Shown piece by piece: positions 1-64,000 of a stretch of DNA of 64,000 bases. A program made the position numbers and the translations under genes. Source of the stretch: Lachnospiraceae bacterium (GTDB lineage Bacteria > Bacillota > Clostridia > Lachnospirales > Lachnospiraceae); assembly GCA_017543445.1 (NCBI GenBank), contig JAFYGB010000069.1, positions 1 through 64,000 of the forward strand, read 5' to 3'. The notes beneath the pieces are model-generated. The model was not told the DNA's origin. It saw nothing but the letters and a program-made list of their open reading frames with translations, and ran no database searches. The stretch's first letter is position 1. Every line of letters starts with the position of its first letter.

Positions 1-2
1 AG

Positions 3-269
3 CAGCCGAAGAGCACGAGCGTGAAGGCCGGCAGTGTTGCAACGTTTACTGTGGCGGCAAACGGCAAAGGCCCCCTGAAATATCAGTGGCAGTCGCGCAA
101 AAACGCCTCCAGTTCGTGGTCGAACTCGGGACAGTCCGGAGCGAAGACGGCGACGCTCAATGTCAATGCGCTCGCAGGCTTAAACGGCTGGCAGTTCCGC
201 TGCGTTGTAACAGACGCGAACGGAATGAGCTGGGGATCAAACCCGGCGACATTGACCGTGACGAAGTAA
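3..269 (+). CDS. C-terminal end of an Ig-like repeat surface protein (5' truncated)
   Basis: The reading frame is already open at the left edge, so this is the end of a longer gene; the GTG at 21 is an internal codon, not a convincing start. What remains is a single Ig-like repeat: a QPKS entry, an AxFTV strand, then YQWQSRKN, SNSGQSGAKTATL, GWQFRCVV and a final ATLTV. This is the same module found six, six, four, one and five times in the genes at 446, 2967, 5626, 26246 and 27989. No anchoring signal follows; the protein simply ends after the last strand. Its role is inferred to be adhesive or structural at the cell surface, because the related genes have signal peptides. A terminator follows. 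Confidence 0.85.
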   Translation, partial: QPKSTSVKAGSVATFTVAANGKGPLKYQWQSRKNASSSWSNSGQSGAKTATLNVNALAGLNGWQFRCVVTDANGMSWGSNPATLTVTK

Positions 270-293
270 ACAGAATACAGTTTTAATGACGCT

Positions 294-339
294 TGCGGCG
301 GACTTCGATTATCGTGTCCGCCGCATGTGTTATTTTTTC
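294..339 (+). terminator. Rho-independent terminator after the first Ig gene
   Basis: A 10-bp GC-rich stem (TGCGGCGGAC paired with GTCCGCCGCA, loop of 12) is followed within a few bases by a T-rich tract. It ends transcription of the truncated gene. Confidence 0.75.
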
Positions 340-355
340 TAATTACACTCCAAGT

Positions 356-385
356 GTAGATATGGGCGTTATTTTCTGCTATAAT
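356..385 (+). promoter_or_regulatory. Candidate promoter for the Ig gene at 446
   Basis: A perfect TATAAT at 380-385 lies 60 bp before the start codon. The -35 is weak (TGTAGA at 356-361, 18-bp spacing). The preceding terminator supports an independent transcription start here. Confidence 0.5.
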
Positions 386-445
386 ATTATGTGTGCAATT
401 GAAAGGCACAAGAGAAAATGGATGAACTCAGGAGGTTTACTTCGC

Positions 446-2785
446 ATGAAGAAACAAAAATTCAGGATGGCCAGTACCGTGGCTACGTTCGCGGTCCTCG
501 TCATCGCATTGGCAGTGCTCATCTTCTACATGACGCCGACGGTCTCCGCAGGGAAGTACATGTACGATGGCACCGGCGGAACATTCACGGGCTCCGGCTC
601 GAACCAGAAGGCTCGGTTTAACTCCCCCGAGGACCCTCTGGACGGCTGGGGAACTATCAGCGGTTATATTCTCGATGAGAATACCGCCGGAGATGTTGAG
701 ATCAACCCGTTTAGCATTCGCGTTTCAAAGGTCATCGTCGGGGGAAATGCATACCTTACCGCACGTAAGGTGTATAATGTTAACCCTCCGAGCGACGGCG
801 AGCACGGCGTCCTTATGTATATCTCCATTACGAATACGGGAACGCGCGCGATATCACCGTCTTACATGCAGCTGAACATAGGAAATGTGTCTACGGACTG
901 GTACTGTGTTATCAACGATACCTATCCTCACCGCTATACACCGACGGGTAAGACGCGCACGTACTACGCATACGCAAACGTACCCGATGATAGCGAGATG
1001 ATCCCCTTCCTTCGCTACATGGGTAATGACGGAAGCGGCATAAATAACAACAATCTTGTATATATGGCGATGACGGCTTCCGCACCGGAACCGAATTCGA
1101 CGGAAGCACCGAACCCGCCTACCATTTCGACGCAGCCGAAGAATAAGGGTGTTGCAGCCGGCACGACGGCAGAGTTTTATGTGGAAGCATACGGAACCGG
1201 AGCCCTCAACTACCAGTGGCAGTATCGTAAGAATTCTTCTGCTTCCTGGGCAGACTCCGGACAGAAGGGTTCGAAGACCGATACACTGAAAGTTGCAGCG
1301 ACCGAACAGTTGAACGGATATCAGTTCCGTTGTGTGATCACGGATCCTGCGACCGGATTGCAGGTGACTTCGAAAGCAGTTACCCTGTCGATCAATCTGG
1401 TGATCCTGGCACAGCCGGCGGATCGAAACGCGGCGACCGGTTCTACAGTGAAATTTACAGTTCAGGCTTCCGGCGTGGGAACGCTTACGTACCGCTGGCA
1501 GCAGCGCAGCAGCGCTTCCGGAACCTGGGCAAACTCGAACTTAAGCGGAGCGAACACGAACACACTCAGTGTTGCTGCGAACTCCTCCCATAACGGCTGG
1601 CAGTTCCGCTGTATGGTAAGCGATCAAAAGGGCGAAGCCGCAGAGTCTACGGCGGCGACGCTGAATGTCGTACCGATCACAATCTCTGCACAGCCTGCGA
1701 ACCAGAGCGCACAGGCAGGCGATACGGCGAAATTCACCGTAGAAGCGAGCGGCTCCGGCACCCTGACCTATCAGTGGCAGTCCCGTAAGAACGCCACATC
1801 CGCATGGTCGAATTCCGGTATGACCGGTGCGAAGACGAAGACCTTATCTGTCGCTACGAGCGGCGGCCTCGATGGCTGGCAGTTCCGCTGCGTTATCAAG
1901 GACGGCAACGGCCGTACGGTCGAGTCGGATGAAGCGACTCTTACCGTTCGCATTAAGTTCACTTCTCAGCCGGCAAATGTTGCCACGGTTCCCGGCCAGA
2001 CGGCGCAGTTCACGATGTCCGCTGCCGGTAAGGCACCTCTTAGCTACCAGTGGCAGTCTCGTAAGAATGCAGATTCCGCATGGACGAACTCCGGACAGCC
2101 CGGCGCGAAGACTAAGACCCTCTCGGTAAATGCGATCGCCGGCTTAAACGGCTGGCAGTTCCGCTGCGTTGTAACAGATGGAAACGGTTTCAGGTGGGGC
2201 TCGAACCCCGCAACATTGACCGTAGGCGCGATCGCAGTGACTAAGCAGCCTACCGATCAGAAAGCGACCGCAGGTTCCGTTGCGAAGTTCTCCTTAAGCG
2301 CCGCCGGTTCCGGCAACCTTACCTACCAGTGGCAGTCCCGTAAGAATTCGTCGGCATCCTGGTCGAATTCCGGCCAGACCGGTGCGAAGACCGCGACTCT
2401 GTCGATCAATGCGATCGCCGGCTTAAACGGTTGGCAGTTCCGCTGTGTCGTAAGAGACAGCGCGAACCATCAGACCATCTCGAATGTCGTTTCGTTGTGG
2501 ATCGTTCCGAACATCCAGGCGCAGCCCCAGAACGTCAGTGTGAAGGCCGGCGCGACTGCGATCTTCTCGATCCGCGCGACTGGAACGGGAACGCTGAAAT
2601 ACCAGTGGCAGTCTCGTAAGAATGCCTCTTCGGACTGGTCGAATTCCGGCCAGACCGGCGCAAAGACCGTGGCTCTGTCGGTGAATGCGATCGCGGGCTT
2701 GAATGGCTGGCAGTTCCGTTGTGTTGTGATCGATTCGAATGGACAGAAGTCCTACTCGAACGTGGCAACATTGACCGTCAAATAA
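446..2785 (+). CDS. Secreted protein with unique N-terminal domain and six Ig-like repeats
   Basis: I start the gene at the ATG at 446 (779 residues) because AGGAGG sits just upstream and the product then opens with a Lys-rich signal peptide (MKKQKFRM..., hydrophobic core, TVSA cleavage-like site near residue 36). Residues ~38-215 form a domain I do not recognise, Tyr/Asn-rich and predicted beta. From ~225 to the end there are six Ig-like repeats of ~90 residues, each with an xQPxN entry, YQWQ, SRKN, GAKTxTL and a GWQFRC strand. Each repeat has one Cys only, so the classic Ig disulfide is absent. No LPXTG or other C-terminal anchor is visible, so it is either released or held by another route. 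Binding or adhesion is inferred from architecture only. Confidence 0.85.
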   Translation: MKKQKFRMASTVATFAVLVIALAVLIFYMTPTVSAGKYMYDGTGGTFTGSGSNQKARFNSPEDPLDGWGTISGYILDENTAGDVEINPFSIRVSKVIVGGNAYLTARKVYNVNPPSDGEHGVLMYISITNTGTRAISPSYMQLNIGNVSTDWYCVINDTYPHRYTPTGKTRTYYAYANVPDDSEMIPFLRYMGNDGSGINNNNLVYMAMTASAPEPNSTEAPNPPTISTQPKNKGVAAGTTAEFYVEAYGTGALNYQWQYRKNSSASWADSGQKGSKTDTLKVAATEQLNGYQFRCVITDPATGLQVTSKAVTLSINLVILAQPADRNAATGSTVKFTVQASGVGTLTYRWQQRSSASGTWANSNLSGANTNTLSVAANSSHNGWQFRCMVSDQKGEAAESTAATLNVVPITISAQPANQSAQAGDTAKFTVEASGSGTLTYQWQSRKNATSAWSNSGMTGAKTKTLSVATSGGLDGWQFRCVIKDGNGRTVESDEATLTVRIKFTSQPANVATVPGQTAQFTMSAAGKAPLSYQWQSRKNADSAWTNSGQPGAKTKTLSVNAIAGLNGWQFRCVVTDGNGFRWGSNPATLTVGAIAVTKQPTDQKATAGSVAKFSLSAAGSGNLTYQWQSRKNSSASWSNSGQTGAKTATLSINAIAGLNGWQFRCVVRDSANHQTISNVVSLWIVPNIQAQPQNVSVKAGATAIFSIRATGTGTLKYQWQSRKNASSDWSNSGQTGAKTVALSVNAIAGLNGWQFRCVVIDSNGQKSYSNVATLTVK

Positions 2786-2812
2786 GCAAATAACAAACGA
2801 AATCATAGAACC

Positions 2813-2854
2813 TCTGCGGCGGGCGCAAAATCAGCGTCCGCCGCAGATTTTTTT
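2813..2854 (+). terminator. Rho-independent terminator
   Basis: A 14-bp stem (TCTGCGGCGGGCGC with GCGTCCGCCGCAGA) is followed by an uninterrupted T tract. The stem closely resembles the one at 294, which suggests duplication of the whole gene unit. Confidence 0.9.
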
Positions 2855-2876
2855 AGGCTCTTTTGGTATTCGTGCG

Positions 2877-2905
2877 TTGTTTTTTCCGCTGTATTATGCT
2901 ACACT
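2877..2905 (+). promoter_or_regulatory. Candidate sigma-A promoter
   Basis: TTGTTT (2877-2882), 17-bp spacer, TACACT (2900-2905), placed between a terminator and the start codon at 2967. Confidence 0.5.
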
Positions 2906-2966
2906 GGAATCAGGTTTTATGTAGCTAGAAAACAATCGCATATTTTGGAAAAGAGAGGAAGGCTTT

Positions 2967-5591
2967 ATGAGTAAACGCCGATTTTTCAAACTCACGATAA
3001 CGCTCCTTGTGATGGGGCTGATGCTGACGATGGTACCGAAACAGGTCAGTGCATCTGACGACGATGATACTATTTGGACGGTGTATTTCCATCCATCGAG
3101 CACAGCAGGGTCCTATGTGAAGGTAATGAACGGAAATTGGTTAAATCCGCTTCCGACCCTCTACAGCGAGGATGCTGTCTTTATGGGGTGGTATTATGAC
3201 TATAACACCTACTATGATCAGTTCCTTGCGAGCAGGATCTATAAGGATCTGGATCTATATGCAAGGATGGATCCGATACTGAAAAATGCTTCCGTAACGG
3301 TCGTTGCTCCCGTGGCCGGAAATCGTCCGAATACGACACAGATCGTGCATCCTTCCGGAGCTCATTATGCGATCTCGAGTGTTAAGTTCATCGAGTATGA
3401 TAATGGACCGGTGAAGACACTGGGCTCGAAAGATGTGTTTGTGAAGGGAAAGACCTACCAGGTCGTAGTCGGGTTCCGCCCTCAGGATAACTACAAGATC
3501 GCGGTATCTTCGTGTGTGTATAATGGCGTTACGTATTTTGCGCCTACGAAGGTCAGGATCAATAATAATATAGCAAAACTATATGACGACTTCTCCAACT
3601 GGACTCTGACATATGATACCGATTTGGTGACCGAGTACTATACTTTTTTCTACACGCCGGATCCGGATATGTATTGTGCGCTTTATTTCGAGTTGAACGC
3701 GCCGAATAACACGACGGCTGCCGGCGGACCGAGTGCGATCAATACGTACTTTGGAGATACGATCACGATCCCGTCGAAGAGACCATCCTGTTCCGGTTAT
3801 ACGTTTTTGGGATGGTCCACCGATGAAAATGCAGACGAGGCGGAGTATCAGCCGGGCGATACCTATCAGGTACGGTCCGAATGGGCAGATCGTCTCTACG
3901 CAGTTTGGGCGAAGAAGCCTAGCATTAAGGCACATCCCGAGGATGTGGCTGTGCTTCCGGGAGAGACAGCGGAATTCTCCGTTCTGGCGCTTGGTTATAA
4001 GTCTTTGACCTATCAGTGGCAGTACCAGGTTCCCGGTAGTACGAACTGGACAGACTGCACTGAGGAAAGCGCTACGACGGCGACGCTGTCGATCATCGCG
4101 GATAATGCTCTTTGTGGATATAGTTATCGTTGCTTTATAACGGATGCAGCAGGCGTTTCGGTAGTCTCAAATCCGGCTACGTTCCATGCCTGCCCGGTCA
4201 TCACTCATCAGCCGCGAAATGTGAAGACCTCCGCGGGTTCCACGGCGACGCTTTCATTGACCGCGACCGGAGCGGAACCGCTTAGTTACCAGTGGCAGTC
4301 GCGGAAGGACGAAAACTCTGCCTGGTCGAATTCGGGCATGGCTGGTGCGAAGACCGACACGCTTAAGGTCACCGTGAGCGGCGGCTTGTATGGCTGGAAG
4401 TTCCGCTGCATCGTTACGGATGCACATGGGGTGAAGACGATCTCAAAGGCCGTCTCCCTGTCGATCAATCCGACGATCACGAAGAATCCGGAGAATAAGA
4501 CCGTTCAAGCGACCTATGCCGCGATCTTTAACGTGGAGGCGATCGGACCCAAACCGCTGACCTACCAGTGGCAGGAACGCGCTGACGCTACGCAGGAGTG
4601 GACGAATTCATCGGAGGCCGATTCGGATACATCTCAGCTGATCGTTGGCACCGCTATCGGAAAACACGGATATCAGTACCGTTGCATCGTTACCGCAGCG
4701 AACGGATTAAGCAGGGCGTCGTCGCCGGCCACGCTGATCCTCATCCCGAGGATCATGAAGCAGCCGGTCAACCGTACAATGTCGGTCGGAACGACAGCTC
4801 CATTTACCGTTGAAGTACGAGGTAAGGCGACCATCAGTTATCAGTGGCAGTCCCGCAAGAACGAGTCGTCGAACTGGTCGAACTCCGGGCAGCCCGGCGC
4901 GAAGACCGCGACGCTTTCGGTCAATGTGATCGCAGGCCTGGACGGCTGGCAGTTCCGCTGTATCATAACGGACGGAAACGGACAGAGGAATGTCACGGAC
5001 GTTGTTACGCTTCGAGTGAAAACGGATACCCCGAAGATCACGACCCAACCGGTGGACCAGACGGTGACGACCGGTGCGAACGCGACATTTTCCGTAGCCG
5101 CGCTGTGCACAGAGACCATGACCTATCAGTGGCAGTCGCGTAAGGACGCGAACAGCGCCTGGACGAATTCGGGCCAGAGCGGAGCGAAGACCGAGACCCT
5201 GACGGTAGCGACCATCCCCGGCTTAAACGGCTGGCAGTTCCGCTGCATCGTGACCGCGGCAAATGGTAAGAAAGCCACCTCCAATGTGGCCACCTTGACC
5301 GTTCTTCCGGTGATCACCCAGGAGCCTACCGACGCGACGGCAGCCGCCGGCGAGAAGGCGATATTTACAGTAAAAGCAAATGGCAAGGGACTCACGTACC
5401 GCTGGCAGTCACGCAAGAATGCGGATGCGGCATGGACGAACTCCGGACAGAGCGGAGCGAAGACGGATACATTGACCGTATCGATGCTTGCAGGCTTAAA
5501 TGGCTGGCAGTTCCGCTGCGTCGTGACTGACGCAAACGGGCAGAAAGCTTATTCCAAAGAAGCCGTATTAAAGAAGGGTGAATGGTTATAA
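2967..5591 (+). CDS. Secreted protein with InlB/Flg_new-type repeats and six Ig-like repeats
   Basis: The 874-residue product starts with a signal peptide (MSKRRFFKLTITLLV..., cleavage near ASA|SDDDD, residue ~30). Two segments match the Listeria-Bacteroides (InlB B / Flg_new) repeat pattern: residues ~38-100, with FMGWYYD and DLYARM, and ~235-316, with GYTFLGWSTD and RLYAVWA. Between them is a beta-rich stretch without a name. From ~317 there are six Ig-like repeats; the first and third are divergent (YQWQYQ, YQWQER) and the last three nearly match those of neighbouring genes. A GAGAGGAAGG ribosome site precedes the ATG. The product ends in KKGEWL, with no sortase motif. The gene at 5626 starts 34 bp downstream and is probably co-transcribed. 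A surface adhesin role is inferred from the InlB-type repeats. Confidence 0.85.
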   Translation: MSKRRFFKLTITLLVMGLMLTMVPKQVSASDDDDTIWTVYFHPSSTAGSYVKVMNGNWLNPLPTLYSEDAVFMGWYYDYNTYYDQFLASRIYKDLDLYARMDPILKNASVTVVAPVAGNRPNTTQIVHPSGAHYAISSVKFIEYDNGPVKTLGSKDVFVKGKTYQVVVGFRPQDNYKIAVSSCVYNGVTYFAPTKVRINNNIAKLYDDFSNWTLTYDTDLVTEYYTFFYTPDPDMYCALYFELNAPNNTTAAGGPSAINTYFGDTITIPSKRPSCSGYTFLGWSTDENADEAEYQPGDTYQVRSEWADRLYAVWAKKPSIKAHPEDVAVLPGETAEFSVLALGYKSLTYQWQYQVPGSTNWTDCTEESATTATLSIIADNALCGYSYRCFITDAAGVSVVSNPATFHACPVITHQPRNVKTSAGSTATLSLTATGAEPLSYQWQSRKDENSAWSNSGMAGAKTDTLKVTVSGGLYGWKFRCIVTDAHGVKTISKAVSLSINPTITKNPENKTVQATYAAIFNVEAIGPKPLTYQWQERADATQEWTNSSEADSDTSQLIVGTAIGKHGYQYRCIVTAANGLSRASSPATLILIPRIMKQPVNRTMSVGTTAPFTVEVRGKATISYQWQSRKNESSNWSNSGQPGAKTATLSVNVIAGLDGWQFRCIITDGNGQRNVTDVVTLRVKTDTPKITTQPVDQTVTTGANATFSVAALCTETMTYQWQSRKDANSAWTNSGQSGAKTETLTVATIPGLNGWQFRCIVTAANGKKATSNVATLTVLPVITQEPTDATAAAGEKAIFTVKANGKGLTYRWQSRKNADAAWTNSGQSGAKTDTLTVSMLAGLNGWQFRCVVTDANGQKAYSKEAVLKKGEWL

Positions 5592-5625
5592 AGCTTATTG
5601 AGAAAAGGATAGGAGGTAACGTGGA

Positions 5626-8376
5626 ATGAAACAGAGGAGAGTATCATGGCCTCGGCTCATCGTCGCACTGTTTGTGCTGACCGTTACTATAACAGGCGCT
5701 GTGGCGCTTTTCGGTGGCTGTGGATCTACGGGGGTCTGGGTTTATGCGGGCAGTAGCGCAGGCGTGTCCATCACGTCGCAGCCGGCGAGTGCCTATGTGC
5801 CGGTCGGCAACACGGCGGAGTTTAGTGTGGCGGCGACGGGTACAGGCACGCTTAGCTATCAATGGCAGTCACGTAAGGACGCGAACAGTACCTGGGCGAA
5901 CTCCGGATTAAACGGCGCGAAGACGAAGAAACTATCGTTCGAAGCATTGGCCGGCTTAAACGGCTGGCAGTTCCGCTGCGTTGTAACGGACGTAAATAAG
6001 AAGACGGCAGTCTCGAAGGCAGTCACGTTGACGGTCGTTCCGAAGATCAAAACACAGCCGAAGAACCAGACCGTACCGGTCGGAAACACCGCGACATTTA
6101 CCGTGGAAGCGACCGGCAAGGCAACGCTTACCTACCAGTGGCAGTCCCGTAAGGATGCGTCGTCTGCATGGTCGAATTCGGGCCAGAGCGGAGCGAAGAC
6201 GAAGACTCTGTCTGTCGCAACCCTGGCGGGCCTAAACGGCTGGCAGTTCCGCTGTGTCGTAACGGACGGCAACGGAAAGAGCTGGGGCTCGAACGCCGCG
6301 ACCCTGACCGTGGTCCCGAGGATCACGAAGCAGCCGGCGAGCATTCCGAAGGCAGTGGGGGACACCGCGACATTTACCGTGGAGGCGACCGGTAAGGCGC
6401 CCTTGAGCTACCAGTGGCAGTCGCGTAAAGATGCAAACACCGCATGGTCGAATTCGGGCCAGAGCGGAGCGAAGACGAAGACTCTGTCTGTCGCAACCCT
6501 GGCGGGCCTAAACGGCTGGCAGTTCCGCTGCGTGGTAACGGACGGCAACGGGAAGAGCTGGGGCTCGAACCCTGCGACATTGACCGTGATCCCGAAGATC
6601 ACACAGCAACCGGTGAGTATCCACGTCGTAGCCGGAACGACCGTGCAGTTTACGGTCGAAGCGACCGGAAAAGCGACACTGAGCTACCAGTGGCAGTCGC
6701 GTAAGGACGAGAACAGCACCTGGGCGAATTCGGGCTTAAGTAGCGCGAAGACGGCATCCCTGACGGTCGCATCGGTGTCCGGCTTAAACGGCTGGCAGTT
6801 CCGTTGCGTGGTAACGGACGGCAACGGAAAGAAGGCGGCCTCCGCCACAGCGACCCTGTATGTGGAGCTTCTGCCGATCAATGCCGTGGATATCACGCTG
6901 TACGCGCTCTCAGACGGCTATAAGGACGTTTTGACCATTCCTTCGAATAAACTACAGAAATTCCAGCTAGAGGCCACAGGAACGAACGTACGATACTCTG
7001 TGCAGAGTGGTTCCTCCTGTACGGTCGACTCCACCGGTCTGGTGCAGGTCCGTTACGTCCAGACGACGGTCTACAGTCTGGCGACCGGCGAGAGCCGTGT
7101 CGAGAACCGACCGCAGTTCGGTGACTCCGTGATCGCATGCACCGTCGACGGCGTGACCTACTATATAAACGTGCATGTGCTGGACTACTCCGTAGAGTAT
7201 GCCGACAGCCGGATTCGTGAGTACCTGAACCAGAACATCACTTCCGGCATGACCGACATGGAGAAGATGCAAGCCATCGCACGTTATCCGGCTACGTTTG
7301 ACTACAGTGCGAGCTACTCCGGCTACGTTTCCATGCTGATCTACGGCGGCGGTGACTGCTGGGCCAGCACAGCCCTGATCATCCGCGAGTGCGAGATGCT
7401 GGGCATCGAAGCCTGGTCCCGCAACGGAAATAAGGATCCCGGCGCCGGCAGCGGCCATCGCAACGCGATGGCGTACTTAAACGGCAAATACTACGAACTC
7501 GAGGCAGGTTACTCGGGAAAGGCGCCCCGTTCCTACAACGTAAAGGAGCGGACCAGCCTGTTCTCGACCCGTAATCTTTCGGACGGCACGCTGTCCGTCT
7601 ATCAGTTCGATGGTAAGACCTACCCGGATAAGTTTGAGATCCCGACCTCGATCGGAGGCAAGAACGTCACCGTGATCGAGAAGAGTGCATTTTCCTCGCT
7701 GACGAGCAGCGAGGTGGTACTTCCCGCGAATCTCGTGGAACTCGGCGATTTCGCCTTTACCGCAGGTAAGAACCTGAAGAAGGTCACCATCCCCGCATCT
7801 GTGAAGACCTGGGGCTCCGGCGTATTCACACAGGCTGCCGATCTGGTGATCACGATCGCCTCCGGCAATCCGTACTTCGTCCTGAAGAATAACTGTGTTT
7901 ACTCGAAGGACCTGACGGTTCTGTACGATGCGCACCTCGCCTCCGGCCAGGTGACCCTGCAGAGCGGTCTTACGAAGATCCAGCCTTACGCGTTCTACTA
8001 CAACGCAGCCGCGACGGAGATCGTCGTTCCGGCGACCGTGACCACCATCGGTGAGGGCGCCTTCGGCAACTGCTCGGCGCTGACGAATGTAACTTTCTCG
8101 GGCAATGGTCTTAAGAACCTGGACGCTTTCGTGTTCGCCTATACGAGCCTGGAGAGCGTGACATTGCCCGCGTCCCTTACGACGATCGACGCACACGCAT
8201 TCTGGTACGGCGGTTCGATGAACGTGATCTTCACGTCCACCACGGCCCCGACCTGGAGCGAAACCGACTTCAACGTCTCGGGCTATAGCAATATGCACTT
8301 CTACGCACCTGTGGGCGCGACCGGCTACGACAGCGGCGTATGGACGCAACTGAACGTGACATACGGGACACCGTAG
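5626..8376 (+). CDS. Surface protein: four Ig-like repeats, transglutaminase-like domain, BspA-type LRR
   Basis: This 916-residue protein begins with a hydrophobic signal ending in FGGC, so it may be a lipoprotein (the -3 residue is atypical). Four Ig-like repeats (~48-412) are followed by a beta domain (~415-520). Next comes a transglutaminase-like segment in which the GGGDCWAS motif supplies Cys578, the GHRNAMAYL motif supplies His611, and YYELEAG supplies a likely acidic third member. The C-terminal ~250 residues are BspA-type LRR_5 repeats (ALxxIxAFxxCxxLxxVxxPxxV pattern). Transglutaminase-like folds of this kind can act as cysteine peptidases or acyl transferases; which applies cannot be told here. 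AGGAGG lies 11 bp upstream of the ATG. It probably shares a transcript with the previous gene and ends at a strong terminator. Confidence 0.85.
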   Translation: MKQRRVSWPRLIVALFVLTVTITGAVALFGGCGSTGVWVYAGSSAGVSITSQPASAYVPVGNTAEFSVAATGTGTLSYQWQSRKDANSTWANSGLNGAKTKKLSFEALAGLNGWQFRCVVTDVNKKTAVSKAVTLTVVPKIKTQPKNQTVPVGNTATFTVEATGKATLTYQWQSRKDASSAWSNSGQSGAKTKTLSVATLAGLNGWQFRCVVTDGNGKSWGSNAATLTVVPRITKQPASIPKAVGDTATFTVEATGKAPLSYQWQSRKDANTAWSNSGQSGAKTKTLSVATLAGLNGWQFRCVVTDGNGKSWGSNPATLTVIPKITQQPVSIHVVAGTTVQFTVEATGKATLSYQWQSRKDENSTWANSGLSSAKTASLTVASVSGLNGWQFRCVVTDGNGKKAASATATLYVELLPINAVDITLYALSDGYKDVLTIPSNKLQKFQLEATGTNVRYSVQSGSSCTVDSTGLVQVRYVQTTVYSLATGESRVENRPQFGDSVIACTVDGVTYYINVHVLDYSVEYADSRIREYLNQNITSGMTDMEKMQAIARYPATFDYSASYSGYVSMLIYGGGDCWASTALIIRECEMLGIEAWSRNGNKDPGAGSGHRNAMAYLNGKYYELEAGYSGKAPRSYNVKERTSLFSTRNLSDGTLSVYQFDGKTYPDKFEIPTSIGGKNVTVIEKSAFSSLTSSEVVLPANLVELGDFAFTAGKNLKKVTIPASVKTWGSGVFTQAADLVITIASGNPYFVLKNNCVYSKDLTVLYDAHLASGQVTLQSGLTKIQPYAFYYNAAATEIVVPATVTTIGEGAFGNCSALTNVTFSGNGLKNLDAFVFAYTSLESVTLPASLTTIDAHAFWYGGSMNVIFTSTTAPTWSETDFNVSGYSNMHFYAPVGATGYDSGVWTQLNVTYGTP

Positions 8377-8401
8377 GCGGAAAGACAAATAGAAACATCA
8401 A

Positions 8402-8435
8402 TTTTTGACGGAATCTGCTTAGATTCCGTCAAAAA
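8402..8435 (+). terminator. Perfect 15-bp hairpin terminator
   Basis: TTTTTGACGGAATCT pairs perfectly with AGATTCCGTCAAAAA around a GCTT loop. The A and T flanks allow termination in either direction. It separates the Ig cluster from the polysaccharide locus. Confidence 0.9.
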
Positions 8436-8546
8436 TTTATATAGATTTAATAGACATATTTGATATGATATGGTAGAACGAAAAACAGGGGGTATCGGAA
8501 GGGAAGAGCGTCATATTGTCCTAATTGTCCGCCAGGGGAGAATAAT

Positions 8547-9959
8547 ATGGTTAGGGAAGAAGATAAGAGGAGTACGAAGATGCTGATAGTGAAGGTGACT
8601 CACTATTTAGTGTGTATGGTATTCTTCTTTTTTTCGTGGATGTATTTCCGCTACGGGAAGTTTACTATAAGTGGTCCGGTAGGGTTTCGATATAACTACT
8701 ATGCCCTGATCGGGTATGGTGTTTTGCTGGTCATCTTTTATCGTGTGTATAATGCGTATTTGTTTGGCTATATGCGCGTCCGCTCGCTGGCTGTCGCGCA
8801 GTTCTTAAGCCAGATCCTTTCAATCGTACTGGTCTATCTGATCTGCTCCGTGGCCTGGGCGCATTTTTCGGCCCCGTGGATATTCGGTATATTATTGTTC
8901 GAGCAGGCGATGGCAAATATCGTATGGTCCTATTTAGGTAACCGGTACTACTTCCACTTGAACCCTACGAAGAAAACCGTCCTGATCTACCGAGATGAAC
9001 GGGATCGCAGGCGTGTCTCCCTGATCAAATCCAAACCGCTGGATCGTGTTTATAAAATCGTGGATGAGATCCAGTATGACGGACGTTTTGAAGAACTAAG
9101 GGATCGCTTGGATGGATATGAAGCTATCCTGGTCTCCGGCGTCAATTCAAGATGTCGAAACGGCATCGCGAAATACTGCAAAGAAAACCGCATCCCAGGT
9201 CTGTTTCTCCCGCATGTCGGCGACGTGATCATGCGCGAGGCACAGCACATTCCCGCATTCTATGCACCGGTCCTCTACGTCAATCGTTCGAAACTGCGAC
9301 CGGAATATGCATTCGTTAAGAGGGCGATCGATATCGCGGCATCCCTGCTGGGTATCATCGTATTCAGCCCCATCATGCTGATCGTTACGATAGCGATCAA
9401 GGCTTATGATGGAGGCCATGTGATCTACAAGCAAAAGAGGCTCACGAAGGATGGTAAGGAATTCTGGATTCTGAAGTTCCGCTCCATGCGTGAGAATGCC
9501 GAAAGCGACGGCGTGGCCCGCCTAAGCACCGGCGATAAAGACGACCGGATAACGCCCGTGGGCAAGTTTATCCGAAAGTGCCGCTTGGACGAATTACCTC
9601 AGTTATTCAACATCCTAAGCGGTGACATGACGATCGTCGGTCCCCGTCCCGAACGTCCCGAGATCGCGAAGCAATACTGCGAGGAGTTTCCCGACTTTTC
9701 CCTGCGATTGCAGGTAAAAGCAGGCCTCACTGGCTACGCCCAGGTCTACGGCCGCTATAACACCGAGCCGTACGAAAAACTGGAATTCGACCTTTTGTAT
9801 ATCCACTCCATGGGCCTGTTGGTAGATATCAAGCTGATGTTTGCGACGTTAGGTATCCTATTCGTGCCCGAGAGCACTGAAGGAATTGCAACTGGGACAA
9901 CTACAGCGATGGAGACAACAATAGAGAATGATTTATCCACGGAAAATGTGGATAGATAG
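8547..9959 (+). CDS. Polyprenyl-phosphate sugar-1-phosphate transferase (initiates polysaccharide assembly)
   Basis: The 470-residue protein has the two-part layout of WbaP/WcaJ-type enzymes: about four or five N-terminal membrane segments (residues ~15-125), a soluble middle region, then a membrane helix (~255-285) and the bacterial sugar transferase domain (PF02397). Visible signatures are KRAIDIAAS, YKQKRLTKDG, LKFRSMR, RKCRLDELPQL, GDMTIVGPRPE and KAGLTGYAQV. Such enzymes move a hexose-1-phosphate from a UDP-sugar to undecaprenyl phosphate on the inner leaflet, the first step of capsule or exopolysaccharide units. The sugar cannot be read from the sequence. A GGGGAG site precedes the ATG. 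This gene opens a same-strand run of assembly genes to 17859. Confidence 0.9.
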   Translation: MVREEDKRSTKMLIVKVTHYLVCMVFFFFSWMYFRYGKFTISGPVGFRYNYYALIGYGVLLVIFYRVYNAYLFGYMRVRSLAVAQFLSQILSIVLVYLICSVAWAHFSAPWIFGILLFEQAMANIVWSYLGNRYYFHLNPTKKTVLIYRDERDRRRVSLIKSKPLDRVYKIVDEIQYDGRFEELRDRLDGYEAILVSGVNSRCRNGIAKYCKENRIPGLFLPHVGDVIMREAQHIPAFYAPVLYVNRSKLRPEYAFVKRAIDIAASLLGIIVFSPIMLIVTIAIKAYDGGHVIYKQKRLTKDGKEFWILKFRSMRENAESDGVARLSTGDKDDRITPVGKFIRKCRLDELPQLFNILSGDMTIVGPRPERPEIAKQYCEEFPDFSLRLQVKAGLTGYAQVYGRYNTEPYEKLEFDLLYIHSMGLLVDIKLMFATLGILFVPESTEGIATGTTTAMETTIENDLSTENVDR

Positions 9960-10002
9960 AAAAATCCTTGAAGAGAAGCTGAAAAAGTGGGAGGAATAGA
10001 TT

Positions 10003-11238
10003 TTGAAAAAGTCTAAAACGATTTGGCTGATCCAACAACACAGTATGCCGCCGGAATTGGGGCACTTTAATAGACAACATAACTTTGGAAAGTATTTGAA
10101 AAGAGACGGACATAGACCGATCGCTTTTGCCGGAAGTAAATTACACAATTCGGATATTCAGATGATCAATGATAACCGAAAGTATATGCTCTACAAGAAA
10201 GCCGAGTGCCCGTTTTGTTTTATAAAAACATGCGATTATGGTAACAGCAAGAAGAAGCGCATTATCGCGGAGTTACAATTCCATCTAGGCTTGTATAAGA
10301 ACAGAAAGAAGTTTCCAAAGCCGGATGTTATATTGGGATCCTCCTCGTATATGATGTCTGCGTGCCTTGCCATTATTCTTGCAAAGAAGTATAAATGCAA
10401 AAGCATCGTAGAGGTCAGAGATATTTGGCCGCAATCCATTGTCGACTTCCTGGGGTATTCACCGAAAAACCCGATCATTCGCTTTTTGTATCGCGTTGAA
10501 AAATGGATGTACACGCATGCGGACGAACTCGTCTTTACTATGCCGGGAGGAAAGGATTACATCGTAGATCATAAACTCGATAAGGCTCATGGCGGTGGGG
10601 TTGATCTTTCGAAGGTCCACAACATCAACAATGGGGTCGATTTAGAAAAGTTTATTGAGGAAAAAGAAGAATATCCGTTCTATGATGAGGATCTAGCTGA
10701 TCCCAATAAGACTTGCATTGTGTATACGGGGTCAGTGAGACTGGCGAATAATATAAAATACATTGTTCAGATCGCAGAGCGGTTTGAAGGAAGTAACATT
10801 TATTTCTTGATTTACGGAAATGGTAATGAGGTCGAAGAACTGACAAAATACTGTGAGGATCATCAGATTCATAACATAGTGTTTAAAGGTCATGTTGAAA
10901 AAGAGTACATACCTTCGTTGCTTTCACAAGCGGATTTCTTGCTTCTCCATTTTGATCAAACCAATGTGGTAGAAAAGTACGGATATAGTTTCAATAAGTT
11001 CTTTGATTATTTGGCCGCGGGAAAGCCAATCATATCAACTGTCGGAAGCAGGTTTGAGATGGTTGAGAGCAGCGGCGTAGGAATTCTATGTCCGAACGAT
11101 GATGCCAAAACAGCAAGTGAAATGATTCAGAAACTGATCGACCAAGGCGCGGATGAAAAATGTAAGGAAAGAGCCCAGGCAATGGCGGAACAATACAGTT
11201 TTCGAAATCTGACGTATACATTGGAAAAACTATTCTAA
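10003..11238 (+). CDS. Glycosyltransferase family 4, WbuB-like
   Basis: The 411-residue protein starts at a TTG preceded by GGGAGGAA; no ATG of the frame is better placed. It has the GT-B fold layout: an N-terminal acceptor half (WLIQQHSMPPELG, SSSYM, EVRDIWPQSIVDF) and a C-terminal nucleotide-sugar half (YTGSVRLANN, GNGNEVEEL, FKGHV, FNKFFDYLAAGKPII). The RDIWP motif is common in the WbuB/L-FucNAc transferase group, but this does not fix the substrate. It probably adds the second or a later sugar of the repeat unit at the membrane face. It lies 43 bp after the initiating transferase and 21 bp before the oxidoreductase gene. Confidence 0.85.
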   Translation: MKKSKTIWLIQQHSMPPELGHFNRQHNFGKYLKRDGHRPIAFAGSKLHNSDIQMINDNRKYMLYKKAECPFCFIKTCDYGNSKKKRIIAELQFHLGLYKNRKKFPKPDVILGSSSYMMSACLAIILAKKYKCKSIVEVRDIWPQSIVDFLGYSPKNPIIRFLYRVEKWMYTHADELVFTMPGGKDYIVDHKLDKAHGGGVDLSKVHNINNGVDLEKFIEEKEEYPFYDEDLADPNKTCIVYTGSVRLANNIKYIVQIAERFEGSNIYFLIYGNGNEVEELTKYCEDHQIHNIVFKGHVEKEYIPSLLSQADFLLLHFDQTNVVEKYGYSFNKFFDYLAAGKPIISTVGSRFEMVESSGVGILCPNDDAKTASEMIQKLIDQGADEKCKERAQAMAEQYSFRNLTYTLEKLF

Positions 11239-11259
11239 AACTTATAGAGGGATGTTATT

Positions 11260-12336
11260 ATGAAATATGCATTAATCGGTTGTGGCCGTATTGCCGTAAA
11301 CCATGTTAAAGCTACTGTAAATAACAAACTTGATTTTGTCGCGGCATGCGATGTTGTTCCGGAAAATATAGATCTTTTGTTCGATAAAACGAATTATGTG
11401 GATCGGGATAAGGTCGCTCGTTACACGGATTATCGGAAACTGATAGATGAGAATCCGGATCTTGATTTGGTCGCTATTGCTACCTCGAGTGGGGCTCATG
11501 CAAAAATAGCCATATACTGTATTGAACATGGCATAAACGTTATCATAGAAAAGCCTATTGCTATGAGTATGGCAGATGCAAATGAAATCATTGAGAAGAG
11601 CATTTCTCATGGGGTGAAGGTATCTGCATGTCATCAGAACCGCTTCAACTTAGCTGTTCAGCAGATGAGGGGTGCGCTGGAGGCAGGCCGTTTCGGAAAG
11701 ATATCACATGGCAGCATCCATGTGCGTTGGAACCGTAACCGTGAATACTATGAGCAGGCTCCTTGGCGTGGCACATGGGCAGAAGACGGCGGTTGCTTGA
11801 TGAACCAGTGCATACATGGCATCGATCTGCTGCGTTGGATGATGGGCAATGAGGTTGAAACGGTTTATGGAATAACACGCCAGCAGCAACATCCTTACCT
11901 CGAGGCAGAGGATGTAGGAATGGCTGTTCTGACATTTAAAAACGGAGCCATTGCTACGATTGAAGGAACTACAAATGTCTACCCCAAAAACCTGGAGGAG
12001 ACGCTGTATGTTTTTGGTGAGAAGGGAACCGTAAAGCTCGGCGGAAAGTCCACAAACACGATTGACGTTTGGGATTTTGCAGATGAGACCGAGGGTGATT
12101 TGAAGAATAAGGGGCTCGAAGAGGAAACCAGTAACGTATATGGAAACGGACATACCAGCCTATATGCTGATATGATCGCTGCCATCAAAGAGAACCGAGC
12201 TCCCTACGTTGATGCGGTCGCAGCCAGGAATGCGTTGGAGGTCATCCTTGCGATTTATAAGAGCATGAAGACCGGACAGCCTGTAAGTCTTCCTTTGGGA
12301 GATTTCGCAAGTATCGATATGAAAGGTACTTTTTGA
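11260..12336 (+). CDS. Gfo/Idh/MocA dehydrogenase, WbpB/WlbA-like
   Basis: The 358-residue protein has an N-terminal Rossmann motif (ALIGCGRIAVNH), the EKPIAMSM loop characteristic of the Gfo/Idh/MocA family, and a C-terminal alpha/beta domain with GGCLMNQCIHGIDLLRWMMG. In WbpB/WlbA-type enzymes this fold oxidises C3 of UDP-GlcNAcA, with NAD+ regenerated through a 2-oxo acid. That specific role is assigned because the next two genes encode the matching aminotransferase and acetyltransferase and a UDP-GlcNAc 6-dehydrogenase lies at 19687. A GAGGG ribosome site is 8-10 bases upstream. On its own the sequence supports only family membership; the pathway assignment is contextual but strong. Confidence 0.85.
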   Translation: MKYALIGCGRIAVNHVKATVNNKLDFVAACDVVPENIDLLFDKTNYVDRDKVARYTDYRKLIDENPDLDLVAIATSSGAHAKIAIYCIEHGINVIIEKPIAMSMADANEIIEKSISHGVKVSACHQNRFNLAVQQMRGALEAGRFGKISHGSIHVRWNRNREYYEQAPWRGTWAEDGGCLMNQCIHGIDLLRWMMGNEVETVYGITRQQQHPYLEAEDVGMAVLTFKNGAIATIEGTTNVYPKNLEETLYVFGEKGTVKLGGKSTNTIDVWDFADETEGDLKNKGLEEETSNVYGNGHTSLYADMIAAIKENRAPYVDAVAARNALEVILAIYKSMKTGQPVSLPLGDFASIDMKGTF

Positions 12337-12373
12337 TCGATAATATCAGAATGAGTATGTGAGGACGAATAAA

Positions 12374-13555
12374 ATGAAAGTATCTTTGATGAATGTACAG
12401 CGCCAACACGAAATGTATGCTGCCGAATATGAGCAAGCGGCTATCAACGTACTTCGTAGTGGTGGATACATAGGTGGAGCTGAGGTCTCTGCATTTGAGG
12501 AGGAATTTGCATCATACCAGGGAGCGAAGTACGGAATATCCTGTGGTAACGGAACGGACGCGATCGTGTTGGCACTGAGAGCTCTTGGAATCGGTGCCGG
12601 CGACGAGGTCATAACGGTTGCGTGGACGTTTTTCGCAACGGCTGAAAGCATAGCCGCTGTGGGAGCGACACCGGTTTTTGTTGATGTCTATCCGGATACA
12701 TATTGTATGGATCCAAACCTCGTTGAGGCGGCAATTACTGAAAAAACAAAGGCAGTAATTCCCGTGCATTTTTATGGCCAGAGTTGTGATATGGACCGAT
12801 TGAGATCGATCTGTCGGGAACATCATTTGTATCTCGTTGCAGATTGTGCTCAGGCTACCGGTACGAAATACAAGGGGGAGAGAAAGAATATCCTAGGCGA
12901 TGTTTCTTGTTTTTCTTTCTTCCCTACGAAGAACCTCGGTTGTGATGGCGACGGCGGCATGGTTCTGACGGACGACGAAGACGTTGCACGTGCTTGTAGG
13001 GCGCTGAAGGTGCATGGCTCCGGAAAGGATGGCCTGTGGACCATGAGAAGAGAGTATGCTCTCCAGAATCGACAGGTGCCCGATAATATGCCGAAGGGAG
13101 ATACGAAGTATTATAACTATCTGATCGGTTATAATTCTCGTCTTGATGCCATACAGGCGGCCATACTTCGGAAAAAACTGCTTCATATCGATGAGTTTAT
13201 TGCAGGCAGACGTAAGAACGCGGAATTATACAATAAAGCTTTGGAAGCATGTGATGTGATTACTCCGTTTGAGGATCCGAACGGTGAGCATTCCTATTAC
13301 ATCTACGCACTTAAACATCCCGATGCAGCTCGTATTATGAATGTGCTGACTGAAAACGGTGTAGCTACGGGAACCTATTATCCGGTTCCGCTGCACTTAC
13401 AAGGAGCATTTGCACATTTGGGTTATCGCGAAGGGAATCTGCCTGTTACAGAAGATCTTAGTAAAACCACATTTGTTTTACCTGTCTTTCCTGAATTGTA
13501 TGATGAGGAGCGAGAATATATTATCCGCGTAGTTAAGGAGGCATTGAATGGCTGA
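12374..13555 (+). CDS. PLP-dependent sugar aminotransferase (DegT/DnrJ/EryC1/StrS), WbpE/WlbC-like
   Basis: I use the ATG at 12374 (393 residues) because GTGAGGA lies 8 bases upstream; an in-frame GTG at 12359 is possible but has no ribosome site. Family motifs are SGGYIGGAEVSAFEEEFA at the N-terminus, CGNGTDAIVLALRALGIG (PLP phosphate site), VHFYGQSCDM, DCAQATG (PLP-stacking Asp) and SFFPTKNLG, where Lys186 should form the Schiff base. WbpE-type enzymes transfer an amino group from glutamate to the 3-keto group of the UDP-sugar made by the preceding dehydrogenase. The stop overlaps the next gene by 8 bp, which suggests translational coupling. Confidence 0.88.
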   Translation: MKVSLMNVQRQHEMYAAEYEQAAINVLRSGGYIGGAEVSAFEEEFASYQGAKYGISCGNGTDAIVLALRALGIGAGDEVITVAWTFFATAESIAAVGATPVFVDVYPDTYCMDPNLVEAAITEKTKAVIPVHFYGQSCDMDRLRSICREHHLYLVADCAQATGTKYKGERKNILGDVSCFSFFPTKNLGCDGDGGMVLTDDEDVARACRALKVHGSGKDGLWTMRREYALQNRQVPDNMPKGDTKYYNYLIGYNSRLDAIQAAILRKKLLHIDEFIAGRRKNAELYNKALEACDVITPFEDPNGEHSYYIYALKHPDAARIMNVLTENGVATGTYYPVPLHLQGAFAHLGYREGNLPVTEDLSKTTFVLPVFPELYDEEREYIIRVVKEALNG

Positions 13556-14132
13556 GGCATTTATTCACCCGTCGGCGGTCGTTGATGATGGCGCCAGTGT
13601 GGGCGAAGGAACGCGCGTATGGCATTGGTGCCATATCATGAGCGGAGTGAAGATCGGCAAGAATTGCAATATCGGTGAGAATGCCTTTATCGAGTCAGGC
13701 GTAGTCCTGGGTAATGGCGTAAAGGTTAAGAACAACGTGGCGTTGTATACCGGTATAGAGTGCGAAGATGATGTATTTCTCGGCCCCAACTGTGTTTTTA
13801 CGAATGTATCAAATCCGAGAAGTTTTATCGAGAGAAAAGCCGAATTTAAAAAGACGATCATTAAGCGGGGAGCGACGATAGGCGCTAACGCGACGATCGT
13901 TTGCGGACATGACGTAGGAGAATACGCATTTGTCGGGGCAGGGAGTGTAGTAACGAAAACGGTTCCTGCTTATACTATGGTTATAGGAAATCCGGCGAAG
14001 TTCTACGCATACGTTTGCAAGTGTGGAGTTAAACTTGATGAATCGTTGGTGTGTCCTGCATGTTCATCAAGATATAGCATGGATGCGGATGGCTGCATCT
14101 CATGTGTGGCGAATGATGCTGACGGGAAATGA
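13548..14132 (+). CDS. Hexapeptide N-acetyltransferase with C-terminal zinc-ribbon-like tail, WbpD/WlbB-like
   Basis: This 194-residue protein begins HPSAVVDDGASVGEGTRVWHWCHI and continues with left-handed beta-helix hexapeptide repeats (IGKNCNIGENAFIESGV, GATIGANATIVCG, VVTKTVPAYTMVIGNPAK), the signature of WbpD/WlbB 3-N-acetyltransferases. They acetylate the 3-amino group of UDP-GlcNAc(3N)A using acetyl-CoA. The last ~35 residues carry CKCG, CPAC and a final C, a small zinc-ribbon-like extension. The gene overlaps the aminotransferase gene by 8 bp. With the dehydrogenase and aminotransferase it completes the 3-acetamido modification. Confidence 0.88.
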   Translation: MAEAFIHPSAVVDDGASVGEGTRVWHWCHIMSGVKIGKNCNIGENAFIESGVVLGNGVKVKNNVALYTGIECEDDVFLGPNCVFTNVSNPRSFIERKAEFKKTIIKRGATIGANATIVCGHDVGEYAFVGAGSVVTKTVPAYTMVIGNPAKFYAYVCKCGVKLDESLVCPACSSRYSMDADGCISCVANDADGK

Positions 14133-14152
14133 TAAGATAGAGGTATAGCAAG

Positions 14153-15235
14153 ATGAAAATATGCCATATGACTAGCGTGCATCAAAGTACGGATATAAGA
14201 ATATTTGTAAAGGAATGTTGCTCTCTGGCTGCGAATAACAATGAAGTGTATTTGGTAGCAAAAGGAGATAGTCGAGACGATGGCAACGTGAAAGTTGTTG
14301 GCGTTGGAGAGCCTCCTTCGGGAAGACTAGCCAGAATGTTTTCATTCTCGAGAAGTGTATATAAAAAAGCCTTATCACTGGATTGTGAGGTTTATCATAT
14401 CCATGATCCGGAATTATTACCATACGCCGTCAAACTGGCCCGTAAAGGGAAGAAAGTCATATTTGACAGCCATGAGGATGTCCCCTCACAGATTTTGGAT
14501 AAGAATTATCTACCCAAAGCGGTGAAGTGGTGTGTATCTAAGTTGTACAAGAAATATGAAACCTATGCCGTACGTCGCATATCTGCAGTTGTAGCGGCAA
14601 CGCCCCATATCGGGAACCAGTTTCGGGGAAGAGCCAGAAAGATTGCAGTGGTAAACAACTTCCCTAAGTTGGATGATATAGTATTTCAAGATGGACCTTT
14701 TGAGGATCGAGACAGGATCGTATGTTACGCTGGTGGGATAAACGAACTTCGAGGCGAGAAGGTGATGCTGGCCGCGATGAAAAATGTCAAGGGTACATTG
14801 TTGATCGCTGGGGAACACCAGAAGGAACTTCTCGATTTGAACGCTGACTCTGAAAGTATGGTTGAATATTTAGGCAAACTGGACAGAGCCGGAATAAATG
14901 ATTTGTACGCGAAGGCAGTAGTAGGCCTGTGCCTGCTTCAGCCCGCCAATAATTATTTTGATGCTCAACCGATCAAGATGTACGAATATATGGCGGCGGG
15001 CATCCCATTTGTGTGCAGTGACTTTCCTAAGTGGGAAGAGTTAGTAACGAAATCTAATTCCGGAGTGTGTGTTGATCCGAAAGATCCTGCTAAAATTGCT
15101 GCCGCTGTTACCACCCTGTTAGATGATCGAGTAAAGGCTCATCAAATGGGTAAGAATGGCAGAAGGTTGATAGAAGAAAAATACAATTGGAATTCCGAAG
15201 TGAAAAAACTTCTGAAATTGTACAAGAAGATATAG
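14153..15235 (+). CDS. Glycosyltransferase family 4
   Basis: The 360-residue GT-B protein has an N-terminal domain with MTSVHQSTDIRIFVKEC, VYHIHDPELLPYA and FDSHEDVP, motifs seen in GT4 enzymes of O-antigen and capsule loci. The C-terminal domain has CYAGGINELRG, LIAGEH, PIKMYEYMAAGIPFVCSDF (donor-binding EX7E-type region) and a final helix. It starts 20 bp after the acetyltransferase gene, so it is a reasonable candidate for transferring the diacetamido uronic acid made by the preceding genes, but that link is positional only. It is the last gene before a 90-bp gap that holds a small dyad. Confidence 0.82.
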   Translation: MKICHMTSVHQSTDIRIFVKECCSLAANNNEVYLVAKGDSRDDGNVKVVGVGEPPSGRLARMFSFSRSVYKKALSLDCEVYHIHDPELLPYAVKLARKGKKVIFDSHEDVPSQILDKNYLPKAVKWCVSKLYKKYETYAVRRISAVVAATPHIGNQFRGRARKIAVVNNFPKLDDIVFQDGPFEDRDRIVCYAGGINELRGEKVMLAAMKNVKGTLLIAGEHQKELLDLNADSESMVEYLGKLDRAGINDLYAKAVVGLCLLQPANNYFDAQPIKMYEYMAAGIPFVCSDFPKWEELVTKSNSGVCVDPKDPAKIAAAVTTLLDDRVKAHQMGKNGRRLIEEKYNWNSEVKKLLKLYKKI

Positions 15236-15272
15236 TGTCAATCGTATCGAGTATCACAAACATCACTAAGAT

Positions 15273-15310
15273 GACACATGAGGATAGGATTTATTGTTTA
15301 TTCATGTGTC
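15273..15310 (+). other. Small dyad between glycosyltransferase and polymerase genes
   Basis: GACACATGA pairs with TTCATGTGTC across a loop of about 19 bases, just before the polymerase start codon. There is no T tract, so it is not a typical terminator. It could affect translation of the next gene, which has a poor ribosome site, or be incidental. Confidence 0.3.
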
Positions 15311-15324
15311 CTAAATGAGTTGAA

Positions 15325-16623
15325 ATGCAAGCTATTATAAAGAAATATGCCATCCTTTTTATATCAATCGTGTTATATCGGCTGTTCTTGGACAGGGGGT
15401 ACTATGATGTTATAGCTCAAATATATGAATATAGCGGCTTTTCAAATCAAAGTGATTTTGATCGGACGTTACTGTCGTGGATTATTTTTGTGCCGACGAT
15501 CCCAATGATTATCCGTATTATTCATGGGAGCGAACGCACATCAAGTATGATAGTCACGATGCTATATTTCTTGATGTTTGTTCCTAATACAGTGATGATT
15601 AGCACTGTAAAATATTCTATTCGATACAGTTTGCTTAGTTCATTGTATTGGTACATTTTGATTATTGGAACGGTCTGGCTCAATAAGAATAGAAAATCAA
15701 CTGAGAGTATTAGGATCAAACATAGAAAACTAACAAATTTCATTTCACTTGTATATGTTATCGGGGCTGTGTCATTTCTTGTGGTGTTATATATTTCCGC
15801 GAGGTACGCACACTTTCGATTGAACATTGATTTGTTTGCTGTCTATGAATACAGAACGGAAGCCAGAAATTATAATCTACCAACTTGGCTGAGGTATATG
15901 TTTGCTTGGACCAGAGCAATTAACCCAATGCTGCTCGGATATGCAATTCAGAGGAAAAACTATATTATTGCTGTGGTGCTTGTTGTTGCTCAGCTTCTTT
16001 CCTTTGGAATTGACGGCATGAAAATGACTTTATTTGTTTGCGTTCTCACAGCATTTCTTTCACTATACTTCAACGGGACAATTAAATGGTTTAACCGCAA
16101 GATGGTTTACGGCTTTTCATTTGTTTCGTTTATTGCCTGGGCTGAATATTTTATTGTTGGTAACTTTACGATCCTTAGCATTGTGGTGAGAAGAATAATG
16201 TTCCTTCCCAACCTGATAAACTATTACTACTATGATTATTTTCAACTGAACGTTCCGGATTATTTTCGAGGAAGCATTGGAGGCCTGATTGGTTCGAAAT
16301 CTCCTTATGGTGATCTGGGGCACACTATCGGTGAAGTATATTTCGCCCGCCCTGAAATGAATGCAAACAACGGAATGATAGCGGATGCGGTCACTAACAT
16401 GGGAACTATAGGCTTTGTTTTGATGCCATTGGTGTTGTTGCTTCTTTTGAGGATCTTTGATCGGGCTTCTCATGGTATATCAGTAAAAACACTGATCCCG
16501 ATAGCAATGTTTATGGCCATTCAATTGATTAATTCATTTATGACTACCTGTTTATTGACCCATGGTTTTTTAGTTATTTATTTGCTGGTTACTATGTTCC
16601 CTAAGAGAGAGCCAAAAAGGTGA
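15325..16623 (+). CDS. wzy: Putative polysaccharide repeat-unit polymerase (Wzy-type membrane protein)
   Basis: The 432-residue protein is almost entirely hydrophobic, with roughly ten to eleven membrane segments and a larger loop (~285-345) rich in Tyr, Asn and Gly (YYYYDYFQLNVPDYFRGSIG, FARPEMNANNGMIADAV). This topology is typical of oligosaccharide repeat-unit polymerases (Wzy/EpsG-like), which join lipid-linked units outside the membrane. Wzy proteins have little sequence conservation, so the call depends on topology and on lying between glycosyltransferases and a Wzx-type flippase. The ribosome site is weak (GAG 8-10 bases before ATG). The gene is visibly more AT-rich than its neighbours, as often seen in exchanged polysaccharide genes. 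Confidence 0.75.
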   Translation: MQAIIKKYAILFISIVLYRLFLDRGYYDVIAQIYEYSGFSNQSDFDRTLLSWIIFVPTIPMIIRIIHGSERTSSMIVTMLYFLMFVPNTVMISTVKYSIRYSLLSSLYWYILIIGTVWLNKNRKSTESIRIKHRKLTNFISLVYVIGAVSFLVVLYISARYAHFRLNIDLFAVYEYRTEARNYNLPTWLRYMFAWTRAINPMLLGYAIQRKNYIIAVVLVVAQLLSFGIDGMKMTLFVCVLTAFLSLYFNGTIKWFNRKMVYGFSFVSFIAWAEYFIVGNFTILSIVVRRIMFLPNLINYYYYDYFQLNVPDYFRGSIGGLIGSKSPYGDLGHTIGEVYFARPEMNANNGMIADAVTNMGTIGFVLMPLVLLLLLRIFDRASHGISVKTLIPIAMFMAIQLINSFMTTCLLTHGFLVIYLLVTMFPKREPKR

Positions 16624-16635
16624 AAGCAAAGCACT

Positions 16636-17859
16636 ATGAAAAAGAAAATAATCGGTGACATGATTTTGAATATTGTTGCGTCTGCAATTCCCATTTTTGT
16701 GCTTCAGCTTATCGTATTGCCGAGCTTATCACGGCATATGCCATCAGATGATTATGGGTTGCTGGTAACAATTCTTGCATTCCTAAATGTGGTTCCGGCC
16801 ACACTGGGAAATGTGTTAAATAATATACGAATCCTGCATGAAGGCGAGTATACCAAGAAGAAACTCCAAGGGGATTATAATATTCTGGTTTTTTGCGCTG
16901 AAGCCGGAAATGTGATATCACTACTCTTATTCGCTATATTGTATTGTGGGGACACTTCCGTTTTGAACATTGCACTGACTACGTTAGTAGCGATTGCATG
17001 GATGCTTAGGGAATACTATATAGTTGCGTTTCGATTGATCATAAATTATAAAGCCATCCTGATCAATAATCTGATCATGGTAGGAGGTTATGTACTAGGG
17101 TATTTTATCTTTTTGCTGATTCCGTATTGGCAAGTGATCTATTTGTGTGGCCTTGCTTCTAGCCTGGTTTATATTTTTTTGAATTGTACTCTTTGGAAAG
17201 AACCACTAAAGAGAACAGAGTTGTTTGAGAAAATAACGAAAGATAGCTGCATGCTATTGATTGCCGGAGTATTACTTAGAGTCATTATTTATGCAGATAA
17301 AATCCTGATCTATCCATTGCTTGGAGGAACGATGGTTTCGATTTACTATGCCTCCACTATTTTTGGTAAGGTCGTGTCTTTGGTAGTAACCCCTATCAGT
17401 AGCGTTGTACTTACTTATCTATCTAAACGAAAGACTAAAGATGATAAAATGTTTATTTACTCCCTTGGGATTGGTGGAGTAGTATGCGTGGTTGGATATG
17501 TAGTATGTATCTTGATCAGTAAACCGATTTTGAAAATTATATATCCTGATTTTGCAGAACCGGCTATGGAGTATATTATTTATACAACCGGCGTTGCCGT
17601 CTTGACGGCGTTGATCTCACTCCTGAACCCTTTTATAATGAAGTTCTTTGATATGAAGTGGCAGATACGGATAAACGGCATCACCGCTTTAGTTTATATC
17701 ACTCTTTCTTTGGAATTTCTTTTTGCATTTGGCCTTTTAGGGTTTTGCATAGGCGCTTTGATTACATATATTCTCAAGGTGACATTTATGATTTTCATAT
17801 ATTTTAAATGTTGTAGTGCATCTGAAGAAAAGGGAAAAAATAAGATTGGTGGAGCATAA
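16636..17859 (+). CDS. wzx: Putative polysaccharide flippase (Wzx-type, MOP superfamily)
   Basis: The 407-residue protein has about 12 membrane helices in two halves. It begins with a short basic stretch and the helix DMILNIVASAIPIFVLQLIV, as in Wzx/PST transporters; PSLSRHMPSDDYGLL follows, comparable to the family's P-x-ixr-x-lgpxxyG element. It should flip the completed undecaprenyl-linked unit to the outer face for the polymerase 12 bp upstream. AAAGGTG before the ATG gives a usable ribosome site. The C-terminus is basic and cytoplasmic. Like the polymerase gene it is AT-rich. It ends the tightly packed part of the locus; the next gene has its own promoter. Confidence 0.8.
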   Translation: MKKKIIGDMILNIVASAIPIFVLQLIVLPSLSRHMPSDDYGLLVTILAFLNVVPATLGNVLNNIRILHEGEYTKKKLQGDYNILVFCAEAGNVISLLLFAILYCGDTSVLNIALTTLVAIAWMLREYYIVAFRLIINYKAILINNLIMVGGYVLGYFIFLLIPYWQVIYLCGLASSLVYIFLNCTLWKEPLKRTELFEKITKDSCMLLIAGVLLRVIIYADKILIYPLLGGTMVSIYYASTIFGKVVSLVVTPISSVVLTYLSKRKTKDDKMFIYSLGIGGVVCVVGYVVCILISKPILKIIYPDFAEPAMEYIIYTTGVAVLTALISLLNPFIMKFFDMKWQIRINGITALVYITLSLEFLFAFGLLGFCIGALITYILKVTFMIFIYFKCCSASEEKGKNKIGGA

Positions 17860-17890
17860 CAAGTCTATTATGCGTAGGGGCTTTCAACGC

Positions 17891-17919
17891 TTGACAAGTA
17901 ATATTGCCGATGGTAAAAT
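17891..17919 (+). promoter_or_regulatory. Strong sigma-A promoter for the UDP-sugar dehydrogenase gene
   Basis: A consensus TTGACA (17891-17896), exactly 17 bp, then TAAAAT (17914-17919). The leader to the ATG at 18032 is about 105 bases; I see no clear riboswitch in it. Confidence 0.75.
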
Positions 17920-18031
17920 CTATTTAATCAGAATGTGCGAATGTACTGGTTAATTAGCACAAGATTTGTTTAAAAAGTATGAGTTTTTTTTACTATCTTT
18001 ATGTCTTCGGACGGAAAGGACGTATACTATT

Positions 18032-19228
18032 ATGAAAATTACGGTAGCTGGTGTTGGGTATGTAGGTCTTTCTCTGGCGGTGCTTTTGGCGCAGCATCAT
18101 GAGGTGACGGCGATCACGACTACGGAGTCGAAGGCGGCGAAACTGAATCAGTTTATCAGCCCCATTCAGGATGATGAGATCGAGCGTTTCTTCCGGGAGG
18201 TGAAGGAAGGAAAGAGGAAGCTGAACCTGTTTACGACCACGGATAAGGCGGCGGCCTATGGATCGGCGGATCTGGTTATTATCGCGACGCCGACGAACTA
18301 TGACGACGAGCATCATTTCTTTGATACTTCGGCGGTTGAGGATGCGATCGAGCAGACACTGGCGGTGAACCCGAATGTATTGATGGTAATTAAGAGCACC
18401 ATTCCGGTGGGATATACGGAGTCGGTGAAGCAGAAATATGGAATTAAGAATATCATTTTCAGCCCGGAGTTTCTTAGAGAGTCGAAGGCACTCTACGATA
18501 ACCTCTATCCCAGCCGTATCGTTGTCGGTGCGGAGGAGGATCAGATCGAAGAGGCGCAGATGTTTGCTGATTTGCTTCGTGAGGGCGCAGACGGTAAGAA
18601 CGTGAAGACCCTTATTACTCGTCCGACTGAGGCGGAAGCGATAAAACTGTTTGCAAATACATACCTTGCAGTGCGTGTATCTTACTTCAATGAGCTGGAT
18701 ACATATGCACAGTCGAAGGGACTGGATACGCAGATGATCATTGATGGTGTTTGCATGGATCCGAGAATTGGCAGCCATTATAATAATCCGTCGTTCGGAT
18801 ACGGTGGTTACTGTCTGCCGAAAGATACGAAGCAGCTGCTGGCGAACTATAAGGACGTTCCGCAGACCATGATCGAGGCCGTGGTGAAGTCCAATGAAGT
18901 TCGTAAGGATTTCATAGCGGAGCAGATTTTGGAGCGTAATCCTAAGGTGGTCGGCGTGTATCGTTTGACCATGAAGAGCAACAGCGATAATTTCCGCGCA
19001 TCGGCGATCCAGGGCGTTATGAAGCGCATCAAGGCCCAGGGCGTCCCGATCATTATCTATGAGCCTACCTTAGAGGATGGAAGCACGTTTTTTGACTCGG
19101 TAGTGGTCAATGATCTCGATAAGTTTAAGAGCGAGAGCGATGTGATCGTGGCTAACCGGTTTGACGAGGAGAAACTGGGTGATGTAACCCTGAAAGTATA
19201 TACTCGAGACCTGTTCCGGAGAGACTAG
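18032..19228 (+). CDS. ugd: UDP-glucose 6-dehydrogenase-like enzyme (short Ugd type)
   Basis: I choose the ATG at 18032 (398 residues): GGAAAGGA lies upstream and the protein then starts directly with the Rossmann strand [19 protein letters not shown]; 22 extra codons upstream would add a non-homologous tail. Motifs include [26 protein letters not shown], and GGYCLPKDT with catalytic Cys261. Short Ugd enzymes (~390 residues) oxidise UDP-glucose to UDP-glucuronate with two NAD+. The product could feed the polysaccharide as GlcA. It differs from the second dehydrogenase at 19687, whose motifs fit UDP-GlcNAc. A strong promoter precedes and a terminator follows, so it is probably monocistronic. 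Confidence 0.88.
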
Positions 19229-19258
19229 TCAAGTTACTTTGTTGAATAAATCATAGCG

Positions 19259-19294
19259 AAGCGGAGGCGCCCCTCGTGGGGGCCTCCGCTTTTC
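19259..19294 (+). terminator. Rho-independent terminator
   Basis: AAGCGGAGGC...GCCTCCGCTT with additional inner GC pairs, followed by TTTCTTATTT. Confidence 0.9.
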
Positions 19295-19323
19295 TTATTT
19301 CCACCTTCCCCAATATTTTACGA

Positions 19324-19352
19324 TTGCATTTCCCCTGCCTAACCGATATAAT
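19324..19352 (+). promoter_or_regulatory. Strong sigma-A promoter for the small membrane protein
   Basis: TTGCAT (19324-19329), 17 bp, perfect TATAAT (19347-19352), 30 bp upstream of the start codon at 19383. Confidence 0.7.
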
Positions 19353-19382
19353 AAAAGTAGTATCGTTGAAGGTAGGCTCCAG

Positions 19383-19601
19383 ATGAAAAAGCGTGGAAAG
19401 AAAAAGTGGATAGGGATTATTGCTGCGGCAGTCATGGTTTTGGCTGCGGCGGCGGTTTTTGCGTGGAAGTATTTGGGGGACAGGGAGCCAGAGGTGCCGG
19501 ACCTGGATGTAAAGCAGTGCGAGGCTATGCAGGTTCTGTACAAGGGCAGTCATCCTCTTAGAAGTGTGCAGATGAACGACGATATCGTGGTGAAGAGATA
19601 G
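19383..19601 (+). CDS. Small membrane-anchored protein (72 residues)
   Basis: The product has a basic N-terminus (MKKRGKKKW), one membrane helix (~10-29) and a 43-residue outer tail ending DDIVVKR. No family is recognised. Its first ~35 residues and the matching DNA resemble the start of the lipoprotein gene at 21111 (MKKNGKKKW, same spacing to an Ala/Val helix), so it may be a shortened relative of that EF-hand/LRR protein or share its membrane module. It has its own good promoter and lies between a terminator and the next promoter, which supports a real, separately expressed gene. The ribosome site (AAGGTAGG) is acceptable but 9-10 bases away. No function is proposed. Confidence 0.5.
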   Translation: MKKRGKKKWIGIIAAAVMVLAAAAVFAWKYLGDREPEVPDLDVKQCEAMQVLYKGSHPLRSVQMNDDIVVKR

Positions 19602-19630
19602 TTGAAATCACGGTGCGGTTATGGTATAGT
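19602..19630 (+). promoter_or_regulatory. Sigma-A promoter for the UDP-GlcNAc dehydrogenase gene
   Basis: TTGAAA (19602-19607), 17 bp, TATAGT (19625-19630). The -35 begins directly after the stop codon of the small upstream gene. Confidence 0.65.
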
Positions 19631-19686
19631 TATAAACAGTCCGAAATGGATGGACTAGAGCAATACTTGAGGAGAGTAACAAAATC

Positions 19687-21006
19687 ATGAATACGTATGA
19701 AAAACTGGTTGCAAAAGAGTCGAAGTTGGCACTCGTTGGTCTGGGCTATGTGGGAATGCCGATCGCTGTGGCATTCGCCAAGCACGTCAATGTAATCGGA
19801 TTTGATACGAACAGCGCGAAGATCCAGCTCTATAAAAATGGCATCGATCCGACGCATGAGATCGGCGATGACGGCATTAAGACTACGACCGTGGATTTTA
19901 CGGATGATGAGACACGGCTTAAGGAGGCGGATTTCGTTATCGTTGCGGTTCCGACGCCGGTAAATAACGACCATACGCCGGACCTCACACCGGTCGAGGG
20001 AGCCAGCCATGCGGTTGGACGAAATCTCCGAAAGGGTGCGATCGTTGTTTATGAGTCTACAGTTTATCCCGGAGTTACCGAGGATGTCTGCGTTCCAATC
20101 CTGGAAGCAGAGTCCGGACTGAAATGTGGCGTGGATTTCTGGGTAGGATATAGTCCGGAGAGAATCAATCCGGGTGATAAAGTTCATCGACTTGAGAATA
20201 TCAAGAAGATCGTTTCCGGTATGACACCGGAGTGCTGTGCAGAGATCAAAAAGGTCTATGATCTCGTTATTGAGGTCGGCACTTATCCTGTTTCAAGCAT
20301 TAAAACAGCGGAAGCGATCAAGGTGGTGGAAAACAGCCAGCGTGATATCAATATCGCGTTCATGAATGAATTGGCCATGGTTTTCGACCGTATGAATATC
20401 GACACAAATGAAGTTGTTGACGGTATGAATACCAAATGGAATGCATTGGGCTTCCGTCCCGGTCTGGTGGGCGGCCATTGCATCGGTGTCGATCCTTACT
20501 ACTTCACGTATGAGGCAGAAAAACTCGGTTACCACAGTCAGATCATTCTGAATGGCCGTATCGTGAATGACGGTATGGGCGCTTTTGTCGCGGATGCCGC
20601 GATCAAGCAGATGATCCTCGCCGGAAAGAATGTCCGCGATGCGAAGGTGGTGATCCTGGGACTTACATTTAAAGAGAATTGCCCGGATACGAGAAACAGC
20701 AAGGTGGAGGACATCATCGTACATCTTAACGAATACGGTATTTCGCCGGTCGTTGTAGATCCCTGGGCGAATAAAGACGATGCGCTTCGTGAGTACGGCG
20801 TTGAATTGAAGGGACTGGACGACGCGAAGCAGGCCGATTGCATTATCGTTGCTGTAGCTCATAACGAATTCAAAGCGCTGAACCTCGATGATATCAAGGC
20901 ATATTATAGAACTATGCCGGACGAAGAGAAGGTTCTGATCGACGTTAAAGGATTATATGCGATCGATGATCTGAAGGCTTCCGGAGTGCGCTTCTGGAGA
21001 CTGTGA
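19687..21006 (+). CDS. UDP-N-acetylglucosamine 6-dehydrogenase, WbpA/TviB-like
   Basis: The 439-residue protein has the nucleotide-sugar dehydrogenase layout: LALVGLGYVGMPIAVAF (NAD site), VAVPTPVNNDHTPDL, YESTVYPGVTED, GYSPERINPGD, and GGHCIGVDPYY with catalytic Cys265. The VPTPV, YSPERINPG and HCIGVDPYY forms are those of WbpA/TviB enzymes acting on UDP-GlcNAc or UDP-GalNAc, unlike the Ugd at 18032. It would make UDP-GlcNAcA, the substrate of the WbpB-like dehydrogenase at 11260, which completes the route to UDP-GlcNAc(3NAc)A although it is transcribed separately. GAGGAGAG precedes the ATG. Its own promoter and terminator make it monocistronic. Confidence 0.88.
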   Translation: MNTYEKLVAKESKLALVGLGYVGMPIAVAFAKHVNVIGFDTNSAKIQLYKNGIDPTHEIGDDGIKTTTVDFTDDETRLKEADFVIVAVPTPVNNDHTPDLTPVEGASHAVGRNLRKGAIVVYESTVYPGVTEDVCVPILEAESGLKCGVDFWVGYSPERINPGDKVHRLENIKKIVSGMTPECCAEIKKVYDLVIEVGTYPVSSIKTAEAIKVVENSQRDINIAFMNELAMVFDRMNIDTNEVVDGMNTKWNALGFRPGLVGGHCIGVDPYYFTYEAEKLGYHSQIILNGRIVNDGMGAFVADAAIKQMILAGKNVRDAKVVILGLTFKENCPDTRNSKVEDIIVHLNEYGISPVVVDPWANKDDALREYGVELKGLDDAKQADCIIVAVAHNEFKALNLDDIKAYYRTMPDEEKVLIDVKGLYAIDDLKASGVRFWRL

Positions 21007-21023
21007 TCACAGAATGTTTTAGA

Positions 21024-21064
21024 TAAAGCCGGGAGGCCCATCATCAGGACCCTCCGGCTTTTGT
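21024..21064 (+). terminator. Rho-independent terminator
   Basis: AAAGCCGGGAGG pairs imperfectly with CCCTCCGGCTTTT, followed by TTGTT. It separates the polysaccharide genes from the LRR operon. Confidence 0.75.
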
Positions 21065-21110
21065 TAAAAGTATCGGGCTCGTTCGAAATAGGTGTTAGGA
21101 AGGACGCTAG

Positions 21111-22253
21111 ATGAAGAAAAACGGAAAGAAAAAATGGATATGGATCATCTCTGCGGCGGCCGTGGTTGCGGTCGTGGCGGTGATTTTGGCGTGCATGTCT
21201 TCTCGTGGTGAGGAGCCAAAACTGACTGCGGTCACTATCGACGAAGAGCATTTTCCGGATAAGTATTTTCGGGCCTATGTTTCCCTGCGCTATGATGAGG
21301 ATGGGGATGGTGTGCTGAGCGGAGACGAACGACGGAAGGTGAAGGAGCTCTTGATATCCGAGATGAAGATCAGGGATCTGCAAGGGATCGAATACTTTCC
21401 GAAACTGAGAATACTGGAATGCAAAGATAATATACTCAGAAACCTGGATCTGAGCCGTAACACCGATCTGCGGGAACTGAACTGCAATTATTGTAGCCTC
21501 GAAAGTTTGAACGTGAGTAACCTCTCGGAACTTCGGATACTGGTCTGCCGTGGGAATGAACTCGTACAACTGGATGTTAGCAGCAACAAAAAACTGCGCC
21601 ATTTAGAGTGTGTTGACAATGACCTGACAACGTTGGATATACATCATAACACAGCGCTGGTGAGGTTGGAGTGTAGCGGCAACGATCTAACGAGTCTGGA
21701 TGTGAGCGGATGCGCGAATCTGGCTGCGCTCGATTGCGCTTATAATGACCTGACGAGCCTGGATCTGGGTCGGTGCAAGAAATTGAGTGACCTCGAATGC
21801 ACGGGGAATGAACTGACAGACCTGAATGTGAGCAGATGCGCGAATTTGTCGTACCTTAAATGCGGCAATAATAAACTTACAAGCCTGGATGTGACTAAGT
21901 GTAAGAAACTTAAGGATTTTACTTGTAATGGTAATGAGCTGGGGAGCCTGGATGTAACCAAGTGTCCGGAATTAGAGAGCCTCGATTGCGGTAATAATAT
22001 TCTGACGGCTCTGGACCTATCACGGTGCCCGAAATTATCGTACCTCGATTGCAGAGTGAATAAATTGACGGCTCTGGACGTGTCACAGTGTCCGAAATTA
22101 GAGAAACTCGTATGCGCCTATAATCAACTCACGCGGCTGGATCTGACTGCCTGCACGGGATTAGAGACGCTTGAGTACAATGGAAACCCGATGACTCAAC
22201 AGGATATCATCGGATATACGTGGACCGATGGTTGGAGAGATTGGTACCGATAA
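21111..22253 (+). CDS. Putative lipoprotein with EF-hand-like loop and 13 leucine-rich repeats
   Basis: The 380-residue protein starts with a basic stretch and a helix ending ILAC (residue ~31), a plausible lipobox. Residues 45-80 contain HFPDKYFRAYV followed by an EF-hand-type loop, D62-E-D-G-D66-G-V-L-S-G-D-E73, with acidic residues at positions 1, 3, 5 and 12. From ~100 to ~370 there are 13 repeats of exactly 21 residues with the pattern LxxLxCxxNxLTSLDVSxCxx. The Cys-rich repeats resemble the Treponema/Bacteroidales type of secreted LRR. It is the first gene of an operon with 22279 and 23590, which share the EF-hand plus LRR unit. The function is unknown; protein or ligand binding in a Ca2+-dependent fold is inferred. 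Confidence 0.8.
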   Translation: MKKNGKKKWIWIISAAAVVAVVAVILACMSSRGEEPKLTAVTIDEEHFPDKYFRAYVSLRYDEDGDGVLSGDERRKVKELLISEMKIRDLQGIEYFPKLRILECKDNILRNLDLSRNTDLRELNCNYCSLESLNVSNLSELRILVCRGNELVQLDVSSNKKLRHLECVDNDLTTLDIHHNTALVRLECSGNDLTSLDVSGCANLAALDCAYNDLTSLDLGRCKKLSDLECTGNELTDLNVSRCANLSYLKCGNNKLTSLDVTKCKKLKDFTCNGNELGSLDVTKCPELESLDCGNNILTALDLSRCPKLSYLDCRVNKLTALDVSQCPKLEKLVCAYNQLTRLDLTACTGLETLEYNGNPMTQQDIIGYTWTDGWRDWYR

Positions 22254-22278
22254 TGGTGTTGACTGCATAGGAGGAAGC

Positions 22279-23571
22279 ATGAAGAAAGCAATGGTTTGGA
22301 TCGGTGTGGCGCTCGGTGTGGCGCTGGGCTCGGTCGGATGCAGTGATAGGAAAGCGACGTTGGGAAACGATATTCCTATAACATCCGAGAATTTTCCGGA
22401 TGAAGTATTTCGGAAATATTTGGCGGATGAATTTGATTTAGATAAAAGCGGAACCTTGGAAGAAAGCGAGCTCCAAGAGGTCCGGAAGGTCGGACTAAAG
22501 GATTCGGACTTAAGTAGCCTCAAAGGGGTCGAACTTCTTACGAACCTGGAGACCTTAACGATCGAAAACGGACATATAGAGGAGCTGGATGTGAGTGCCT
22601 GTAAGTCGCTCAGAAAACTCGAATGTGACGTTGGGCACCTGAGGCAATTAACGGTGAACGGATGTGAGACATTGGAAGAACTGAGCTGCTTTTGGAATGG
22701 CCTTATGAGTCTCGACGTGAGCCAGTGTTCCAGACTGAAGAGACTCTATTGCAACGGAAACCAGTTGCAAAGCCTGAATGTTAAGGGGTGTTTTCGACTG
22801 GAGGAGTTAAACTGTGGATCCAATAATCTCACGAGCCTGGACGTGAGTGGCTGCGATGCGTTACGATGGCTCGAGTGTTACAGTAATTTCCTGAAAGAGC
22901 TGGATAAAAGCGGATGTGTTTTGCTAGAGTACCTGGACTGCAGCGGTAACGAACTGAGCACATTGACCGTGAAGTATAATACGAAGTTGAAACATTTAGA
23001 CTGCGCCAGAAACGATCTGACCAGTCTGGATGTAAGTGCGAATACCGCTCTGCAGTACCTGATCTGCTGGACCAACGAGATAACCGAGTTGGATCTCCGC
23101 AGGACCACAGAATTGGTTTATTTGGATGTTTCGAGTAACCCGATCAGCGTTTTGGATGTGAGTTGGAATCCTGAACTGTTGGATCTGATCTGCTACCATG
23201 CATCTCTGCAGGACTTGGACCTGCGGCAGAATACGAAACTATCGAGACTGGAATGTTACGATAATCGCTTGTCGAAATTGGATGTGAGTCAAAATACTGC
23301 GTTGGCTACGCTGTATTGTTCCCAAAATCAGTTGCAAGAGTTGGATGTGAGTCATAACCCTTCGTTGACCAGTTTGGACTGCTATGAGAACGAATTGAGC
23401 CAACTGGATGTCGGAAACTGTCTTTGGTTGTATGGTGTAACTGTAGATCCGGATGTTTTGGTTGTCGGAGCCGAAGAGAATGATGTCAGTGTTAATCGAT
23501 ACGAAAAAACTTGGGAAGAGTCGAATGACTCGCCGTATATTCGGGAGACGTTTCCGTATATAATATATTGA
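22279..23571 (+). CDS. Putative lipoprotein with EF-hand-like loop and 14 leucine-rich repeats
   Basis: I place the start at the ATG at 22279 (430 residues) because GGAGGA lies immediately upstream; an upstream in-frame ATG at 22228 overlaps the previous gene and would bury the signal peptide. The product has a signal ending GSVGC (Cys21, atypical lipobox). The EF-hand-type loop starts at D53 (DLDKSGTLEESE), preceded by NFPDEVFRKYL as in the paralogs. About 14 LRR units of 21 residues follow, then a 40-residue tail with VDPDVLVVGAEE, a motif also found at the end of the Ig/LRR protein at 27989. It lies 25 bp after the first LRR gene and 18 bp before the sigma/LRR fusion. Confidence 0.8.
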   Translation: MKKAMVWIGVALGVALGSVGCSDRKATLGNDIPITSENFPDEVFRKYLADEFDLDKSGTLEESELQEVRKVGLKDSDLSSLKGVELLTNLETLTIENGHIEELDVSACKSLRKLECDVGHLRQLTVNGCETLEELSCFWNGLMSLDVSQCSRLKRLYCNGNQLQSLNVKGCFRLEELNCGSNNLTSLDVSGCDALRWLECYSNFLKELDKSGCVLLEYLDCSGNELSTLTVKYNTKLKHLDCARNDLTSLDVSANTALQYLICWTNEITELDLRRTTELVYLDVSSNPISVLDVSWNPELLDLICYHASLQDLDLRQNTKLSRLECYDNRLSKLDVSQNTALATLYCSQNQLQELDVSHNPSLTSLDCYENELSQLDVGNCLWLYGVTVDPDVLVVGAEENDVSVNRYEKTWEESNDSPYIRETFPYIIY

Positions 23572-23589
23572 GTGAGGTCTTAGCATAGA

Positions 23590-25341
23590 ATGTTGAATGA
23601 TAGAGAGATCCTCCGGTTGTTTGAGAAGCACGACGAACGTGCGCTGATGGAGACGACCGCGAGATATGAAACGTATTGCCGAACGATCGCGCATACGTTA
23701 TTGGGAGAAGAGTCGGCTGCGAAGGAATGCTTTCGCGAGGCTTTGCGTGATATCTGGAAGAACATTCCCCCGAAGAATACCGAGAGTCTGAAGACCTACA
23801 TGGGAAAACTGGTACGTGCCGAGGCTTTGAAATACAGGGAAGAAGAGGCACCGGTCGCGAATGAAGAAGAGATCGCGGCGATCCTCGAGGAACTGGAAGA
23901 ATGCGTAGAAGAAGGCTTTTCGGGGGCGGAAAACCGCGACGCGGATGATGGCCTCGTGGAAGTGATCGATGACTTCCTGGCGTCCGTGCCTGCTTCGAAA
24001 CGAAGCCTCTTCGTGCAGAGATACTGGTATGGACAGACGATCTGGTCGATCGGTGCGAAGCGTCATATGTCTCCGGATCTGGTCGATGCCGGGATTTCGG
24101 AGGTGCGCGCCGGGCTCGCACAGGCGTTTCAGGAAGCGAAGACGGTATGGCCCCTGGATGGGAAAACGTTTCTGATGGAACGGATCGGAGGTATCGATCC
24201 CAAGTATATTCTGGAGGCAGAAGGAGCGAAGACGGGCTCCGAAGGCGCTCAAAAGGCCGCTGCTTCCGGCGAGCGGATGGATGACGACGAGGAGAACGAT
24301 GAAAGAAGAAAGCCGGTAGATGCAAAGAAGATCCTGAAGATCGCTTGCATCGTGGGCGGAGTACTTGCGGTCGTAGCCTTGATCGTTGCGATCCGGTGGA
24401 CGTCAAACACTCCGATCCCGATCGATGAAAAGCATTTTCCCGACGAGTATTTCCGAGAGTATGTAGCGGAGGGGTTCGATCTGGATAAAGACGGGGAACT
24501 CTCCGTGGAAGAGCGACAGGATGTTTTTAAGATCGAACTCGTGAGCACCCGTTCTAATCCCTATTATGCCAACAACATAGGGGATATTCAAAGTCTGAAG
24601 GGGATCGGGTATTTTCCGAATTTGGAGTATTTGAAATGTACCGGGACGCAAGTGACGAGTTTGGACCTGAGCGCGAATAAGGCGCTGGAGACGCTGATCT
24701 GCAGCGATGGGAAACTGGAGAGTCTGGATGTCAGTGCGAATAAGGCGCTCGAGTATTTGGACTGCTCCGGAAACCAACTGACCAAACTGGACGTTCGGTC
24801 GAATAAGTTGTTGGAAGAACTCGACTGCCGAAACAATCAGATCGAGGAAATCAAGTTTCGGTCGAATGAGACATTGAAGACGCTTTCGTGTCAGGATAAC
24901 CTGCTGGGGCACCTGGATGCGAGCCCGAATAAGGCGTTGAAGACGCTCAACTGCTCCAAAAACCAAATGACCGAACTGGACCTGAGTGAGAATAGCAAAC
25001 TCGAGGTCTTCAGTTGTACGGGGAGCTCTCTGATGGAGCTGGATCTCAGTGGGAATCCTGCGATGAAGTGGGTCGAATGTTCCGGCAACCAGATCCATCA
25101 GCTGAATGTACACGAGAACCCGCTGCTGGAGGTGCTCGGCTGCGATGATAATGAATTGTTGGAACTGGACCTGAGCCAAAACACGAAATTGACCTCGCTT
25201 AGCTGTGAGAATAATTCCTTAACGAGTCTGGACTTAAGAAGTTGCGCGGATCTGGCCCATCTGTATATGGAGGGAAACCAGATCCGGGTACTGGAGTTGA
25301 ACGACCCAATGATAAACCATCTCATAACGTTGTTTGACTGA
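23590..25341 (+). CDS. ECF-sigma-like / anti-sigma-like / membrane / EF-hand-LRR fusion protein
   Basis: This 583-residue protein has four parts. Residues 1-~85 match a sigma-70 region 2-type domain (RLFEKHDERALMETTARY, CFREALRDIWKNIPP, LVRAEALKYREE). Residues ~125-184 match region 4 (FLASVPASKRSLFVQRYWY, then an HTH-like helix), in the style of short ECF factors of Clostridia. Residues ~194-215 (GKTFLMERIGGIDPKYILEA) resemble the start of the membrane protein that usually follows such sigma genes. After an acidic linker comes one membrane helix (~249-270) preceded by RRKPVDAKK, giving cytoplasmic N-terminus and outside C-terminus. Outside are an EF-hand-type loop (D297-E308) and 11 LRRs of 21 residues. 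The recognition helix (SPDLVDAGISEVR) is acidic, so DNA binding may be weakened. A membrane-held sensor/regulator is inferred. Domain calls are by eye. Confidence 0.75.
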   Translation: MLNDREILRLFEKHDERALMETTARYETYCRTIAHTLLGEESAAKECFREALRDIWKNIPPKNTESLKTYMGKLVRAEALKYREEEAPVANEEEIAAILEELEECVEEGFSGAENRDADDGLVEVIDDFLASVPASKRSLFVQRYWYGQTIWSIGAKRHMSPDLVDAGISEVRAGLAQAFQEAKTVWPLDGKTFLMERIGGIDPKYILEAEGAKTGSEGAQKAAASGERMDDDEENDERRKPVDAKKILKIACIVGGVLAVVALIVAIRWTSNTPIPIDEKHFPDEYFREYVAEGFDLDKDGELSVEERQDVFKIELVSTRSNPYYANNIGDIQSLKGIGYFPNLEYLKCTGTQVTSLDLSANKALETLICSDGKLESLDVSANKALEYLDCSGNQLTKLDVRSNKLLEELDCRNNQIEEIKFRSNETLKTLSCQDNLLGHLDASPNKALKTLNCSKNQMTELDLSENSKLEVFSCTGSSLMELDLSGNPAMKWVECSGNQIHQLNVHENPLLEVLGCDDNELLELDLSQNTKLTSLSCENNSLTSLDLRSCADLAHLYMEGNQIRVLELNDPMINHLITLFD

Positions 25342-25397
25342 GAGTGAGAACGCCCGTTCCCGCTGAAAATGGTACAAATAGGTGATATACAAACGCT

Positions 25398-25447
25398 CTG
25401 CCTGCATTTATACTTAGAATGTATAAATGTGGGCAGGGTGTTTTTTT
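25398..25447 (+). terminator. Rho-independent terminator of the LRR operon
   Basis: CTGCCTGCATTTATA pairs with TATAAATGTGGGCAG (9-base loop, small mismatch) and is followed by GGTG and seven T. Confidence 0.8.
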
Positions 25448-25505
25448 CCTCTTCACAAGGTGTATACACGAAATAACAAAGGAGATAGCAAAGGAGAAAA
25501 AACAG

Positions 25506-25715
25506 ATGAAGAAAACACTGGTTGCGTTCTTACTTGTAGTTCTGAGTGTTATCCTGGCGCCGAGCCGGACCGCCTATGCGGCAGATGTCGATTCGTTGAA
25601 AAACGGGGACATCGTGGAGTTTGGAATGTATCCGCAGAAACGCGTTACGGATCTGGATCTGATCGCAGAACTCGATGATGTGGCGAAAAAACTGGAAAGC
25701 GTACCCGTATCATAG
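25506..25715 (+). pseudogene. N-terminal fragment of frameshifted DUF6273/FN3/Ig surface gene
   Basis: A signal peptide (MKKTLVAFLLVVLSVILAPS...AYA) is followed by DVDSLKNGDIVEFGMYPQKRVTDLDLIAELDDVAKK, the usual opening of a DUF6273 domain. The frame then ends four codons after a run of six A (within 25684-25690). Skipping one A would join it to the next fragment as VAKNWKAYPYHSKN, which fits the family's pattern. It is therefore the start of one ~819-residue protein split over 25506-27967. A real mutation, phase-variable tract or assembly error cannot be told apart here. The strong AAAGGAG site precedes the ATG. Confidence 0.7.
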
Positions 25716-26283
25716 TAAAAACACCGCGGAAAATCACCATAAAATTCCTGCGGTGCAGGATAATTCCATGATGAAGTTTGCGGATTTCACGTACAACAAC
25801 AAGAAATACCGCGCTGTGAAGATTCTGAAGTATAGACCGGGAACGGCCGATATGTTACCGGGGACTGCAGATGATCCAAAGGGGAGTCAGTACGAGAATG
25901 GGTTCCGCCTCGGGGTCTGTTATTTTGAGTATGAGCCGATCCGCTGGGTCATCGTGGATAAGTCACAGGGGCTTCTGGTCTCCGATAGTATTTTGGATTC
26001 ACAGCCTTTTGAGCCGAACTATGTCGAGGAGTATATCGGCTATGCTCAGTATGATTACAGATCCAGGATTCGATCCGATATATACCCGTCGAATTATCTG
26101 TATTCATCGCTTCGGTTTTGGCTGGCCGGCTACACAGATCATTATCCCGAATATGAGTATTTCAATTTTTATCGCACGGCATTTACTTCCAGTGATATGA
26201 GCTGGATCAAGACGACTCAGTTAACGATCAAAAGCAATGGTGTGACGGATAGTGCATATGGACTCTATATTCCTTCTGGATAG
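25675..26283 (+). pseudogene. Middle fragment of frameshifted DUF6273 gene
   Basis: In the +1 frame the DUF6273 core continues: FADFTYNNKKYRAVKIL, FEYEPIRWVIVDKSQGLLVSD, ILDSQPFEPNY, SSLRFWLAGY, FYRTAFTSSDMSWIKTTQL. The frame stops at 26283; the domain resumes in the next frame with DSIFLLDRETV, so a second single-base insertion lies between about 26246 and 26265. This second site has no homopolymer. There is no ribosome site for independent translation, and the ATG-like codons at the left end lie inside the preceding fragment. Confidence 0.7.
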
Positions 26284-27967
26284 AGAGACGGTGGACGCGT
26301 ACACGTCTTCCACGGGTCAGCCGTTCTATTCCGCGTATCCGACCGCATATGCGAAGTCGCAGGGCTATACTTACGATGACATTGACTTTTTATGGTGGCT
26401 CCGGGATGGATATGGATCGACTACCATGTATTATGTCAATGACGGGTACACTTGCAATGGATATCAAGTGGGCCACGGAAGTATACTTCAAACCAATTAT
26501 TCATTTGTCGGCGTACGTCCTGCGATCCGTGTGAATCTGTCCAGCAGTTTAATAAAGCGTTCATTTCAGATCGATGTTGAAAGGTCTACATCGGGGGCTC
26601 CGACGATTTCCTGGCCTTCTCAGGGGGCGTCCGCGACATATAGAGTATATCGCTGTGATGAATTAAAAAGAGATCAGACCCTGGATAGCGACTGGACTCT
26701 TATGGCAACCCTCGCGCAGAATACGCTCAGTTATACGGACACGACCGCGAGGCCGGGTTACGGATATTATTATCGTGTTGTTGTGACGCAATGGAACATA
26801 GTTAATAAGTCCAACATGATACTGTATAGATACAAGCTTGAGAAACCCAGAATGGTTTATGCCGGTTCGGATGAAACGACCGGTTATCCGAAACTGTGCT
26901 GGATGCCCGTGAATGCGGTCCTCCACTATGACATCGAGAGATATAACGAAGATAAAGACGAATGGGAAAACGTGTGGCGTATCGAACCGGAAGGCTATGA
27001 CATGGTGGAATATATAGACAAAAAGGCCACCTTAGGAAAGCAATACACGTACAGAGTACAAGCGTGTCCCCCGACATTTGAAAGGTTCCGATCAGATTAT
27101 ACGGACGAAGCGACCATCAAATGTGTACCCGAAAAACCGACAGGCTTATCGGTAAAGATCACTTCCGCCGGGATGATCCAATTAGCTTGGAATGCCGTAA
27201 AGGCTGACGGTTATCGGGTTTTGTATAGAGACATCACGGACGGTTATTCCACTTCCAATCAGTGGTACAGCAGCTACGTCTATGCGGGTGGGTGTATCCT
27301 CTCAAAGGCCCAGCCCGGCAGAAACTATGAGATCCTGGTGGCTGCGGCGATGTCCCAAAACGACAATACCTATGATTCGGCGAGGGTAAGTGTAACGCAG
27401 AGGTGTCCGAGCCTGCCCGAGTTTACGGTTCAACCGAAGAATATAATAGCATTTGAAGATACAAATCCGATTCATGTTGATGTTAAGGTAAGCGCAAGCG
27501 GAACCGGAATCACCTACAAATGGTATACATTCCGCCCCGTGGTCGACAGCGGCAGCTTTACGATGGAGTATACCTGTACCGATGGTAAGTATGGGTTTGA
27601 CCTGACCCGGGAAGAAAGTGAAATGCAGTTCTATGTGCAAGCAGTGGATCAGTATGGCAGAAGCACTTATTCCGATACCGCAAAGGTTGCATACATTAGC
27701 CAGCCGAAAGGCGTTACGGCCAATGTAGGAAATGAGGCGCAGTTCACGGTTACGACGGATTTCCCGGAATTTATCGCTTCTTATCAGTGGCAGTCGCGTA
27801 AGGATTCTTCGAGCGCATGGTCGAACTCCGGCCTGCCGGGTGCGAAGACGGCGACGCTTACGGTAAACGCGGTTTCAGGCTTAAACGGCTGGCAGTTTAG
27901 GTGCGTCGTAACGGACGGTAACGGAATGAAGTGGGGATCAAATCCCGCAACATTGACCGTGAAATAA
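26246..27967 (+). pseudogene. C-terminal fragment: end of DUF6273, FN3-like domains, one Ig-like repeat
   Basis: This third frame is open from 26246 and encodes ~570 residues. It begins with the end of DUF6273 (DSIFLLDRETV, FLWWLRDG, FVGVRPAIRVNL). About three fibronectin-III-like segments follow (TYRVYR...YYYRVVV, YDIERYN...YTYRVQA, PTGLSVK...GYRVLYR). The end is an Ig-like region whose last part, YQWQSRKDSSSAWSNSGLPG to ATLTV, is almost identical to the Ig arrays at 446-8376. If the two frameshifts were repaired, the gene would encode a signal-DUF6273-FN3-Ig protein of ~819 residues. The Ig/LRR gene at 27989 starts 21 bp after the stop. As it stands the fragment lacks a signal peptide and is unlikely to be exported. 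Confidence 0.7.
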
Positions 27968-27988
27968 TGTAACACAGAGGATAAAGAA

Positions 27989-30175
27989 ATGAATAAAGGT
28001 TTGTTAAGACGGTTGCTGGCGGTTATGATGACAGCAATCTTGGTGGTGGCGCTGCTTCCGAGCGCCTGGTTTGGTGGAGCGGTTTATGCGGACAGCATAC
28101 CGGGGCCGGTCATTACGACCCAGCCGACCGATAAGGCGGTGGTGATCAATAGTGTTGCACAGTTTACGGTGGCGGCAAAAGGCACAGGTACACTGACCTA
28201 TCGCTGGCAGTCACGTAAGAACGAGTCGTCCTCTTGGTCGAATACCGGCCAGAGCGGTGCGAATACGGCGACACTTTCTGTGTCTGCAACAGGTGCTCTG
28301 CACGGTTGGCAGTTCCGTTGTGTAGTATCGGATAGCACAGGCGAGAAGGCATACTCGAACGCGGCGACATTGACCGTAAAACCGAAGATCGATACGCAGC
28401 CGGTGGACGCTTATGCTCCGGCTGGCACCACGGCGAATTTTACGGTGGCGGCGACAGGAACAGGTACGGTATCCTATCAGTGGCAGTCTCGTAAGAACGC
28501 GTCGGCGACATGGAACAACTCCGGCATGCCGGGCGCGAAGACGGCGACTCTGTCGGTAAATACTTCCAGCGGGCTGCATGGCTGGCAGTTCCGTTGCGTC
28601 ATTACGGATGGAAACGGACAGCACGCATTTACGAATGCTGCGACCGTATATGTAAAACTGGCGATCGTTGCACAGCCGAAAAACACGAGCGCGACCGCAG
28701 GTGCCACAGCGCAGTTTACGGTAAATGCGATCGGTAAGGAACCGTTTACCTATCAGTGGCAGTCCCGCAAGAACGCATCGGGCACATGGTCGAATTCCGG
28801 CCAGAGCGGAGCGAAGACGGCGACCCTCTCGGTACAAACGGTTGCAGGTTTAAACGGCTGGCAGTTCCGCTGCGTGGTAAAAGATGCGACCGGACAGACG
28901 GTGGTTTCCGACGCGGCGACGCTCGCCATCGTTCCGAAGATCACGACCCAGCCGGCGAATGCAAGTGTGGCCGTTGGTTCCACAGCGAAATTCACGGTGG
29001 CGGCGACCGGTAAGGCAAACCTTACCTACCAGTGGCAGTCTCGTAAGAATTCTACGAGCGACTGGTCGAATTCCGGCCAGAGCGGAGCGAAGACGACGAC
29101 ACTGTCGGTAAATGCGATCGCCGGATTAAACGGCTGGCAGTTCCGCTGCGTCGTAACCGATGGCAACGGACAGAAATCCTACTCCAATGCGGCGACACTG
29201 AACGTAACGCCGAAGAGCACGAAGCAGCCTGCAAATGTGAAGGTATCCGTTGGTTCCGTTGCACAGTTTACGGTAGCGGCGACCGGTAAGACACCGTTTA
29301 GCTATCAGTGGCAGTCGCGTAAGAATGCATCGGCATCCTGGTCGAATTCCGGTCAGACGGGTGCGAAGACGGCGACCCTGTCGGTAAATACGATCGCGGG
29401 CTTAAACGGCTGGCAGTTCCGCTGCGTGGTCACAGATGGTAACGGACAGAAGGCGTACTCAAATGCGGCAACCTTAACGGCCGTAGTTGAGAATATCCCG
29501 ATCAATGAGACGAATTTTCCGGATGCGGTATTCCGTGAACTCGTCGCGCGGTACTTCGATACCAATCAGGATGGTGCTTTCAGTGTAGAAGAATTGAAGC
29601 AAGTGAAACTGATCCATGTGCCGCAGGCAGGCATCACGAATATGAAGGGCCTCGAGTTCTTCACTTCTTTAGAGACTCTCGTGTGCTACTCCAACAGTGT
29701 AGGAACCCTGGACCTGAGTAAAAACACGGCATTGAAATCATTGGACTGCTCCGGTATGAAGTTGACATCGTTGAATCTGAGAAACAACAAGGATCTCGAA
29801 TACATCGATTTTGGTTTCAATAATATTGAATCTGTGGACCTCAGCAATAACACGAAACTCACGAAGCTGTACTGTGCGAATACTGGCCTGAAGACTCTGA
29901 ATCTGGCGAGCCTGACGGAGTTGCAAGACTTATATTGCTATTATAACCAGTTGGAAGAACTGAGTGTCTCGAATTGTAAGAAACTGCTCACTCTCCACTG
30001 CCATTCAAATAAATTGAAAGAATTGAATTTGAGTGCTAACACGGCATTGACCGATCTGGCATGCCACATCAATCAGATAACAAAGCTCGACCTGACAGCG
30101 AACACGAACCTGACGAAGCTCTCCGTCGATCCCGATGTTGAAGTGATCGGTGCGGATGGTCTCTTGAATAAGTAA
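27989..30175 (+). CDS. Secreted protein with five Ig-like repeats, EF-hand-like loop and seven LRRs
   Basis: The 728-residue protein starts with a signal peptide (MNKGLLRRLLAVMMTAILVVALLPS..., cleavage near VYA|DS). Residues ~41-500 are five Ig-like repeats, three of them nearly identical to repeats 20 kb upstream. Then comes NFPDAVFRELVARYF with an EF-hand-type loop starting at D524 (DTNQDGAFSVEE) and seven 21-residue LRR units, ending VDPDVEVIGADGLL. This single gene joins the two surface modules of the window: Ig arrays of 1-8 kb and EF-hand/LRR of 21-25 kb. AGAGG lies before the ATG. It may be co-transcribed with the disrupted gene upstream. No anchor motif is seen. A ligand-binding or adhesion role is inferred. 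Confidence 0.85.
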   Translation: MNKGLLRRLLAVMMTAILVVALLPSAWFGGAVYADSIPGPVITTQPTDKAVVINSVAQFTVAAKGTGTLTYRWQSRKNESSSWSNTGQSGANTATLSVSATGALHGWQFRCVVSDSTGEKAYSNAATLTVKPKIDTQPVDAYAPAGTTANFTVAATGTGTVSYQWQSRKNASATWNNSGMPGAKTATLSVNTSSGLHGWQFRCVITDGNGQHAFTNAATVYVKLAIVAQPKNTSATAGATAQFTVNAIGKEPFTYQWQSRKNASGTWSNSGQSGAKTATLSVQTVAGLNGWQFRCVVKDATGQTVVSDAATLAIVPKITTQPANASVAVGSTAKFTVAATGKANLTYQWQSRKNSTSDWSNSGQSGAKTTTLSVNAIAGLNGWQFRCVVTDGNGQKSYSNAATLNVTPKSTKQPANVKVSVGSVAQFTVAATGKTPFSYQWQSRKNASASWSNSGQTGAKTATLSVNTIAGLNGWQFRCVVTDGNGQKAYSNAATLTAVVENIPINETNFPDAVFRELVARYFDTNQDGAFSVEELKQVKLIHVPQAGITNMKGLEFFTSLETLVCYSNSVGTLDLSKNTALKSLDCSGMKLTSLNLRNNKDLEYIDFGFNNIESVDLSNNTKLTKLYCANTGLKTLNLASLTELQDLYCYYNQLEELSVSNCKKLLTLHCHSNKLKELNLSANTALTDLACHINQITKLDLTANTNLTKLSVDPDVEVIGADGLLNK

Positions 30176-30187
30176 CTAACGTTGAAG

Positions 30188-30249
30188 CAAACCAGCTCAG
30201 ACGCAGGATGTACCTAACCGGGTGCATTCCGTCTGAGCTGGTTTGTTTT
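30188..30249 (+). terminator. Rho-independent terminator
   Basis: CAAACCAGCTCAGAC pairs perfectly with GTCTGAGCTGGTTTG across a 28-base loop that contains a smaller hairpin; TTTTA follows. Confidence 0.8.
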
Positions 30250-30284
30250 ACTGTCGATTGGGACTGGTCTTTTGTGCGAAAATG

Positions 30285-30293
30285 TGATATAAT
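30285..30293 (+). promoter_or_regulatory. Extended -10 promoter for the GH51 gene
   Basis: TGATATAAT: perfect TATAAT at 30288-30293 with the TG of an extended -10. No good -35 is visible, which fits an activator-dependent or extended -10 promoter. Confidence 0.55.
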
Positions 30294-30363
30294 AATTGGG
30301 TCCGGGTCTATCTGAAGGATCCGTTTGGACGTGTGAAAAAATAATGTATTGAAGGAGAAAAGA

Positions 30364-31962
30364 ATGAGTAAAGATGCAAAGATCACGATTCATCCGCTGT
30401 ATCAGATCGGTGACATCAGTAACCGTCTGTTCAGTACGTTTTTGGAGCCCATCGGCTCCATGGTCAATGGAACCATGTACAACCCGAAGCATCCCACCGC
30501 GGATGAGGAGGGCTTCCGTACCGACTTCATCGACGCCCTAAAGGTGACGGGCATGCCCGCCTGCCGTCTGCCCGGTGGTAACTTCGTATCGGGCTGGGAC
30601 TGGAAGAATTCCATTGGCCCGAAGGATCAGCGGAAGATCGCTCTGGACCCTGCGTGGTACCAGTATTACACAAACCAGGTAGGACACGATGAGTACCTGC
30701 ACTGGGCGGAGAAAGTCGGCACCGAGCCGCTGTACACAGTGAACCTCGGCACCGGCGATATGCGCGACGCCATGGCGATCGTGGAGTACACGAACCATGA
30801 AGGTACCAGCTGGTGGGCAGAGCAGCGTAAGAAGAACGGCCACGAGAAGCCTTACGGCGTAAAGATGTGGTACCTGGGTAATGAAATGGACGGCCCGTGG
30901 CAGTTGGGTTCCTGGGAGAAGGATCCGCGCGGCTACGGCATCCGTACGAACGAAATCTCTAAATTGGTAAAATGGATCGACCCGAGCATAGAAACCGCCG
31001 TGTGCGGCTCCTCAGCGCCATTTATGGCACATTTCCCGCAGTGGGAAGAGGATGTTTTGAATGAGTGCTACGAATCCGTGGATTATCTGTCCGTGCACCA
31101 CTATCATGTGGCGCCTCCGGGAGACCTGAAGGCTCTGTTGGGCGGCTCGCTGTACTATGAGGATTTCATCAACACCGAGGTCGCTTTGTGTGACCTGGTC
31201 GCTGCGAAGATGCGCAGCCCGCATAAGGTGAATATCTCCTTCGACGAGTATGGTTCGATGGTTCGCCCGCTTCGTGAGCTGAACCCCGGCTACGGCCCGC
31301 ACAACCTGTACCGTGCACACTATCGTTTCGACCCGACACGTAAGTACATCATGCACGATCCGGATAATATGCGTGACTTCCATTTCCCGGGCGGCGACAT
31401 GATCCGTGCCCTGTCTATGGCGACGGTTCAGTTGGCGCTGCTGCGCCACGCAGACCGCGTAAAGATCGGTTGTATGACCGGCGGTCTCGGCGCACTGTGT
31501 GCTTCCAACCACGACCATGTTTGGAGGTCTGCTTCCTACTATCCGTTTAAGCATTTCATCGATTATGCGAAGGGTGTTGCCCTCAACACAGCAGTAGAGA
31601 GTGAAACCTTTGATATCCCCGGCTACATCATCGACGATACGTCCGAGTATCCGACGAAGGAAGGCGTTCCTTACATTGATGCAGCATCCGCCTGGGATAA
31701 AGAGGCCGGTCGCGTGGCAATCTTCGTAGTCAACAAGAGCGAGGCTGACGAGTATCCGTTGACGATCGACGCTTCCGCTTTCGAAGGCTATTCGTTCAAG
31801 GAGCATCTGGAGATGTATTCCGAGGATCCGGAGGCGGAGAACACGTTCGAGAACCCGGATGTTGTGAAGCCTACGATCGCACCCGACGCGGTTGCAGAAG
31901 ACGGCAAGATCAAGACCCATGTAAAGCCACTGTCCTGGAATTTGATCATTCTGGAGAAGTAA
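30364..31962 (+). CDS. Alpha-L-arabinofuranosidase, GH51
   Basis: I use the ATG at 30364 (532 residues), with AAGGAG 7 bases upstream. The protein fits the GH51 (beta/alpha)8 barrel plus C-terminal beta domain: RLPGGNFVSGWDW near the N-terminus, WYLGNEMDGPWQLG with acid/base Glu174, and ISFDEYGSM with nucleophile Glu295, about 120 residues apart as in the family. There is no signal peptide, so it acts in the cytoplasm, releasing terminal arabinofuranose from imported arabinoxylan oligosaccharides by a retaining mechanism. It is followed 1 bp later by a DUF6518 membrane protein gene. GH43, GH115 and CE1-type genes within 35 kb support a xylan role. Specificity for xylan rather than arabinan side chains is inferred. 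Confidence 0.92.
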   Translation: MSKDAKITIHPLYQIGDISNRLFSTFLEPIGSMVNGTMYNPKHPTADEEGFRTDFIDALKVTGMPACRLPGGNFVSGWDWKNSIGPKDQRKIALDPAWYQYYTNQVGHDEYLHWAEKVGTEPLYTVNLGTGDMRDAMAIVEYTNHEGTSWWAEQRKKNGHEKPYGVKMWYLGNEMDGPWQLGSWEKDPRGYGIRTNEISKLVKWIDPSIETAVCGSSAPFMAHFPQWEEDVLNECYESVDYLSVHHYHVAPPGDLKALLGGSLYYEDFINTEVALCDLVAAKMRSPHKVNISFDEYGSMVRPLRELNPGYGPHNLYRAHYRFDPTRKYIMHDPDNMRDFHFPGGDMIRALSMATVQLALLRHADRVKIGCMTGGLGALCASNHDHVWRSASYYPFKHFIDYAKGVALNTAVESETFDIPGYIIDDTSEYPTKEGVPYIDAASAWDKEAGRVAIFVVNKSEADEYPLTIDASAFEGYSFKEHLEMYSEDPEAENTFENPDVVKPTIAPDAVAEDGKIKTHVKPLSWNLIILEK

Positions 31963-31963
31963 G

Positions 31964-32599
31964 TTGGATATGTTAGAGAAGATCCGTGCCCCGAAGGAGG
32001 GTGTTTCCAAACAGCGGCAGATCCTGTATTCTGTGCTGATATTTTTATTCGGCTGTGGGATGGGCTTTTTTTCGAAGGCGCTGGACTTAGCGGGGTTCAA
32101 TGAACTGCCGTATTTTATGCAGCGACTGGATATCACGAATTTCTTGGGAAGATTTGCGATCTGGATCTTCATCGCGGTGTGCATTTCGGTCTACAGCAGT
32201 AATGCTTTCCGAGCGGCGTTGAATGTATTTTTGTTCTTCATCGGGATGGTGACTTGCTACTTCCTGTATTCGAAGTTTGTGGGAGGCTTCTTCTCACGAA
32301 ACTATGCGATGATCTGGTATGGTTTCACGGCGGCCTCGCCGTTCCTGGCTTTTGCGTGCTGGTACGCGAAGGGTAAGGGCTGGCCGGCGATCGCGATCAC
32401 GGGAGCCATCATCGGCGTTCTGTTCTCGCAAGCGGTCTTTTTGTTTCAAGGCATCCGGATCGCGCATTGGACGGAAGTGATCGTCTGGCTGGCTTCCTTG
32501 TGGGTCCTGCGGCGAAAGCCCAAAGAGTTTTGTTACTCGCTTGGCATAGCACTGGTCGTAGCGCTGATCGTACAGAAATGCCTGCCTTACTGGGGTTGA
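31964..32599 (+). CDS. DUF6518-type integral membrane protein
   Basis: The ~211-residue protein has about six membrane helices. LYSVLIFLFGCGMGFFSKALD, FAIWIFIAVCISVYSS, FLFFIGMVTCYFLYSKFVGG, MIWYGFTAASPFLAFACWYAKGKGW match what I recall of the DUF6518 family. Function is unknown. The TTG at 31964 is 7 bases after GGAG and one base after the GH51 stop, which suggests translational coupling; an ATG at 31970 is the alternative. The C-terminal end is cytoplasmic-basic then hydrophobic. A dyad terminator follows. Transport cannot be claimed from the sequence. Confidence 0.75.
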   Translation: MDMLEKIRAPKEGVSKQRQILYSVLIFLFGCGMGFFSKALDLAGFNELPYFMQRLDITNFLGRFAIWIFIAVCISVYSSNAFRAALNVFLFFIGMVTCYFLYSKFVGGFFSRNYAMIWYGFTAASPFLAFACWYAKGKGWPAIAITGAIIGVLFSQAVFLFQGIRIAHWTEVIVWLASLWVLRRKPKEFCYSLGIALVVALIVQKCLPYWG

Positions 32600-32607
32600 T
32601 ATAGTTT

Positions 32608-32654
32608 TAGGGAACTTTTTGAATCTATTTAGATCAAAAAGTTCCCTATTTTTT
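32608..32654 (+). terminator. Rho-independent terminator built from AGGGAACTTTTT repeats
   Basis: TAGGGAACTTTTTGA pairs perfectly with TCAAAAAGTTCCCTA (11-base loop), then six T. The same arm sequence recurs around the next promoter. Confidence 0.85.
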
Positions 32655-32657
32655 CGC

Positions 32658-32708
32658 TTGACTTTTAGGGAACTTTCGAATATAATGTCCGCATAAAAGT
32701 TCCCTAAA
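32658..32708 (+). promoter_or_regulatory. Promoter with palindromic operator upstream of the fic gene
   Basis: TTGACT (32658-32663), 17 bp, TATAAT (32681-32686). One arm, TTTAGGGAACTTT (32664-32676), fills most of the spacer. Its inverted copy AAAAGTTCCCTAAA (32695-32708) covers the start of the transcript and joins the ribosome site. A protein binding this dyad would block the promoter, so it is a likely operator; an RNA hairpin is less likely because the left arm lies upstream of the start site. Confidence 0.65.
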
Positions 32709-32719
32709 GGAGGTGCGCC

Positions 32720-33661
32720 ATGAGTGATTTTGAGAAGATACGGTCTTTGATACAAGAAAAAGCCGAGGCAGAGGCTCGTTTGAACCTCATTCCTTATGAT
32801 GGCTCACCAGAGGTTAAGGAAAACAAGAGCGGGAAGTATCTCTATATCCGCAAGAGGGTCGGCACTCGCCTGACCTCAACGTATGTGGATGTGTATTCCG
32901 ATGACTTGTACCAACTCTTACTGCGTAATGCGAGAGAAACCCGGGAACTGAAGAAGCAGATACGAGCGATCACGAAGCAACTGGCGCAACTGGGTCACAC
33001 TTCGAGTGCATTGACTGCGGAAGTGGTGCAGAACCGCGATTTTGCCAGGGCAAACATGAAGACCAGCATCTATGATCAGGCGGTTTTGGAAGGCGTCTCC
33101 ACGACATTTCCCCAGACAGAGGTCATTATTGAGAATGGAACGGTCAATGGAATGACCGCGACGGATGTCCAGAAGATCCTGAATCTGAAACATGCGTGGG
33201 AATTCATTCTGGATGAGGATGTGCTCCGGGCAAACAGCGATTATTATTTGATGTGCCACATCGCGAAGCTGGTCAATGAGGGCTTTTATTCCGATGGTGG
33301 TCGGATCCGAGGTGTGCCGGTGGCGATTGGCGGAACTTCGTACCTGCCACCGCTGCCCATGGAAAGTGTCGTCAAGGAAAGCCTGCAAGATATTCTGGCA
33401 AAAGAGAGTGAGGCGATCGATCGTGCGATCTCCCTATGCCTCTATGTCATGCGAACGCAGGTGTTCATCGATGGTAATAAACGAGCAGCCGTGCTGTTTT
33501 GTAACCATTATCTGATCGCGCACGGCGGGGGACTTTTGATCGTTCCTGAGCAGGAAGTGCCGGAGTTCAAAAGCCTGTTGGTTGCATATTATGAGAGTGC
33601 CGATGACACGTCGTTACGCACCTTTTTGAGAGAGAAATGCTGGATGAAAGTCCGACGATAG
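32720..33661 (+). CDS. Fic-domain protein with Gln in place of the catalytic His
   Basis: This 313-residue protein has a coiled-coil-like N-terminal part (~1-100, many K/E, RETRELKKQIRAITKQLAQLG) and a C-terminal Fic domain. The core motif reads RTQVFIDGNKRAAVLF: the FxDGNxR loop that binds phosphates is kept, but the usual His of HPFx(D/E)GN(G/K)R is Gln247. I recall similar Q-type Fic proteins in Clostridia, so this is probably a subfamily trait rather than a random mutation. Without the His, standard AMP transfer is doubtful. AAAGGAGG precedes the ATG. The gene stands alone behind an operator-like promoter, and no short antitoxin partner is seen beside it. Confidence 0.8.
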   Translation: MSDFEKIRSLIQEKAEAEARLNLIPYDGSPEVKENKSGKYLYIRKRVGTRLTSTYVDVYSDDLYQLLLRNARETRELKKQIRAITKQLAQLGHTSSALTAEVVQNRDFARANMKTSIYDQAVLEGVSTTFPQTEVIIENGTVNGMTATDVQKILNLKHAWEFILDEDVLRANSDYYLMCHIAKLVNEGFYSDGGRIRGVPVAIGGTSYLPPLPMESVVKESLQDILAKESEAIDRAISLCLYVMRTQVFIDGNKRAAVLFCNHYLIAHGGGLLIVPEQEVPEFKSLLVAYYESADDTSLRTFLREKCWMKVRR

Positions 33662-33731
33662 ACCTTCGTAGATACGTGCATCGTAGTTTGTCCCCAATTG
33701 GGTATATCGAAGATTATTTAGGAGGTCCATT

Positions 33732-34184
33732 ATGGAATATACAGTTAAGAAAGTTACGATCGATGATTATGATGAAATATATAAACTTTGGGCGTCGACG
33801 CCGCAGAGCCTGCGGGCGCTGAACCCGGTGGACGACAGCCGCGAGGGTATCGCGCGGTATCTGAAGAGAAATCCGGACACTTGCTTTGCGGCGGTGAAGG
33901 ACGGCGCGATCGTCGGTGTGATCCTGACGGGACATGACGGGCGGCGGGCCATCATCCACCATATGTGCGTGCACCCGGACTATCGGCGGCTGGGCATCGC
34001 TGCGCACCTCGTAGCATTGGCCGAGGAAGCGCTGAAAAAAGAGGGCATCGAGAAGGTGTTCGGTCTGGTGTTTAAGGACAATGACGGGGCCAATGCGTTC
34101 TGGGAGCGGCAGGGCTACTCGCTTCGGACGAACCTGAATTACCGGAACAAAAGCCTGAACGCGGACATCCCCACGGGCGAGTGA
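33732..34184 (+). CDS. GNAT-family N-acetyltransferase
   Basis: The 150-residue protein has the GNAT fold order: N-terminal VKKVTIDDYDEIYKLW, beta strands FAAVKDGAIVGVIL and AIIHHMCVHPDYRRLGIAAHLV, where RRLGIA is the acetyl-CoA pyrophosphate loop, then a C-terminal ANAFWERQGYSLR. It transfers an acetyl group to an unknown amine, possibly a small molecule or a protein N-terminus or side chain. TTAGGAGG is upstream. The gene lies between the fic gene and the GH43 lipoprotein gene, ends at a terminator and has no evident link to xylan degradation. Confidence 0.85.
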   Translation: MEYTVKKVTIDDYDEIYKLWASTPQSLRALNPVDDSREGIARYLKRNPDTCFAAVKDGAIVGVILTGHDGRRAIIHHMCVHPDYRRLGIAAHLVALAEEALKKEGIEKVFGLVFKDNDGANAFWERQGYSLRTNLNYRNKSLNADIPTGE

Positions 34185-34230
34185 TCGCGGGCAATTATTG
34201 GCATAAGGTCCGCAAGTAATACAATAGATT

Positions 34231-34268
34231 TACTACCCGAGATATGATATATTTTGGGTAGTATTTTT
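34231..34268 (+). terminator. Rho-independent terminator
   Basis: TACTACCC pairs with GGGTAGTA across a 17-base AT-rich loop, followed by five T. Confidence 0.65.
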
Positions 34269-34300
34269 AATTGGGAGACTCTTATTTGAGGAGGAAGCCT

Positions 34301-36004
34301 ATGATACGAAAAACGAGGAAAACAACATGTGTGGCAGCTGCATTGGCCGCGGCGATGTGCATAGGAGCCTGCGCGTCGGGACCTAAGGGGCTGGAGACGG
34401 ACACCACGGAGGCAACGCAGGAGGCGACCGCGCCGGAGGCGAAAACCACGGAGGTAGCGAAGACGACGGCGGAAACAGGTAGTTCGGCCGCGACGACAGA
34501 AGCAACTGCAGAAACGGGAACAGAAGATATTGAAGGAGGTTCACAAATGGATTATTCAGAGGTTTTCAAAAACATCAAATTGACGAAGGGTTATAAGGGC
34601 GTTTGGGACTTAAACCCGATCATTTCACAGCATTATGGTGCGGATCCGTACGCGATGGTGTACGGCGACACCGTATACTTTTATATGACAGCGGATGCCT
34701 ATGAGTACGAGGCAGACGGCACGACGATCAAGGAGAATTCCTACAGCAAGATCCGCAGCCTGTACGTGGTTTCCACGAAGGACATGGTGAATTTCACCGA
34801 CCATGGCGAGATCATGATCGCAGGCGAGGGCGGAGCGACGAAGTGGGCACACAACTCCTGGGCGCCGGCAGCAGCGTGGAAGATGATCGACGGCAAACCG
34901 AAGTTCTTCCTGTATTTCGCGGACAATGGCGGCGGCATCGGCGTAGTTACGTCCGACAGCCCGGTCGGCCCGTTCGTGGATGAACTGGGCCACGGACTCA
35001 TTCGCCGCGACATGGAGAACTGCGGCAATGTTGCATGGCTGTTCGACCCGGCGGTTCTGGTGGACGACGACGGCACCGGCTACATCTACTTCGGCGGCGG
35101 CATTCCGTACGGCACCGATCCTTCGCACCCGATGACGGCGCGCTGCGCACAGCTGGGTGAGGACATGATGAGCCTCGTGGACGTGCCGAAGACGATCGAC
35201 GCGCCTTTCCTCTTCGAGGATTCCGGCATCCATAAGTACGGCGACACTTACTATTACACTTATTGCAGCAATTTCAATGTGGATGAGGCCGGCACGAAGG
35301 AGTACGGCTTCGAGAGCGGCGAGATCATCGTCATGGAGAGCAAAAACCCGCTCGGACCGTTCACTTTCAAAGAGAGAATCCTGAAGAACCCCGGCGCATA
35401 CTGGGGCGAGGGCGGCAACAACCACCACTGCGTATTCAACTTCAAGGGACAGTGGTACATCACCTACCACACCCGTATGCTGGAGCTCGCGCAGGGCATC
35501 CGCCACGGCTATCGTTCCACGAACATCGAAGCATTTGAGATGGGCGAGGACGGCACCATTGGCCTGATCCCTCAGACCCGCACGGGCCGTGAGCAGGTCG
35601 TTCCTGTAGATCCGTACGAGACGATCAACGGAGCGACATTCTGCACCATGGGCGGCGTGGACACTGCGCCTGCTGATGAAGTCAGCAAGAAGTACGGCTG
35701 CGGCAATCTGCTTCTGACCGCGATCGACACAGGCGATTTCGTGAAGATCCAGGGCGTGGATTTCGGCGACGAGGGCGCGAAGACCGTGAAGGCGACCGTT
35801 CGCACGAATGGTAAGAGCGGCGTGGTCCGCATTTCCACTGACGCAGAAGGAAAGAAGGTCCTGGGCTACCTGCCCATCGAGAGCGACGGCAACGAGACAA
35901 CCGTTTGCACGGCACAGGTGGAAGGCGCGAAGGGCCTCATTAACCTCTATTTCACCTTCAGCGGCGATGGCTATGAGATCGTAGACTGGACCTTTGAAAA
36001 ATAA
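34301..36004 (+). CDS. GH43 lipoprotein with C-terminal CBM6-like domain (arabinoxylan-active)
   Basis: The ATG at 34301 (567 residues) is preferred: GAGGAGG is just upstream and a lipoprotein signal follows (AAALAAAMCIGAC, lipid-modified Cys ~25). Residues ~30-75 are a Thr/Glu/Ala stalk. The GH43 five-bladed propeller runs ~85-445, with DPYAMVYGD (base Asp115), FDPAVLVDDDGTGYIYFGG (Asp249) and FLFEDSGIHKYG (acid Glu306). The C-terminal ~120 residues (NGATFCTMGGV ... DFVKIQGVDFGDEGAKTVKATV) match a CBM6-type beta-sandwich. This layout is known from arabinoxylan arabinofuranohydrolases and xylosidases. It would act outside the cell, tethered to the membrane. The cytoplasmic GH43 gene follows after 12 bp. 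Confidence 0.88.
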   Translation: MIRKTRKTTCVAAALAAAMCIGACASGPKGLETDTTEATQEATAPEAKTTEVAKTTAETGSSAATTEATAETGTEDIEGGSQMDYSEVFKNIKLTKGYKGVWDLNPIISQHYGADPYAMVYGDTVYFYMTADAYEYEADGTTIKENSYSKIRSLYVVSTKDMVNFTDHGEIMIAGEGGATKWAHNSWAPAAAWKMIDGKPKFFLYFADNGGGIGVVTSDSPVGPFVDELGHGLIRRDMENCGNVAWLFDPAVLVDDDGTGYIYFGGGIPYGTDPSHPMTARCAQLGEDMMSLVDVPKTIDAPFLFEDSGIHKYGDTYYYTYCSNFNVDEAGTKEYGFESGEIIVMESKNPLGPFTFKERILKNPGAYWGEGGNNHHCVFNFKGQWYITYHTRMLELAQGIRHGYRSTNIEAFEMGEDGTIGLIPQTRTGREQVVPVDPYETINGATFCTMGGVDTAPADEVSKKYGCGNLLLTAIDTGDFVKIQGVDFGDEGAKTVKATVRTNGKSGVVRISTDAEGKKVLGYLPIESDGNETTVCTAQVEGAKGLINLYFTFSGDGYEIVDWTFEK

Positions 36005-36016
36005 AGGAGGGACGCT

Positions 36017-37606
36017 ATGGGAGATGAGAAAAGGACGTCCCGCCCGCTGGGCATCAACCCGCTGACGCGGATGGACTATCCGGATCCCGACGTGATCCGG
36101 GTGGGCGACACCTACTACATGGTCAGCACGACGATGTATTTCATGCCGGGCTGTGAGATCCTGCGTTCCTACGACCTGGTGCGTTGGGAGCACGCGGCGT
36201 ACGTGTACGACCGGCTGGATTCGACGCCGGCGCAGCGCATGGAAGGCGCGGAGAACATCTACGGCCAGGGCATGTGGGCGGCAAGCCTGCGTTACCACAA
36301 TGGCACGTTCTACATTTGCTTTGTGGCCAATGACACGCACAAAACGTACTTGTACCGCTCGCAGACCATCGAAGGTCCGTGGGAGAAGAGCGAGATCGAA
36401 GGTTTCTACCATGACAATTCCATCCTTTTCGATGATGATGGACGTGTGTACATTGTGTACGGAAACCGCGAGATCTACCTGACGGAGCTTCGGGAGGACC
36501 TGTCCGGAGCGAAGCCGGGCGGCCTGCATCGCAGGATCCTTACGGATCGCGACGACGCGTACCTCGGCTACGAGGGCGCACATTTTTACAAGATCGACGG
36601 AAGATATTACATCTTCTTCATTCATATGCCGAAGGCGACCGGAAAGCGGACGGAGGCTTGTTTTTCCGCGACTTCTCTCGACGGGGAGTTTACCGGCGGG
36701 GACGTTTTCGATGACGACCGCGGCTTCTTCCGCAGCGGTTGTGCGCAGGGCGGTATCGTGCAGACGCCGGCCGGCGCCTGGTATTCGATCGTGTTCCAGG
36801 ACAGCGGCGCGATCGGGCGCATCCCGATCCTCGTGCCTGTGACCTGGAAGGACGGCATGCCAGTGTTCGGCGAGAACGGAACACTTACGGAAGAGTTCCC
36901 GATCGAGGACCTGAAACCGGATCATGTGTACGATGAACTCGTCGGAAGCGACGACTTCAAGGCTACGGCGGATGATGCTTCCGCGGACTATAAGAGGCGC
37001 TATGACTCGTTCGGTTTCAAGAGCTGCTGGCAGTTCAATCACGAGCCGGAGCTAGAGTTGGTGAAACGCGACGGGGCGGCCGGGACATTGACCGTTACCA
37101 CGGACAAATTAGCAAAGAACCTGGTGCAGGCGAAGAACGTGCTGACGCAGCGGACGACCTATCCTTCGTGCGCGGCAGAGATCACGGTGGATGGATCGCT
37201 TTTGAAAGAGGGCGACTACGCCGGACTGTGTCTGCTCGAGAGTTCCTATGCATTTGCCGCGATCACACGACGGGACGGAGAACTCTACGTGGTCATGCAA
37301 AACCGCGTGATCGACAACGGATCGTTCTGGGGTGAGCGGAAGGATAACGAGCCCGGAACGGAGCAGGCCTGCGTGAAGTTAAACGGCGAGGTCGTACGGC
37401 TGCGCGCGGAGGCGGAGTTCGAGAATAAGGCCGACACGGCGCGGTTGTACTACTACGACGGGAACGAGAAGAGGCTGATCGGTTCGGACTGCAAGCTGGT
37501 ATTCAAGCTGGATCATTTCACGGGCGTGCGCTTCGGACTGTTCGTGTTCGGAACGAAGGAAATCGGCGGCAGCGCGACATTTTCCGAGTTCACGTACGAA
37601 AAATAA
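36017..37606 (+). CDS. GH43 beta-xylosidase-like enzyme with C-terminal concanavalin-like domain
   Basis: The 529-residue protein has no signal peptide. The N-terminal propeller begins NPLTRMDYPDPDVIRVGDTYYMVSTTMYFMPG in parts, with base Asp23; HDNSILFDDDGRVYIVYG gives Asp133 and YEGAHFYKIDGRYY gives acid Glu186, the three GH43 acidic residues. From ~330 a beta-sandwich (WQFNHEP, LTQRTTYPSCAAEITVDG, DYAGLCLLESSYAFAAI) matches the beta-xylosidase C-terminal domain. It probably hydrolyses xylo-oligosaccharides, or removes arabinose, in the cytoplasm. AAAGGAGG precedes the ATG. It lies directly after the secreted GH43 and 26 bp before an ABC transporter pair. Confidence 0.9.
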   Translation: MGDEKRTSRPLGINPLTRMDYPDPDVIRVGDTYYMVSTTMYFMPGCEILRSYDLVRWEHAAYVYDRLDSTPAQRMEGAENIYGQGMWAASLRYHNGTFYICFVANDTHKTYLYRSQTIEGPWEKSEIEGFYHDNSILFDDDGRVYIVYGNREIYLTELREDLSGAKPGGLHRRILTDRDDAYLGYEGAHFYKIDGRYYIFFIHMPKATGKRTEACFSATSLDGEFTGGDVFDDDRGFFRSGCAQGGIVQTPAGAWYSIVFQDSGAIGRIPILVPVTWKDGMPVFGENGTLTEEFPIEDLKPDHVYDELVGSDDFKATADDASADYKRRYDSFGFKSCWQFNHEPELELVKRDGAAGTLTVTTDKLAKNLVQAKNVLTQRTTYPSCAAEITVDGSLLKEGDYAGLCLLESSYAFAAITRRDGELYVVMQNRVIDNGSFWGERKDNEPGTEQACVKLNGEVVRLRAEAEFENKADTARLYYYDGNEKRLIGSDCKLVFKLDHFTGVRFGLFVFGTKEIGGSATFSEFTYEK

Positions 37607-37632
37607 TGCCGATTTAGGCAGGGGGTTACAAA

Positions 37633-39519
37633 ATGGATGTTTTTAAATTTGGTTTCAGACAGTGGAAGAGGCATCTTCCGCTGGACATTTTGACAAAACT
37701 TTTGAGCTTTATAGCGTTGACGGCGGATCTTCTGCTGCCGATGCTGACAGCGATCTTTATCAATCACATCATTCAGGAACAGGGGGTGGATCATAAGAAT
37801 TTCTTTTCCTTTCTGCTGACCGGCGAATACGGCGAGATGCACACCATGAAGCTGTTCTTCACGGTGGCGGCAGTGTTCCTGGGCCTGATCCTCTTTAAGG
37901 ATGTGATCGTATACACCAAGAACTACATACTTCAGAAACTCGGCCTCGCATTGGAGACCGATCTTCGTGTGCTTACATTTCATAAGCTCATGGACCTCGA
38001 CTCCGAGACGATCTCCGAGTACAACACCGGCGAACTGCTGACGACGATCAACTCTGACACGATCATGTTTAAGGAAATGTTCTGCCGTATGATCCCGAAT
38101 ATCTGCGACAGTATCTTCGTTCTGGTCGTTGCGGTCGTCATGCTGGCGCGGATCAACACGCGGCTGCTGGTCATCCCGCTCATCCTGACGCCGTTTTTCG
38201 CCGTATCTTTGCTGCGTTTCCGCAAACTGGCCCGCGAGAATTTCCGGGCGATCCGCGGTTGCAACAGTAACATGGCATTGACCGTACAGGAGAACATCGA
38301 GGCGGTACGTCTGGTGCGTTCGTTCACGAACGAGGATGTCGAGAAGAAAAAGTTCGACGCGTCAAACTACAAACTGCGCGACGCGCATATCAAGCAGATC
38401 AAACTGTCCTCGACGTTTGAGGCGATCTTCGGCATCATCCGCCAGGGAGCGTACATCGGCAGCATCGCGGTGAGCGCGGTTTTGGTCATGCGCGGCGAGC
38501 TTCTGGTCGGCTACCTGGTAGCCAGCGCGGACTACGTGTTCCGCATCATGAACCACGTAACGCAGATCAACAACAGCATGTTCCAGATGCAGCAGCAACT
38601 GGTTTCCGGACGGAAAATGCTGGATTTCATGAATACAGAGAGTAAGATCGTAAGCGGTCCCATCAGCGTCAGCGAGCCTCCGAAAGAGGGCATCATGATT
38701 CCTTCGGACGAGACCGCGGCTGACCCGGACGTGCTTACCGAAGCGCATATTGAGATTGTGAACGGAAGCCTTGAAATCGGCGGACAGAGTATTCTCAGAA
38801 ACATCAATCTGGACATTACTCCCGGGAAGAAGATCGGTATCGTCGGCGGTACGGGATCCGGAAAGAGCGTGCTTCTTGAGTCTTTGATCCGCGTTCACGA
38901 TATGACCGACGGACAGATTCTCTTAAACGGAATCGATATCCGCGAATACGAACTCAATTCGTTAAGAAGGCAGTTCTCTTATGTATTCCAGGACGTATTT
39001 CTGTTTTCCAATACGATCACTTCGAATATCGCCTACTCGGAGCCCGAAGTGGGGCGCCAGCAGGTCGTAAAAGCCGCGGAACATGCGCAGGCGCACGGTT
39101 TTATCAGCAGCTTTACGGAAGGCTATGAAACAATCATCGGCGAGCGCGGTCTCGGTATCTCGGGCGGTCAGAAGCAGCGCGTATCCATTGCGAGAGCGCT
39201 TCTCCGCAATGCCCCGATCCTTGTTCTCGACGATTCCACATCGGCGCTCGACGTCGGTACGGAGAAAAGGCTCCTTGCGGACATCAAGGAGTTTTATCCG
39301 GATAAGACGCTTCTGATTTCCGCGCACCGCCTGTCCTCCGTCGTAGACTGCGATGAGATCATCTACATGCGCGACGGTGAGATCATTGAACGCGGAACGT
39401 TCGATGAACTGATGAAGTTAAACGGCACATTTGCCAAGATATACAACATACAAATGACGCAGGAAGGCTCGGTGAATTTCGACGCCCTGGCGGACAAACT
39501 CGCGGAAGGGGGTGTCTGA
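37633..39519 (+). CDS. ABC exporter half-transporter with degenerate Walker B (heterodimer subunit 1)
   Basis: The 628-residue protein combines a six-helix exporter domain (~15-330) and a nucleotide-binding domain (~370-600). Walker A is GGTGSGKS with Lys411 and the signature is GISGGQKQRVSIARAL. Walker B reads LVLDDSTSALD, so the catalytic Glu is replaced by Asp, as in the non-catalytic site of heterodimeric type IV exporters. Between the domains is an unusual insertion of ~30 acidic residues. The partner is the next gene, 2 bp downstream. Substrate is unknown: such pairs export lipids, peptides or drugs, and position after GH43 does not make it a sugar importer. Confidence 0.88.
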   Translation: MDVFKFGFRQWKRHLPLDILTKLLSFIALTADLLLPMLTAIFINHIIQEQGVDHKNFFSFLLTGEYGEMHTMKLFFTVAAVFLGLILFKDVIVYTKNYILQKLGLALETDLRVLTFHKLMDLDSETISEYNTGELLTTINSDTIMFKEMFCRMIPNICDSIFVLVVAVVMLARINTRLLVIPLILTPFFAVSLLRFRKLARENFRAIRGCNSNMALTVQENIEAVRLVRSFTNEDVEKKKFDASNYKLRDAHIKQIKLSSTFEAIFGIIRQGAYIGSIAVSAVLVMRGELLVGYLVASADYVFRIMNHVTQINNSMFQMQQQLVSGRKMLDFMNTESKIVSGPISVSEPPKEGIMIPSDETAADPDVLTEAHIEIVNGSLEIGGQSILRNINLDITPGKKIGIVGGTGSGKSVLLESLIRVHDMTDGQILLNGIDIREYELNSLRRQFSYVFQDVFLFSNTITSNIAYSEPEVGRQQVVKAAEHAQAHGFISSFTEGYETIIGERGLGISGGQKQRVSIARALLRNAPILVLDDSTSALDVGTEKRLLADIKEFYPDKTLLISAHRLSSVVDCDEIIYMRDGEIIERGTFDELMKLNGTFAKIYNIQMTQEGSVNFDALADKLAEGGV

Positions 39520-39521
39520 TC

Positions 39522-41288
39522 ATGGCTAAGAAAAATACCTACTTCCAAGACGAAGTCATCAAAAAGAAATTTGACATCCGGCAGTTCGGAAGGGTGCTGC
39601 GCTACATGAGCCCGTATAAGGGATATTTCATCCTGGTCGGCGTTCTGATGCTGGTGTCGGCGGGCCTGGCGATGATCACGCCGCTCCTGCTGAAGGAGAT
39701 CATCAACAACGTGGTCGTTACGGAGGAGTACCAGACGCTCGTGTTCATCATCGCCTCCATGTCGGTCATTGCCCTGCTCGAGATCACGGTGAATTTCTTC
39801 CATCAGCGCATCATGGGTATCGTGGGTCATAAGATCATCTGCGATGTGCGTAAGGAGATCTTCTACAAACTACAGGAGCTGCCCTTCGATTACTTTGACT
39901 CCAAGCCCAACGGAAAGATCGTGGTGCGTGTCACGGACTATGTAAATGACCTGGCCAATTTCTTCTCCAACTATGTACTGAATCTGCTGTCTTACGCAGT
40001 GAAACTGATCATCGTTACCTTCTTCATGCTGGGCCTGAGCCCGAAGCTGACATGTATCGTTTTCGCGGTGGTCATCCCGATGATGGTCAGCATCTTCACC
40101 TTGCGTTATTTCATCCGTAAGGAGTTCGCAAAGCTGCGTGCGAAGAACTCGAACCGTTCCGCCTTCCTCGTCGAGACGATCATGGGCGAGAAGATCGTTA
40201 AGAGTTATAACCGCACGAAGAGCAGCGAGGAGATCTACAACGAGATCCACGACGGTTGCGTAAAACAGTGGCTGCGCATTTTCCGCAGAAACGAGCTCAA
40301 TACGCCGATCGTCGAGACGTTCTGGAACTTCGGAACCGTCTGCCTGTACGGCGTGGCATTGTCCATGATCTTAGGTGGTTCGGCCAATGTCAATGCGGGT
40401 CTGGTCGTTGCGTTTACGAGCTACATGACGCAGTTCAGCGGACCGTTGACTATGATCGCGATCCTGATCCAGCAGCTGGCGCAGGTCAGCTCGAACCTGG
40501 AGCAGGTGTTCGATACCATCGATTATCCGGTGGAGATCGCGAACGAGGCGGACTGCGAGGTGCTTTCGAACGTGGCCGGTCAGGTGGATTTCAACGACAT
40601 TACCTTCGCTTACGACGAAGATGTGAATATTTTGGAGCATTTTGACCTGCATGTGAAGCCGGGCGAGACGATCGCCCTCGTAGGGCCGACGGGCGCCGGC
40701 AAAACGACGGTCATCAATATGCTTACGCGATTCTACGATGTGAAGGAAGGCAGCGTCTGCATTGACGGCAAGGACGTGCGCAAAGTCACGCTGGACTCGC
40801 TTCGTAAAGAGGTCGGCGTGCTCATGCAGGAGCCCTTCATCTTCAAGGGAACCATCATGGAGAACATCCGCTACGGTCGCCCGGACGCGACCGATGAGGA
40901 GTGCATCGAGGCGGCGAAGAGCATTTACGCGAATGGTTTCATCGAGCGTTTCACCGATGGCTACAACCACGAACTCGAGGAGCGCGGCGCGGGCCTGTCC
41001 GCAGGTGAAAAGCAGCTACTGTCCTTCGCGCGTATCATCCTGAAGAACCCTTCGGTGGTCATTCTCGATGAGGCGACCAGCTCGATCGACACCGAGACGG
41101 AAGCTCTGATCCAGAAGGCTCTGAAGAAGCTCCTGAAGGGTAAGACTTCCTTCATGGTAGCGCACCGTCTGTCGACCATAAGAAGCGCAGACCGCATACT
41201 ATACATATCGAACAAAGGCATAGCGGAGCAGGGCAGCCACGACGAACTCATGGCCCTCAAGGGGCTGTACTACGCTTTAAATTCATAA
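39522..41288 (+). CDS. ABC exporter half-transporter (heterodimer subunit 2)
   Basis: The 588-residue protein has six membrane helices (~25-330) followed by an ATPase domain. Walker A is GPTGAGKTT with Lys394, Walker B is VVILDEATSSID with the catalytic Glu intact, and the H-loop is MVAHRLST. The signature motif is GLSAGEKQ rather than LSGGQ, which is typical of the partner that supplies the degenerate composite site. Together with the previous subunit, this gives one active and one inactive ATP site. The two genes are 2 bp apart, which suggests coupled translation and equal amounts. It ends the arabinoxylan/exporter run; a repeat element begins directly after it. Confidence 0.9.
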   Translation: MAKKNTYFQDEVIKKKFDIRQFGRVLRYMSPYKGYFILVGVLMLVSAGLAMITPLLLKEIINNVVVTEEYQTLVFIIASMSVIALLEITVNFFHQRIMGIVGHKIICDVRKEIFYKLQELPFDYFDSKPNGKIVVRVTDYVNDLANFFSNYVLNLLSYAVKLIIVTFFMLGLSPKLTCIVFAVVIPMMVSIFTLRYFIRKEFAKLRAKNSNRSAFLVETIMGEKIVKSYNRTKSSEEIYNEIHDGCVKQWLRIFRRNELNTPIVETFWNFGTVCLYGVALSMILGGSANVNAGLVVAFTSYMTQFSGPLTMIAILIQQLAQVSSNLEQVFDTIDYPVEIANEADCEVLSNVAGQVDFNDITFAYDEDVNILEHFDLHVKPGETIALVGPTGAGKTTVINMLTRFYDVKEGSVCIDGKDVRKVTLDSLRKEVGVLMQEPFIFKGTIMENIRYGRPDATDEECIEAAKSIYANGFIERFTDGYNHELEERGAGLSAGEKQLLSFARIILKNPSVVILDEATSSIDTETEALIQKALKKLLKGKTSFMVAHRLSTIRSADRILYISNKGIAEQGSHDELMALKGLYYALNS

Positions 41289-41290
41289 AC

Positions 41291-41649
41291 GTGACAATGG
41301 GGACGGTTCTACTTGTCACATTTTCGATTGCGAACAGCCGCGGGCCGGTGATTTCTTACTGGCACTGCGTCGTTCCTGATCGGTTCGTTGCATTGTGAAA
41401 AACATGCCGCTCGGATCAAAGTCGAATTTGAAGGTACCGCTTCGACTTCGGCCGTTTTCCGATGAAAACGACCTCAGCGAGCTCAAAATCGGCCTCGGAG
41501 ACCGATTTTGCCCTTCATTCGCCTTTTCTCTCGCGGTGTTTTTCAACAATTCACTCTCATGCTCAGTCGCGATCGCAGTGCCCGTAAGCACCGGACCGCG
41601 GCTGATTTACCATGGAGATGTGCCAAAAAGAACCGTCCCCGTTGTCACA
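41291..41649. repeat. 359-bp imperfect palindromic element with REP-like ends (MITE candidate)
   Basis: The 430-bp gap between genes is mostly filled by this element. Its ends carry the same motif in inverted orientation: TGACAATGGGGACGGTTCT at the left and AGAACCGTCCCCGTTGTCA at the right, each able to form its own TGTCAC/GTGACA hairpin. Inverted similarity continues inward: CAGCCGCGGGCCGGTG and GGCACTGCG near 41335-41370 mirror CGCAGTGCC and CACCGGACCGCGGCTG near 41575-41603, and GAAAAACA mirrors TGTTTTTC. The middle has further short hairpins (AAAATCGG/CCGATTTT, CGTTTTC/GAAAACG). No transposase is encoded. I recall GGGGACGGTTCT repeats from many Clostridia genomes. No target duplication could be confirmed. 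Confidence 0.65.
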
Positions 41650-41718
41650 TGTGGGGCGGCTGCCCTGCTCTTGGAGGGCGGCAGGAGAAAGCAAGATAGT
41701 TTTTTGGAGGGTTGAGTT

Positions 41719-42480
41719 ATGGAACACGAGAATGGCATTTGGGTGATGCGGGGGTTGCCGCGGAATCATCCGAGGAGGCTTCGGAGTTATAAGCAGTTGG
41801 TGGAGCGGGTCGAGGAGATCGGCTTTTTGCCGTTGTTTGCGAATGAGGTGGAGGGCTTTTCGGTTGAGGAGATGACTGCGACGAACGACTGGTGGTCGGG
41901 CGATGGGGCTTCGGATCCGTGGGAGTGGCGTGAGATCGCCGCCCGGGAACATCGGATCGCTTACGGCAAGTTCTTCGGAGGCAAGGCGGGCTTCATCAGT
42001 CTGGAGTGGCTGCCGTTGTTCGTGAATTATCGGCGGGATGGATACGATTTCGACGCCCGCTATGAAGACGGACTGGCAAGTCATCGCGAAAAGCTGATCA
42101 TGGACTACTATATCGGCGAGGACGCGAACGGAGACACGGTATGGAAGGACGTGGACATCCTGTCTACGGAATTGAAGCGTGCGGCCGGGTTCGGCAAGGG
42201 TGGCGAGAAGAACTTCGCCGGGATCATGACAGGCTTGATGATGCAGCTTTACCTGGTGACGGCGGACTTTCGGCGCCGCAGGAATAAGAAAGGCGAGACC
42301 TATGGTATGGCGGTCTCGATCCTGCTGCCACCCGAGAAGATCTGGGGCTATGAGCGCGTGACGTCCGGCTATAAGGAAACGCCCGCAGCTTCGTGGACAG
42401 CCATCTGCGGCCGTGTGGAAGATTATTTCCCGAAGGCAGAGGATGACGATATAATAAAACTGATTGGAAAGCGCCCTTAG
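41719..42480 (+). CDS. AlkZ-related conserved protein (tentative)
   Basis: This 253-residue soluble protein has no signal or membrane segment. NGIWVMRGL, FANEVEGFSVEE, WWSGDGASDPWEWRE, YGKFFGGKAGFISLEWLPLFVNYRRDGYDFDARYEDG, AGFGKGGEKNF and the C-terminal GYERVTSGYKE fit a family that I recall being annotated as AlkZ-related, distantly connected to winged-helix DNA glycosylases. The Trp-rich DPWEWR and GFGKGGEKNF blocks look like conserved functional sites, but the glycosylase activity is not established for this group. GGAGGG precedes the ATG. It lies alone between the palindromic element and its own terminator. Confidence 0.6.
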   Translation: MEHENGIWVMRGLPRNHPRRLRSYKQLVERVEEIGFLPLFANEVEGFSVEEMTATNDWWSGDGASDPWEWREIAAREHRIAYGKFFGGKAGFISLEWLPLFVNYRRDGYDFDARYEDGLASHREKLIMDYYIGEDANGDTVWKDVDILSTELKRAAGFGKGGEKNFAGIMTGLMMQLYLVTADFRRRRNKKGETYGMAVSILLPPEKIWGYERVTSGYKETPAASWTAICGRVEDYFPKAEDDDIIKLIGKRP

Positions 42481-42490
42481 GGGCGCTTTT
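42468..42490 (+). terminator. Terminator overlapping the stop codon
   Basis: AAAGCGCCC pairs with GGGCGCTTT around a TTAG loop; the TAG is the gene's stop codon. Ts follow. Confidence 0.85.
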
Positions 42491-42554
42491 TATTTGAGAA
42501 GGCCAATGATGGAGCGCTTTGTTCTCCGAGCTCAAAACTAAGAAATGATCTGCC

Positions 42555-42657
42555 ACTTTGAGATTCCGGCACTCTAGACTTTGAGATTTTGTCGCTCTAG
42601 ACTTTGAGATTTACACACGCTTGACTTTGAGATTCTGCTGGTGTATACTTTGAATAG
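42555..42657 (+). repeat. Five 23-bp direct repeats (ACTTTGAGATT) ahead of the DUF4143 gene
   Basis: ACTTTGAGATT begins at 42555, 42578, 42601 and 42624, and a variant (ACTTTGAATAG) at 42647: the spacing is exactly 23 bp each time. Units 1-3 also share CTCTAG-like ends. The last two units overlap the promoter, supplying parts of its -35 and -10. They could be operator iterons or an expanded promoter unit. Confidence 0.8.
42621..42649 (+). promoter_or_regulatory. Promoter for the DUF4143 ATPase gene
   Basis: TTGACT (42621-42626), 17 bp, TATACT (42644-42649). The -35 and -10 boxes lie in the same register of two successive 23-bp repeats. Confidence 0.65.
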
Positions 42658-42674
42658 GAAAGAGAGGTGAGACT

Positions 42675-43850
42675 ATGATTCCCAGACAGGCGAGTGATTC
42701 GGTAAAACGGTTAGCACAACAATTCCCGGTGATCGCAATCACAGGGCCCAGACAGAGTGGAAAGACTACGTTAGCCAGAATGGTGTTTCCGGAGAAACGA
42801 TATGTCTCTTTTGATGACAGGCAGCTTCGTGAACTCGCAAAAGATAATCCCTTGGATTTTTTGAGCGCATTTACAGATGGCGTGATCATAGATGAAGCGC
42901 AGAAGGTTCCGGAACTGTTTGACGCTTTGAAATTGATCATTGATAACGGCGCGCATGTTCCCGGTAAGTATGTACTGACCGGATCCAGTCAGTTTCGATT
43001 ACGCGAAAACATAACGGACAGTTTAGCCGGACGGGTTGGATTAGTGAAACTTCTGCCGTTTTCGGTCAATGAATTGAAGGCTGAGAAACTCCTACCTGAC
43101 TCACCTTACGATCTGGCCATCCGAGGGTTTTATCCTCCGCTTAACGATCCGCAAAAGAATTTTCTTCGGGATGACTGGTATGAAAACTATATAAATACCT
43201 ATTTGGATCTGGATGTGAAAGACCAGATCAATCCGTCGAATTTGGCAGCATTTCAAAAGTTTGTCCGCGTATGTGCGGTATACAGTGGACAGATCCTGAA
43301 CTACGAAGAAATATCCAGAGACATCGGTGTTTCCGGAGTTACGATAAAATCCTGGGTGTCTATTCTTGAAGCATCCTATATTGTTCATTTGCTGGAACCT
43401 GATACAAATAATCTCGGAAAGAGTTTGGCAAAAACACCGAAGTTATACTTTGTTGATCCCGGCTTACTTTGTTATTTGCTTAGGATCGACAGTAAAGAAG
43501 AATTGCTGCTTCACAGCAAAAAAGGAGCCATCATAGAAACTATGGCGGTTTCGGAACTACTTAAGCATCGTTATAATATGGCGAAAAGATCGGAATTGAC
43601 CTATTACAGAGACAGCACTGGATTGGAAGTTGACGCAATCGCTGATTGGAAGAGACAGTTCGCTATTGAAGTAAAAAGCAACATGGCTTCGGAGAAAAAA
43701 CTCTCAGTAGGGGTGCGCAAATATCAGGCACTTCGAGGAGAGAACGTAACCGGGTGTGTTTTCTATTTAGGGGACCTCAGTTGCAATATTGATGGAATTC
43801 AATATGTTTCCTGGAGAGACTGGGGCGATTTTGATTGGAAAGAGGTTTAG
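42675..43850 (+). CDS. AAA_14 / DUF4143-family ATPase
   Basis: The 391-residue protein starts with the AAA_14 module: ITGPRQSGKTTLAR (Walker A), VSFDD, GVIIDEAQKVPELFDALK (Walker B and switch), LTGSSQFRL and SLAGRVGLVKLLPFS. The C-terminal half is DUF4143: DLDVKDQINPSNLAAFQKF, then a winged-helix-like NYEEISRDIGVSGVTIKSWVSILEASYIV, and a nuclease-like fold with YYRDSTGLEVDAI and FAIEVKS. That last part resembles a PD-(D/E)XK pattern (E-x-D ... E-x-K). Proteins of this family are common, often mobile and poorly characterised; a restriction or toxin-related role is a guess. The AAGAGAGGTG site precedes the ATG. It ends 4 bp before the PepC-type gene. Confidence 0.85.
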   Translation: MIPRQASDSVKRLAQQFPVIAITGPRQSGKTTLARMVFPEKRYVSFDDRQLRELAKDNPLDFLSAFTDGVIIDEAQKVPELFDALKLIIDNGAHVPGKYVLTGSSQFRLRENITDSLAGRVGLVKLLPFSVNELKAEKLLPDSPYDLAIRGFYPPLNDPQKNFLRDDWYENYINTYLDLDVKDQINPSNLAAFQKFVRVCAVYSGQILNYEEISRDIGVSGVTIKSWVSILEASYIVHLLEPDTNNLGKSLAKTPKLYFVDPGLLCYLLRIDSKEELLLHSKKGAIIETMAVSELLKHRYNMAKRSELTYYRDSTGLEVDAIADWKRQFAIEVKSNMASEKKLSVGVRKYQALRGENVTGCVFYLGDLSCNIDGIQYVSWRDWGDFDWKEV

Positions 43851-43854
43851 ATAC

Positions 43855-45231
43855 ATGAAAGAGATCACAAAGAAGGATATTGAAGCGTATAAGAAGGATT
43901 TTTCGAAGGATCCGCTGGCTCGGTCGTTGTCGAACGTTCTGGCGAAGACCAACCTGAAGGATATCGTGTTCTGCCAGAAGGGCATGGGTAATGCGCACTT
44001 CCATTTTTCGGTGGATGTGAAGACACTGCCGGTCACGAACCAGAAGCAGAGCGGGCGGTGCTGGATCTTCTCCGCGCTGAATGTGCTGCGCGAGGAAGTC
44101 GCGAAAAAATGCAAACTCGATAAGTTCGAATTGTCCCAGAACTATGTGGCGTTTTGGGATAAGTATGAGAAGATCAATTACTTTTTGGAGACCATGATCG
44201 AGCTGATGACGGACGGGGAGGACGGCCTTACGAAGAACGAGCGCCTGATCACGTACCTGCTCGACACGGGTATCCAGGACGGCGGGCAGTGGGACATGTT
44301 CGTCAACGTCGTTACGAAGTACGGCGTGGTTCCGAAGACGGCGATGGAGGAGACCTTCCAGAGCAGCCACACCCCGACCATGAACCGCACCATCAACTCG
44401 AAGCTGCGCCGCTATGCGGCACGCGTGGCGAAATGCGTGCGCGAGTCGGCGGCTGGCAAATACAAAGAGAAGAAGAGAGACGAAAAGATCGAAGCATTGG
44501 CCGAGTCCATGCGACAGGAGATGTACACCTTCCTGTGCGAGTGCTTCGGTGAGCCCGCGACGGAATTCGACTTCGAGTACGTCGATAAAGACAAGAAGTA
44601 CCACGTTGAGCGGAAATTGACCCCGAAGACATTCTACAAAAAGTACGTGGGCGTGAACCTGACGAAGGACTACGTGAGCATCGTCAACTCCCCGACGGCG
44701 GATAAACCGTTCTACAAGAACATTACCATCGACTATCTGGGCAATGTCGTGGGCGGCAACCGGGTGCAGTACCTGAACCTGCCCATGGACGAGATGAAGG
44801 ACCTGATCGTGCGCCAGTTGAAGAATGGCAGCGTGGTCTGGTTCGGCAGCGACGTCAGCCTGAAGGGCGACCGCGAGGCGGGCATCTGGAGCGAGGCTTG
44901 CTTCGACTATGAGGGCACCCTCGGCATGAAGTTTGAGATGTCGAAGGAGGACCGCCTGAACTTCCGCGAGTCCGCGATGAACCACGCGATGGTGATCACG
45001 GGCGTGAACCTGAATGAGAAGGATGTGCCCACGCGCTGGAAGATCCAGAACAGCTGGGGCGAGGACCGCGGTGAGAAGGGCTTCTACCTGATGGACGCGG
45101 ACTGGTTCGACAACTACGTGTTCCAGGCCGTTGTGAAGAAGGAATTGCTGACGAAAGAGCAGCTGAATTATCTCGAGGACGAGCCCAACCACTATATGCC
45201 TTGGGATCCCATGGGGACGCTGGCGGACTGA
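43855..45231 (+). CDS. pepC: Aminopeptidase C / bleomycin hydrolase-like C1 peptidase
   Basis: I start at the ATG at 43855 (458 residues), where GGAAAGAGG is upstream and MKEITKKDIEAYKKDF begins as in PepC; an earlier ATG inside the ATPase gene is unlikely. Papain-type catalytic residues are seen: QKQSGRCWIF (Cys69), NHAMVITGV (His377) and WKIQNSWGED (Asn399). Length and order match cytoplasmic PepC, a hexameric aminopeptidase whose C-terminal arm reaches into the active site. It trims N-terminal residues from peptides. There is no signal peptide. The start lies 4 bp after the ATPase stop and the hydrolase gene follows after 27 bp. Confidence 0.93.
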   Translation: MKEITKKDIEAYKKDFSKDPLARSLSNVLAKTNLKDIVFCQKGMGNAHFHFSVDVKTLPVTNQKQSGRCWIFSALNVLREEVAKKCKLDKFELSQNYVAFWDKYEKINYFLETMIELMTDGEDGLTKNERLITYLLDTGIQDGGQWDMFVNVVTKYGVVPKTAMEETFQSSHTPTMNRTINSKLRRYAARVAKCVRESAAGKYKEKKRDEKIEALAESMRQEMYTFLCECFGEPATEFDFEYVDKDKKYHVERKLTPKTFYKKYVGVNLTKDYVSIVNSPTADKPFYKNITIDYLGNVVGGNRVQYLNLPMDEMKDLIVRQLKNGSVVWFGSDVSLKGDREAGIWSEACFDYEGTLGMKFEMSKEDRLNFRESAMNHAMVITGVNLNEKDVPTRWKIQNSWGEDRGEKGFYLMDADWFDNYVFQAVVKKELLTKEQLNYLEDEPNHYMPWDPMGTLAD

Positions 45232-45258
45232 CGGGACGTTTCGAAAGGAATTGAGACC

Positions 45259-46185
45259 ATGAACAAACCATTGATCAAAGCGCTGAAGCATGTGAACTTC
45301 CTGTCCGGGAAGATCGGGACGGAGGCGGAACTGAAGAAGCATCGGAAACTGACCGAGTGGGTCGGCCGGCTCGGCACGCCGAAGGGCGATGTCGTGCGCA
45401 AACGCTTTCGCATCGGGAAGATCCGTTGCGAGGAGACGACGCCGCTGTTCGCCCATAATCCGAACTATGTGATCATGTATTGCCACGGCGGCGGCTACGT
45501 GATCGGCGGGCTGGACCTCGCCGGCATTATGAGCACGAAACTCGCTATGGCGACCGGATTTACCGTGATCTCCTTCAATTACCGGCTGGCGCCCGAGCAT
45601 GCGTACCCGGCGGCACTGGAGGACGCGGTCAATGTCTGGGAGTACCTGACGAAGGATATGTATGCGGCGGACCACGTGCTGGTCGGCGGCGATTCCGCCG
45701 GCGGAAACCTGGCCCTCTGCCTGACGCAGAAACTCGCCGCGGAAGGGAAGGCGCAGCCCCGACAGCTGCTGCTGTTCAGTCCGTGGACGGACATGACCGG
45801 CACGGCGCCGGCGTATGAGATCCACAAAAAGGACGACCCGATTCTGAGCGCCGAGTTCGTAATGGACGCTTCGAAAGAGTACATTCTGGACGGGGATCCG
45901 ACCGATCCACGCTTCAGCCCGCTCTTTGGCGATTTCACGAATTTCCCGCCGACGTATATCATGGCAGGGCGGAACGGGATCCTGGTGGACGACAGTATCC
46001 GCCTGAAGGAGCGGATTGAAGAGTACGGCGGAAAGGTCGTGCTCGATATTGAAGAAAAAGGCTGGCATGTCTATCCGCAGATGCCGCTTCCGATGGCGCG
46101 TAAGGCCATGGAGAGGCTGGCTGCGCAGGTATCAGGCGAGATCTACGGAAAGAATGACCACATCGGAGGACACAATGGCAAGTGA
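45259..46185 (+). CDS. Alpha/beta hydrolase of the hormone-sensitive-lipase type
   Basis: The 308-residue protein has the HSL-family oxyanion motif HGGGY, the nucleophile elbow GGDSAGGN (Ser146), and a later Asp (GILVDDS, Asp244) and His (GWHVYPQM, His270). YRLAPEHAYPAALEDAVNVW is also typical. It probably hydrolyses short-chain esters in the cytoplasm; an N-terminal amphipathic segment may give membrane contact. It overlaps the next gene by 11 bp and forms an operon with the acyltransferase and DUF6320 genes, a combination I recall from other Clostridia. This suggests ester making and breaking on one unknown product. Confidence 0.88.
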   Translation: MNKPLIKALKHVNFLSGKIGTEAELKKHRKLTEWVGRLGTPKGDVVRKRFRIGKIRCEETTPLFAHNPNYVIMYCHGGGYVIGGLDLAGIMSTKLAMATGFTVISFNYRLAPEHAYPAALEDAVNVWEYLTKDMYAADHVLVGGDSAGGNLALCLTQKLAAEGKAQPRQLLLFSPWTDMTGTAPAYEIHKKDDPILSAEFVMDASKEYILDGDPTDPRFSPLFGDFTNFPPTYIMAGRNGILVDDSIRLKERIEEYGGKVVLDIEEKGWHVYPQMPLPMARKAMERLAAQVSGEIYGKNDHIGGHNGK

Positions 46186-47422
46186 TCAATGGTACAAAAC
46201 GGACAATGTCTCCAAAGCCTTCCTGGCTACGGTCACGAAGCGGGAGACACGTGCATTCCGTCTGAGTATCACGCTGAAAGAAGAAATCGACCCGGAACTG
46301 CTGCAGCAGGCCGTGTTGTCGGCGATCCAGGAACGCCCGCAGGTGCAGGTGCGGATCCGCCGCGGTTTCTTCTGGCACTATCTGGAGGACACGGAACTGC
46401 TTCCCAAGGTGAAAGAGGAAGACGACCGGATCTGTCCGCTGCTTTATGTGCCCGGGAAGACCATGCTGCACTATCAGGTGACGTATTTTCATAAGCGCAT
46501 CAATCTGGATATGTTCCATGCCATCACGGACGGAACCGGCGGCATGGAGTTTTTGCATATTATTTTGCTGGCTTATCTGAAGTTAAAGCATCCGGGAGAG
46601 TTCACGGATGTGACGATCCACTCGGGAGCGTCGGCGGGGGACTTGAACCAGGATGGTTATCGCCAGTTTTATGAGGGGCAGAGTATGCCCAGTAGTTCGG
46701 GGCTGCAGAAAGCCTTTCATCCGGGTGGTTTGAAGCTACCGTATGACCAGCTGCAGTTTTTTGAACTTCACATGTCGACCTCGCAGATCCTGCCCAGGGC
46801 GAAGGAGATCGGCGTTTCACTGACCAGCTATCTGGGAGCAGCGTGGATGCTGGCGCTTCGCGCCGAGATGCCCCAGAGAAAACGCAACCTCCCGGTGACT
46901 ATTTCATTGCCCGTAAACCTTCGTGGTTTTTATCCTTCGAAGACCGCGCGGAATTTCTTCAACAGCGTGAACGTAAGCCACGTGTTCGACCGTGAGATCT
47001 CGTTGAACGAGCTGGCCGTTGAATTCGACGCGAAACTGAAAGGACAGCTGGAGCCGGAGAAGATCCAGAAAGAGATGGACACCTTCCAGACCATGCAGAC
47101 CTTCGCGCCGGTACGCCCGGTGCCGCTCTTCATCAAGCAGATGGTGGTGCGGCATTTTACGAAGAAATCGAACAAAAAAGTCTCCATGGTGTTTTCGAAT
47201 ATGGGCGTCATGAAACCGCCCGCCGAAGTGGGCGAGTATATCGAAAACTACAGCGGCTTCTGCAGCACCAACACGATGTTTTCGACGATGTTCGGATATA
47301 AGGATCACCTGATCCTGGGCGTTTCGTCCGCCTACATGAACACCGGCGTGGTGAAGAATTTCGTGCGCGCGCTGTCTGAGTCCGGCGTGGATATCACGAT
47401 TTATGCGACGGAGGTGGTCTGA
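46175..47422 (+). CDS. Condensation/alcohol-acetyltransferase-like protein
   Basis: The ATG at 46175 (415 residues) has GGAGG upstream and lies in the end of the hydrolase gene; a longer reading would run through that gene in the wrong frame. The protein matches the chloramphenicol-acetyltransferase-like condensation fold: N-terminal FRLSITLKEEIDPELLQQAV, the HxxxDG catalytic motif as HAITDGTGG, and a C-terminal half with TISLPVNLRGFYPS and FSNMGVMKPP. Such enzymes transfer acyl groups from CoA or carrier proteins to an alcohol or amine. The DUF6320 gene starts at its stop (TGATG overlap). The acyl acceptor is unknown. Confidence 0.75.
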   Translation: MASDQWYKTDNVSKAFLATVTKRETRAFRLSITLKEEIDPELLQQAVLSAIQERPQVQVRIRRGFFWHYLEDTELLPKVKEEDDRICPLLYVPGKTMLHYQVTYFHKRINLDMFHAITDGTGGMEFLHIILLAYLKLKHPGEFTDVTIHSGASAGDLNQDGYRQFYEGQSMPSSSGLQKAFHPGGLKLPYDQLQFFELHMSTSQILPRAKEIGVSLTSYLGAAWMLALRAEMPQRKRNLPVTISLPVNLRGFYPSKTARNFFNSVNVSHVFDREISLNELAVEFDAKLKGQLEPEKIQKEMDTFQTMQTFAPVRPVPLFIKQMVVRHFTKKSNKKVSMVFSNMGVMKPPAEVGEYIENYSGFCSTNTMFSTMFGYKDHLILGVSSAYMNTGVVKNFVRALSESGVDITIYATEVV

Positions 47423-48090
47423 TGAAAAAATGTCCGTATTGTAAGGTCAATGTCGGATCGGATCCGGGAAAATGCCCGCTCTGCCAGAGTCGGCTCACCG
47501 GCGAGAACGAGGCCCCGTATTTTCCGCATCTGGACACACTGAAGAAGCGTTCGTTGTTTTATAAATTGCAATTGTTCATCGTATGGGTCCTGCTGATCTC
47601 AGCACTCGGTCTGGACTTTCTGTTGGGCCTGCGCCTGCCGGGTTACCCCGATCTGCACTGGAGCCTGCTCTTTAGCATGTGGCTGATCATCGCGGAATTC
47701 GGGATCATGCGCAGGTTTAAGCCTGGGACCGGTTCCGCCGGTAAGGTGACCTCGATCGTCCTGATCACGCTGATCGGCCTGCTGGTCACGGCGAGTTACC
47801 TGAACTTCTTTGAGCTGGCACTGGACCTGATCGTGCCCATCGTGCTGACGGCTATGATCGTGGCGGATTTCGTGTTGGCCTTCGTGGATCGGCACGGAAA
47901 TACCATGGTGTACCTTCTGACCGGATTGGCACTCGGCGTGCTGCCGAGCCTGGCGCGCTTCTTCGCGGGCCAGACATTGCCCCTGGCATGGGTCATAAGC
48001 CTGTTGGTCAGCGTGACACTGCTGGTTGCCGTGATCATCTTCAAAGGACGTTCTGTTTCCGCAGAGTTTCGTAGAAGATTTGACGTGTGA
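47422..48090 (+). CDS. DUF6320-type membrane protein with N-terminal zinc ribbon
   Basis: The 222-residue protein begins KKCPYCKVNVGSDPGKCPLCQSRL, a two-knuckle CxxC...CxxC zinc ribbon, followed by a linker and about six membrane helices (from residue ~48). This arrangement fits DUF6320, which I recall beside condensation-type acyltransferases and HSL-type hydrolases. Its start codon overlaps the acyltransferase stop, so translation is coupled. The ribbon is cytoplasmic by the positive-inside rule (KKRSLFYK before the first helix). The role is unknown; it might act as a membrane platform for the two enzymes. No terminator is obvious after it. Confidence 0.75.
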   Translation: MKKCPYCKVNVGSDPGKCPLCQSRLTGENEAPYFPHLDTLKKRSLFYKLQLFIVWVLLISALGLDFLLGLRLPGYPDLHWSLLFSMWLIIAEFGIMRRFKPGTGSAGKVTSIVLITLIGLLVTASYLNFFELALDLIVPIVLTAMIVADFVLAFVDRHGNTMVYLLTGLALGVLPSLARFFAGQTLPLAWVISLLVSVTLLVAVIIFKGRSVSAEFRRRFDV

Positions 48091-48243
48091 CCGGAGAAAA
48101 AAACAAAAGAACGAAATCGGAATCTTTACTCAAAATATCAAGCGAGCCTCGAAAAACTATGTTACCATGTAGTCAAGATCGATCGAAGTAACATTTGTCA
48201 GAGGGTCGCGAGGCGAACCTCTCCACTTAAGAAAGGTGCGACT

Positions 48244-49059
48244 ATGGAGAACATCATGCTTTTGGCGGACAGCCTGAAAATGATCGAGGATACGCTGGGC
48301 GAGAACCTGTCGACTGACGAGATCGCGAGCCGATGCGCCTGCTCGAAATCGACGCTCGAGAAACTGTTCCGCTACGTGTATAATCGGCCCGTCCATGAGT
48401 ACGTGGTCATGCGGCGAATGATGCGCGCGGCGCGGCTCATGAAAGCGTATCCCGAGATGAATCTGCTGGAAGTCGCCATGGAGTGCGGTTATAGCTCCAA
48501 CGAAGCATTTACCCGCGCATTCAAAGGCGTATGGAAGGTAAATCCGTCGGTCTTCCGCAAGGGAAGTCATGCTGAACTGTTCCCTCGTTTCGCACCTCCC
48601 ACGCTCGAAGGAGATGAATATATTATGAGTAGAATGAATTTTGATATTTCTGAGTTGTATGATCTGTTCTGTGAACGGAAGAATTGTTATTTTGTAGTTT
48701 GCGATATCAAGAGCCTGATCCCTATCAATGAGATCAGCCGCAAGGCGGGCGACCTGGCCATCGTGACCGCGATGCAGCGCATGAGCGACGCCGCCGGCCC
48801 GAATGATCTCGTATTCCGCATCGGCGGCGACGAGTTCTGCATGCTGACCGCCAGCGAGGACGTAAACTATGCCGACGGTATCGTTAAGACGATCCTGGCC
48901 CGCAACAACGAGTGCATCGTTTTCGAAGGACGCGAGATCCCGCTGATGCTTTACGCAGGCACCGTAAAGCTCGACCTGAAGCACATGAAGTACGACGTAC
49001 TGTTCACTGGCCTTCACAACGCGCTGAAGGATGTGAAAGTGGACCGGGATGTCAAGTAA
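48244..49059 (+). CDS. AraC-type HTH fused to a GGDEF domain
   Basis: Residues ~10-105 form two helix-turn-helix units of the AraC type (LSTDEIASRCACSKSTLEKLFRYVYNRPVHEYV and LLEVAMECGYSSNEAFTRAFKGVWKVNPSVFRK). Residues ~130-265 look like a GGDEF domain: FVVCDIKSLIPINEISRKAGDLAI with the first metal-binding Asp, then RIGGDEFCML (194-198 GGDEF intact), while the rest is short. It could sense or make a cyclic dinucleotide, or use the fold only for ligand binding; the canonical FKxxND step is altered to SLIPINE. GAAAGGTGC precedes the ATG. It stands alone, with a good terminator. Confidence 0.8.
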   Translation: MENIMLLADSLKMIEDTLGENLSTDEIASRCACSKSTLEKLFRYVYNRPVHEYVVMRRMMRAARLMKAYPEMNLLEVAMECGYSSNEAFTRAFKGVWKVNPSVFRKGSHAELFPRFAPPTLEGDEYIMSRMNFDISELYDLFCERKNCYFVVCDIKSLIPINEISRKAGDLAIVTAMQRMSDAAGPNDLVFRIGGDEFCMLTASEDVNYADGIVKTILARNNECIVFEGREIPLMLYAGTVKLDLKHMKYDVLFTGLHNALKDVKVDRDVK

Positions 49060-49085
49060 TGACTATTTCGCACCATAAAAGATAT

Positions 49086-49119
49086 GCCACCACAGAGAGT
49101 TTCTGTGGTGGCTTTTTTT
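49086..49119 (+). terminator. Rho-independent terminator between convergent genes
   Basis: GCCACCACAGA pairs perfectly with TCTGTGGTGGC (5-base loop), then seven T on the plus strand. It serves the AraC-GGDEF gene; its minus-strand T tract is weak. Confidence 0.9.
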
Positions 49120-49135
49120 AACATTTGATCTGATT

Positions 49136-52048
49136 TTATAGTTCCATGGTGCAACTTGCTGTGGGACCGAGCAGACTTGCGGGAAGAACTCTTCCTGAAG
49201 GGTGCAGGACGATCTTCTCGACGATCACTCCAGGTTCCCCGGCGTATAACGTGATCGTGTTTCGGCCATTTTTTAAGGATATGGTGGCTGAAACGATCCT
49301 TCCGTGGTCGATCACGCCACGAGCCCATTCCGGATCGAACCACTCTGTGTAATAGTTTTCGGAAACAGCATAGAGGGTTTGCGGTGCTCCGCCATTTGCT
49401 GACAGGGAGAATGCACAGCGTTCCCCTTTTCCGGCAGGGTTGCGCGCCATGAGATAGATGTCCGCGGCGTATTCTCCTTCACCTTCCGCGATCATGGTGT
49501 ATTGTACGGATGGAGCGCTCGCGGGATCCGGGTAGTGCGCCATCGGGGGAAATGCTTTGATGGCGCTACCTTCGCGTCCGAGGTGATCGATGGTGAGGAA
49601 CCCGCCGCCGCTCACATCCTTTTTGCCGGAATAAGATGCCGCGGGGATACAGCAATAACCCTGTCGCTCCACGAATGCACACGCGCCGTTGTTATGAGTC
49701 GGCGTCTGCGCAGGGATCTCCTCTGCCTCGATCGACAGTCGGGAAAATGTAGTCTGCCCGTTGTCAAACCGGATCTGAACGGTAACAGAAGCGTTTTCGC
49801 GCCCTTTCAGCAGTTCTTTCTTTGCGTGAAAACAAATGGTATCCCTTCCGTCTGCGGCTGTCTCCACACGACCTGTCATCTTATCACACGTAAGCCAAGG
49901 AACATCGATCAGAACCTCATAAGCATAGGAGACCTCGCCCCGGCTGTCGAGATCCAGCACAGCCTCACAAACGTCAGACCGGGTCATATCATCATTGAAA
50001 AGAGGCCCCTTGTCCTGCCAATGCGCTCCGACATGGAAGGCTTCGCTTCCTCGAAACGAGAGGACTGCCTTCGCCCCGAAGATAGGAGTGACAAATTCTG
50101 CCGTGGGATAGGTCCAGTTGTTATCATCCCAACTGTGAAAACCGATATGCGCAGAACTCATGAAGTGGTTCCATTTTCCGTTGTTCATTTTGTGGAATTC
50201 TTCCACAGCGCGCTGATCTTTCCGGATATATTCTTTTACGAGTTTCCCGAAGTGGTTTGCATAGATGCAGCCTCGCGATGCGAGCATTTTATTCATGCCT
50301 GCGTAAATGCAGGTCAGGATCACGCTGAAAGAGGCAACGGCCGAATAATGGATCATACTTAGGTATGTGGTGCGAGCATCCCCGGTAAGTTCCTGTTTTA
50401 GTTCCTCTGCCAGGGACAGCAGGCGACTGACTTCCGATGCGACGCGTTCTCCCTCGCGGAAGTGGATCGGGTGATAGACGGAGGCATTCATCGACTCGGG
50501 GGAACGGATGGCGTTCCATTTGGTATAGCCCTCCAGAACCTGCTCCACTTTGTTTTGGGAGACCGGGTCCAGGCGCGTTCCGAACTGCTTCGTGATCCAT
50601 GCCTGCATAAACCGTTTGGTTTGGTTCGGGGCGCTACTGCCCAGCGTCTCGAAATCATAGGCCAGTTCGAGGAAATAACACAGAGGATACTCGACCCCCT
50701 TGATATCGCCGATATTTACGATCCACATTTCCCGGACCCCGGCCTCGTAGGCCTGCGTCATCTGCTCCCAAGTCTTAGTCAGCCGGTTGCAATTCATCCA
50801 CTCATAACTGACCGGAGCTCCATGATAATCAAAATGATAGTACATTCCGTAACCGCCCGGATGCTTCGCTGCGCCAACTTTAGGAAGGTTCCGGAGATTT
50901 CCGTAGTTGTCGTCGGAAAGCAGGAAGATCACGTCCTTTAGTTCGTCCCAATCTTTGAGCCCCTGACAGGTGGCGTCCCCGTTGTAATAATCTTCGACCT
51001 CTTTGTAGATCGCGAGCATACGCGGCACGTCTGCAAGATCCTCGGAATACGCGTTCTTTAGGATGGCGTTCTGCGTTCGGATCGCTTTTTTGATCACGTC
51101 GATATTATCCGCAAGTGTTGCGTCGGCAGGTAAAAGTTTGGAATCATTTTCCCCACGCATGCCGATTGTGATCACGTTTTCAAATGGACGGTTCCGCAGT
51201 ATTCCGTCCTCCCAGAAATGTGTGATCGCTTTCGCATTTGATATGAAACTCCAGGTAGGATCGTTCCCATAGGCCTTGTAGTCTCGTTGCCATTCCAGAC
51301 CCGCACGGCAGAGCGGCTCGTGGTGGGAAGTGCCCATGACCACACCTAAAGTGTCGGCCAGTTCCGCGCCGGCCAGTCCGGGGCCATCATCGGAAAATGA
51401 GGATCTCCACATGGCAGGCCAGAGGTAATTGCCCTTCAATCGCAGAAGCAGCTCAAAGATCCTTTCATACACGCTCGCATTGACGCCGCCGTATTTTTCC
51501 GTACACCAGTTGCCAAATGCCGGCCATTCGTCGTTGATAAAGAAGCCTCGGTAGCGCACGGAAGGTTCTTTCGACAGAACGGGCAATGTCAGATTCGGTC
51601 GAAGCGTTTCGCACTGCATCGGAACAGCATCGCCCCAGAAGACGAGAGGGGAAACACCGCAGAGCTCCGAAAGGCGGAACATTCCGTAGATCGTGCCACG
51701 CTTATCGCTGCCCGCGATGCCCAGTAAGTGTTTTACATTTGGCGCTTCCGGAAACGGTGACTCCATATGAAACATCAGATAAACCTCGCGTTTTCCGCTC
51801 AGCCTTGTTACATCCAATGTTTGTTCGCGAATCCATCGGTCCAGTAGGGGGCTGTGCCCGAGGGTAGCCATGAGGATCACGTGATCCTCCCGACAATCCT
51901 CGGGGCGGGAATGGATCTCCGGGGTCTGCCCCGTAACGAGTCGAATATCATTTGCCACGACGTTTCCGATCCGCCGGACGCCCTCAAAGCTTTCGTTTTC
52001 GATCAGAAAGGCCGCCTTTCCCGTGGATGTGATAATATCAAACTCCAT
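49136..52048 (-). CDS. Xylan alpha-1,2-glucuronidase, GH115
   Basis: The 970-residue protein has GH115 features throughout: an N-terminal alpha/beta domain with LLGIAGSDKRGTIYGMFRLSE, the barrel with RYRGFFINDEWP, NYLWPAMW, LGVVMGTSHHEP, MRGENDSKLL, then DDNYGNLR, MYYHFDYHGAPVSYEW and MWIVNIGDIKG, and a C-terminal beta region. GH115 enzymes remove 4-O-methyl-glucuronic acid from internal positions of xylan. No signal peptide is present, so it acts in the cytoplasm on imported glucuronoxylan oligosaccharides. GGGAG precedes the ATG (minus strand). It is divergent from the AraC regulator at 52168, which likely controls it. Confidence 0.92.
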   Translation of the reverse strand: MEFDIITSTGKAAFLIENESFEGVRRIGNVVANDIRLVTGQTPEIHSRPEDCREDHVILMATLGHSPLLDRWIREQTLDVTRLSGKREVYLMFHMESPFPEAPNVKHLLGIAGSDKRGTIYGMFRLSELCGVSPLVFWGDAVPMQCETLRPNLTLPVLSKEPSVRYRGFFINDEWPAFGNWCTEKYGGVNASVYERIFELLLRLKGNYLWPAMWRSSFSDDGPGLAGAELADTLGVVMGTSHHEPLCRAGLEWQRDYKAYGNDPTWSFISNAKAITHFWEDGILRNRPFENVITIGMRGENDSKLLPADATLADNIDVIKKAIRTQNAILKNAYSEDLADVPRMLAIYKEVEDYYNGDATCQGLKDWDELKDVIFLLSDDNYGNLRNLPKVGAAKHPGGYGMYYHFDYHGAPVSYEWMNCNRLTKTWEQMTQAYEAGVREMWIVNIGDIKGVEYPLCYFLELAYDFETLGSSAPNQTKRFMQAWITKQFGTRLDPVSQNKVEQVLEGYTKWNAIRSPESMNASVYHPIHFREGERVASEVSRLLSLAEELKQELTGDARTTYLSMIHYSAVASFSVILTCIYAGMNKMLASRGCIYANHFGKLVKEYIRKDQRAVEEFHKMNNGKWNHFMSSAHIGFHSWDDNNWTYPTAEFVTPIFGAKAVLSFRGSEAFHVGAHWQDKGPLFNDDMTRSDVCEAVLDLDSRGEVSYAYEVLIDVPWLTCDKMTGRVETAADGRDTICFHAKKELLKGRENASVTVQIRFDNGQTTFSRLSIEAEEIPAQTPTHNNGACAFVERQGYCCIPAASYSGKKDVSGGGFLTIDHLGREGSAIKAFPPMAHYPDPASAPSVQYTMIAEGEGEYAADIYLMARNPAGKGERCAFSLSANGGAPQTLYAVSENYYTEWFDPEWARGVIDHGRIVSATISLKNGRNTITLYAGEPGVIVEKIVLHPSGRVLPASLLGPTASCTMEL

Positions 52049-52167
52049 ATTTTATTCTCCCTTTTACTATCTGTTTGCGCGTTGGCGCAGAGGCCTTGTT
52101 TTCCTCTTTGAGATATGATAACATACATTTAGAGCAAATACTTTGCGGAAAATGAGAGGAATATTGC

Positions 52168-53004
52168 GTGAAACGAGATACTATTTCCAACTATGAGCCC
52201 ATTCAGGAAGGGCTGGTATTTTCCAGAAAACGAACCGTGGGAGATGCAGGCTACGCCTATCATCGCCATGATGCATGTGAGATCCTGTTGTTTCTCGAAG
52301 GTGACATACGCTTTTACATTGAACAGACGTGTTTCGTTCCCGCTCCGGGCAGCCTTGTGATCCTGAACCCGAATGAAATGCACAGGGTGCAGAGCGTGGG
52401 CGACACTCCCTATGAGCGCATCGTCCTGAATGTAAAGAAAAGCTTTATGGACATGTTGTCAACGGAGGATTATCAGCTGGCCGACTGCTTTTATCGCAGA
52501 CCATCGGGAACAGGAAATCTGCGGATCCTGTCGGCGGATCAGGTGACCGAGTTTTTGGATATGTATGGCAGATTGGAGAGAAGCAGCACAGAGGAGGCGG
52601 GCAGTTCGGTCGAAAGGAATGCCTACACGTCGTTATTTCTGCTTTGGATCAGTCGTCTCTATCAGGATGGACGGGAAAGAGTTGAGAATATGATGCCGGC
52701 CTATGTGTCCGGCGTGATGAAATACATCGCAGATCACTTGGATGAACCGCTCAACCTCGAGAAACTGGCGAAAATGTTCCATGTAAGCCCCGGCTATCTG
52801 AGCACGCAGTTTAGAAGACATACCGGGTTGACACTGAGGGATTACCTCCTGGACAGAAAGGTGAACCACGCGAAGATGCTTATGCTGGAGGGGGCCAATG
52901 TGAGCGAGGCTTGCTATCAGGCGGGGTTCGGGGATTACTCAAATTTCATCCGAAGTTTCAAAAAAGTCACGGGGATGCCGCCGGGAAAGTTCCGCAGGTC
53001 ATGA
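52168..53004 (+). CDS. AraC-family transcription regulator, cupin type
   Basis: The 278-residue protein starts at GTG with GAGAGGA upstream. An N-terminal cupin (~20-100; YHRHDACEILLFLEGDIRFYI, NPNEMHRVQS) should bind a sugar-like ligand. The C-terminal AraC domain has two HTHs: LNLEKLAKMFHVSPGYLSTQFRRHTGLTLRDYL and VSEACYQAGFGDYSNFIRSFKKVTGMPPGKFR. It shares a 119-bp intergenic region with the GH115 gene and probably regulates it in response to a xylan breakdown product. That region holds a short inverted repeat (TGCGC-GTTG-GCGCA, 52076-52089) and a weak candidate promoter for this gene (TTGTTT at 52096, TAACAT at 52119). Confidence 0.88.
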   Translation: MKRDTISNYEPIQEGLVFSRKRTVGDAGYAYHRHDACEILLFLEGDIRFYIEQTCFVPAPGSLVILNPNEMHRVQSVGDTPYERIVLNVKKSFMDMLSTEDYQLADCFYRRPSGTGNLRILSADQVTEFLDMYGRLERSSTEEAGSSVERNAYTSLFLLWISRLYQDGRERVENMMPAYVSGVMKYIADHLDEPLNLEKLAKMFHVSPGYLSTQFRRHTGLTLRDYLLDRKVNHAKMLMLEGANVSEACYQAGFGDYSNFIRSFKKVTGMPPGKFRRS

Positions 53005-53017
53005 TCCGCGGAACATA

Positions 53018-53047
53018 TTGACAAAAGGGCCCGGCGCAGGTTAGAAT
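53018..53047 (+). promoter_or_regulatory. Sigma-A promoter for the membrane protein at 53112
   Basis: Consensus TTGACA (53018-53023), 18 bp, TAGAAT (53042-53047). Confidence 0.65.
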
Positions 53048-53111
53048 ATTTTGTAATAAATTCAAATGCACAGAGAACGGATCATATGAAAATGAATAAG
53101 GGAGACCAGCT

Positions 53112-55160
53112 ATGAAAAGAACTATTCGATATATCGGTCGTATCATAGCGACGCTGATGGCGTTGCTACTTTTGCTGACCTGTCCGGTGCCCATTCCGGT
53201 GCGGGCCGCTTCGAAGATCTCCGCGGATCGTGATGACATCACCGTACTTTCCGTTACGGTCAATGTCAACACCGAAACGAGGATGGCTTATACCGAACTG
53301 ATCCTGAGCAACAACGGCGCGGAAGAGGCCGAGCTCACATTTCCGCTGCCGGAGATATCGGCCGGCATCGACGAAGATGCATTGACCGTGAAAACGAAAG
53401 ATGGACAGGATGTCGAGACTGACAATGGCGTAGTGACCCTGACCGTTCCGGCGGGAGGATACGCCGGGCTTTCCTATGCCTACAAGACGAAGAAAAACTT
53501 AAGCTACGAGGGAACGATCGCGTTTGATCTGCGACAGCTGACCCGGCAGTTCAACGACCGGATCGGACACATCGATTGGACGGTCGACATGCCGCTGTAT
53601 GAGCTGGTTTTGGTGAAGGATATCCAGCCGATGAACTATACGGTGAAAGATAACCGGGTGAGTGTGGTGTTGGATGATTTTACGATATGCCGACTTCTGG
53701 ACAGGATATCCTTGACACGAACTACACATGCCGGGCTTATGGCTGAGGCAGAAGAGTCGGGAGATGACAGTACTATTGCGCAGTTCATCATTGAGAACTA
53801 TCGGAAATGGTACAGGGATCCGTCTGCTTTTATCGATCAACTGATGTTTTACAAGAGTTGGGAGGATGATACTTTTATTATTGATAGTAATAAGACTCTT
53901 TTGAACATGTATTTAGTAGAGAAATACTCGAAATACTCGCCGGAGGAGCGGGAAGAACTGCTTCAAGAGATAGAGCGGTTCAACCCCTCGATATGGAATA
54001 CCGTCACACAGAACACGCAGCTTTTGTTTGATGACTGGTTGTTAAGTCTGGGAGAGGTAAACCCCGACGAACTATACTATATGATGTATTCTCCGGCCTT
54101 GGAGGCCATGTTAACTTCGACGGACCCGGAAGTATATGTCATATTATTGACCGCGCAGCCGGCCTTGGCAGGGAAAAAACTGGGCGTGGAGTATTATGAT
54201 TACTATGAAGAAATAAGGATAAAAGCTGTGGATGAGATGACGTTGCTGAAGGCCGGTCCGCATCACACGTACTATTATAAAGATGATCCTCGGTTCGTCT
54301 ATGTGTATTTGAATGAAAAGGATATCGACGATCTTCAAGTGTTCCGGGATTATCTGAGTGCTATTCATGCGAAAGCCGTTATTCGCAGCCAGATCGCTAT
54401 GAGGGATAGCGATGTTTTACGGGATATCGAAGATCTGTATGATTATAGGGCATATTATGCATATTCCGGAACAGAGACCTATCCGTATGTGCAATTTTCA
54501 CAGGATCTGATAAAAGGATACGCGCAGGCAGATCATGGCAAGGATAACTATAAAAACGTTTTGATCGAAAATGATGGCTTAGTCTATTTACTGGAGCATT
54601 GTCCATGTTTACTGATGCAATGTGAAGAACCGCTGAAGAATGAACTGGACATCCCTATATTTACATTGTACTGGGGATATGCTGTTCCAATGGAAGAAAG
54701 TGCGGATATGTTGGTGTCTCAATTTGAAACGTATACCCCGGATGCGGAACATACGTGTGGCATTCAAACGATCCGATATTTAATGGAGCAGCCCATCCCT
54801 AAGCAGATTCTGGACACAAGGGATGCAGAGAAACAGATGGCGAAAACCACGATCGCCGACCAGATCGCTTCTGCCCGTGCAGAGTTGAACCTGACGGCGA
54901 CTGAGGCATCGACCGAGGCAACGACTGAAGGTACGACGGAAATCACGACGGAGGCGACCGAACCGGCCGCCGAGGCAGCCACAGAGGCAGTTACCGAACC
55001 TTCGACGGCGGCTACAGAGGCCGAAACGCAGCAAGCTTCTGAGGAGTCGTCCGGAGGAAACGGACTGCTGATCGCGCTGATCATTGCCCTCGCTGTAGTG
55101 GGCCTGGGTGGAACGACGGCGGCCGTTATCATGCTCAAAAAGAATAAGAAGAACGAATAA
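53112..55160 (+). CDS. Type I membrane protein of an unrecognised three-member family (paralog 1)
   Basis: The 682-residue protein has a signal peptide (cleavage near VRA|AS), a large outer region, a Thr/Glu/Ala stalk (~595-640) and a C-terminal membrane helix followed by KKNKKNE. The outer region opens with a beta domain (ITVLSVTVNVNTETRMAYTELILSNNGAE, FPLPEISAGID, GYAGLSYAYKTKKNLSYEG, FNDRIGHIDWTVDMPLYELVLV). A less conserved helical middle follows, then EVYVILLTAQPALAGKKLG, FRDYLSAIHAKAVIRSQIAMRD, EPLKNELDIPIFTLYWGYA and EQPIPKQILDTRDAEKQMA. Paralogs at 57411 and 59805 share these blocks. I do not recognise the family and propose no activity. GGGAGACC precedes the ATG. It has its own promoter. 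Confidence 0.8.
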   Translation: MKRTIRYIGRIIATLMALLLLLTCPVPIPVRAASKISADRDDITVLSVTVNVNTETRMAYTELILSNNGAEEAELTFPLPEISAGIDEDALTVKTKDGQDVETDNGVVTLTVPAGGYAGLSYAYKTKKNLSYEGTIAFDLRQLTRQFNDRIGHIDWTVDMPLYELVLVKDIQPMNYTVKDNRVSVVLDDFTICRLLDRISLTRTTHAGLMAEAEESGDDSTIAQFIIENYRKWYRDPSAFIDQLMFYKSWEDDTFIIDSNKTLLNMYLVEKYSKYSPEEREELLQEIERFNPSIWNTVTQNTQLLFDDWLLSLGEVNPDELYYMMYSPALEAMLTSTDPEVYVILLTAQPALAGKKLGVEYYDYYEEIRIKAVDEMTLLKAGPHHTYYYKDDPRFVYVYLNEKDIDDLQVFRDYLSAIHAKAVIRSQIAMRDSDVLRDIEDLYDYRAYYAYSGTETYPYVQFSQDLIKGYAQADHGKDNYKNVLIENDGLVYLLEHCPCLLMQCEEPLKNELDIPIFTLYWGYAVPMEESADMLVSQFETYTPDAEHTCGIQTIRYLMEQPIPKQILDTRDAEKQMAKTTIADQIASARAELNLTATEASTEATTEGTTEITTEATEPAAEAATEAVTEPSTAATEAETQQASEESSGGNGLLIALIIALAVVGLGGTTAAVIMLKKNKKNE

Positions 55161-55169
55161 AAGATCGGC

Positions 55170-55192
55170 GGCAGGAGCTCTGGGCTCCTGCC
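55170..55192. terminator. Hairpin between convergent genes
   Basis: GGCAGGAGC pairs with GCTCCTGCC around a five-base loop, midway between the plus-strand gene ending at 55160 and the minus-strand gene ending at 55202. T tracts are short on both sides, so termination may be partial. Confidence 0.55.
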
Positions 55193-55201
55193 ACCGGTTT
55201 A

Positions 55202-55684
55202 TCATTCGTATTTCAGTTTTTTCGGAAGTATGGACTGCACGGGCGAAAGCTCGGCGACGGAGCTGATCTTATCTGCGATGCAGAGGATCCAGCTCTCGCG
55301 GCAACGAGGCACGCGCAGGTTCAAAGGAAACATGTGGCACCAGATCATGTCAGCCTCGATCTGACCGATCTCGAAGTCGCGACGAGCGTTTTTCAGGGAA
55401 GTGGCCGCGTGATGAAAACCGTGCCATTTGTGACCATCGTCGTGCCAGTCATACAAAAAGTAATCATGGAGCAGGGCGCCGCGGACCAGCGCACGCTCAT
55501 CGATCCGGAGATGAAGCTTTCGGGACAGGCGGATGCACATGGATGTTACGTGGAGCGAATGGTCGTAGATGCTCTGGGTTCCGTGCTGCACGAAGGCGCG
55601 GCTTTTCTGCATGCCTTCGGAGGCCAATATATCGCTGCCGTAACGACGGATCAGTTCGGCAGCCTTGCGATCAAATGAATTCAA
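55202..55684 (-). CDS. HD-domain phosphohydrolase-like protein
   Basis: The 160-residue protein has an HD-type pattern: IYDHSLHVTSMCIRLS (first His), VRGALLHDYFLYDWH (HD pair), a later His/Asp set (GFHHAATSL, ADMIWCHMFPLNL) and ILCIADKISSVAE with the final Asp. HD proteins cleave phosphate esters such as nucleotides using divalent metals; the substrate here is unknown. Similar short HD proteins are common in Clostridia. It is the only minus-strand gene between 52.1 and 63.3 kb. Upstream, 245 bp separate it from the start of the PstS-like gene on the other strand; this gap contains the Pho-box-like repeats. Confidence 0.8.
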   Translation of the reverse strand: MNSFDRKAAELIRRYGSDILASEGMQKSRAFVQHGTQSIYDHSLHVTSMCIRLSRKLHLRIDERALVRGALLHDYFLYDWHDDGHKWHGFHHAATSLKNARRDFEIGQIEADMIWCHMFPLNLRVPRCRESWILCIADKISSVAELSPVQSILPKKLKYE

Positions 55685-55783
55685 TGGATATCCTTTCTGC
55701 CCGGAATGCCAGGCTGGGTGATAGTTCCACCGCGCATATTATACGGGATTTCATAGGGCTTCGCAAGGGGTGGAAAGCAAAAA

Positions 55784-55843
55784 CTGTTACAAAACTATGA
55801 AATCCTGTTTCATTTGTATTAAAGTTTGTTACAGTAGTGTTAT
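55784..55843 (+). promoter_or_regulatory. Pho-box-like direct repeats upstream of the PstS-like gene
   Basis: CTGTTAC (55784), CTATGAA (55795), CTGTTTC (55805), TGTATTA (55815), TTGTTAC (55826) and GTGTTAT (55837) follow each other at 10-11 bp, one helical turn each. Known PhoB/PhoP sites are 11-bp direct repeats of CTGTCAT or TTAACA type. The placement before a PstS-like lipoprotein supports control by phosphate limitation. Only three of the six units are close to each other. Confidence 0.45.
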
Positions 55844-55929
55844 ATTTCAGTCAGAAAGGTTGACTTGACCGTTTGGATTTGTTAGATTTAAAGTGGTTTT
55901 AGAAACAGCAAAACCGGGAGGATAAAAAA

Positions 55930-57339
55930 ATGAAAAAGAGAATGTTTACAACTGCAATGGCAATGTCCATGATGATCAGCCTCGTAGGCTGTGGAGAGAA
56001 GAAGCCGGAAGAAACTACTCCGGCAGCAGAGACGACGACCGCGGCTCCTGCGACGACAGCAGCGCCCGCGACGGAGGCAAAAACAACGGAGGCTCCTGCG
56101 ACGACGGAAGCGCCCGTGACGGAGGCACCCACTACGGCAGAGCCTACCACGGAGGCACCTACACAGGCTCCGACGGAGGAATTCCTGTTTACGAAGGAGA
56201 ACTACCCGAAGGTTGACGGTGCGACCGCTCAGTATCCGATGTCCCTCGAGATCGCGAAGGCGACCATGGGCCTGACACAGGAAGAGGCGGAGGAGTTCAT
56301 CATCCACCACACGACGAAGAACGCGTATTACAACCTGATCGATAAGACGGTCGATGTGATCTTTGTTTCCGAACCTTCTGACGACATCCTGCAGCGCGCG
56401 GAAGATGCGGGCGTGACCTTTGAGATGACAGGCATTGGCCGCGACGGCTTTGTGTTTATCGTAAATGAAAATAACCCGGTGGAGAGCCTGACGCTCGACC
56501 AGATCCGCGACATCTACACCGGTAAGATCACCAACTGGAAGGAAGTTGGCGGTGAGGATATCGAGATCTGTGCGTACCAGCGTGAGCAGAACTCCGGCAG
56601 CCAGAACCTGATGGAGAAGATGGTTATGCAGGGCCTCGAGCTCATGGAGGCACCGAAGAGCTTCTACATCGACTCTATGTCCGGCCTGATCGACCAGATC
56701 GCGGCGTATGAGACCAGTTCCTCTTCTCTGGGCTATTCCGTATATCTCTACGCGAAGGATCTGTATGTAAAGGACAATGTGAAGTTCCTGGGCATCAATG
56801 GCGTTGTGCCGAGTGATGAGACGATCGCCAGCGGCGAGTATCCGCTATCGAAGATCGTGTATGCAGTATATCGCAGCGACGAACCGGCAGACAGCCCGGT
56901 ACGTAAACTCTGCAACTGGCTGCTGACCGAAGAAGGCCAAGAGGCAGTTGTAGCCGGCGGTTATAGCGGTATCATCGGAGATGCTTCCATTCCTGACGGC
57001 TCCTATCTGGTAGAGGATTATGAAAGAGGATTTTTCAGAGATGCCGACGGAAACGTGGCGGCTAAGGAAGATCTGAAGAACGGAACCTTTACATTGACCG
57101 GTTCTTTGGGTACGTTTGATGACAAATGGAACTTCCAGAGATTATATCCGTTTGCGGTCAGAACCTTTGCGGTGTCCGATGATCTCCAGATCATCCATTC
57201 CGGAGGAACCGGTGAGGATACGCCTGGTTCGATCCCTGATTTTGCCGAGTTCTATAGCGATTATGTTCGCAGCCAAGGTGCTTCGATCAGCATCGACATC
57301 AAGGACGGAAAGATCTGCAAGATCGAGATCGCTTCATAA
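55930..57339 (+). CDS. PstS-like phosphate-binding lipoprotein with Thr/Glu/Ala/Pro stalk
   Basis: The 469-residue protein has a lipoprotein signal (ISLVGC, Cys21), then a ~65-residue stalk rich in TEAP and TTAAP units, then a PBP-like domain (~75-345). Matches to PstS-type proteins include ATAQYPMSLEIAKA, VDVIFVSEPSDD, FVFIVNENNPVESLTLDQIRDIYTGKITNWKEVGG, and QREQNSGSQNLMEKMVM, which resembles the phosphate-binding R-x-x-x-SGS element. The last ~100 residues extend beyond a usual PstS. No pstCAB transporter genes are nearby, so it may act as a sensor or work with a transporter elsewhere. GGGAGG precedes the ATG. The second paralog of the unknown family follows after 71 bp. Confidence 0.8.
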   Translation: MKKRMFTTAMAMSMMISLVGCGEKKPEETTPAAETTTAAPATTAAPATEAKTTEAPATTEAPVTEAPTTAEPTTEAPTQAPTEEFLFTKENYPKVDGATAQYPMSLEIAKATMGLTQEEAEEFIIHHTTKNAYYNLIDKTVDVIFVSEPSDDILQRAEDAGVTFEMTGIGRDGFVFIVNENNPVESLTLDQIRDIYTGKITNWKEVGGEDIEICAYQREQNSGSQNLMEKMVMQGLELMEAPKSFYIDSMSGLIDQIAAYETSSSSLGYSVYLYAKDLYVKDNVKFLGINGVVPSDETIASGEYPLSKIVYAVYRSDEPADSPVRKLCNWLLTEEGQEAVVAGGYSGIIGDASIPDGSYLVEDYERGFFRDADGNVAAKEDLKNGTFTLTGSLGTFDDKWNFQRLYPFAVRTFAVSDDLQIIHSGGTGEDTPGSIPDFAEFYSDYVRSQGASISIDIKDGKICKIEIAS

Positions 57340-57361
57340 GTAAATCAGAATAAGCTTTACC

Positions 57362-57388
57362 CATCCGCGTGTGCTTCACACGCGGATG
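57362..57388 (+). other. Strong hairpin without T tract ahead of paralog 2
   Basis: CATCCGCGTGTG pairs perfectly with CACACGCGGATG around a three-base loop. It is followed by TTGG rather than a T run and ends about 12 bases before the GGAGGGG ribosome site at 57400. It may protect mRNA ends or tune downstream expression; weak termination is possible. Confidence 0.55.
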
Positions 57389-57410
57389 TTGGTTAAATGG
57401 AGGGGAAATC

Positions 57411-59714
57411 ATGAGAAGACAGAGTTCTATTACCATACGTGTGATCGCGGCGTTTCTGGCGCTGCTGATGGTGTTGGTCTGCGTTCCGGTGGTTCCGACG
57501 CAGGCGGCGCCCGAGGAGGGCAATGAAGATCACGATGACATCACTGTGCTTTCCGTCATCGTCAATACGAACACGGAGACGAACGAAGTCTTCACCGAGC
57601 TGATCCTGCAGAATAAAGCTGCAGAAGATCAGCAGATCACATTTTCCCTGCCCGAAACATACGCCGGAATCAATGTGAAATCATTGGCCGTGAAGACGTC
57701 AAATGGCGAGAAGTTCGCGCACGATAACGGCGTGGTGACACTGGACATCAAAGCCGGAGGATTCGCGGGGGTATCCTACACATACAAGACGAAGAAAAAC
57801 CTGGCATACGAGCATGTGATTTCGTTCGATCTGAAGCAACTGGCGGCGCTGTTTAACGACCGTATCGGCCATCTGGAATGGACCGTCGATATGCCGTTGT
57901 ATGAAGTGATACTGGTCAATAATATCCAGCCGGTCAATTATACGTGTAATGGCCGTCGCATTAGCGTTCATCTGGATAACTTTCTAGTAAGCCGACTGTT
58001 GAACCAGGTCTATCTGGAGAGGACGACACATAAGGATCTGTTGGAAGACATTGAAAATATCGATGAAGTGATCGAGACTGAGAAAGCTCGGCTTCTGGAA
58101 ATTCCGGATGAGTTGGCTCCTCTGAGAAAAGAAGGCCAGGAACTGGATGATAGGATCGATCGAGAGGTTGATTGGGAGAGCATCTGGGAGATCGGATGGG
58201 AGAATTTGGATCTGGAGCAGCGGAACTATATATCCGGTTTGCAAGAACGAAGCGAAGAACTGTGGGAGAGAATTAATGAACTTGTAGAAGAGAGAGATGA
58301 TCTGGAATATCAAATCGCGCACCGAATCGCTAACAAGTTTATCATAGAAAACTATCGTGAGTGGTATAAAAATCCCGAAGAAATACGGAGACATTTAGAA
58401 CCGGATCGTGGTTATACACTCTTGAGTATGTATCTGGATCGGCATTATCCGCCAAAGGATAGGGAGATGATCCTTGGGAAACTGATGATCCGAGACTATT
58501 CGGAAGTAGGAGATTATTCGTCAGAGTTGCTTTATGTTTTTGAAAACATGGCTGATTACCCGGATGATGACGCAAACTTATTCAAGTATCTCTTGTGGGG
58601 CATGGGCTTTATCGATGATCCGTATTATCCTTGGGATGTGCCCGGGCCTGCGGTACGGGCAATGTACTACGGCGAAGAACAATCGGTATATGCCATCCTT
58701 CCCAGCGGAACGAAGATCGACCGGAGTAAGACCATTATAGTACAAAATGATTTGGGCGACAGAAGCGAAACCTTTGTTTCCGACATAAATGAATATATCA
58801 TCCAACGTATGGAAATAGACTACTATACGCCTTGCCGTTTCGCATTTATCAGCGAGTCGGAATTTGGGGACATCGATATGGTGTCGGACTATTTAGATGC
58901 TTTGCATGTGAAAGCGATCATCCGCGCGGAACTTCCCGAGAGGCTTTTCTTTATGGTTGCGGGACATTCGTATTGTTCGGATGGCGAATGTATTTTTGGT
59001 TACGATGGAACGGAAGAATGGCCATATGAAGTCTTTAAACAGGATTTTCATTCAGCCTACACATATTGGGAATTATTACCTCAGTATCCTCTTTTAGTTA
59101 GCTCTATGGTTGGATCAGGCATTAGTACCTTGGAAGATTCTCGTAACGTTAAGGAGCCCCTTAAGGACACGTTTGAGTTTCCAATCATGACATTGTATCT
59201 GGGGGTAATACAGAGTGAGTCGGAAACGGAAATAGACCTAACCTCTTTCCTTGGTAAGGCCCCTTTCAGAGATGGGGCAGTCAATAATCTGATGGATCTT
59301 TCCATTCCGAAGAAGATGATCGATGCTCATTATGAGGGCGTCAAGGCAGCGAAAGAAGAAACGGATCGGCTGCTATCCCAAGCCGCTGAAGCATTGAAAT
59401 TGCCTGAGGCGCCGGAAGCACCGACGCTGGCTCTTACGGAAGCACCGACGCAGGAGGTCGAGACCACGGAGGCGAACACCGAAAGTGGTACGGAGGCTTC
59501 TACAGAGGCGACGACCGAAGAACACTCTACTGAAGCAGAGCCCGAGGAGACCATGCAGGCTGTAGAAACAACGCAAGACTCTGCTACGGCAGAAGCGGAC
59601 AATGCATCTGGGGGTCCCGGTTCGTTGCTGTGGATCATCCTCGGAGCGACCTTCGTGGTGTTGGCGGGCGCGACCACACTGGCCGTGGTGATGCGAAAGC
59701 GAAAAAAGAATTGA
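57411..59714 (+). CDS. Type I membrane protein of the unrecognised family (paralog 2)
   Basis: The start at 57411 (767 residues) is chosen because GGAGGGG lies upstream and a signal peptide follows (MRRQSSITIRVIAAFLALLMVLVC in parts, cleavage near TQA|AP). The beta domain is conserved with the other paralogs (DDITVLSVIVNTNTETNEVF, FSLPETYAGIN, FAGVSYTYKTKKNLAYE, FNDRIGHLEWTVDMPLYEVILV). It is longer than paralog 1 because of a charged, probably coiled-coil insertion at ~210-310 (ERTTHKDLLEDIENIDEVIE, LQERSEELWERINELVEERD). The end has PIPKKMIDAHYEGVKAAKEE, a TEAPTQEVETTEA stalk and a membrane helix ending RKRKKN. No family is recognised. It may share a transcript with the PstS-like gene, separated by a hairpin. 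Confidence 0.8.
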   Translation: MRRQSSITIRVIAAFLALLMVLVCVPVVPTQAAPEEGNEDHDDITVLSVIVNTNTETNEVFTELILQNKAAEDQQITFSLPETYAGINVKSLAVKTSNGEKFAHDNGVVTLDIKAGGFAGVSYTYKTKKNLAYEHVISFDLKQLAALFNDRIGHLEWTVDMPLYEVILVNNIQPVNYTCNGRRISVHLDNFLVSRLLNQVYLERTTHKDLLEDIENIDEVIETEKARLLEIPDELAPLRKEGQELDDRIDREVDWESIWEIGWENLDLEQRNYISGLQERSEELWERINELVEERDDLEYQIAHRIANKFIIENYREWYKNPEEIRRHLEPDRGYTLLSMYLDRHYPPKDREMILGKLMIRDYSEVGDYSSELLYVFENMADYPDDDANLFKYLLWGMGFIDDPYYPWDVPGPAVRAMYYGEEQSVYAILPSGTKIDRSKTIIVQNDLGDRSETFVSDINEYIIQRMEIDYYTPCRFAFISESEFGDIDMVSDYLDALHVKAIIRAELPERLFFMVAGHSYCSDGECIFGYDGTEEWPYEVFKQDFHSAYTYWELLPQYPLLVSSMVGSGISTLEDSRNVKEPLKDTFEFPIMTLYLGVIQSESETEIDLTSFLGKAPFRDGAVNNLMDLSIPKKMIDAHYEGVKAAKEETDRLLSQAAEALKLPEAPEAPTLALTEAPTQEVETTEANTESGTEASTEATTEEHSTEAEPEETMQAVETTQDSATAEADNASGGPGSLLWIILGATFVVLAGATTLAVVMRKRKKN

Positions 59715-59743
59715 TTTCAGATGAATACATGTGGCAGAAGATG

Positions 59744-59752
59744 TGTTATAAT
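59744..59752 (+). promoter_or_regulatory. Extended -10 promoter for paralog 3
   Basis: TGTTATAAT: TATAAT at 59747-59752 with the TG of an extended -10, 53 bp before the start codon. The -35 region is poor. Confidence 0.5.
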
Positions 59753-59804
59753 TAAGAATATGAAGGCTATTGTGTAATTAAATCTACAAATGGGGGGATG
59801 CTCT

Positions 59805-62078
59805 ATGATGAAACGAAAAACTCGAAGAGAACAACTGTTTGCAACACTTTTGGCACTGCTTCTGGTGGTGGTCGCAACTAAGCCGCTTCCGGCTACGGCG
59901 GCGGGGACGTCCGCGGACTATGATGACATCTCCGTGCTTTCGATCGAGGTCCATGTCGATACACAAACGGGGATGGTATCTTCCGAACTGATCCTTACGA
60001 ACAATGGTGCGAAGGATGCTGATGTCACATTTGCCCTGCCCGAGATCTCAGCCGGGATCGATAAAAAGGCATTGGCCGTGAAGACGGCAGGCGGCGAGGA
60101 TGTCGCAGTGAAGAACGGCGCGGTGACACTGTCCATAAAGGCCGGGGGAAACGCAGGCCTTTCCTACGCGTACAAAACGGCGAAAAACTTGAGCTACCAG
60201 GGCACGATCGGGTTTGACCTTCGGCAGCTTTCGAAGCAGTTCAATGACCGCATCGGCCACCTGGAGTGGACAGTCGACATGCCGATGTATGAACTGATCC
60301 TGGTCGAGGATGTCCAGCCGGTGACCTTTTCCGTTGCGGATGGTCGGATCAGCGTACAAATCGATAACCTTACCGTGAGTTCCTTGCTGAATCGTGTGTA
60401 TATTTCCCGGACGACGCACATGGATCTGATGAATGGAATCGCAGAGGCAGAGGCGCAGGAGACGGATCTTACGATGGCTCGGTTCATCGCTGAGAATTAT
60501 CGCAAGTGGTATAACGATCCTACGCTGGAGGAGCACTTTGTGTATTCGGATTCTGCGTATAGTGCAACGCGAATGACGAAACTAAAAATGTATCTGGAAC
60601 TGGGGTTGAAGTTGCCGCAGGAGGATGTGGATTATATTTTCGAAAAGGTGTTTTCCTATACGGCGGAGAATGGTTTTGGAGAACTGAACGGGGCTTACAC
60701 CGAGGAACAGCTCACATATTTTCGCGATATGATATGGAAGACAGCGAGCGAAACCACGGATCTTTTATTTGAGAATCTGCTGTGGTATTTATCAAAAGAG
60801 AAACACCCGGACGAACCCTTCCCGCCGAAGGTTAATACGTATTCGCCGGCGTACAACGCGCAGGTATGCTCGGAAGAACTGTCTGTATATGTGGTTTTAT
60901 ATACCGCCCAGCCGGAGCTTGCGGGGAAACAGGTGGTAGCCTTATATACACCAGATGAAGGAAGATATATGAAAGTATCGCCGGCGGATGAAATGTCGTT
61001 GCTCGCGAATGCCGTTCGCGAGATGTACTATGGTGAAGATATAGGAAAGTATCGTATCATTTATCTGCCGGAGAGTGCGGTGAATGATCTGGATGCGTTT
61101 CGAGATTATCTGGCATTGTTCCATGTAAGAGCCGTTATTCGTTCGCAGATGATCATGCGGGATAGTGAGATCAGCCGGGCATTACAAGAAACGGATGGTG
61201 AATATTCATGGTACAATAATGCGAATTTCGGCTATGATGGAACGGATAAATATCCTTACGAGACATTGATCAGTGACTTGATCGAATCTACTCCGGAGGA
61301 ATTTAAGGAGTGGGATCCGGATTATTCCGTGGCACCTTGTGTAGAGCCATTGAAGGATCAACTGTCGATCCCGATCCTGACTATGTACTGGGGGTATGCG
61401 TACCCGGTGGAAGAACTGGTACAGAGGGTAGAAAAGTCGAATGAGAAAATAGAGAATCCTTTATTTCAAACGCATATAGCTGGCGGACCTTTGGAGAATG
61501 CCTTCATCGCGGAACCATTCGAGTCGAACACACTGATGGCGGAGTTTTCCGGTATATGGAATATCGAGCCGTTGATGGATATGCCGATTCCGAAGCAGAT
61601 GCGGGAAGCTCGCGACGCTGCGACGCAGGCGGCGATCGACGCAAATGCTAAGTTGATCGCGCAGGCGCGTGCGCAGCTGAAACTGCCGGAGGCGGCAGAG
61701 GTGATCGAGGCGGCGCTTACCGAACCGAAGCCCACGGAAGCCCCGACGGAGGCACCTACAGAAGCGCCTACAGAAGTGCCTACTGAGACAACGACAGAGA
61801 TAACCACCGAAGCCCCGACGGAAGTAACAACAGAGGCACCTACAGAGACAACGACAGAGGTAACCACAGAGGCTTCGACCGAAGTAACGACGGAGGCCGT
61901 TGAAGCAACAACCACCGAAGCTTCTGCAGAGGAACCTTCCCGTGGGCACGGAGAAAAGAATGAATCATCCGACAAAAACGTGCTCGTGATCGTTCTGATC
62001 GTGGTGGGAGCGGTCGTTGCATTGGCCGCAGCATTGACCGCGATCCTCGTGATCAAAAAGAAGAAGAGCGGGAAATAA
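59805..62078 (+). CDS. Type I membrane protein of the unrecognised family (paralog 3)
   Basis: Two adjacent ATGs (59805, 59808) follow a GGGGGG ribosome site; I use the first (757 residues). The signal peptide ends near ATA|AG. The N-terminal domain is very close to that of paralog 1 (DDISVLSIEVHVDTQTGMV, FALPEISAGID, GNAGLSYAYKTAKNLSYQG, FNDRIGHLEWTVDMPMYELILV). The middle is distinct, then ELSVYVVLYTAQPELAGKQV, FRDYLALFHVRAVIRSQMIMRD, EPLKDQLSIPILTMYWGYAYP and DMPIPKQMREARDAATQAA return. The stalk is the longest of the three (~650-715, TEAP/TTEVTTEA units). A membrane helix and KKKKSGK end the protein. Function unknown; a surface-exposed stalked domain is clear. Confidence 0.8.
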   Translation: MMKRKTRREQLFATLLALLLVVVATKPLPATAAGTSADYDDISVLSIEVHVDTQTGMVSSELILTNNGAKDADVTFALPEISAGIDKKALAVKTAGGEDVAVKNGAVTLSIKAGGNAGLSYAYKTAKNLSYQGTIGFDLRQLSKQFNDRIGHLEWTVDMPMYELILVEDVQPVTFSVADGRISVQIDNLTVSSLLNRVYISRTTHMDLMNGIAEAEAQETDLTMARFIAENYRKWYNDPTLEEHFVYSDSAYSATRMTKLKMYLELGLKLPQEDVDYIFEKVFSYTAENGFGELNGAYTEEQLTYFRDMIWKTASETTDLLFENLLWYLSKEKHPDEPFPPKVNTYSPAYNAQVCSEELSVYVVLYTAQPELAGKQVVALYTPDEGRYMKVSPADEMSLLANAVREMYYGEDIGKYRIIYLPESAVNDLDAFRDYLALFHVRAVIRSQMIMRDSEISRALQETDGEYSWYNNANFGYDGTDKYPYETLISDLIESTPEEFKEWDPDYSVAPCVEPLKDQLSIPILTMYWGYAYPVEELVQRVEKSNEKIENPLFQTHIAGGPLENAFIAEPFESNTLMAEFSGIWNIEPLMDMPIPKQMREARDAATQAAIDANAKLIAQARAQLKLPEAAEVIEAALTEPKPTEAPTEAPTEAPTEVPTETTTEITTEAPTEVTTEAPTETTTEVTTEASTEVTTEAVEATTTEASAEEPSRGHGEKNESSDKNVLVIVLIVVGAVVALAAALTAILVIKKKKSGK

Positions 62079-62081
62079 ACG

Positions 62082-62110
62082 TGGAAAAAACTGATGAAGT
62101 ATGCTATAAT
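62082..62110 (+). promoter_or_regulatory. Sigma-A promoter for the esterase gene
   Basis: TGGAAA (62082-62087), 17 bp, TATAAT (62105-62110), directly after the stop codon of paralog 3. Confidence 0.6.
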
Positions 62111-62187
62111 ACTCCGTGAGAATGTTTGGTCGAAAAGGACCGACAAGGTACGTAAATGTATCAAATGACAATCCAGGAGGTTATAGG

Positions 62188-63270
62188 ATGAAGAAGACAT
62201 TACTCGATTTGACGTTGTCGTTCGACCCGTATTTCGGTGAACCGAACCGCGACGGAGATCAGGGCTTTGAGATCATGCCGGACGGCGGCGTGAAGTTTCG
62301 TGTGAAAGCACCGAACGCAAAAGAGGTGGTCATTGACCAGTTTAACAATCTGCACCCGTTAAAGAAGGTCAGCGAGGATATGTGGGAAGAAGTTGTGTAT
62401 CTGGGACGCGGTTTCCAGTATTTCTTCCTGAAGGTAGACGGAGCCGATGTTTTGTGCCCGTATTTCCCGATCGGTTACGGCTGCTGCCGGCCCATGAACT
62501 TCGTGGACGTTCCGGTTCCCGGCGAGGAAGATTGGGACGCGCTGGCGGATATCCCGCACGGCTCGGTGACTCGCCACTACTATATGTCGAAGACGACCGG
62601 AAAGCATGAGATCTGCCTGGTTTATAAGCCGGCGTCGTTTGACCCGAATAAGAAGTATCCAGTGCTTTACCTGCAGCATGGATACGGCGAGAACGAGATC
62701 GGCTGGATCTACCAGGGACATGCCGGACGTATCGCAGACCGTCTGCTCGCGGACGGGAAGATGAAGGAAATGATCATCGTCATGGCGAACGGCATGCCGC
62801 AGGTGGAGCAAAAGGATGGTCCGTTCCCTCGCTTCGATACATTTGAGCATATTCTGTTGGATGACCTGATCCCGTTTATCGAGTCTAACTATCCGGTATA
62901 TACCGATAAGTGGAACCGTGCGATGGCAGGCCTGAGCATGGGTAGCTACCAGACCAGTATCATCACCATGACACATCCGGATCTGTTCGGTTATGTCGGC
63001 GTATTCAGCGGATTTATGTCGTCGCCTTGGCCGTCGGCAGATGAGCATTTGGCGATTCTCGACGATCCGAAGAAGTTCGCGGAGAGCTTCCGCGTGTTCT
63101 ACCGTGCGATGGGAACCGAGGATACTTACTTTGCCAGCTTCGAGAAGGACGACAAGACGATCGCTACAAAGGATGTCAACATCTATCGTACGACCTTCCC
63201 GGGTGGTCACGACTGGAGCGTATGGCGCCGCTGCATCCATGATTTCCTGCCCAGGATCTTTCAAGGGTGA
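62188..63270 (+). CDS. CE1-type esterase (feruloyl/acetyl xylan esterase-like)
   Basis: The ATG at 62188 (360 residues) has AGGAGG upstream; the longer reading adds an unrelated stretch. Residues ~20-105 resemble a CBM48-like beta-sandwich (GGVKFRVKAPNAKEVVID, EEVVYLGRGFQYFFLKVDGADV). The esterase D-type hydrolase domain follows: KYPVLYLQHGYGENEIGW, NRAMAGLSMGSYQ (nucleophile Ser250), and TTFPGGHDWSVWR (His341). This layout is common in feruloyl and acetyl xylan esterases of gut Clostridia. There is no signal peptide, so it is likely cytoplasmic and removes ester groups from imported xylan fragments, in line with GH51, GH43 and GH115 in this window. It has its own promoter and terminator. Confidence 0.85.
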   Translation: MKKTLLDLTLSFDPYFGEPNRDGDQGFEIMPDGGVKFRVKAPNAKEVVIDQFNNLHPLKKVSEDMWEEVVYLGRGFQYFFLKVDGADVLCPYFPIGYGCCRPMNFVDVPVPGEEDWDALADIPHGSVTRHYYMSKTTGKHEICLVYKPASFDPNKKYPVLYLQHGYGENEIGWIYQGHAGRIADRLLADGKMKEMIIVMANGMPQVEQKDGPFPRFDTFEHILLDDLIPFIESNYPVYTDKWNRAMAGLSMGSYQTSIITMTHPDLFGYVGVFSGFMSSPWPSADEHLAILDDPKKFAESFRVFYRAMGTEDTYFASFEKDDKTIATKDVNIYRTTFPGGHDWSVWRRCIHDFLPRIFQG

Positions 63271-63319
63271 GCAATGATTTGAATAAATGATGATCAGGTC
63301 GTTTGACCTGAAAGAGAGA

Positions 63320-63357
63320 GGCCGTTGGCGTATATGTAAATACGCCAACGGCCTTTT
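63320..63357 (+). terminator. Rho-independent terminator
   Basis: GGCCGTTGGCGTA pairs perfectly with TACGCCAACGGCC (8-base loop), then four T. It lies between convergent genes. Confidence 0.85.
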
Positions 63358-63376
63358 GTATTAATCGGAGAAATTA

Positions 63377-63709
63377 TCATAGATCCTGTTCGATTTCGGC
63401 AAATAAGATATCGATCACTTTATCGAGAAGATCATGGGGGATCGGTTCTATATAATTATAGGGCCTTGCTTTCAAATCCAGAGTTCGAACATGTTCACAA
63501 AGAATTACTCCGGTGGTAGCAGTGCGATCGTCAAGGGGGATATGAAGAGGAAACCGGTTATTTGTGTTGGTGATCGGGCACACGATGGCAAACTGCGTCA
63601 GTTTGTTAAATGTATCGTTGCTGACGACCAACGCAGGACGATAGCCGGCCTGTTCATGTCCCATTTGCGGGTTGAAGTTGATTTTGATAATATCACCTTG
63701 CTTTACCAT
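63377..63709 (-). CDS. mazF: MazF-family endoribonuclease toxin
   Basis: The 110-residue protein has the MazF/PemK fold pattern: VKQGDIIKINFNPQMGHEQAGYRPALVVSN with the conserved Arg of the G-x-RP-A-LVV core, then FAIVCPITNTNNRFPLHIPL with the conserved Thr/Ser region, and VILCEHVRTLDL. MazF toxins cut single-stranded RNA at short sites when free of MazE. It overlaps the mazE gene by 7 bp, so the pair is co-translated. Cut-site specificity cannot be read from the sequence. Confidence 0.93.
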   Translation of the reverse strand: MVKQGDIIKINFNPQMGHEQAGYRPALVVSNDTFNKLTQFAIVCPITNTNNRFPLHIPLDDRTATTGVILCEHVRTLDLKARPYNYIEPIPHDLLDKVIDILFAEIEQDL

Positions 63710-63948
63710 ACTTCTCTCCCTTCGGGGCCACCCCAGTCGATTTCCTCACAGACATAATTACCATCGTATTCTTTGAATAATTCTTTGATGGTCTTATGCT
63801 GCTTCGGTTCTGCCAGTTCGATCACGATTTTGTTGTCTTGTGTCTTTATGGTGATTTTATCATTCGTAGACCACTTCAAAGCATCTAGGATGGGCTTAGG
63901 AAGGCGAATTCCTTGACTGTTTCCCCATTTTTGTATTGTTCCGTTCAT
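63703..63948 (-). CDS. mazE: MazE-family antitoxin
   Basis: The 81-residue protein begins with the SpoVT/AbrB-type DNA-binding fold, IQKWGNSQGIRLPKPILDAL, the standard MazE opening, and ends with an acidic, probably disordered tail (FKEYDGNYVCEEIDWGGPEG) that should wrap MazF. It neutralises MazF and represses its own promoter. GGAGGG precedes the ATG on the minus strand. The operator-like dyad lies just upstream. Confidence 0.93.
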   Translation of the reverse strand: MNGTIQKWGNSQGIRLPKPILDALKWSTNDKITIKTQDNKIVIELAEPKQHKTIKELFKEYDGNYVCEEIDWGGPEGREVW

Positions 63949-63969
63949 ATCTATCCCTCCTTCACTTTG

Positions 63970-63988
63970 GTATATACACAGTATATAC
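63970..63988 (-). promoter_or_regulatory. Palindromic operator in the mazEF promoter
   Basis: GTATATACACAGTATATAC: two copies of the self-complementary GTATATAC separated by three bases, 22 bp before the mazE start. TATACT-like -10 sequences overlap it on the minus strand. It is the likely MazE or MazEF binding site. Confidence 0.65.
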
Positions 63989-64000
63989 TATTGGCGGAGC

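Follow-up and report, generated by a model that had tools for sequence, protein, structure and literature searches.

A gene in a 64,000-nucleotide stretch of a Lachnospiraceae genome (hereafter the window, meaning the whole stretch that was analysed) encodes a single chain made of a sigma-like domain, an anti-sigma segment, one membrane helix and an outer domain of the EF-hand/LRR kind. We explain its product, with moderate confidence in the explanation as a whole, as a one-chain membrane receptor with a sigma-shaped, protein-binding cytoplasmic module that would have lost DNA reading, and not as a membrane-tied transcription factor; in the same explanation, a sigma gene and the membrane anti-sigma gene overlapping it probably fused once, in the ancestor of part of the genus. 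The confidence is moderate mainly because relaxed selection, divergence of the operon and gene turnover in two other members of the genus (G002 and G003) favour a vestige. Support shown at the level of sequence comprises the fusion, the single clade of the fused sigma parts, the loss of DNA-reading residues, the absence of a self-promoter and the relaxed constraint.

Architecture and distribution of the fused gene

Altogether 583 aa are encoded by one unbroken frame (Table 1), and the full frame recurs in two orthologs, in agreement with the preliminary description of the window, which had proposed a single protein made of these parts. The EF-hand loop and the LRRs are readable directly in the sequence. 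The one membrane helix expected after the anti-sigma element is compatible with a helix predicted by AlphaFold at about residues 245-272, and the same model places two helices in the anti-sigma segment (191-199 and 204-226). All three fused proteins have a WPxDGK junction; in paralogs, a stop codon that overlaps the following start occupies this place. ATG, GTG or TTG codons near the junction in all three are candidate internal starts for a separate anti-sigma/LRR protein; no clear ribosome-binding site for such a start was seen by eye in the three fused genes.

Table 1. Features of the fusion locus in window coordinates; residue numbers refer to the fused protein
Feature	Position	Strand	Evidence
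Upstream gene 1 (EF-hand/LRR protein, membrane-anchored), conserved in position in G001 and G005	21111..22253	+	ORF, Pfam, synteny
Upstream gene 2 (LRR lipoprotein), overlapping gene 1 and conserved in position in G001 and G005	22228..23571	+	ORF, Pfam, synteny
Whole fusion: sigma-like domain, anti-sigma segment, membrane helix and EF-hand/LRR outer domain	23590..25341	+	Open frame; fused orthologs L054 and L055
Sigma2-like domain, residues 1-85	23590..23844	+	Pfam, NCBIfam, AlphaFold, fold search
Region 2.3-2.4 equivalent, residues 66-98	23785..23883	+	Column comparison with unfused relatives
Sigma4-like domain, residues 121-184	23950..24141	+	AlphaFold, fold search; Pfam r4_2 in ortholog L054
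Recognition-helix equivalent, residues 162-176, net charge -2	24073..24117	+	Column comparison
Junction WPLDGK, residues 187-192	24148..24165	+	Comparison with fused orthologs and paralogs
Anti-sigma segment, residues 191-226	24160..24267	+	AlphaFold and profile search
Membrane helix, residues 246-272	24325..24405	+	AlphaFold and sequence comparison
EF-hand-type calcium loop DLDKDGELSVEE, residues 297-308	24478..24513	+	Sequence
LRR array, 21-residue repeats, about residues 346-571	24625..25302	+	Pfam LRR_4, E 3.9e-22

The fusion was found in three of six genus genomes. The two orthologs, L054 (568 aa, in G005) and L055 (567 aa, in G001), come from MAGs titled Lachnospiraceae bacterium RGIG7973 (water buffalo rumen) and RGIG7558 (omasum); they represent two other species of this rumen genus, at 51-53% identity and in the same operon. 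Among the matches listed for 397 family and 392 order genomes, with at most six candidates scored per genome and G001 and G005 standing outside the listed genomes, the window's own protein is the only one that reads through the junction with no stop. A second fusion suspected in G007 (an open frame of 624) was rejected, as the sigma frame stops at 186 aa and a separate in-frame gene, presumably serpin-like, follows. A search for viral relatives gave ten pattern matches, none of which was confirmed.

The tree covers 49 unfused and 3 fused sigma domains, 52 in all; for it, and for the column counts given below, L087 and L090 were left out of the 37 loci and identical sequences were merged. In this tree the fused sigma parts form one clade with support of 100/100. 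Its stem measures 2.01 changes per site vs a median of 0.18 for the end branches. The clade lies inside the genus radiation, at a fork with support of 94/84, which is below the level that the tool marks with a star.

Sigma kinship, predicted fold and anti-sigma segment

Sigma regions 2 and 4 had been assigned to residues ~1-184, an assignment that relatives and fold support, the curated profiles that match the window copy doing so below their cut-offs. Residues 1-187 matched the NCBIfam models TIGR02985 (E 3.2e-9) and TIGR02937 (E 5.5e-8), both below the curated cut-off; in the Pfam scan, the window fusion matched Sigma70_r2 at E 0.008, likewise below the cut-off, and gave no region-4 match. 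The Sigma70_r4_2 cut-off of 25.7 bits was exceeded by ortholog L054 (28.9 bits) and not reached by L055 (21.3 bits), and neither ortholog matched the r2 domain in Pfam. The same scan of four unfused relatives gave Sigma70_r4_2 matches above the cut-off (E 1.5e-9 to 9.7e-12), and three of the four passed the r2 cut-off as well. Weak or partial matches in the three fused proteins, set against clear ones in unfused relatives, indicate that the sigma kinship is real and the domain degenerate. The window's own genome contains 11 further matches to the sigma part at 10 loci (best E 6.5e-35), and as a matter of sequence its kinship to intact sigma genes is beyond chance. As to the lack of a significant sigma profile match, which the preliminary description had named as a refutation, the match is weak in the curated models and strong through the relatives.

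Structure prediction, proposed there as a check, agrees with this kinship. The AlphaFold model, which covers residues 1-280 and was built from 29 sequences, has a mean pLDDT of 79.6 and a pTM of 0.58. A Foldseek search of the PDB placed ECF sigmas first, many of them in complexes with anti-sigmas: AlgU-MucA, SigW-RsiW, sigma-E-RseA, RpoE-NepR and polymerase-bound ECF sigmas headed the list (E 2e-4 to 1e-3 for the first ten), though whole-chain TM scores were low, at 0.20-0.33 by query length among the first 20. The sigma4 domain alone reached a TM of 0.80 by target length to 3hug, and the CnrH/CnrY entry had rank 25. The model supports retention of the ECF-sigma fold in the predicted structure of the fusion.

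The GGIDPKYILEA element, previously described as the usual start of a neighbouring anti-sigma-type membrane protein, was recovered in all three fused proteins by a profile of 47 distinct unfused anti-sigma N-termini (E 2.4e-6, 3.7e-6 and 1.7e-5). All 900 shuffled segments scored worse, the best at 0.056, and on this profile evidence the element is a true anti-sigma N-terminus. In the anti-sigma genes of the genus, the first ~36 residues follow the consensus MSK......LM..IGEI.EKFI.EAEYTE.EL (15 aligned), and a membrane helix and varied outer domains (EF-hand/LRR, DUF6273 or VWA) come next; since EF-hand/LRR is among them, the fusion has an outer domain of a kind that is normal for the family. 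Residues 185-245 of the window fusion have no Cys or His, and no zinc-binding motif of the ECF52/53 type is found there.

A search of the own genome with a 15-sequence anti-sigma profile, which misses the known partner at C44:53627, gave seven strong starts, all adjoining sigma genes. Below these came the fusion (E 1e-4), two weak known pairs (C6 and C70) and one weak match inside a gene labelled by eye as LacI-like. With this one profile, no orphan anti-sigma that could partner the fusion was found in the own genome. The short anti-sigma type of the fusion family occurs in other Clostridia too.

A search for homologs with and without the fusion, also suggested earlier, returned the two fused orthologs and, as paralogs, unfused pairs. 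The nine intact-frame relatives in the own genome each share their last four bases, stop included (ATGA), with the beginning of a membrane anti-sigma-like gene, and the six closest are 35-37% identical to the sigma part of the fusion. The same overlap occurs in 28 of 29 unfused pairs collected by script, the remaining pair having a gap; the sigma frames of this set were picked by a text filter, and it lies apart from the fused L054 and L055. Across the named genomes, 33 of 37 loci overlap in this way, and the other four are the two fused orthologs, one locus with another spacing and one that is cut. Pairs of the genus such as C27, C44, C47 and C3 in the own genome (G000) share the anti-sigma motif of the fusion, several of them with the same LRR outer domain, but consist of two genes overlapping as ATGA, have intact DNA-reading residues and mostly possess a self-promoter.

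Two side observations concern the unfused genes. At L018 (G000:C63:15042-15607) an unfused sigma gene is seemingly split over two frames, which match residues 1-133 and 129-187 of the query. At L050 (G007:C49, 3436-7161) a family sigma gene is followed by a gene that we take to be serpin-like, and then by an anti-sigma-like gene with an outer part resembling that middle gene.

Promoter-reading residues, self-promoter and selection

Columns were counted as conserved when at least 85% of 49 unfused sigmas agreed and as lost when none of the three fused proteins kept the residue. With region boundaries set by us (1-60, 61-98, 99-121, 122-160 and 161-187), the losses amount to 4 of 21 columns in region 2.1-2.2, 7 of 9 in region 2.3-2.4, none of 3 in the linker, 1 of 8 in region 4.1 and 3 of 7 in region 4.2. 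Regions 2.3-2.4 and 4.2 differ from the rest at Fisher p 0.002 (0.003 without the linker), columns being treated as independent. Lost columns 64, 74, 180 and 184 (P64, I74 to Leu, L180 to Phe, and G184) are not among the established DNA contacts, and the changes at 74 and 180 are conservative.

The position of the -10 Asn (N88 of sigma-H and presumably N80 of sigma-E) holds Asn in 45 of 49 unfused sigmas and D, E and A in the fused proteins, Ala77 being the residue of the window fusion. In sigma-H, N88 wedges the -10 element open, and N88A impairs transcription (PMC6411747). The equivalent of sigma-E R176, which contacts the first G of the -35 element (PMC6713349), is Arg in 48 of 49 unfused relatives and A, G and E in the fused proteins (Glu171 in the window); the R178 equivalent is kept in all. 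Within the stretch of residues 66-98, acidic and neutral residues of the window fusion stand in place of the basic KRGGG of the paralogs. Unfused proteins carry a net charge of +2 to +8 over residues 72-98 and of +1 to +6 over residues 162-176, and fused ones of -1 to -3 and -2 to -3, respectively, so the acidic recognition helix noted earlier is a property of all three orthologs. Judged from these columns, the sigma part seems to have lost promoter recognition and to be a degenerate sigma-like domain of the PhyR type. Region 2.1-2.2 is otherwise mostly kept, but N49 in region 2.2, present in 49 of 49 unfused sigmas, is Arg in all three fused proteins, and R14 and G27 (49 of 49 unfused each) are changed as well; these changes suggest that binding surfaces may have drifted and that polymerase binding may also be altered.

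Upstream of most unfused sigma genes lie TGTAA[G/C]-TTT, a gap of 12-13 bases and [C/G]G[A/T][G/C]TATATAGGTGAAAG, or in short form TGTAA..TATAGGTGAAAG. A matrix of this promoter gives more than 10 upstream of 38 of 47 unfused sigma genes; the regions scored are those from which the matrix was derived, the orthologs among the 47 are not independent, and some come from other families. No self-promoter was found by the matrix before the fused operon, with best scores of -3.5 in the window, -6.2 in L048 and -1.8 in L049. This absence is supporting and not decisive, because unfused C47 and C6 genes of the own genome also belong to the nine of 47 in which the matrix fails, together with the C47 relatives L044, L064 and L067. 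Three shuffled 64-kb windows gave matrix maxima of 16.1, 13.0 and 13.5, and the real window has its best score, 14.5, at 43820. The strict pattern occurs seven times in the own genome vs zero in the reversed control, six times before sigma genes and once before another gene. By eye, housekeeping-type boxes (TTGCAT-17-TATAAT) stand before the fused operon in L048 and L049, and none as clear was seen in the window. Elsewhere, at L014 (G000:C47), a family-type promoter site at 3982-4024 stands before a non-sigma ORF (4154-5335) that by eye looks secreted and is a candidate regulon member.

Selection was compared by dN/dS (Nei-Gojobori with Jukes-Cantor), which is near saturation for pairs with the window. 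Among the three fused proteins dN/dS is 0.26-0.30 for the sigma part (0.20-0.24 for sigma2 and 0.37-0.38 for sigma4) and 0.24-0.65 for the anti-sigma segment; six pairs of unfused sigma orthologs, mostly of lower dS, gave 0.04-0.20. Constraint on the sigma part is by this comparison relaxed but present.

The faster evolution of the sigma part and the missing self-promoter would suit a vestige, in which only the membrane-anchored LRR outer domain works and the sigma/anti-sigma remains are a tail or anchor on the way out. Such a state also accords with the lack of a fused match in G002, G003 and G004, and with the gene at the syntenic site of G002 (L111, G002:C22, 1843-2862, minus strand), a frame of 339 aa that keeps the membrane helix and LRR and has no sigma part. 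The anti-sigma motif GEIDETYFSDAE of L111 (a GEID motif) lies in frame, ahead of the first usual start codon. The sigma module is dispensable, as this gene indicates. We nevertheless consider a vestige rather unlikely: three species keep the sigma part open at dS of about 0.6-1.2 with the dN/dS given above, where a free tail should drift more, and the losses cluster in regions 2.3-2.4 and 4.2 and are not evenly spread.

Functional readings, known parallels and the surrounding locus

The receptor reading takes the sigma part as a protein-binding module, because promoter reading was selectively lost while the fold and the anti-sigma segment were kept, much as in PhyR. The preliminary description had offered as one alternative that the sigma part had given up DNA binding for protein binding; its first half is favoured by the loss of -10 and -35 contacts in all three proteins and by the missing self-promoter, and its second half, the protein-binding function, we infer by analogy. 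At rest, the sigma-like domain would lie packed against the anti-sigma segment of the same chain, in the manner of sigma/anti-sigma complexes. When a ligand binds to the LRR face, the chain might be changed or cleaved, and the freed sigma-like domain would then act by contact. The most plausible contact would be capture of the anti-sigma segment of a paralogous pair, with release of that sigma according to PhyR logic, and core RNA polymerase would be a less likely one. As to the binding target, the most conservative guess is the segment in the same chain, and the most interesting one would be the anti-sigma segments of sister systems. The full chain of events, in which the LRR face senses a ligand and a promoter-blind sigma mimic captures sister-system anti-sigma segments and so frees their sigmas, is put forward only tentatively and with low confidence. 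If true, a Gram-positive lineage would have a counterpart of PhyR that is bound to the membrane and consists of one chain, derived from a sigma gene fused with its own inhibitor. Binding of sister anti-sigmas would mean that a transcription factor was turned into the output domain of a receptor, a case of sigma mimicry independent of PhyR.

PhyR of Alphaproteobacteria captures the anti-sigma NepR with a sigma-like domain whose promoter and core-polymerase regions are degenerate (PMC8103513). The fusion resembles it in having a sigma-like domain degenerate in promoter binding inside a sensor protein. PhyR is, however, a response regulator with a receiver domain; no Pfam match to such a domain was found in the fusion chain, the C-terminal half of which is membrane helix and LRR, and NepR-like capture is here a possibility suggested by the likeness.

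The other alternative raised earlier, a sigma factor tied to its membrane sensor and freed by proteolysis, is known elsewhere and fits the fusion less well. In IutY of Pseudomonas putida (ECF243), a working sigma is freed by Prc and RseP; release is demonstrated for IutY and proposed for ECF52, as far as PMC8999054 describes them. The fusion likewise has an ECF sigma domain with a membrane-bound anti-sigma part C-terminal to it in one chain, but differs from IutY in the missing DNA-reading residues, the EF-hand/LRR outer part and the Lachnospiraceae host. ECF52 (SCO4117 of Streptomyces coelicolor), ECF53 and ECF48 also combine a sigma, a C-terminal anti-sigma-like part and one or more membrane helices, with an outer sensor in ECF52, but come from Actinobacteria and have a zinc-finger anti-sigma domain, according to PMC8999054 and PMC5826349, and the outer domain of the fusion is another one. 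Given that sigma, anti-sigma segment, membrane helix and outer domain stand in one chain in three genomes, as in the IutY/ECF52 type, a working ECF sigma with changed promoter specificity, tethered and freed by regulated intramembrane proteolysis, has to be weighed. The architecture of those known fusions (PMC8999054, PMC5826349) and the kept sigma fold in AlphaFold and Foldseek agree with it, unfused relatives vary at several recognition-helix positions, four of the 49 have no -10 Asn either, and some unfused sigma genes are also without self-promoter. We regard it as unlikely in view of D, E and A at the -10 wedge and A, G and E at the -35 Arg, which are no common new solution among the orthologs, and of the acidity of both DNA-facing surfaces and the missing self-promoter. 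An artefact, that is a frameshift or assembly join of two genes, can be dismissed almost entirely, despite the separate genes in nearly all other pairs of the family: three separate MAGs have the fused frame, the junction and the operon order in common at 51-53% identity, the same fusion and operon in two other species argue against an assembly error, neither a frameshift nor an assembly join was found, and separate sigma and anti-sigma genes, the refuting observation named beforehand, were seen only as paralogs.

In its predicted helices, the short two-helix segment of the fusion may also resemble class II anti-sigmas such as CnrY, which has two helices (PMC7406223). In titles and abstract beginnings, the main ECF reclassification standing outside the comparison, no LRR anti-sigma system of Lachnospiraceae or rumen was found. 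The parallels are IutY, ECF52 and PhyR, and the combination of features in the fusion is new. The genus offers a natural experiment: beside an ancestral-type pair it has the fusion and one further loss, with a readable shared promoter and, in the own genome, nine sister pairs that are still intact. The fusion could also serve structural studies of the short anti-sigma type as a naturally covalent sigma/anti-sigma pair.

The genes around the fusion turn over as well. Both upstream LRR genes had been described as lipoproteins; this stands for gene 2, which alone has its N-terminal signal-type Cys in all three genomes. Gene 1 keeps a hydrophobic N-terminal stretch in the two orthologs, without a Cys there, and "membrane-anchored" is therefore its better label. 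The genomes of L054 and L055 keep both upstream genes and one nearby gene, presumably arabinofuranosidase-like, which is 93-98% identical in the five other genus genomes. At window positions 19000-32000, the LRR operon is flanked on one side by genes that we take to be UDP-sugar dehydrogenase-like and on the other by genes of Ig-repeat/LRR secreted proteins, the content of which differs between members of the genus; the stretch is a variable surface-protein locus. The corresponding stretch of G003 has only LRR matches, within an Ig-repeat gene, and the site comparison was made without G004, the contig of which begins 110 bases before the neighbouring gene. DNA identity of the window to G001 is ~69% over the whole operon and 85-91% in the flanks. 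The fused frame of G001 stops some 20 residues short, and the two genomes are nearly identical at the 3' end of this gene and in the sequence after it (about 25100-25480 of the window vs about 4780-5060 of L049), a sign of recombination or of mosaic assembly.
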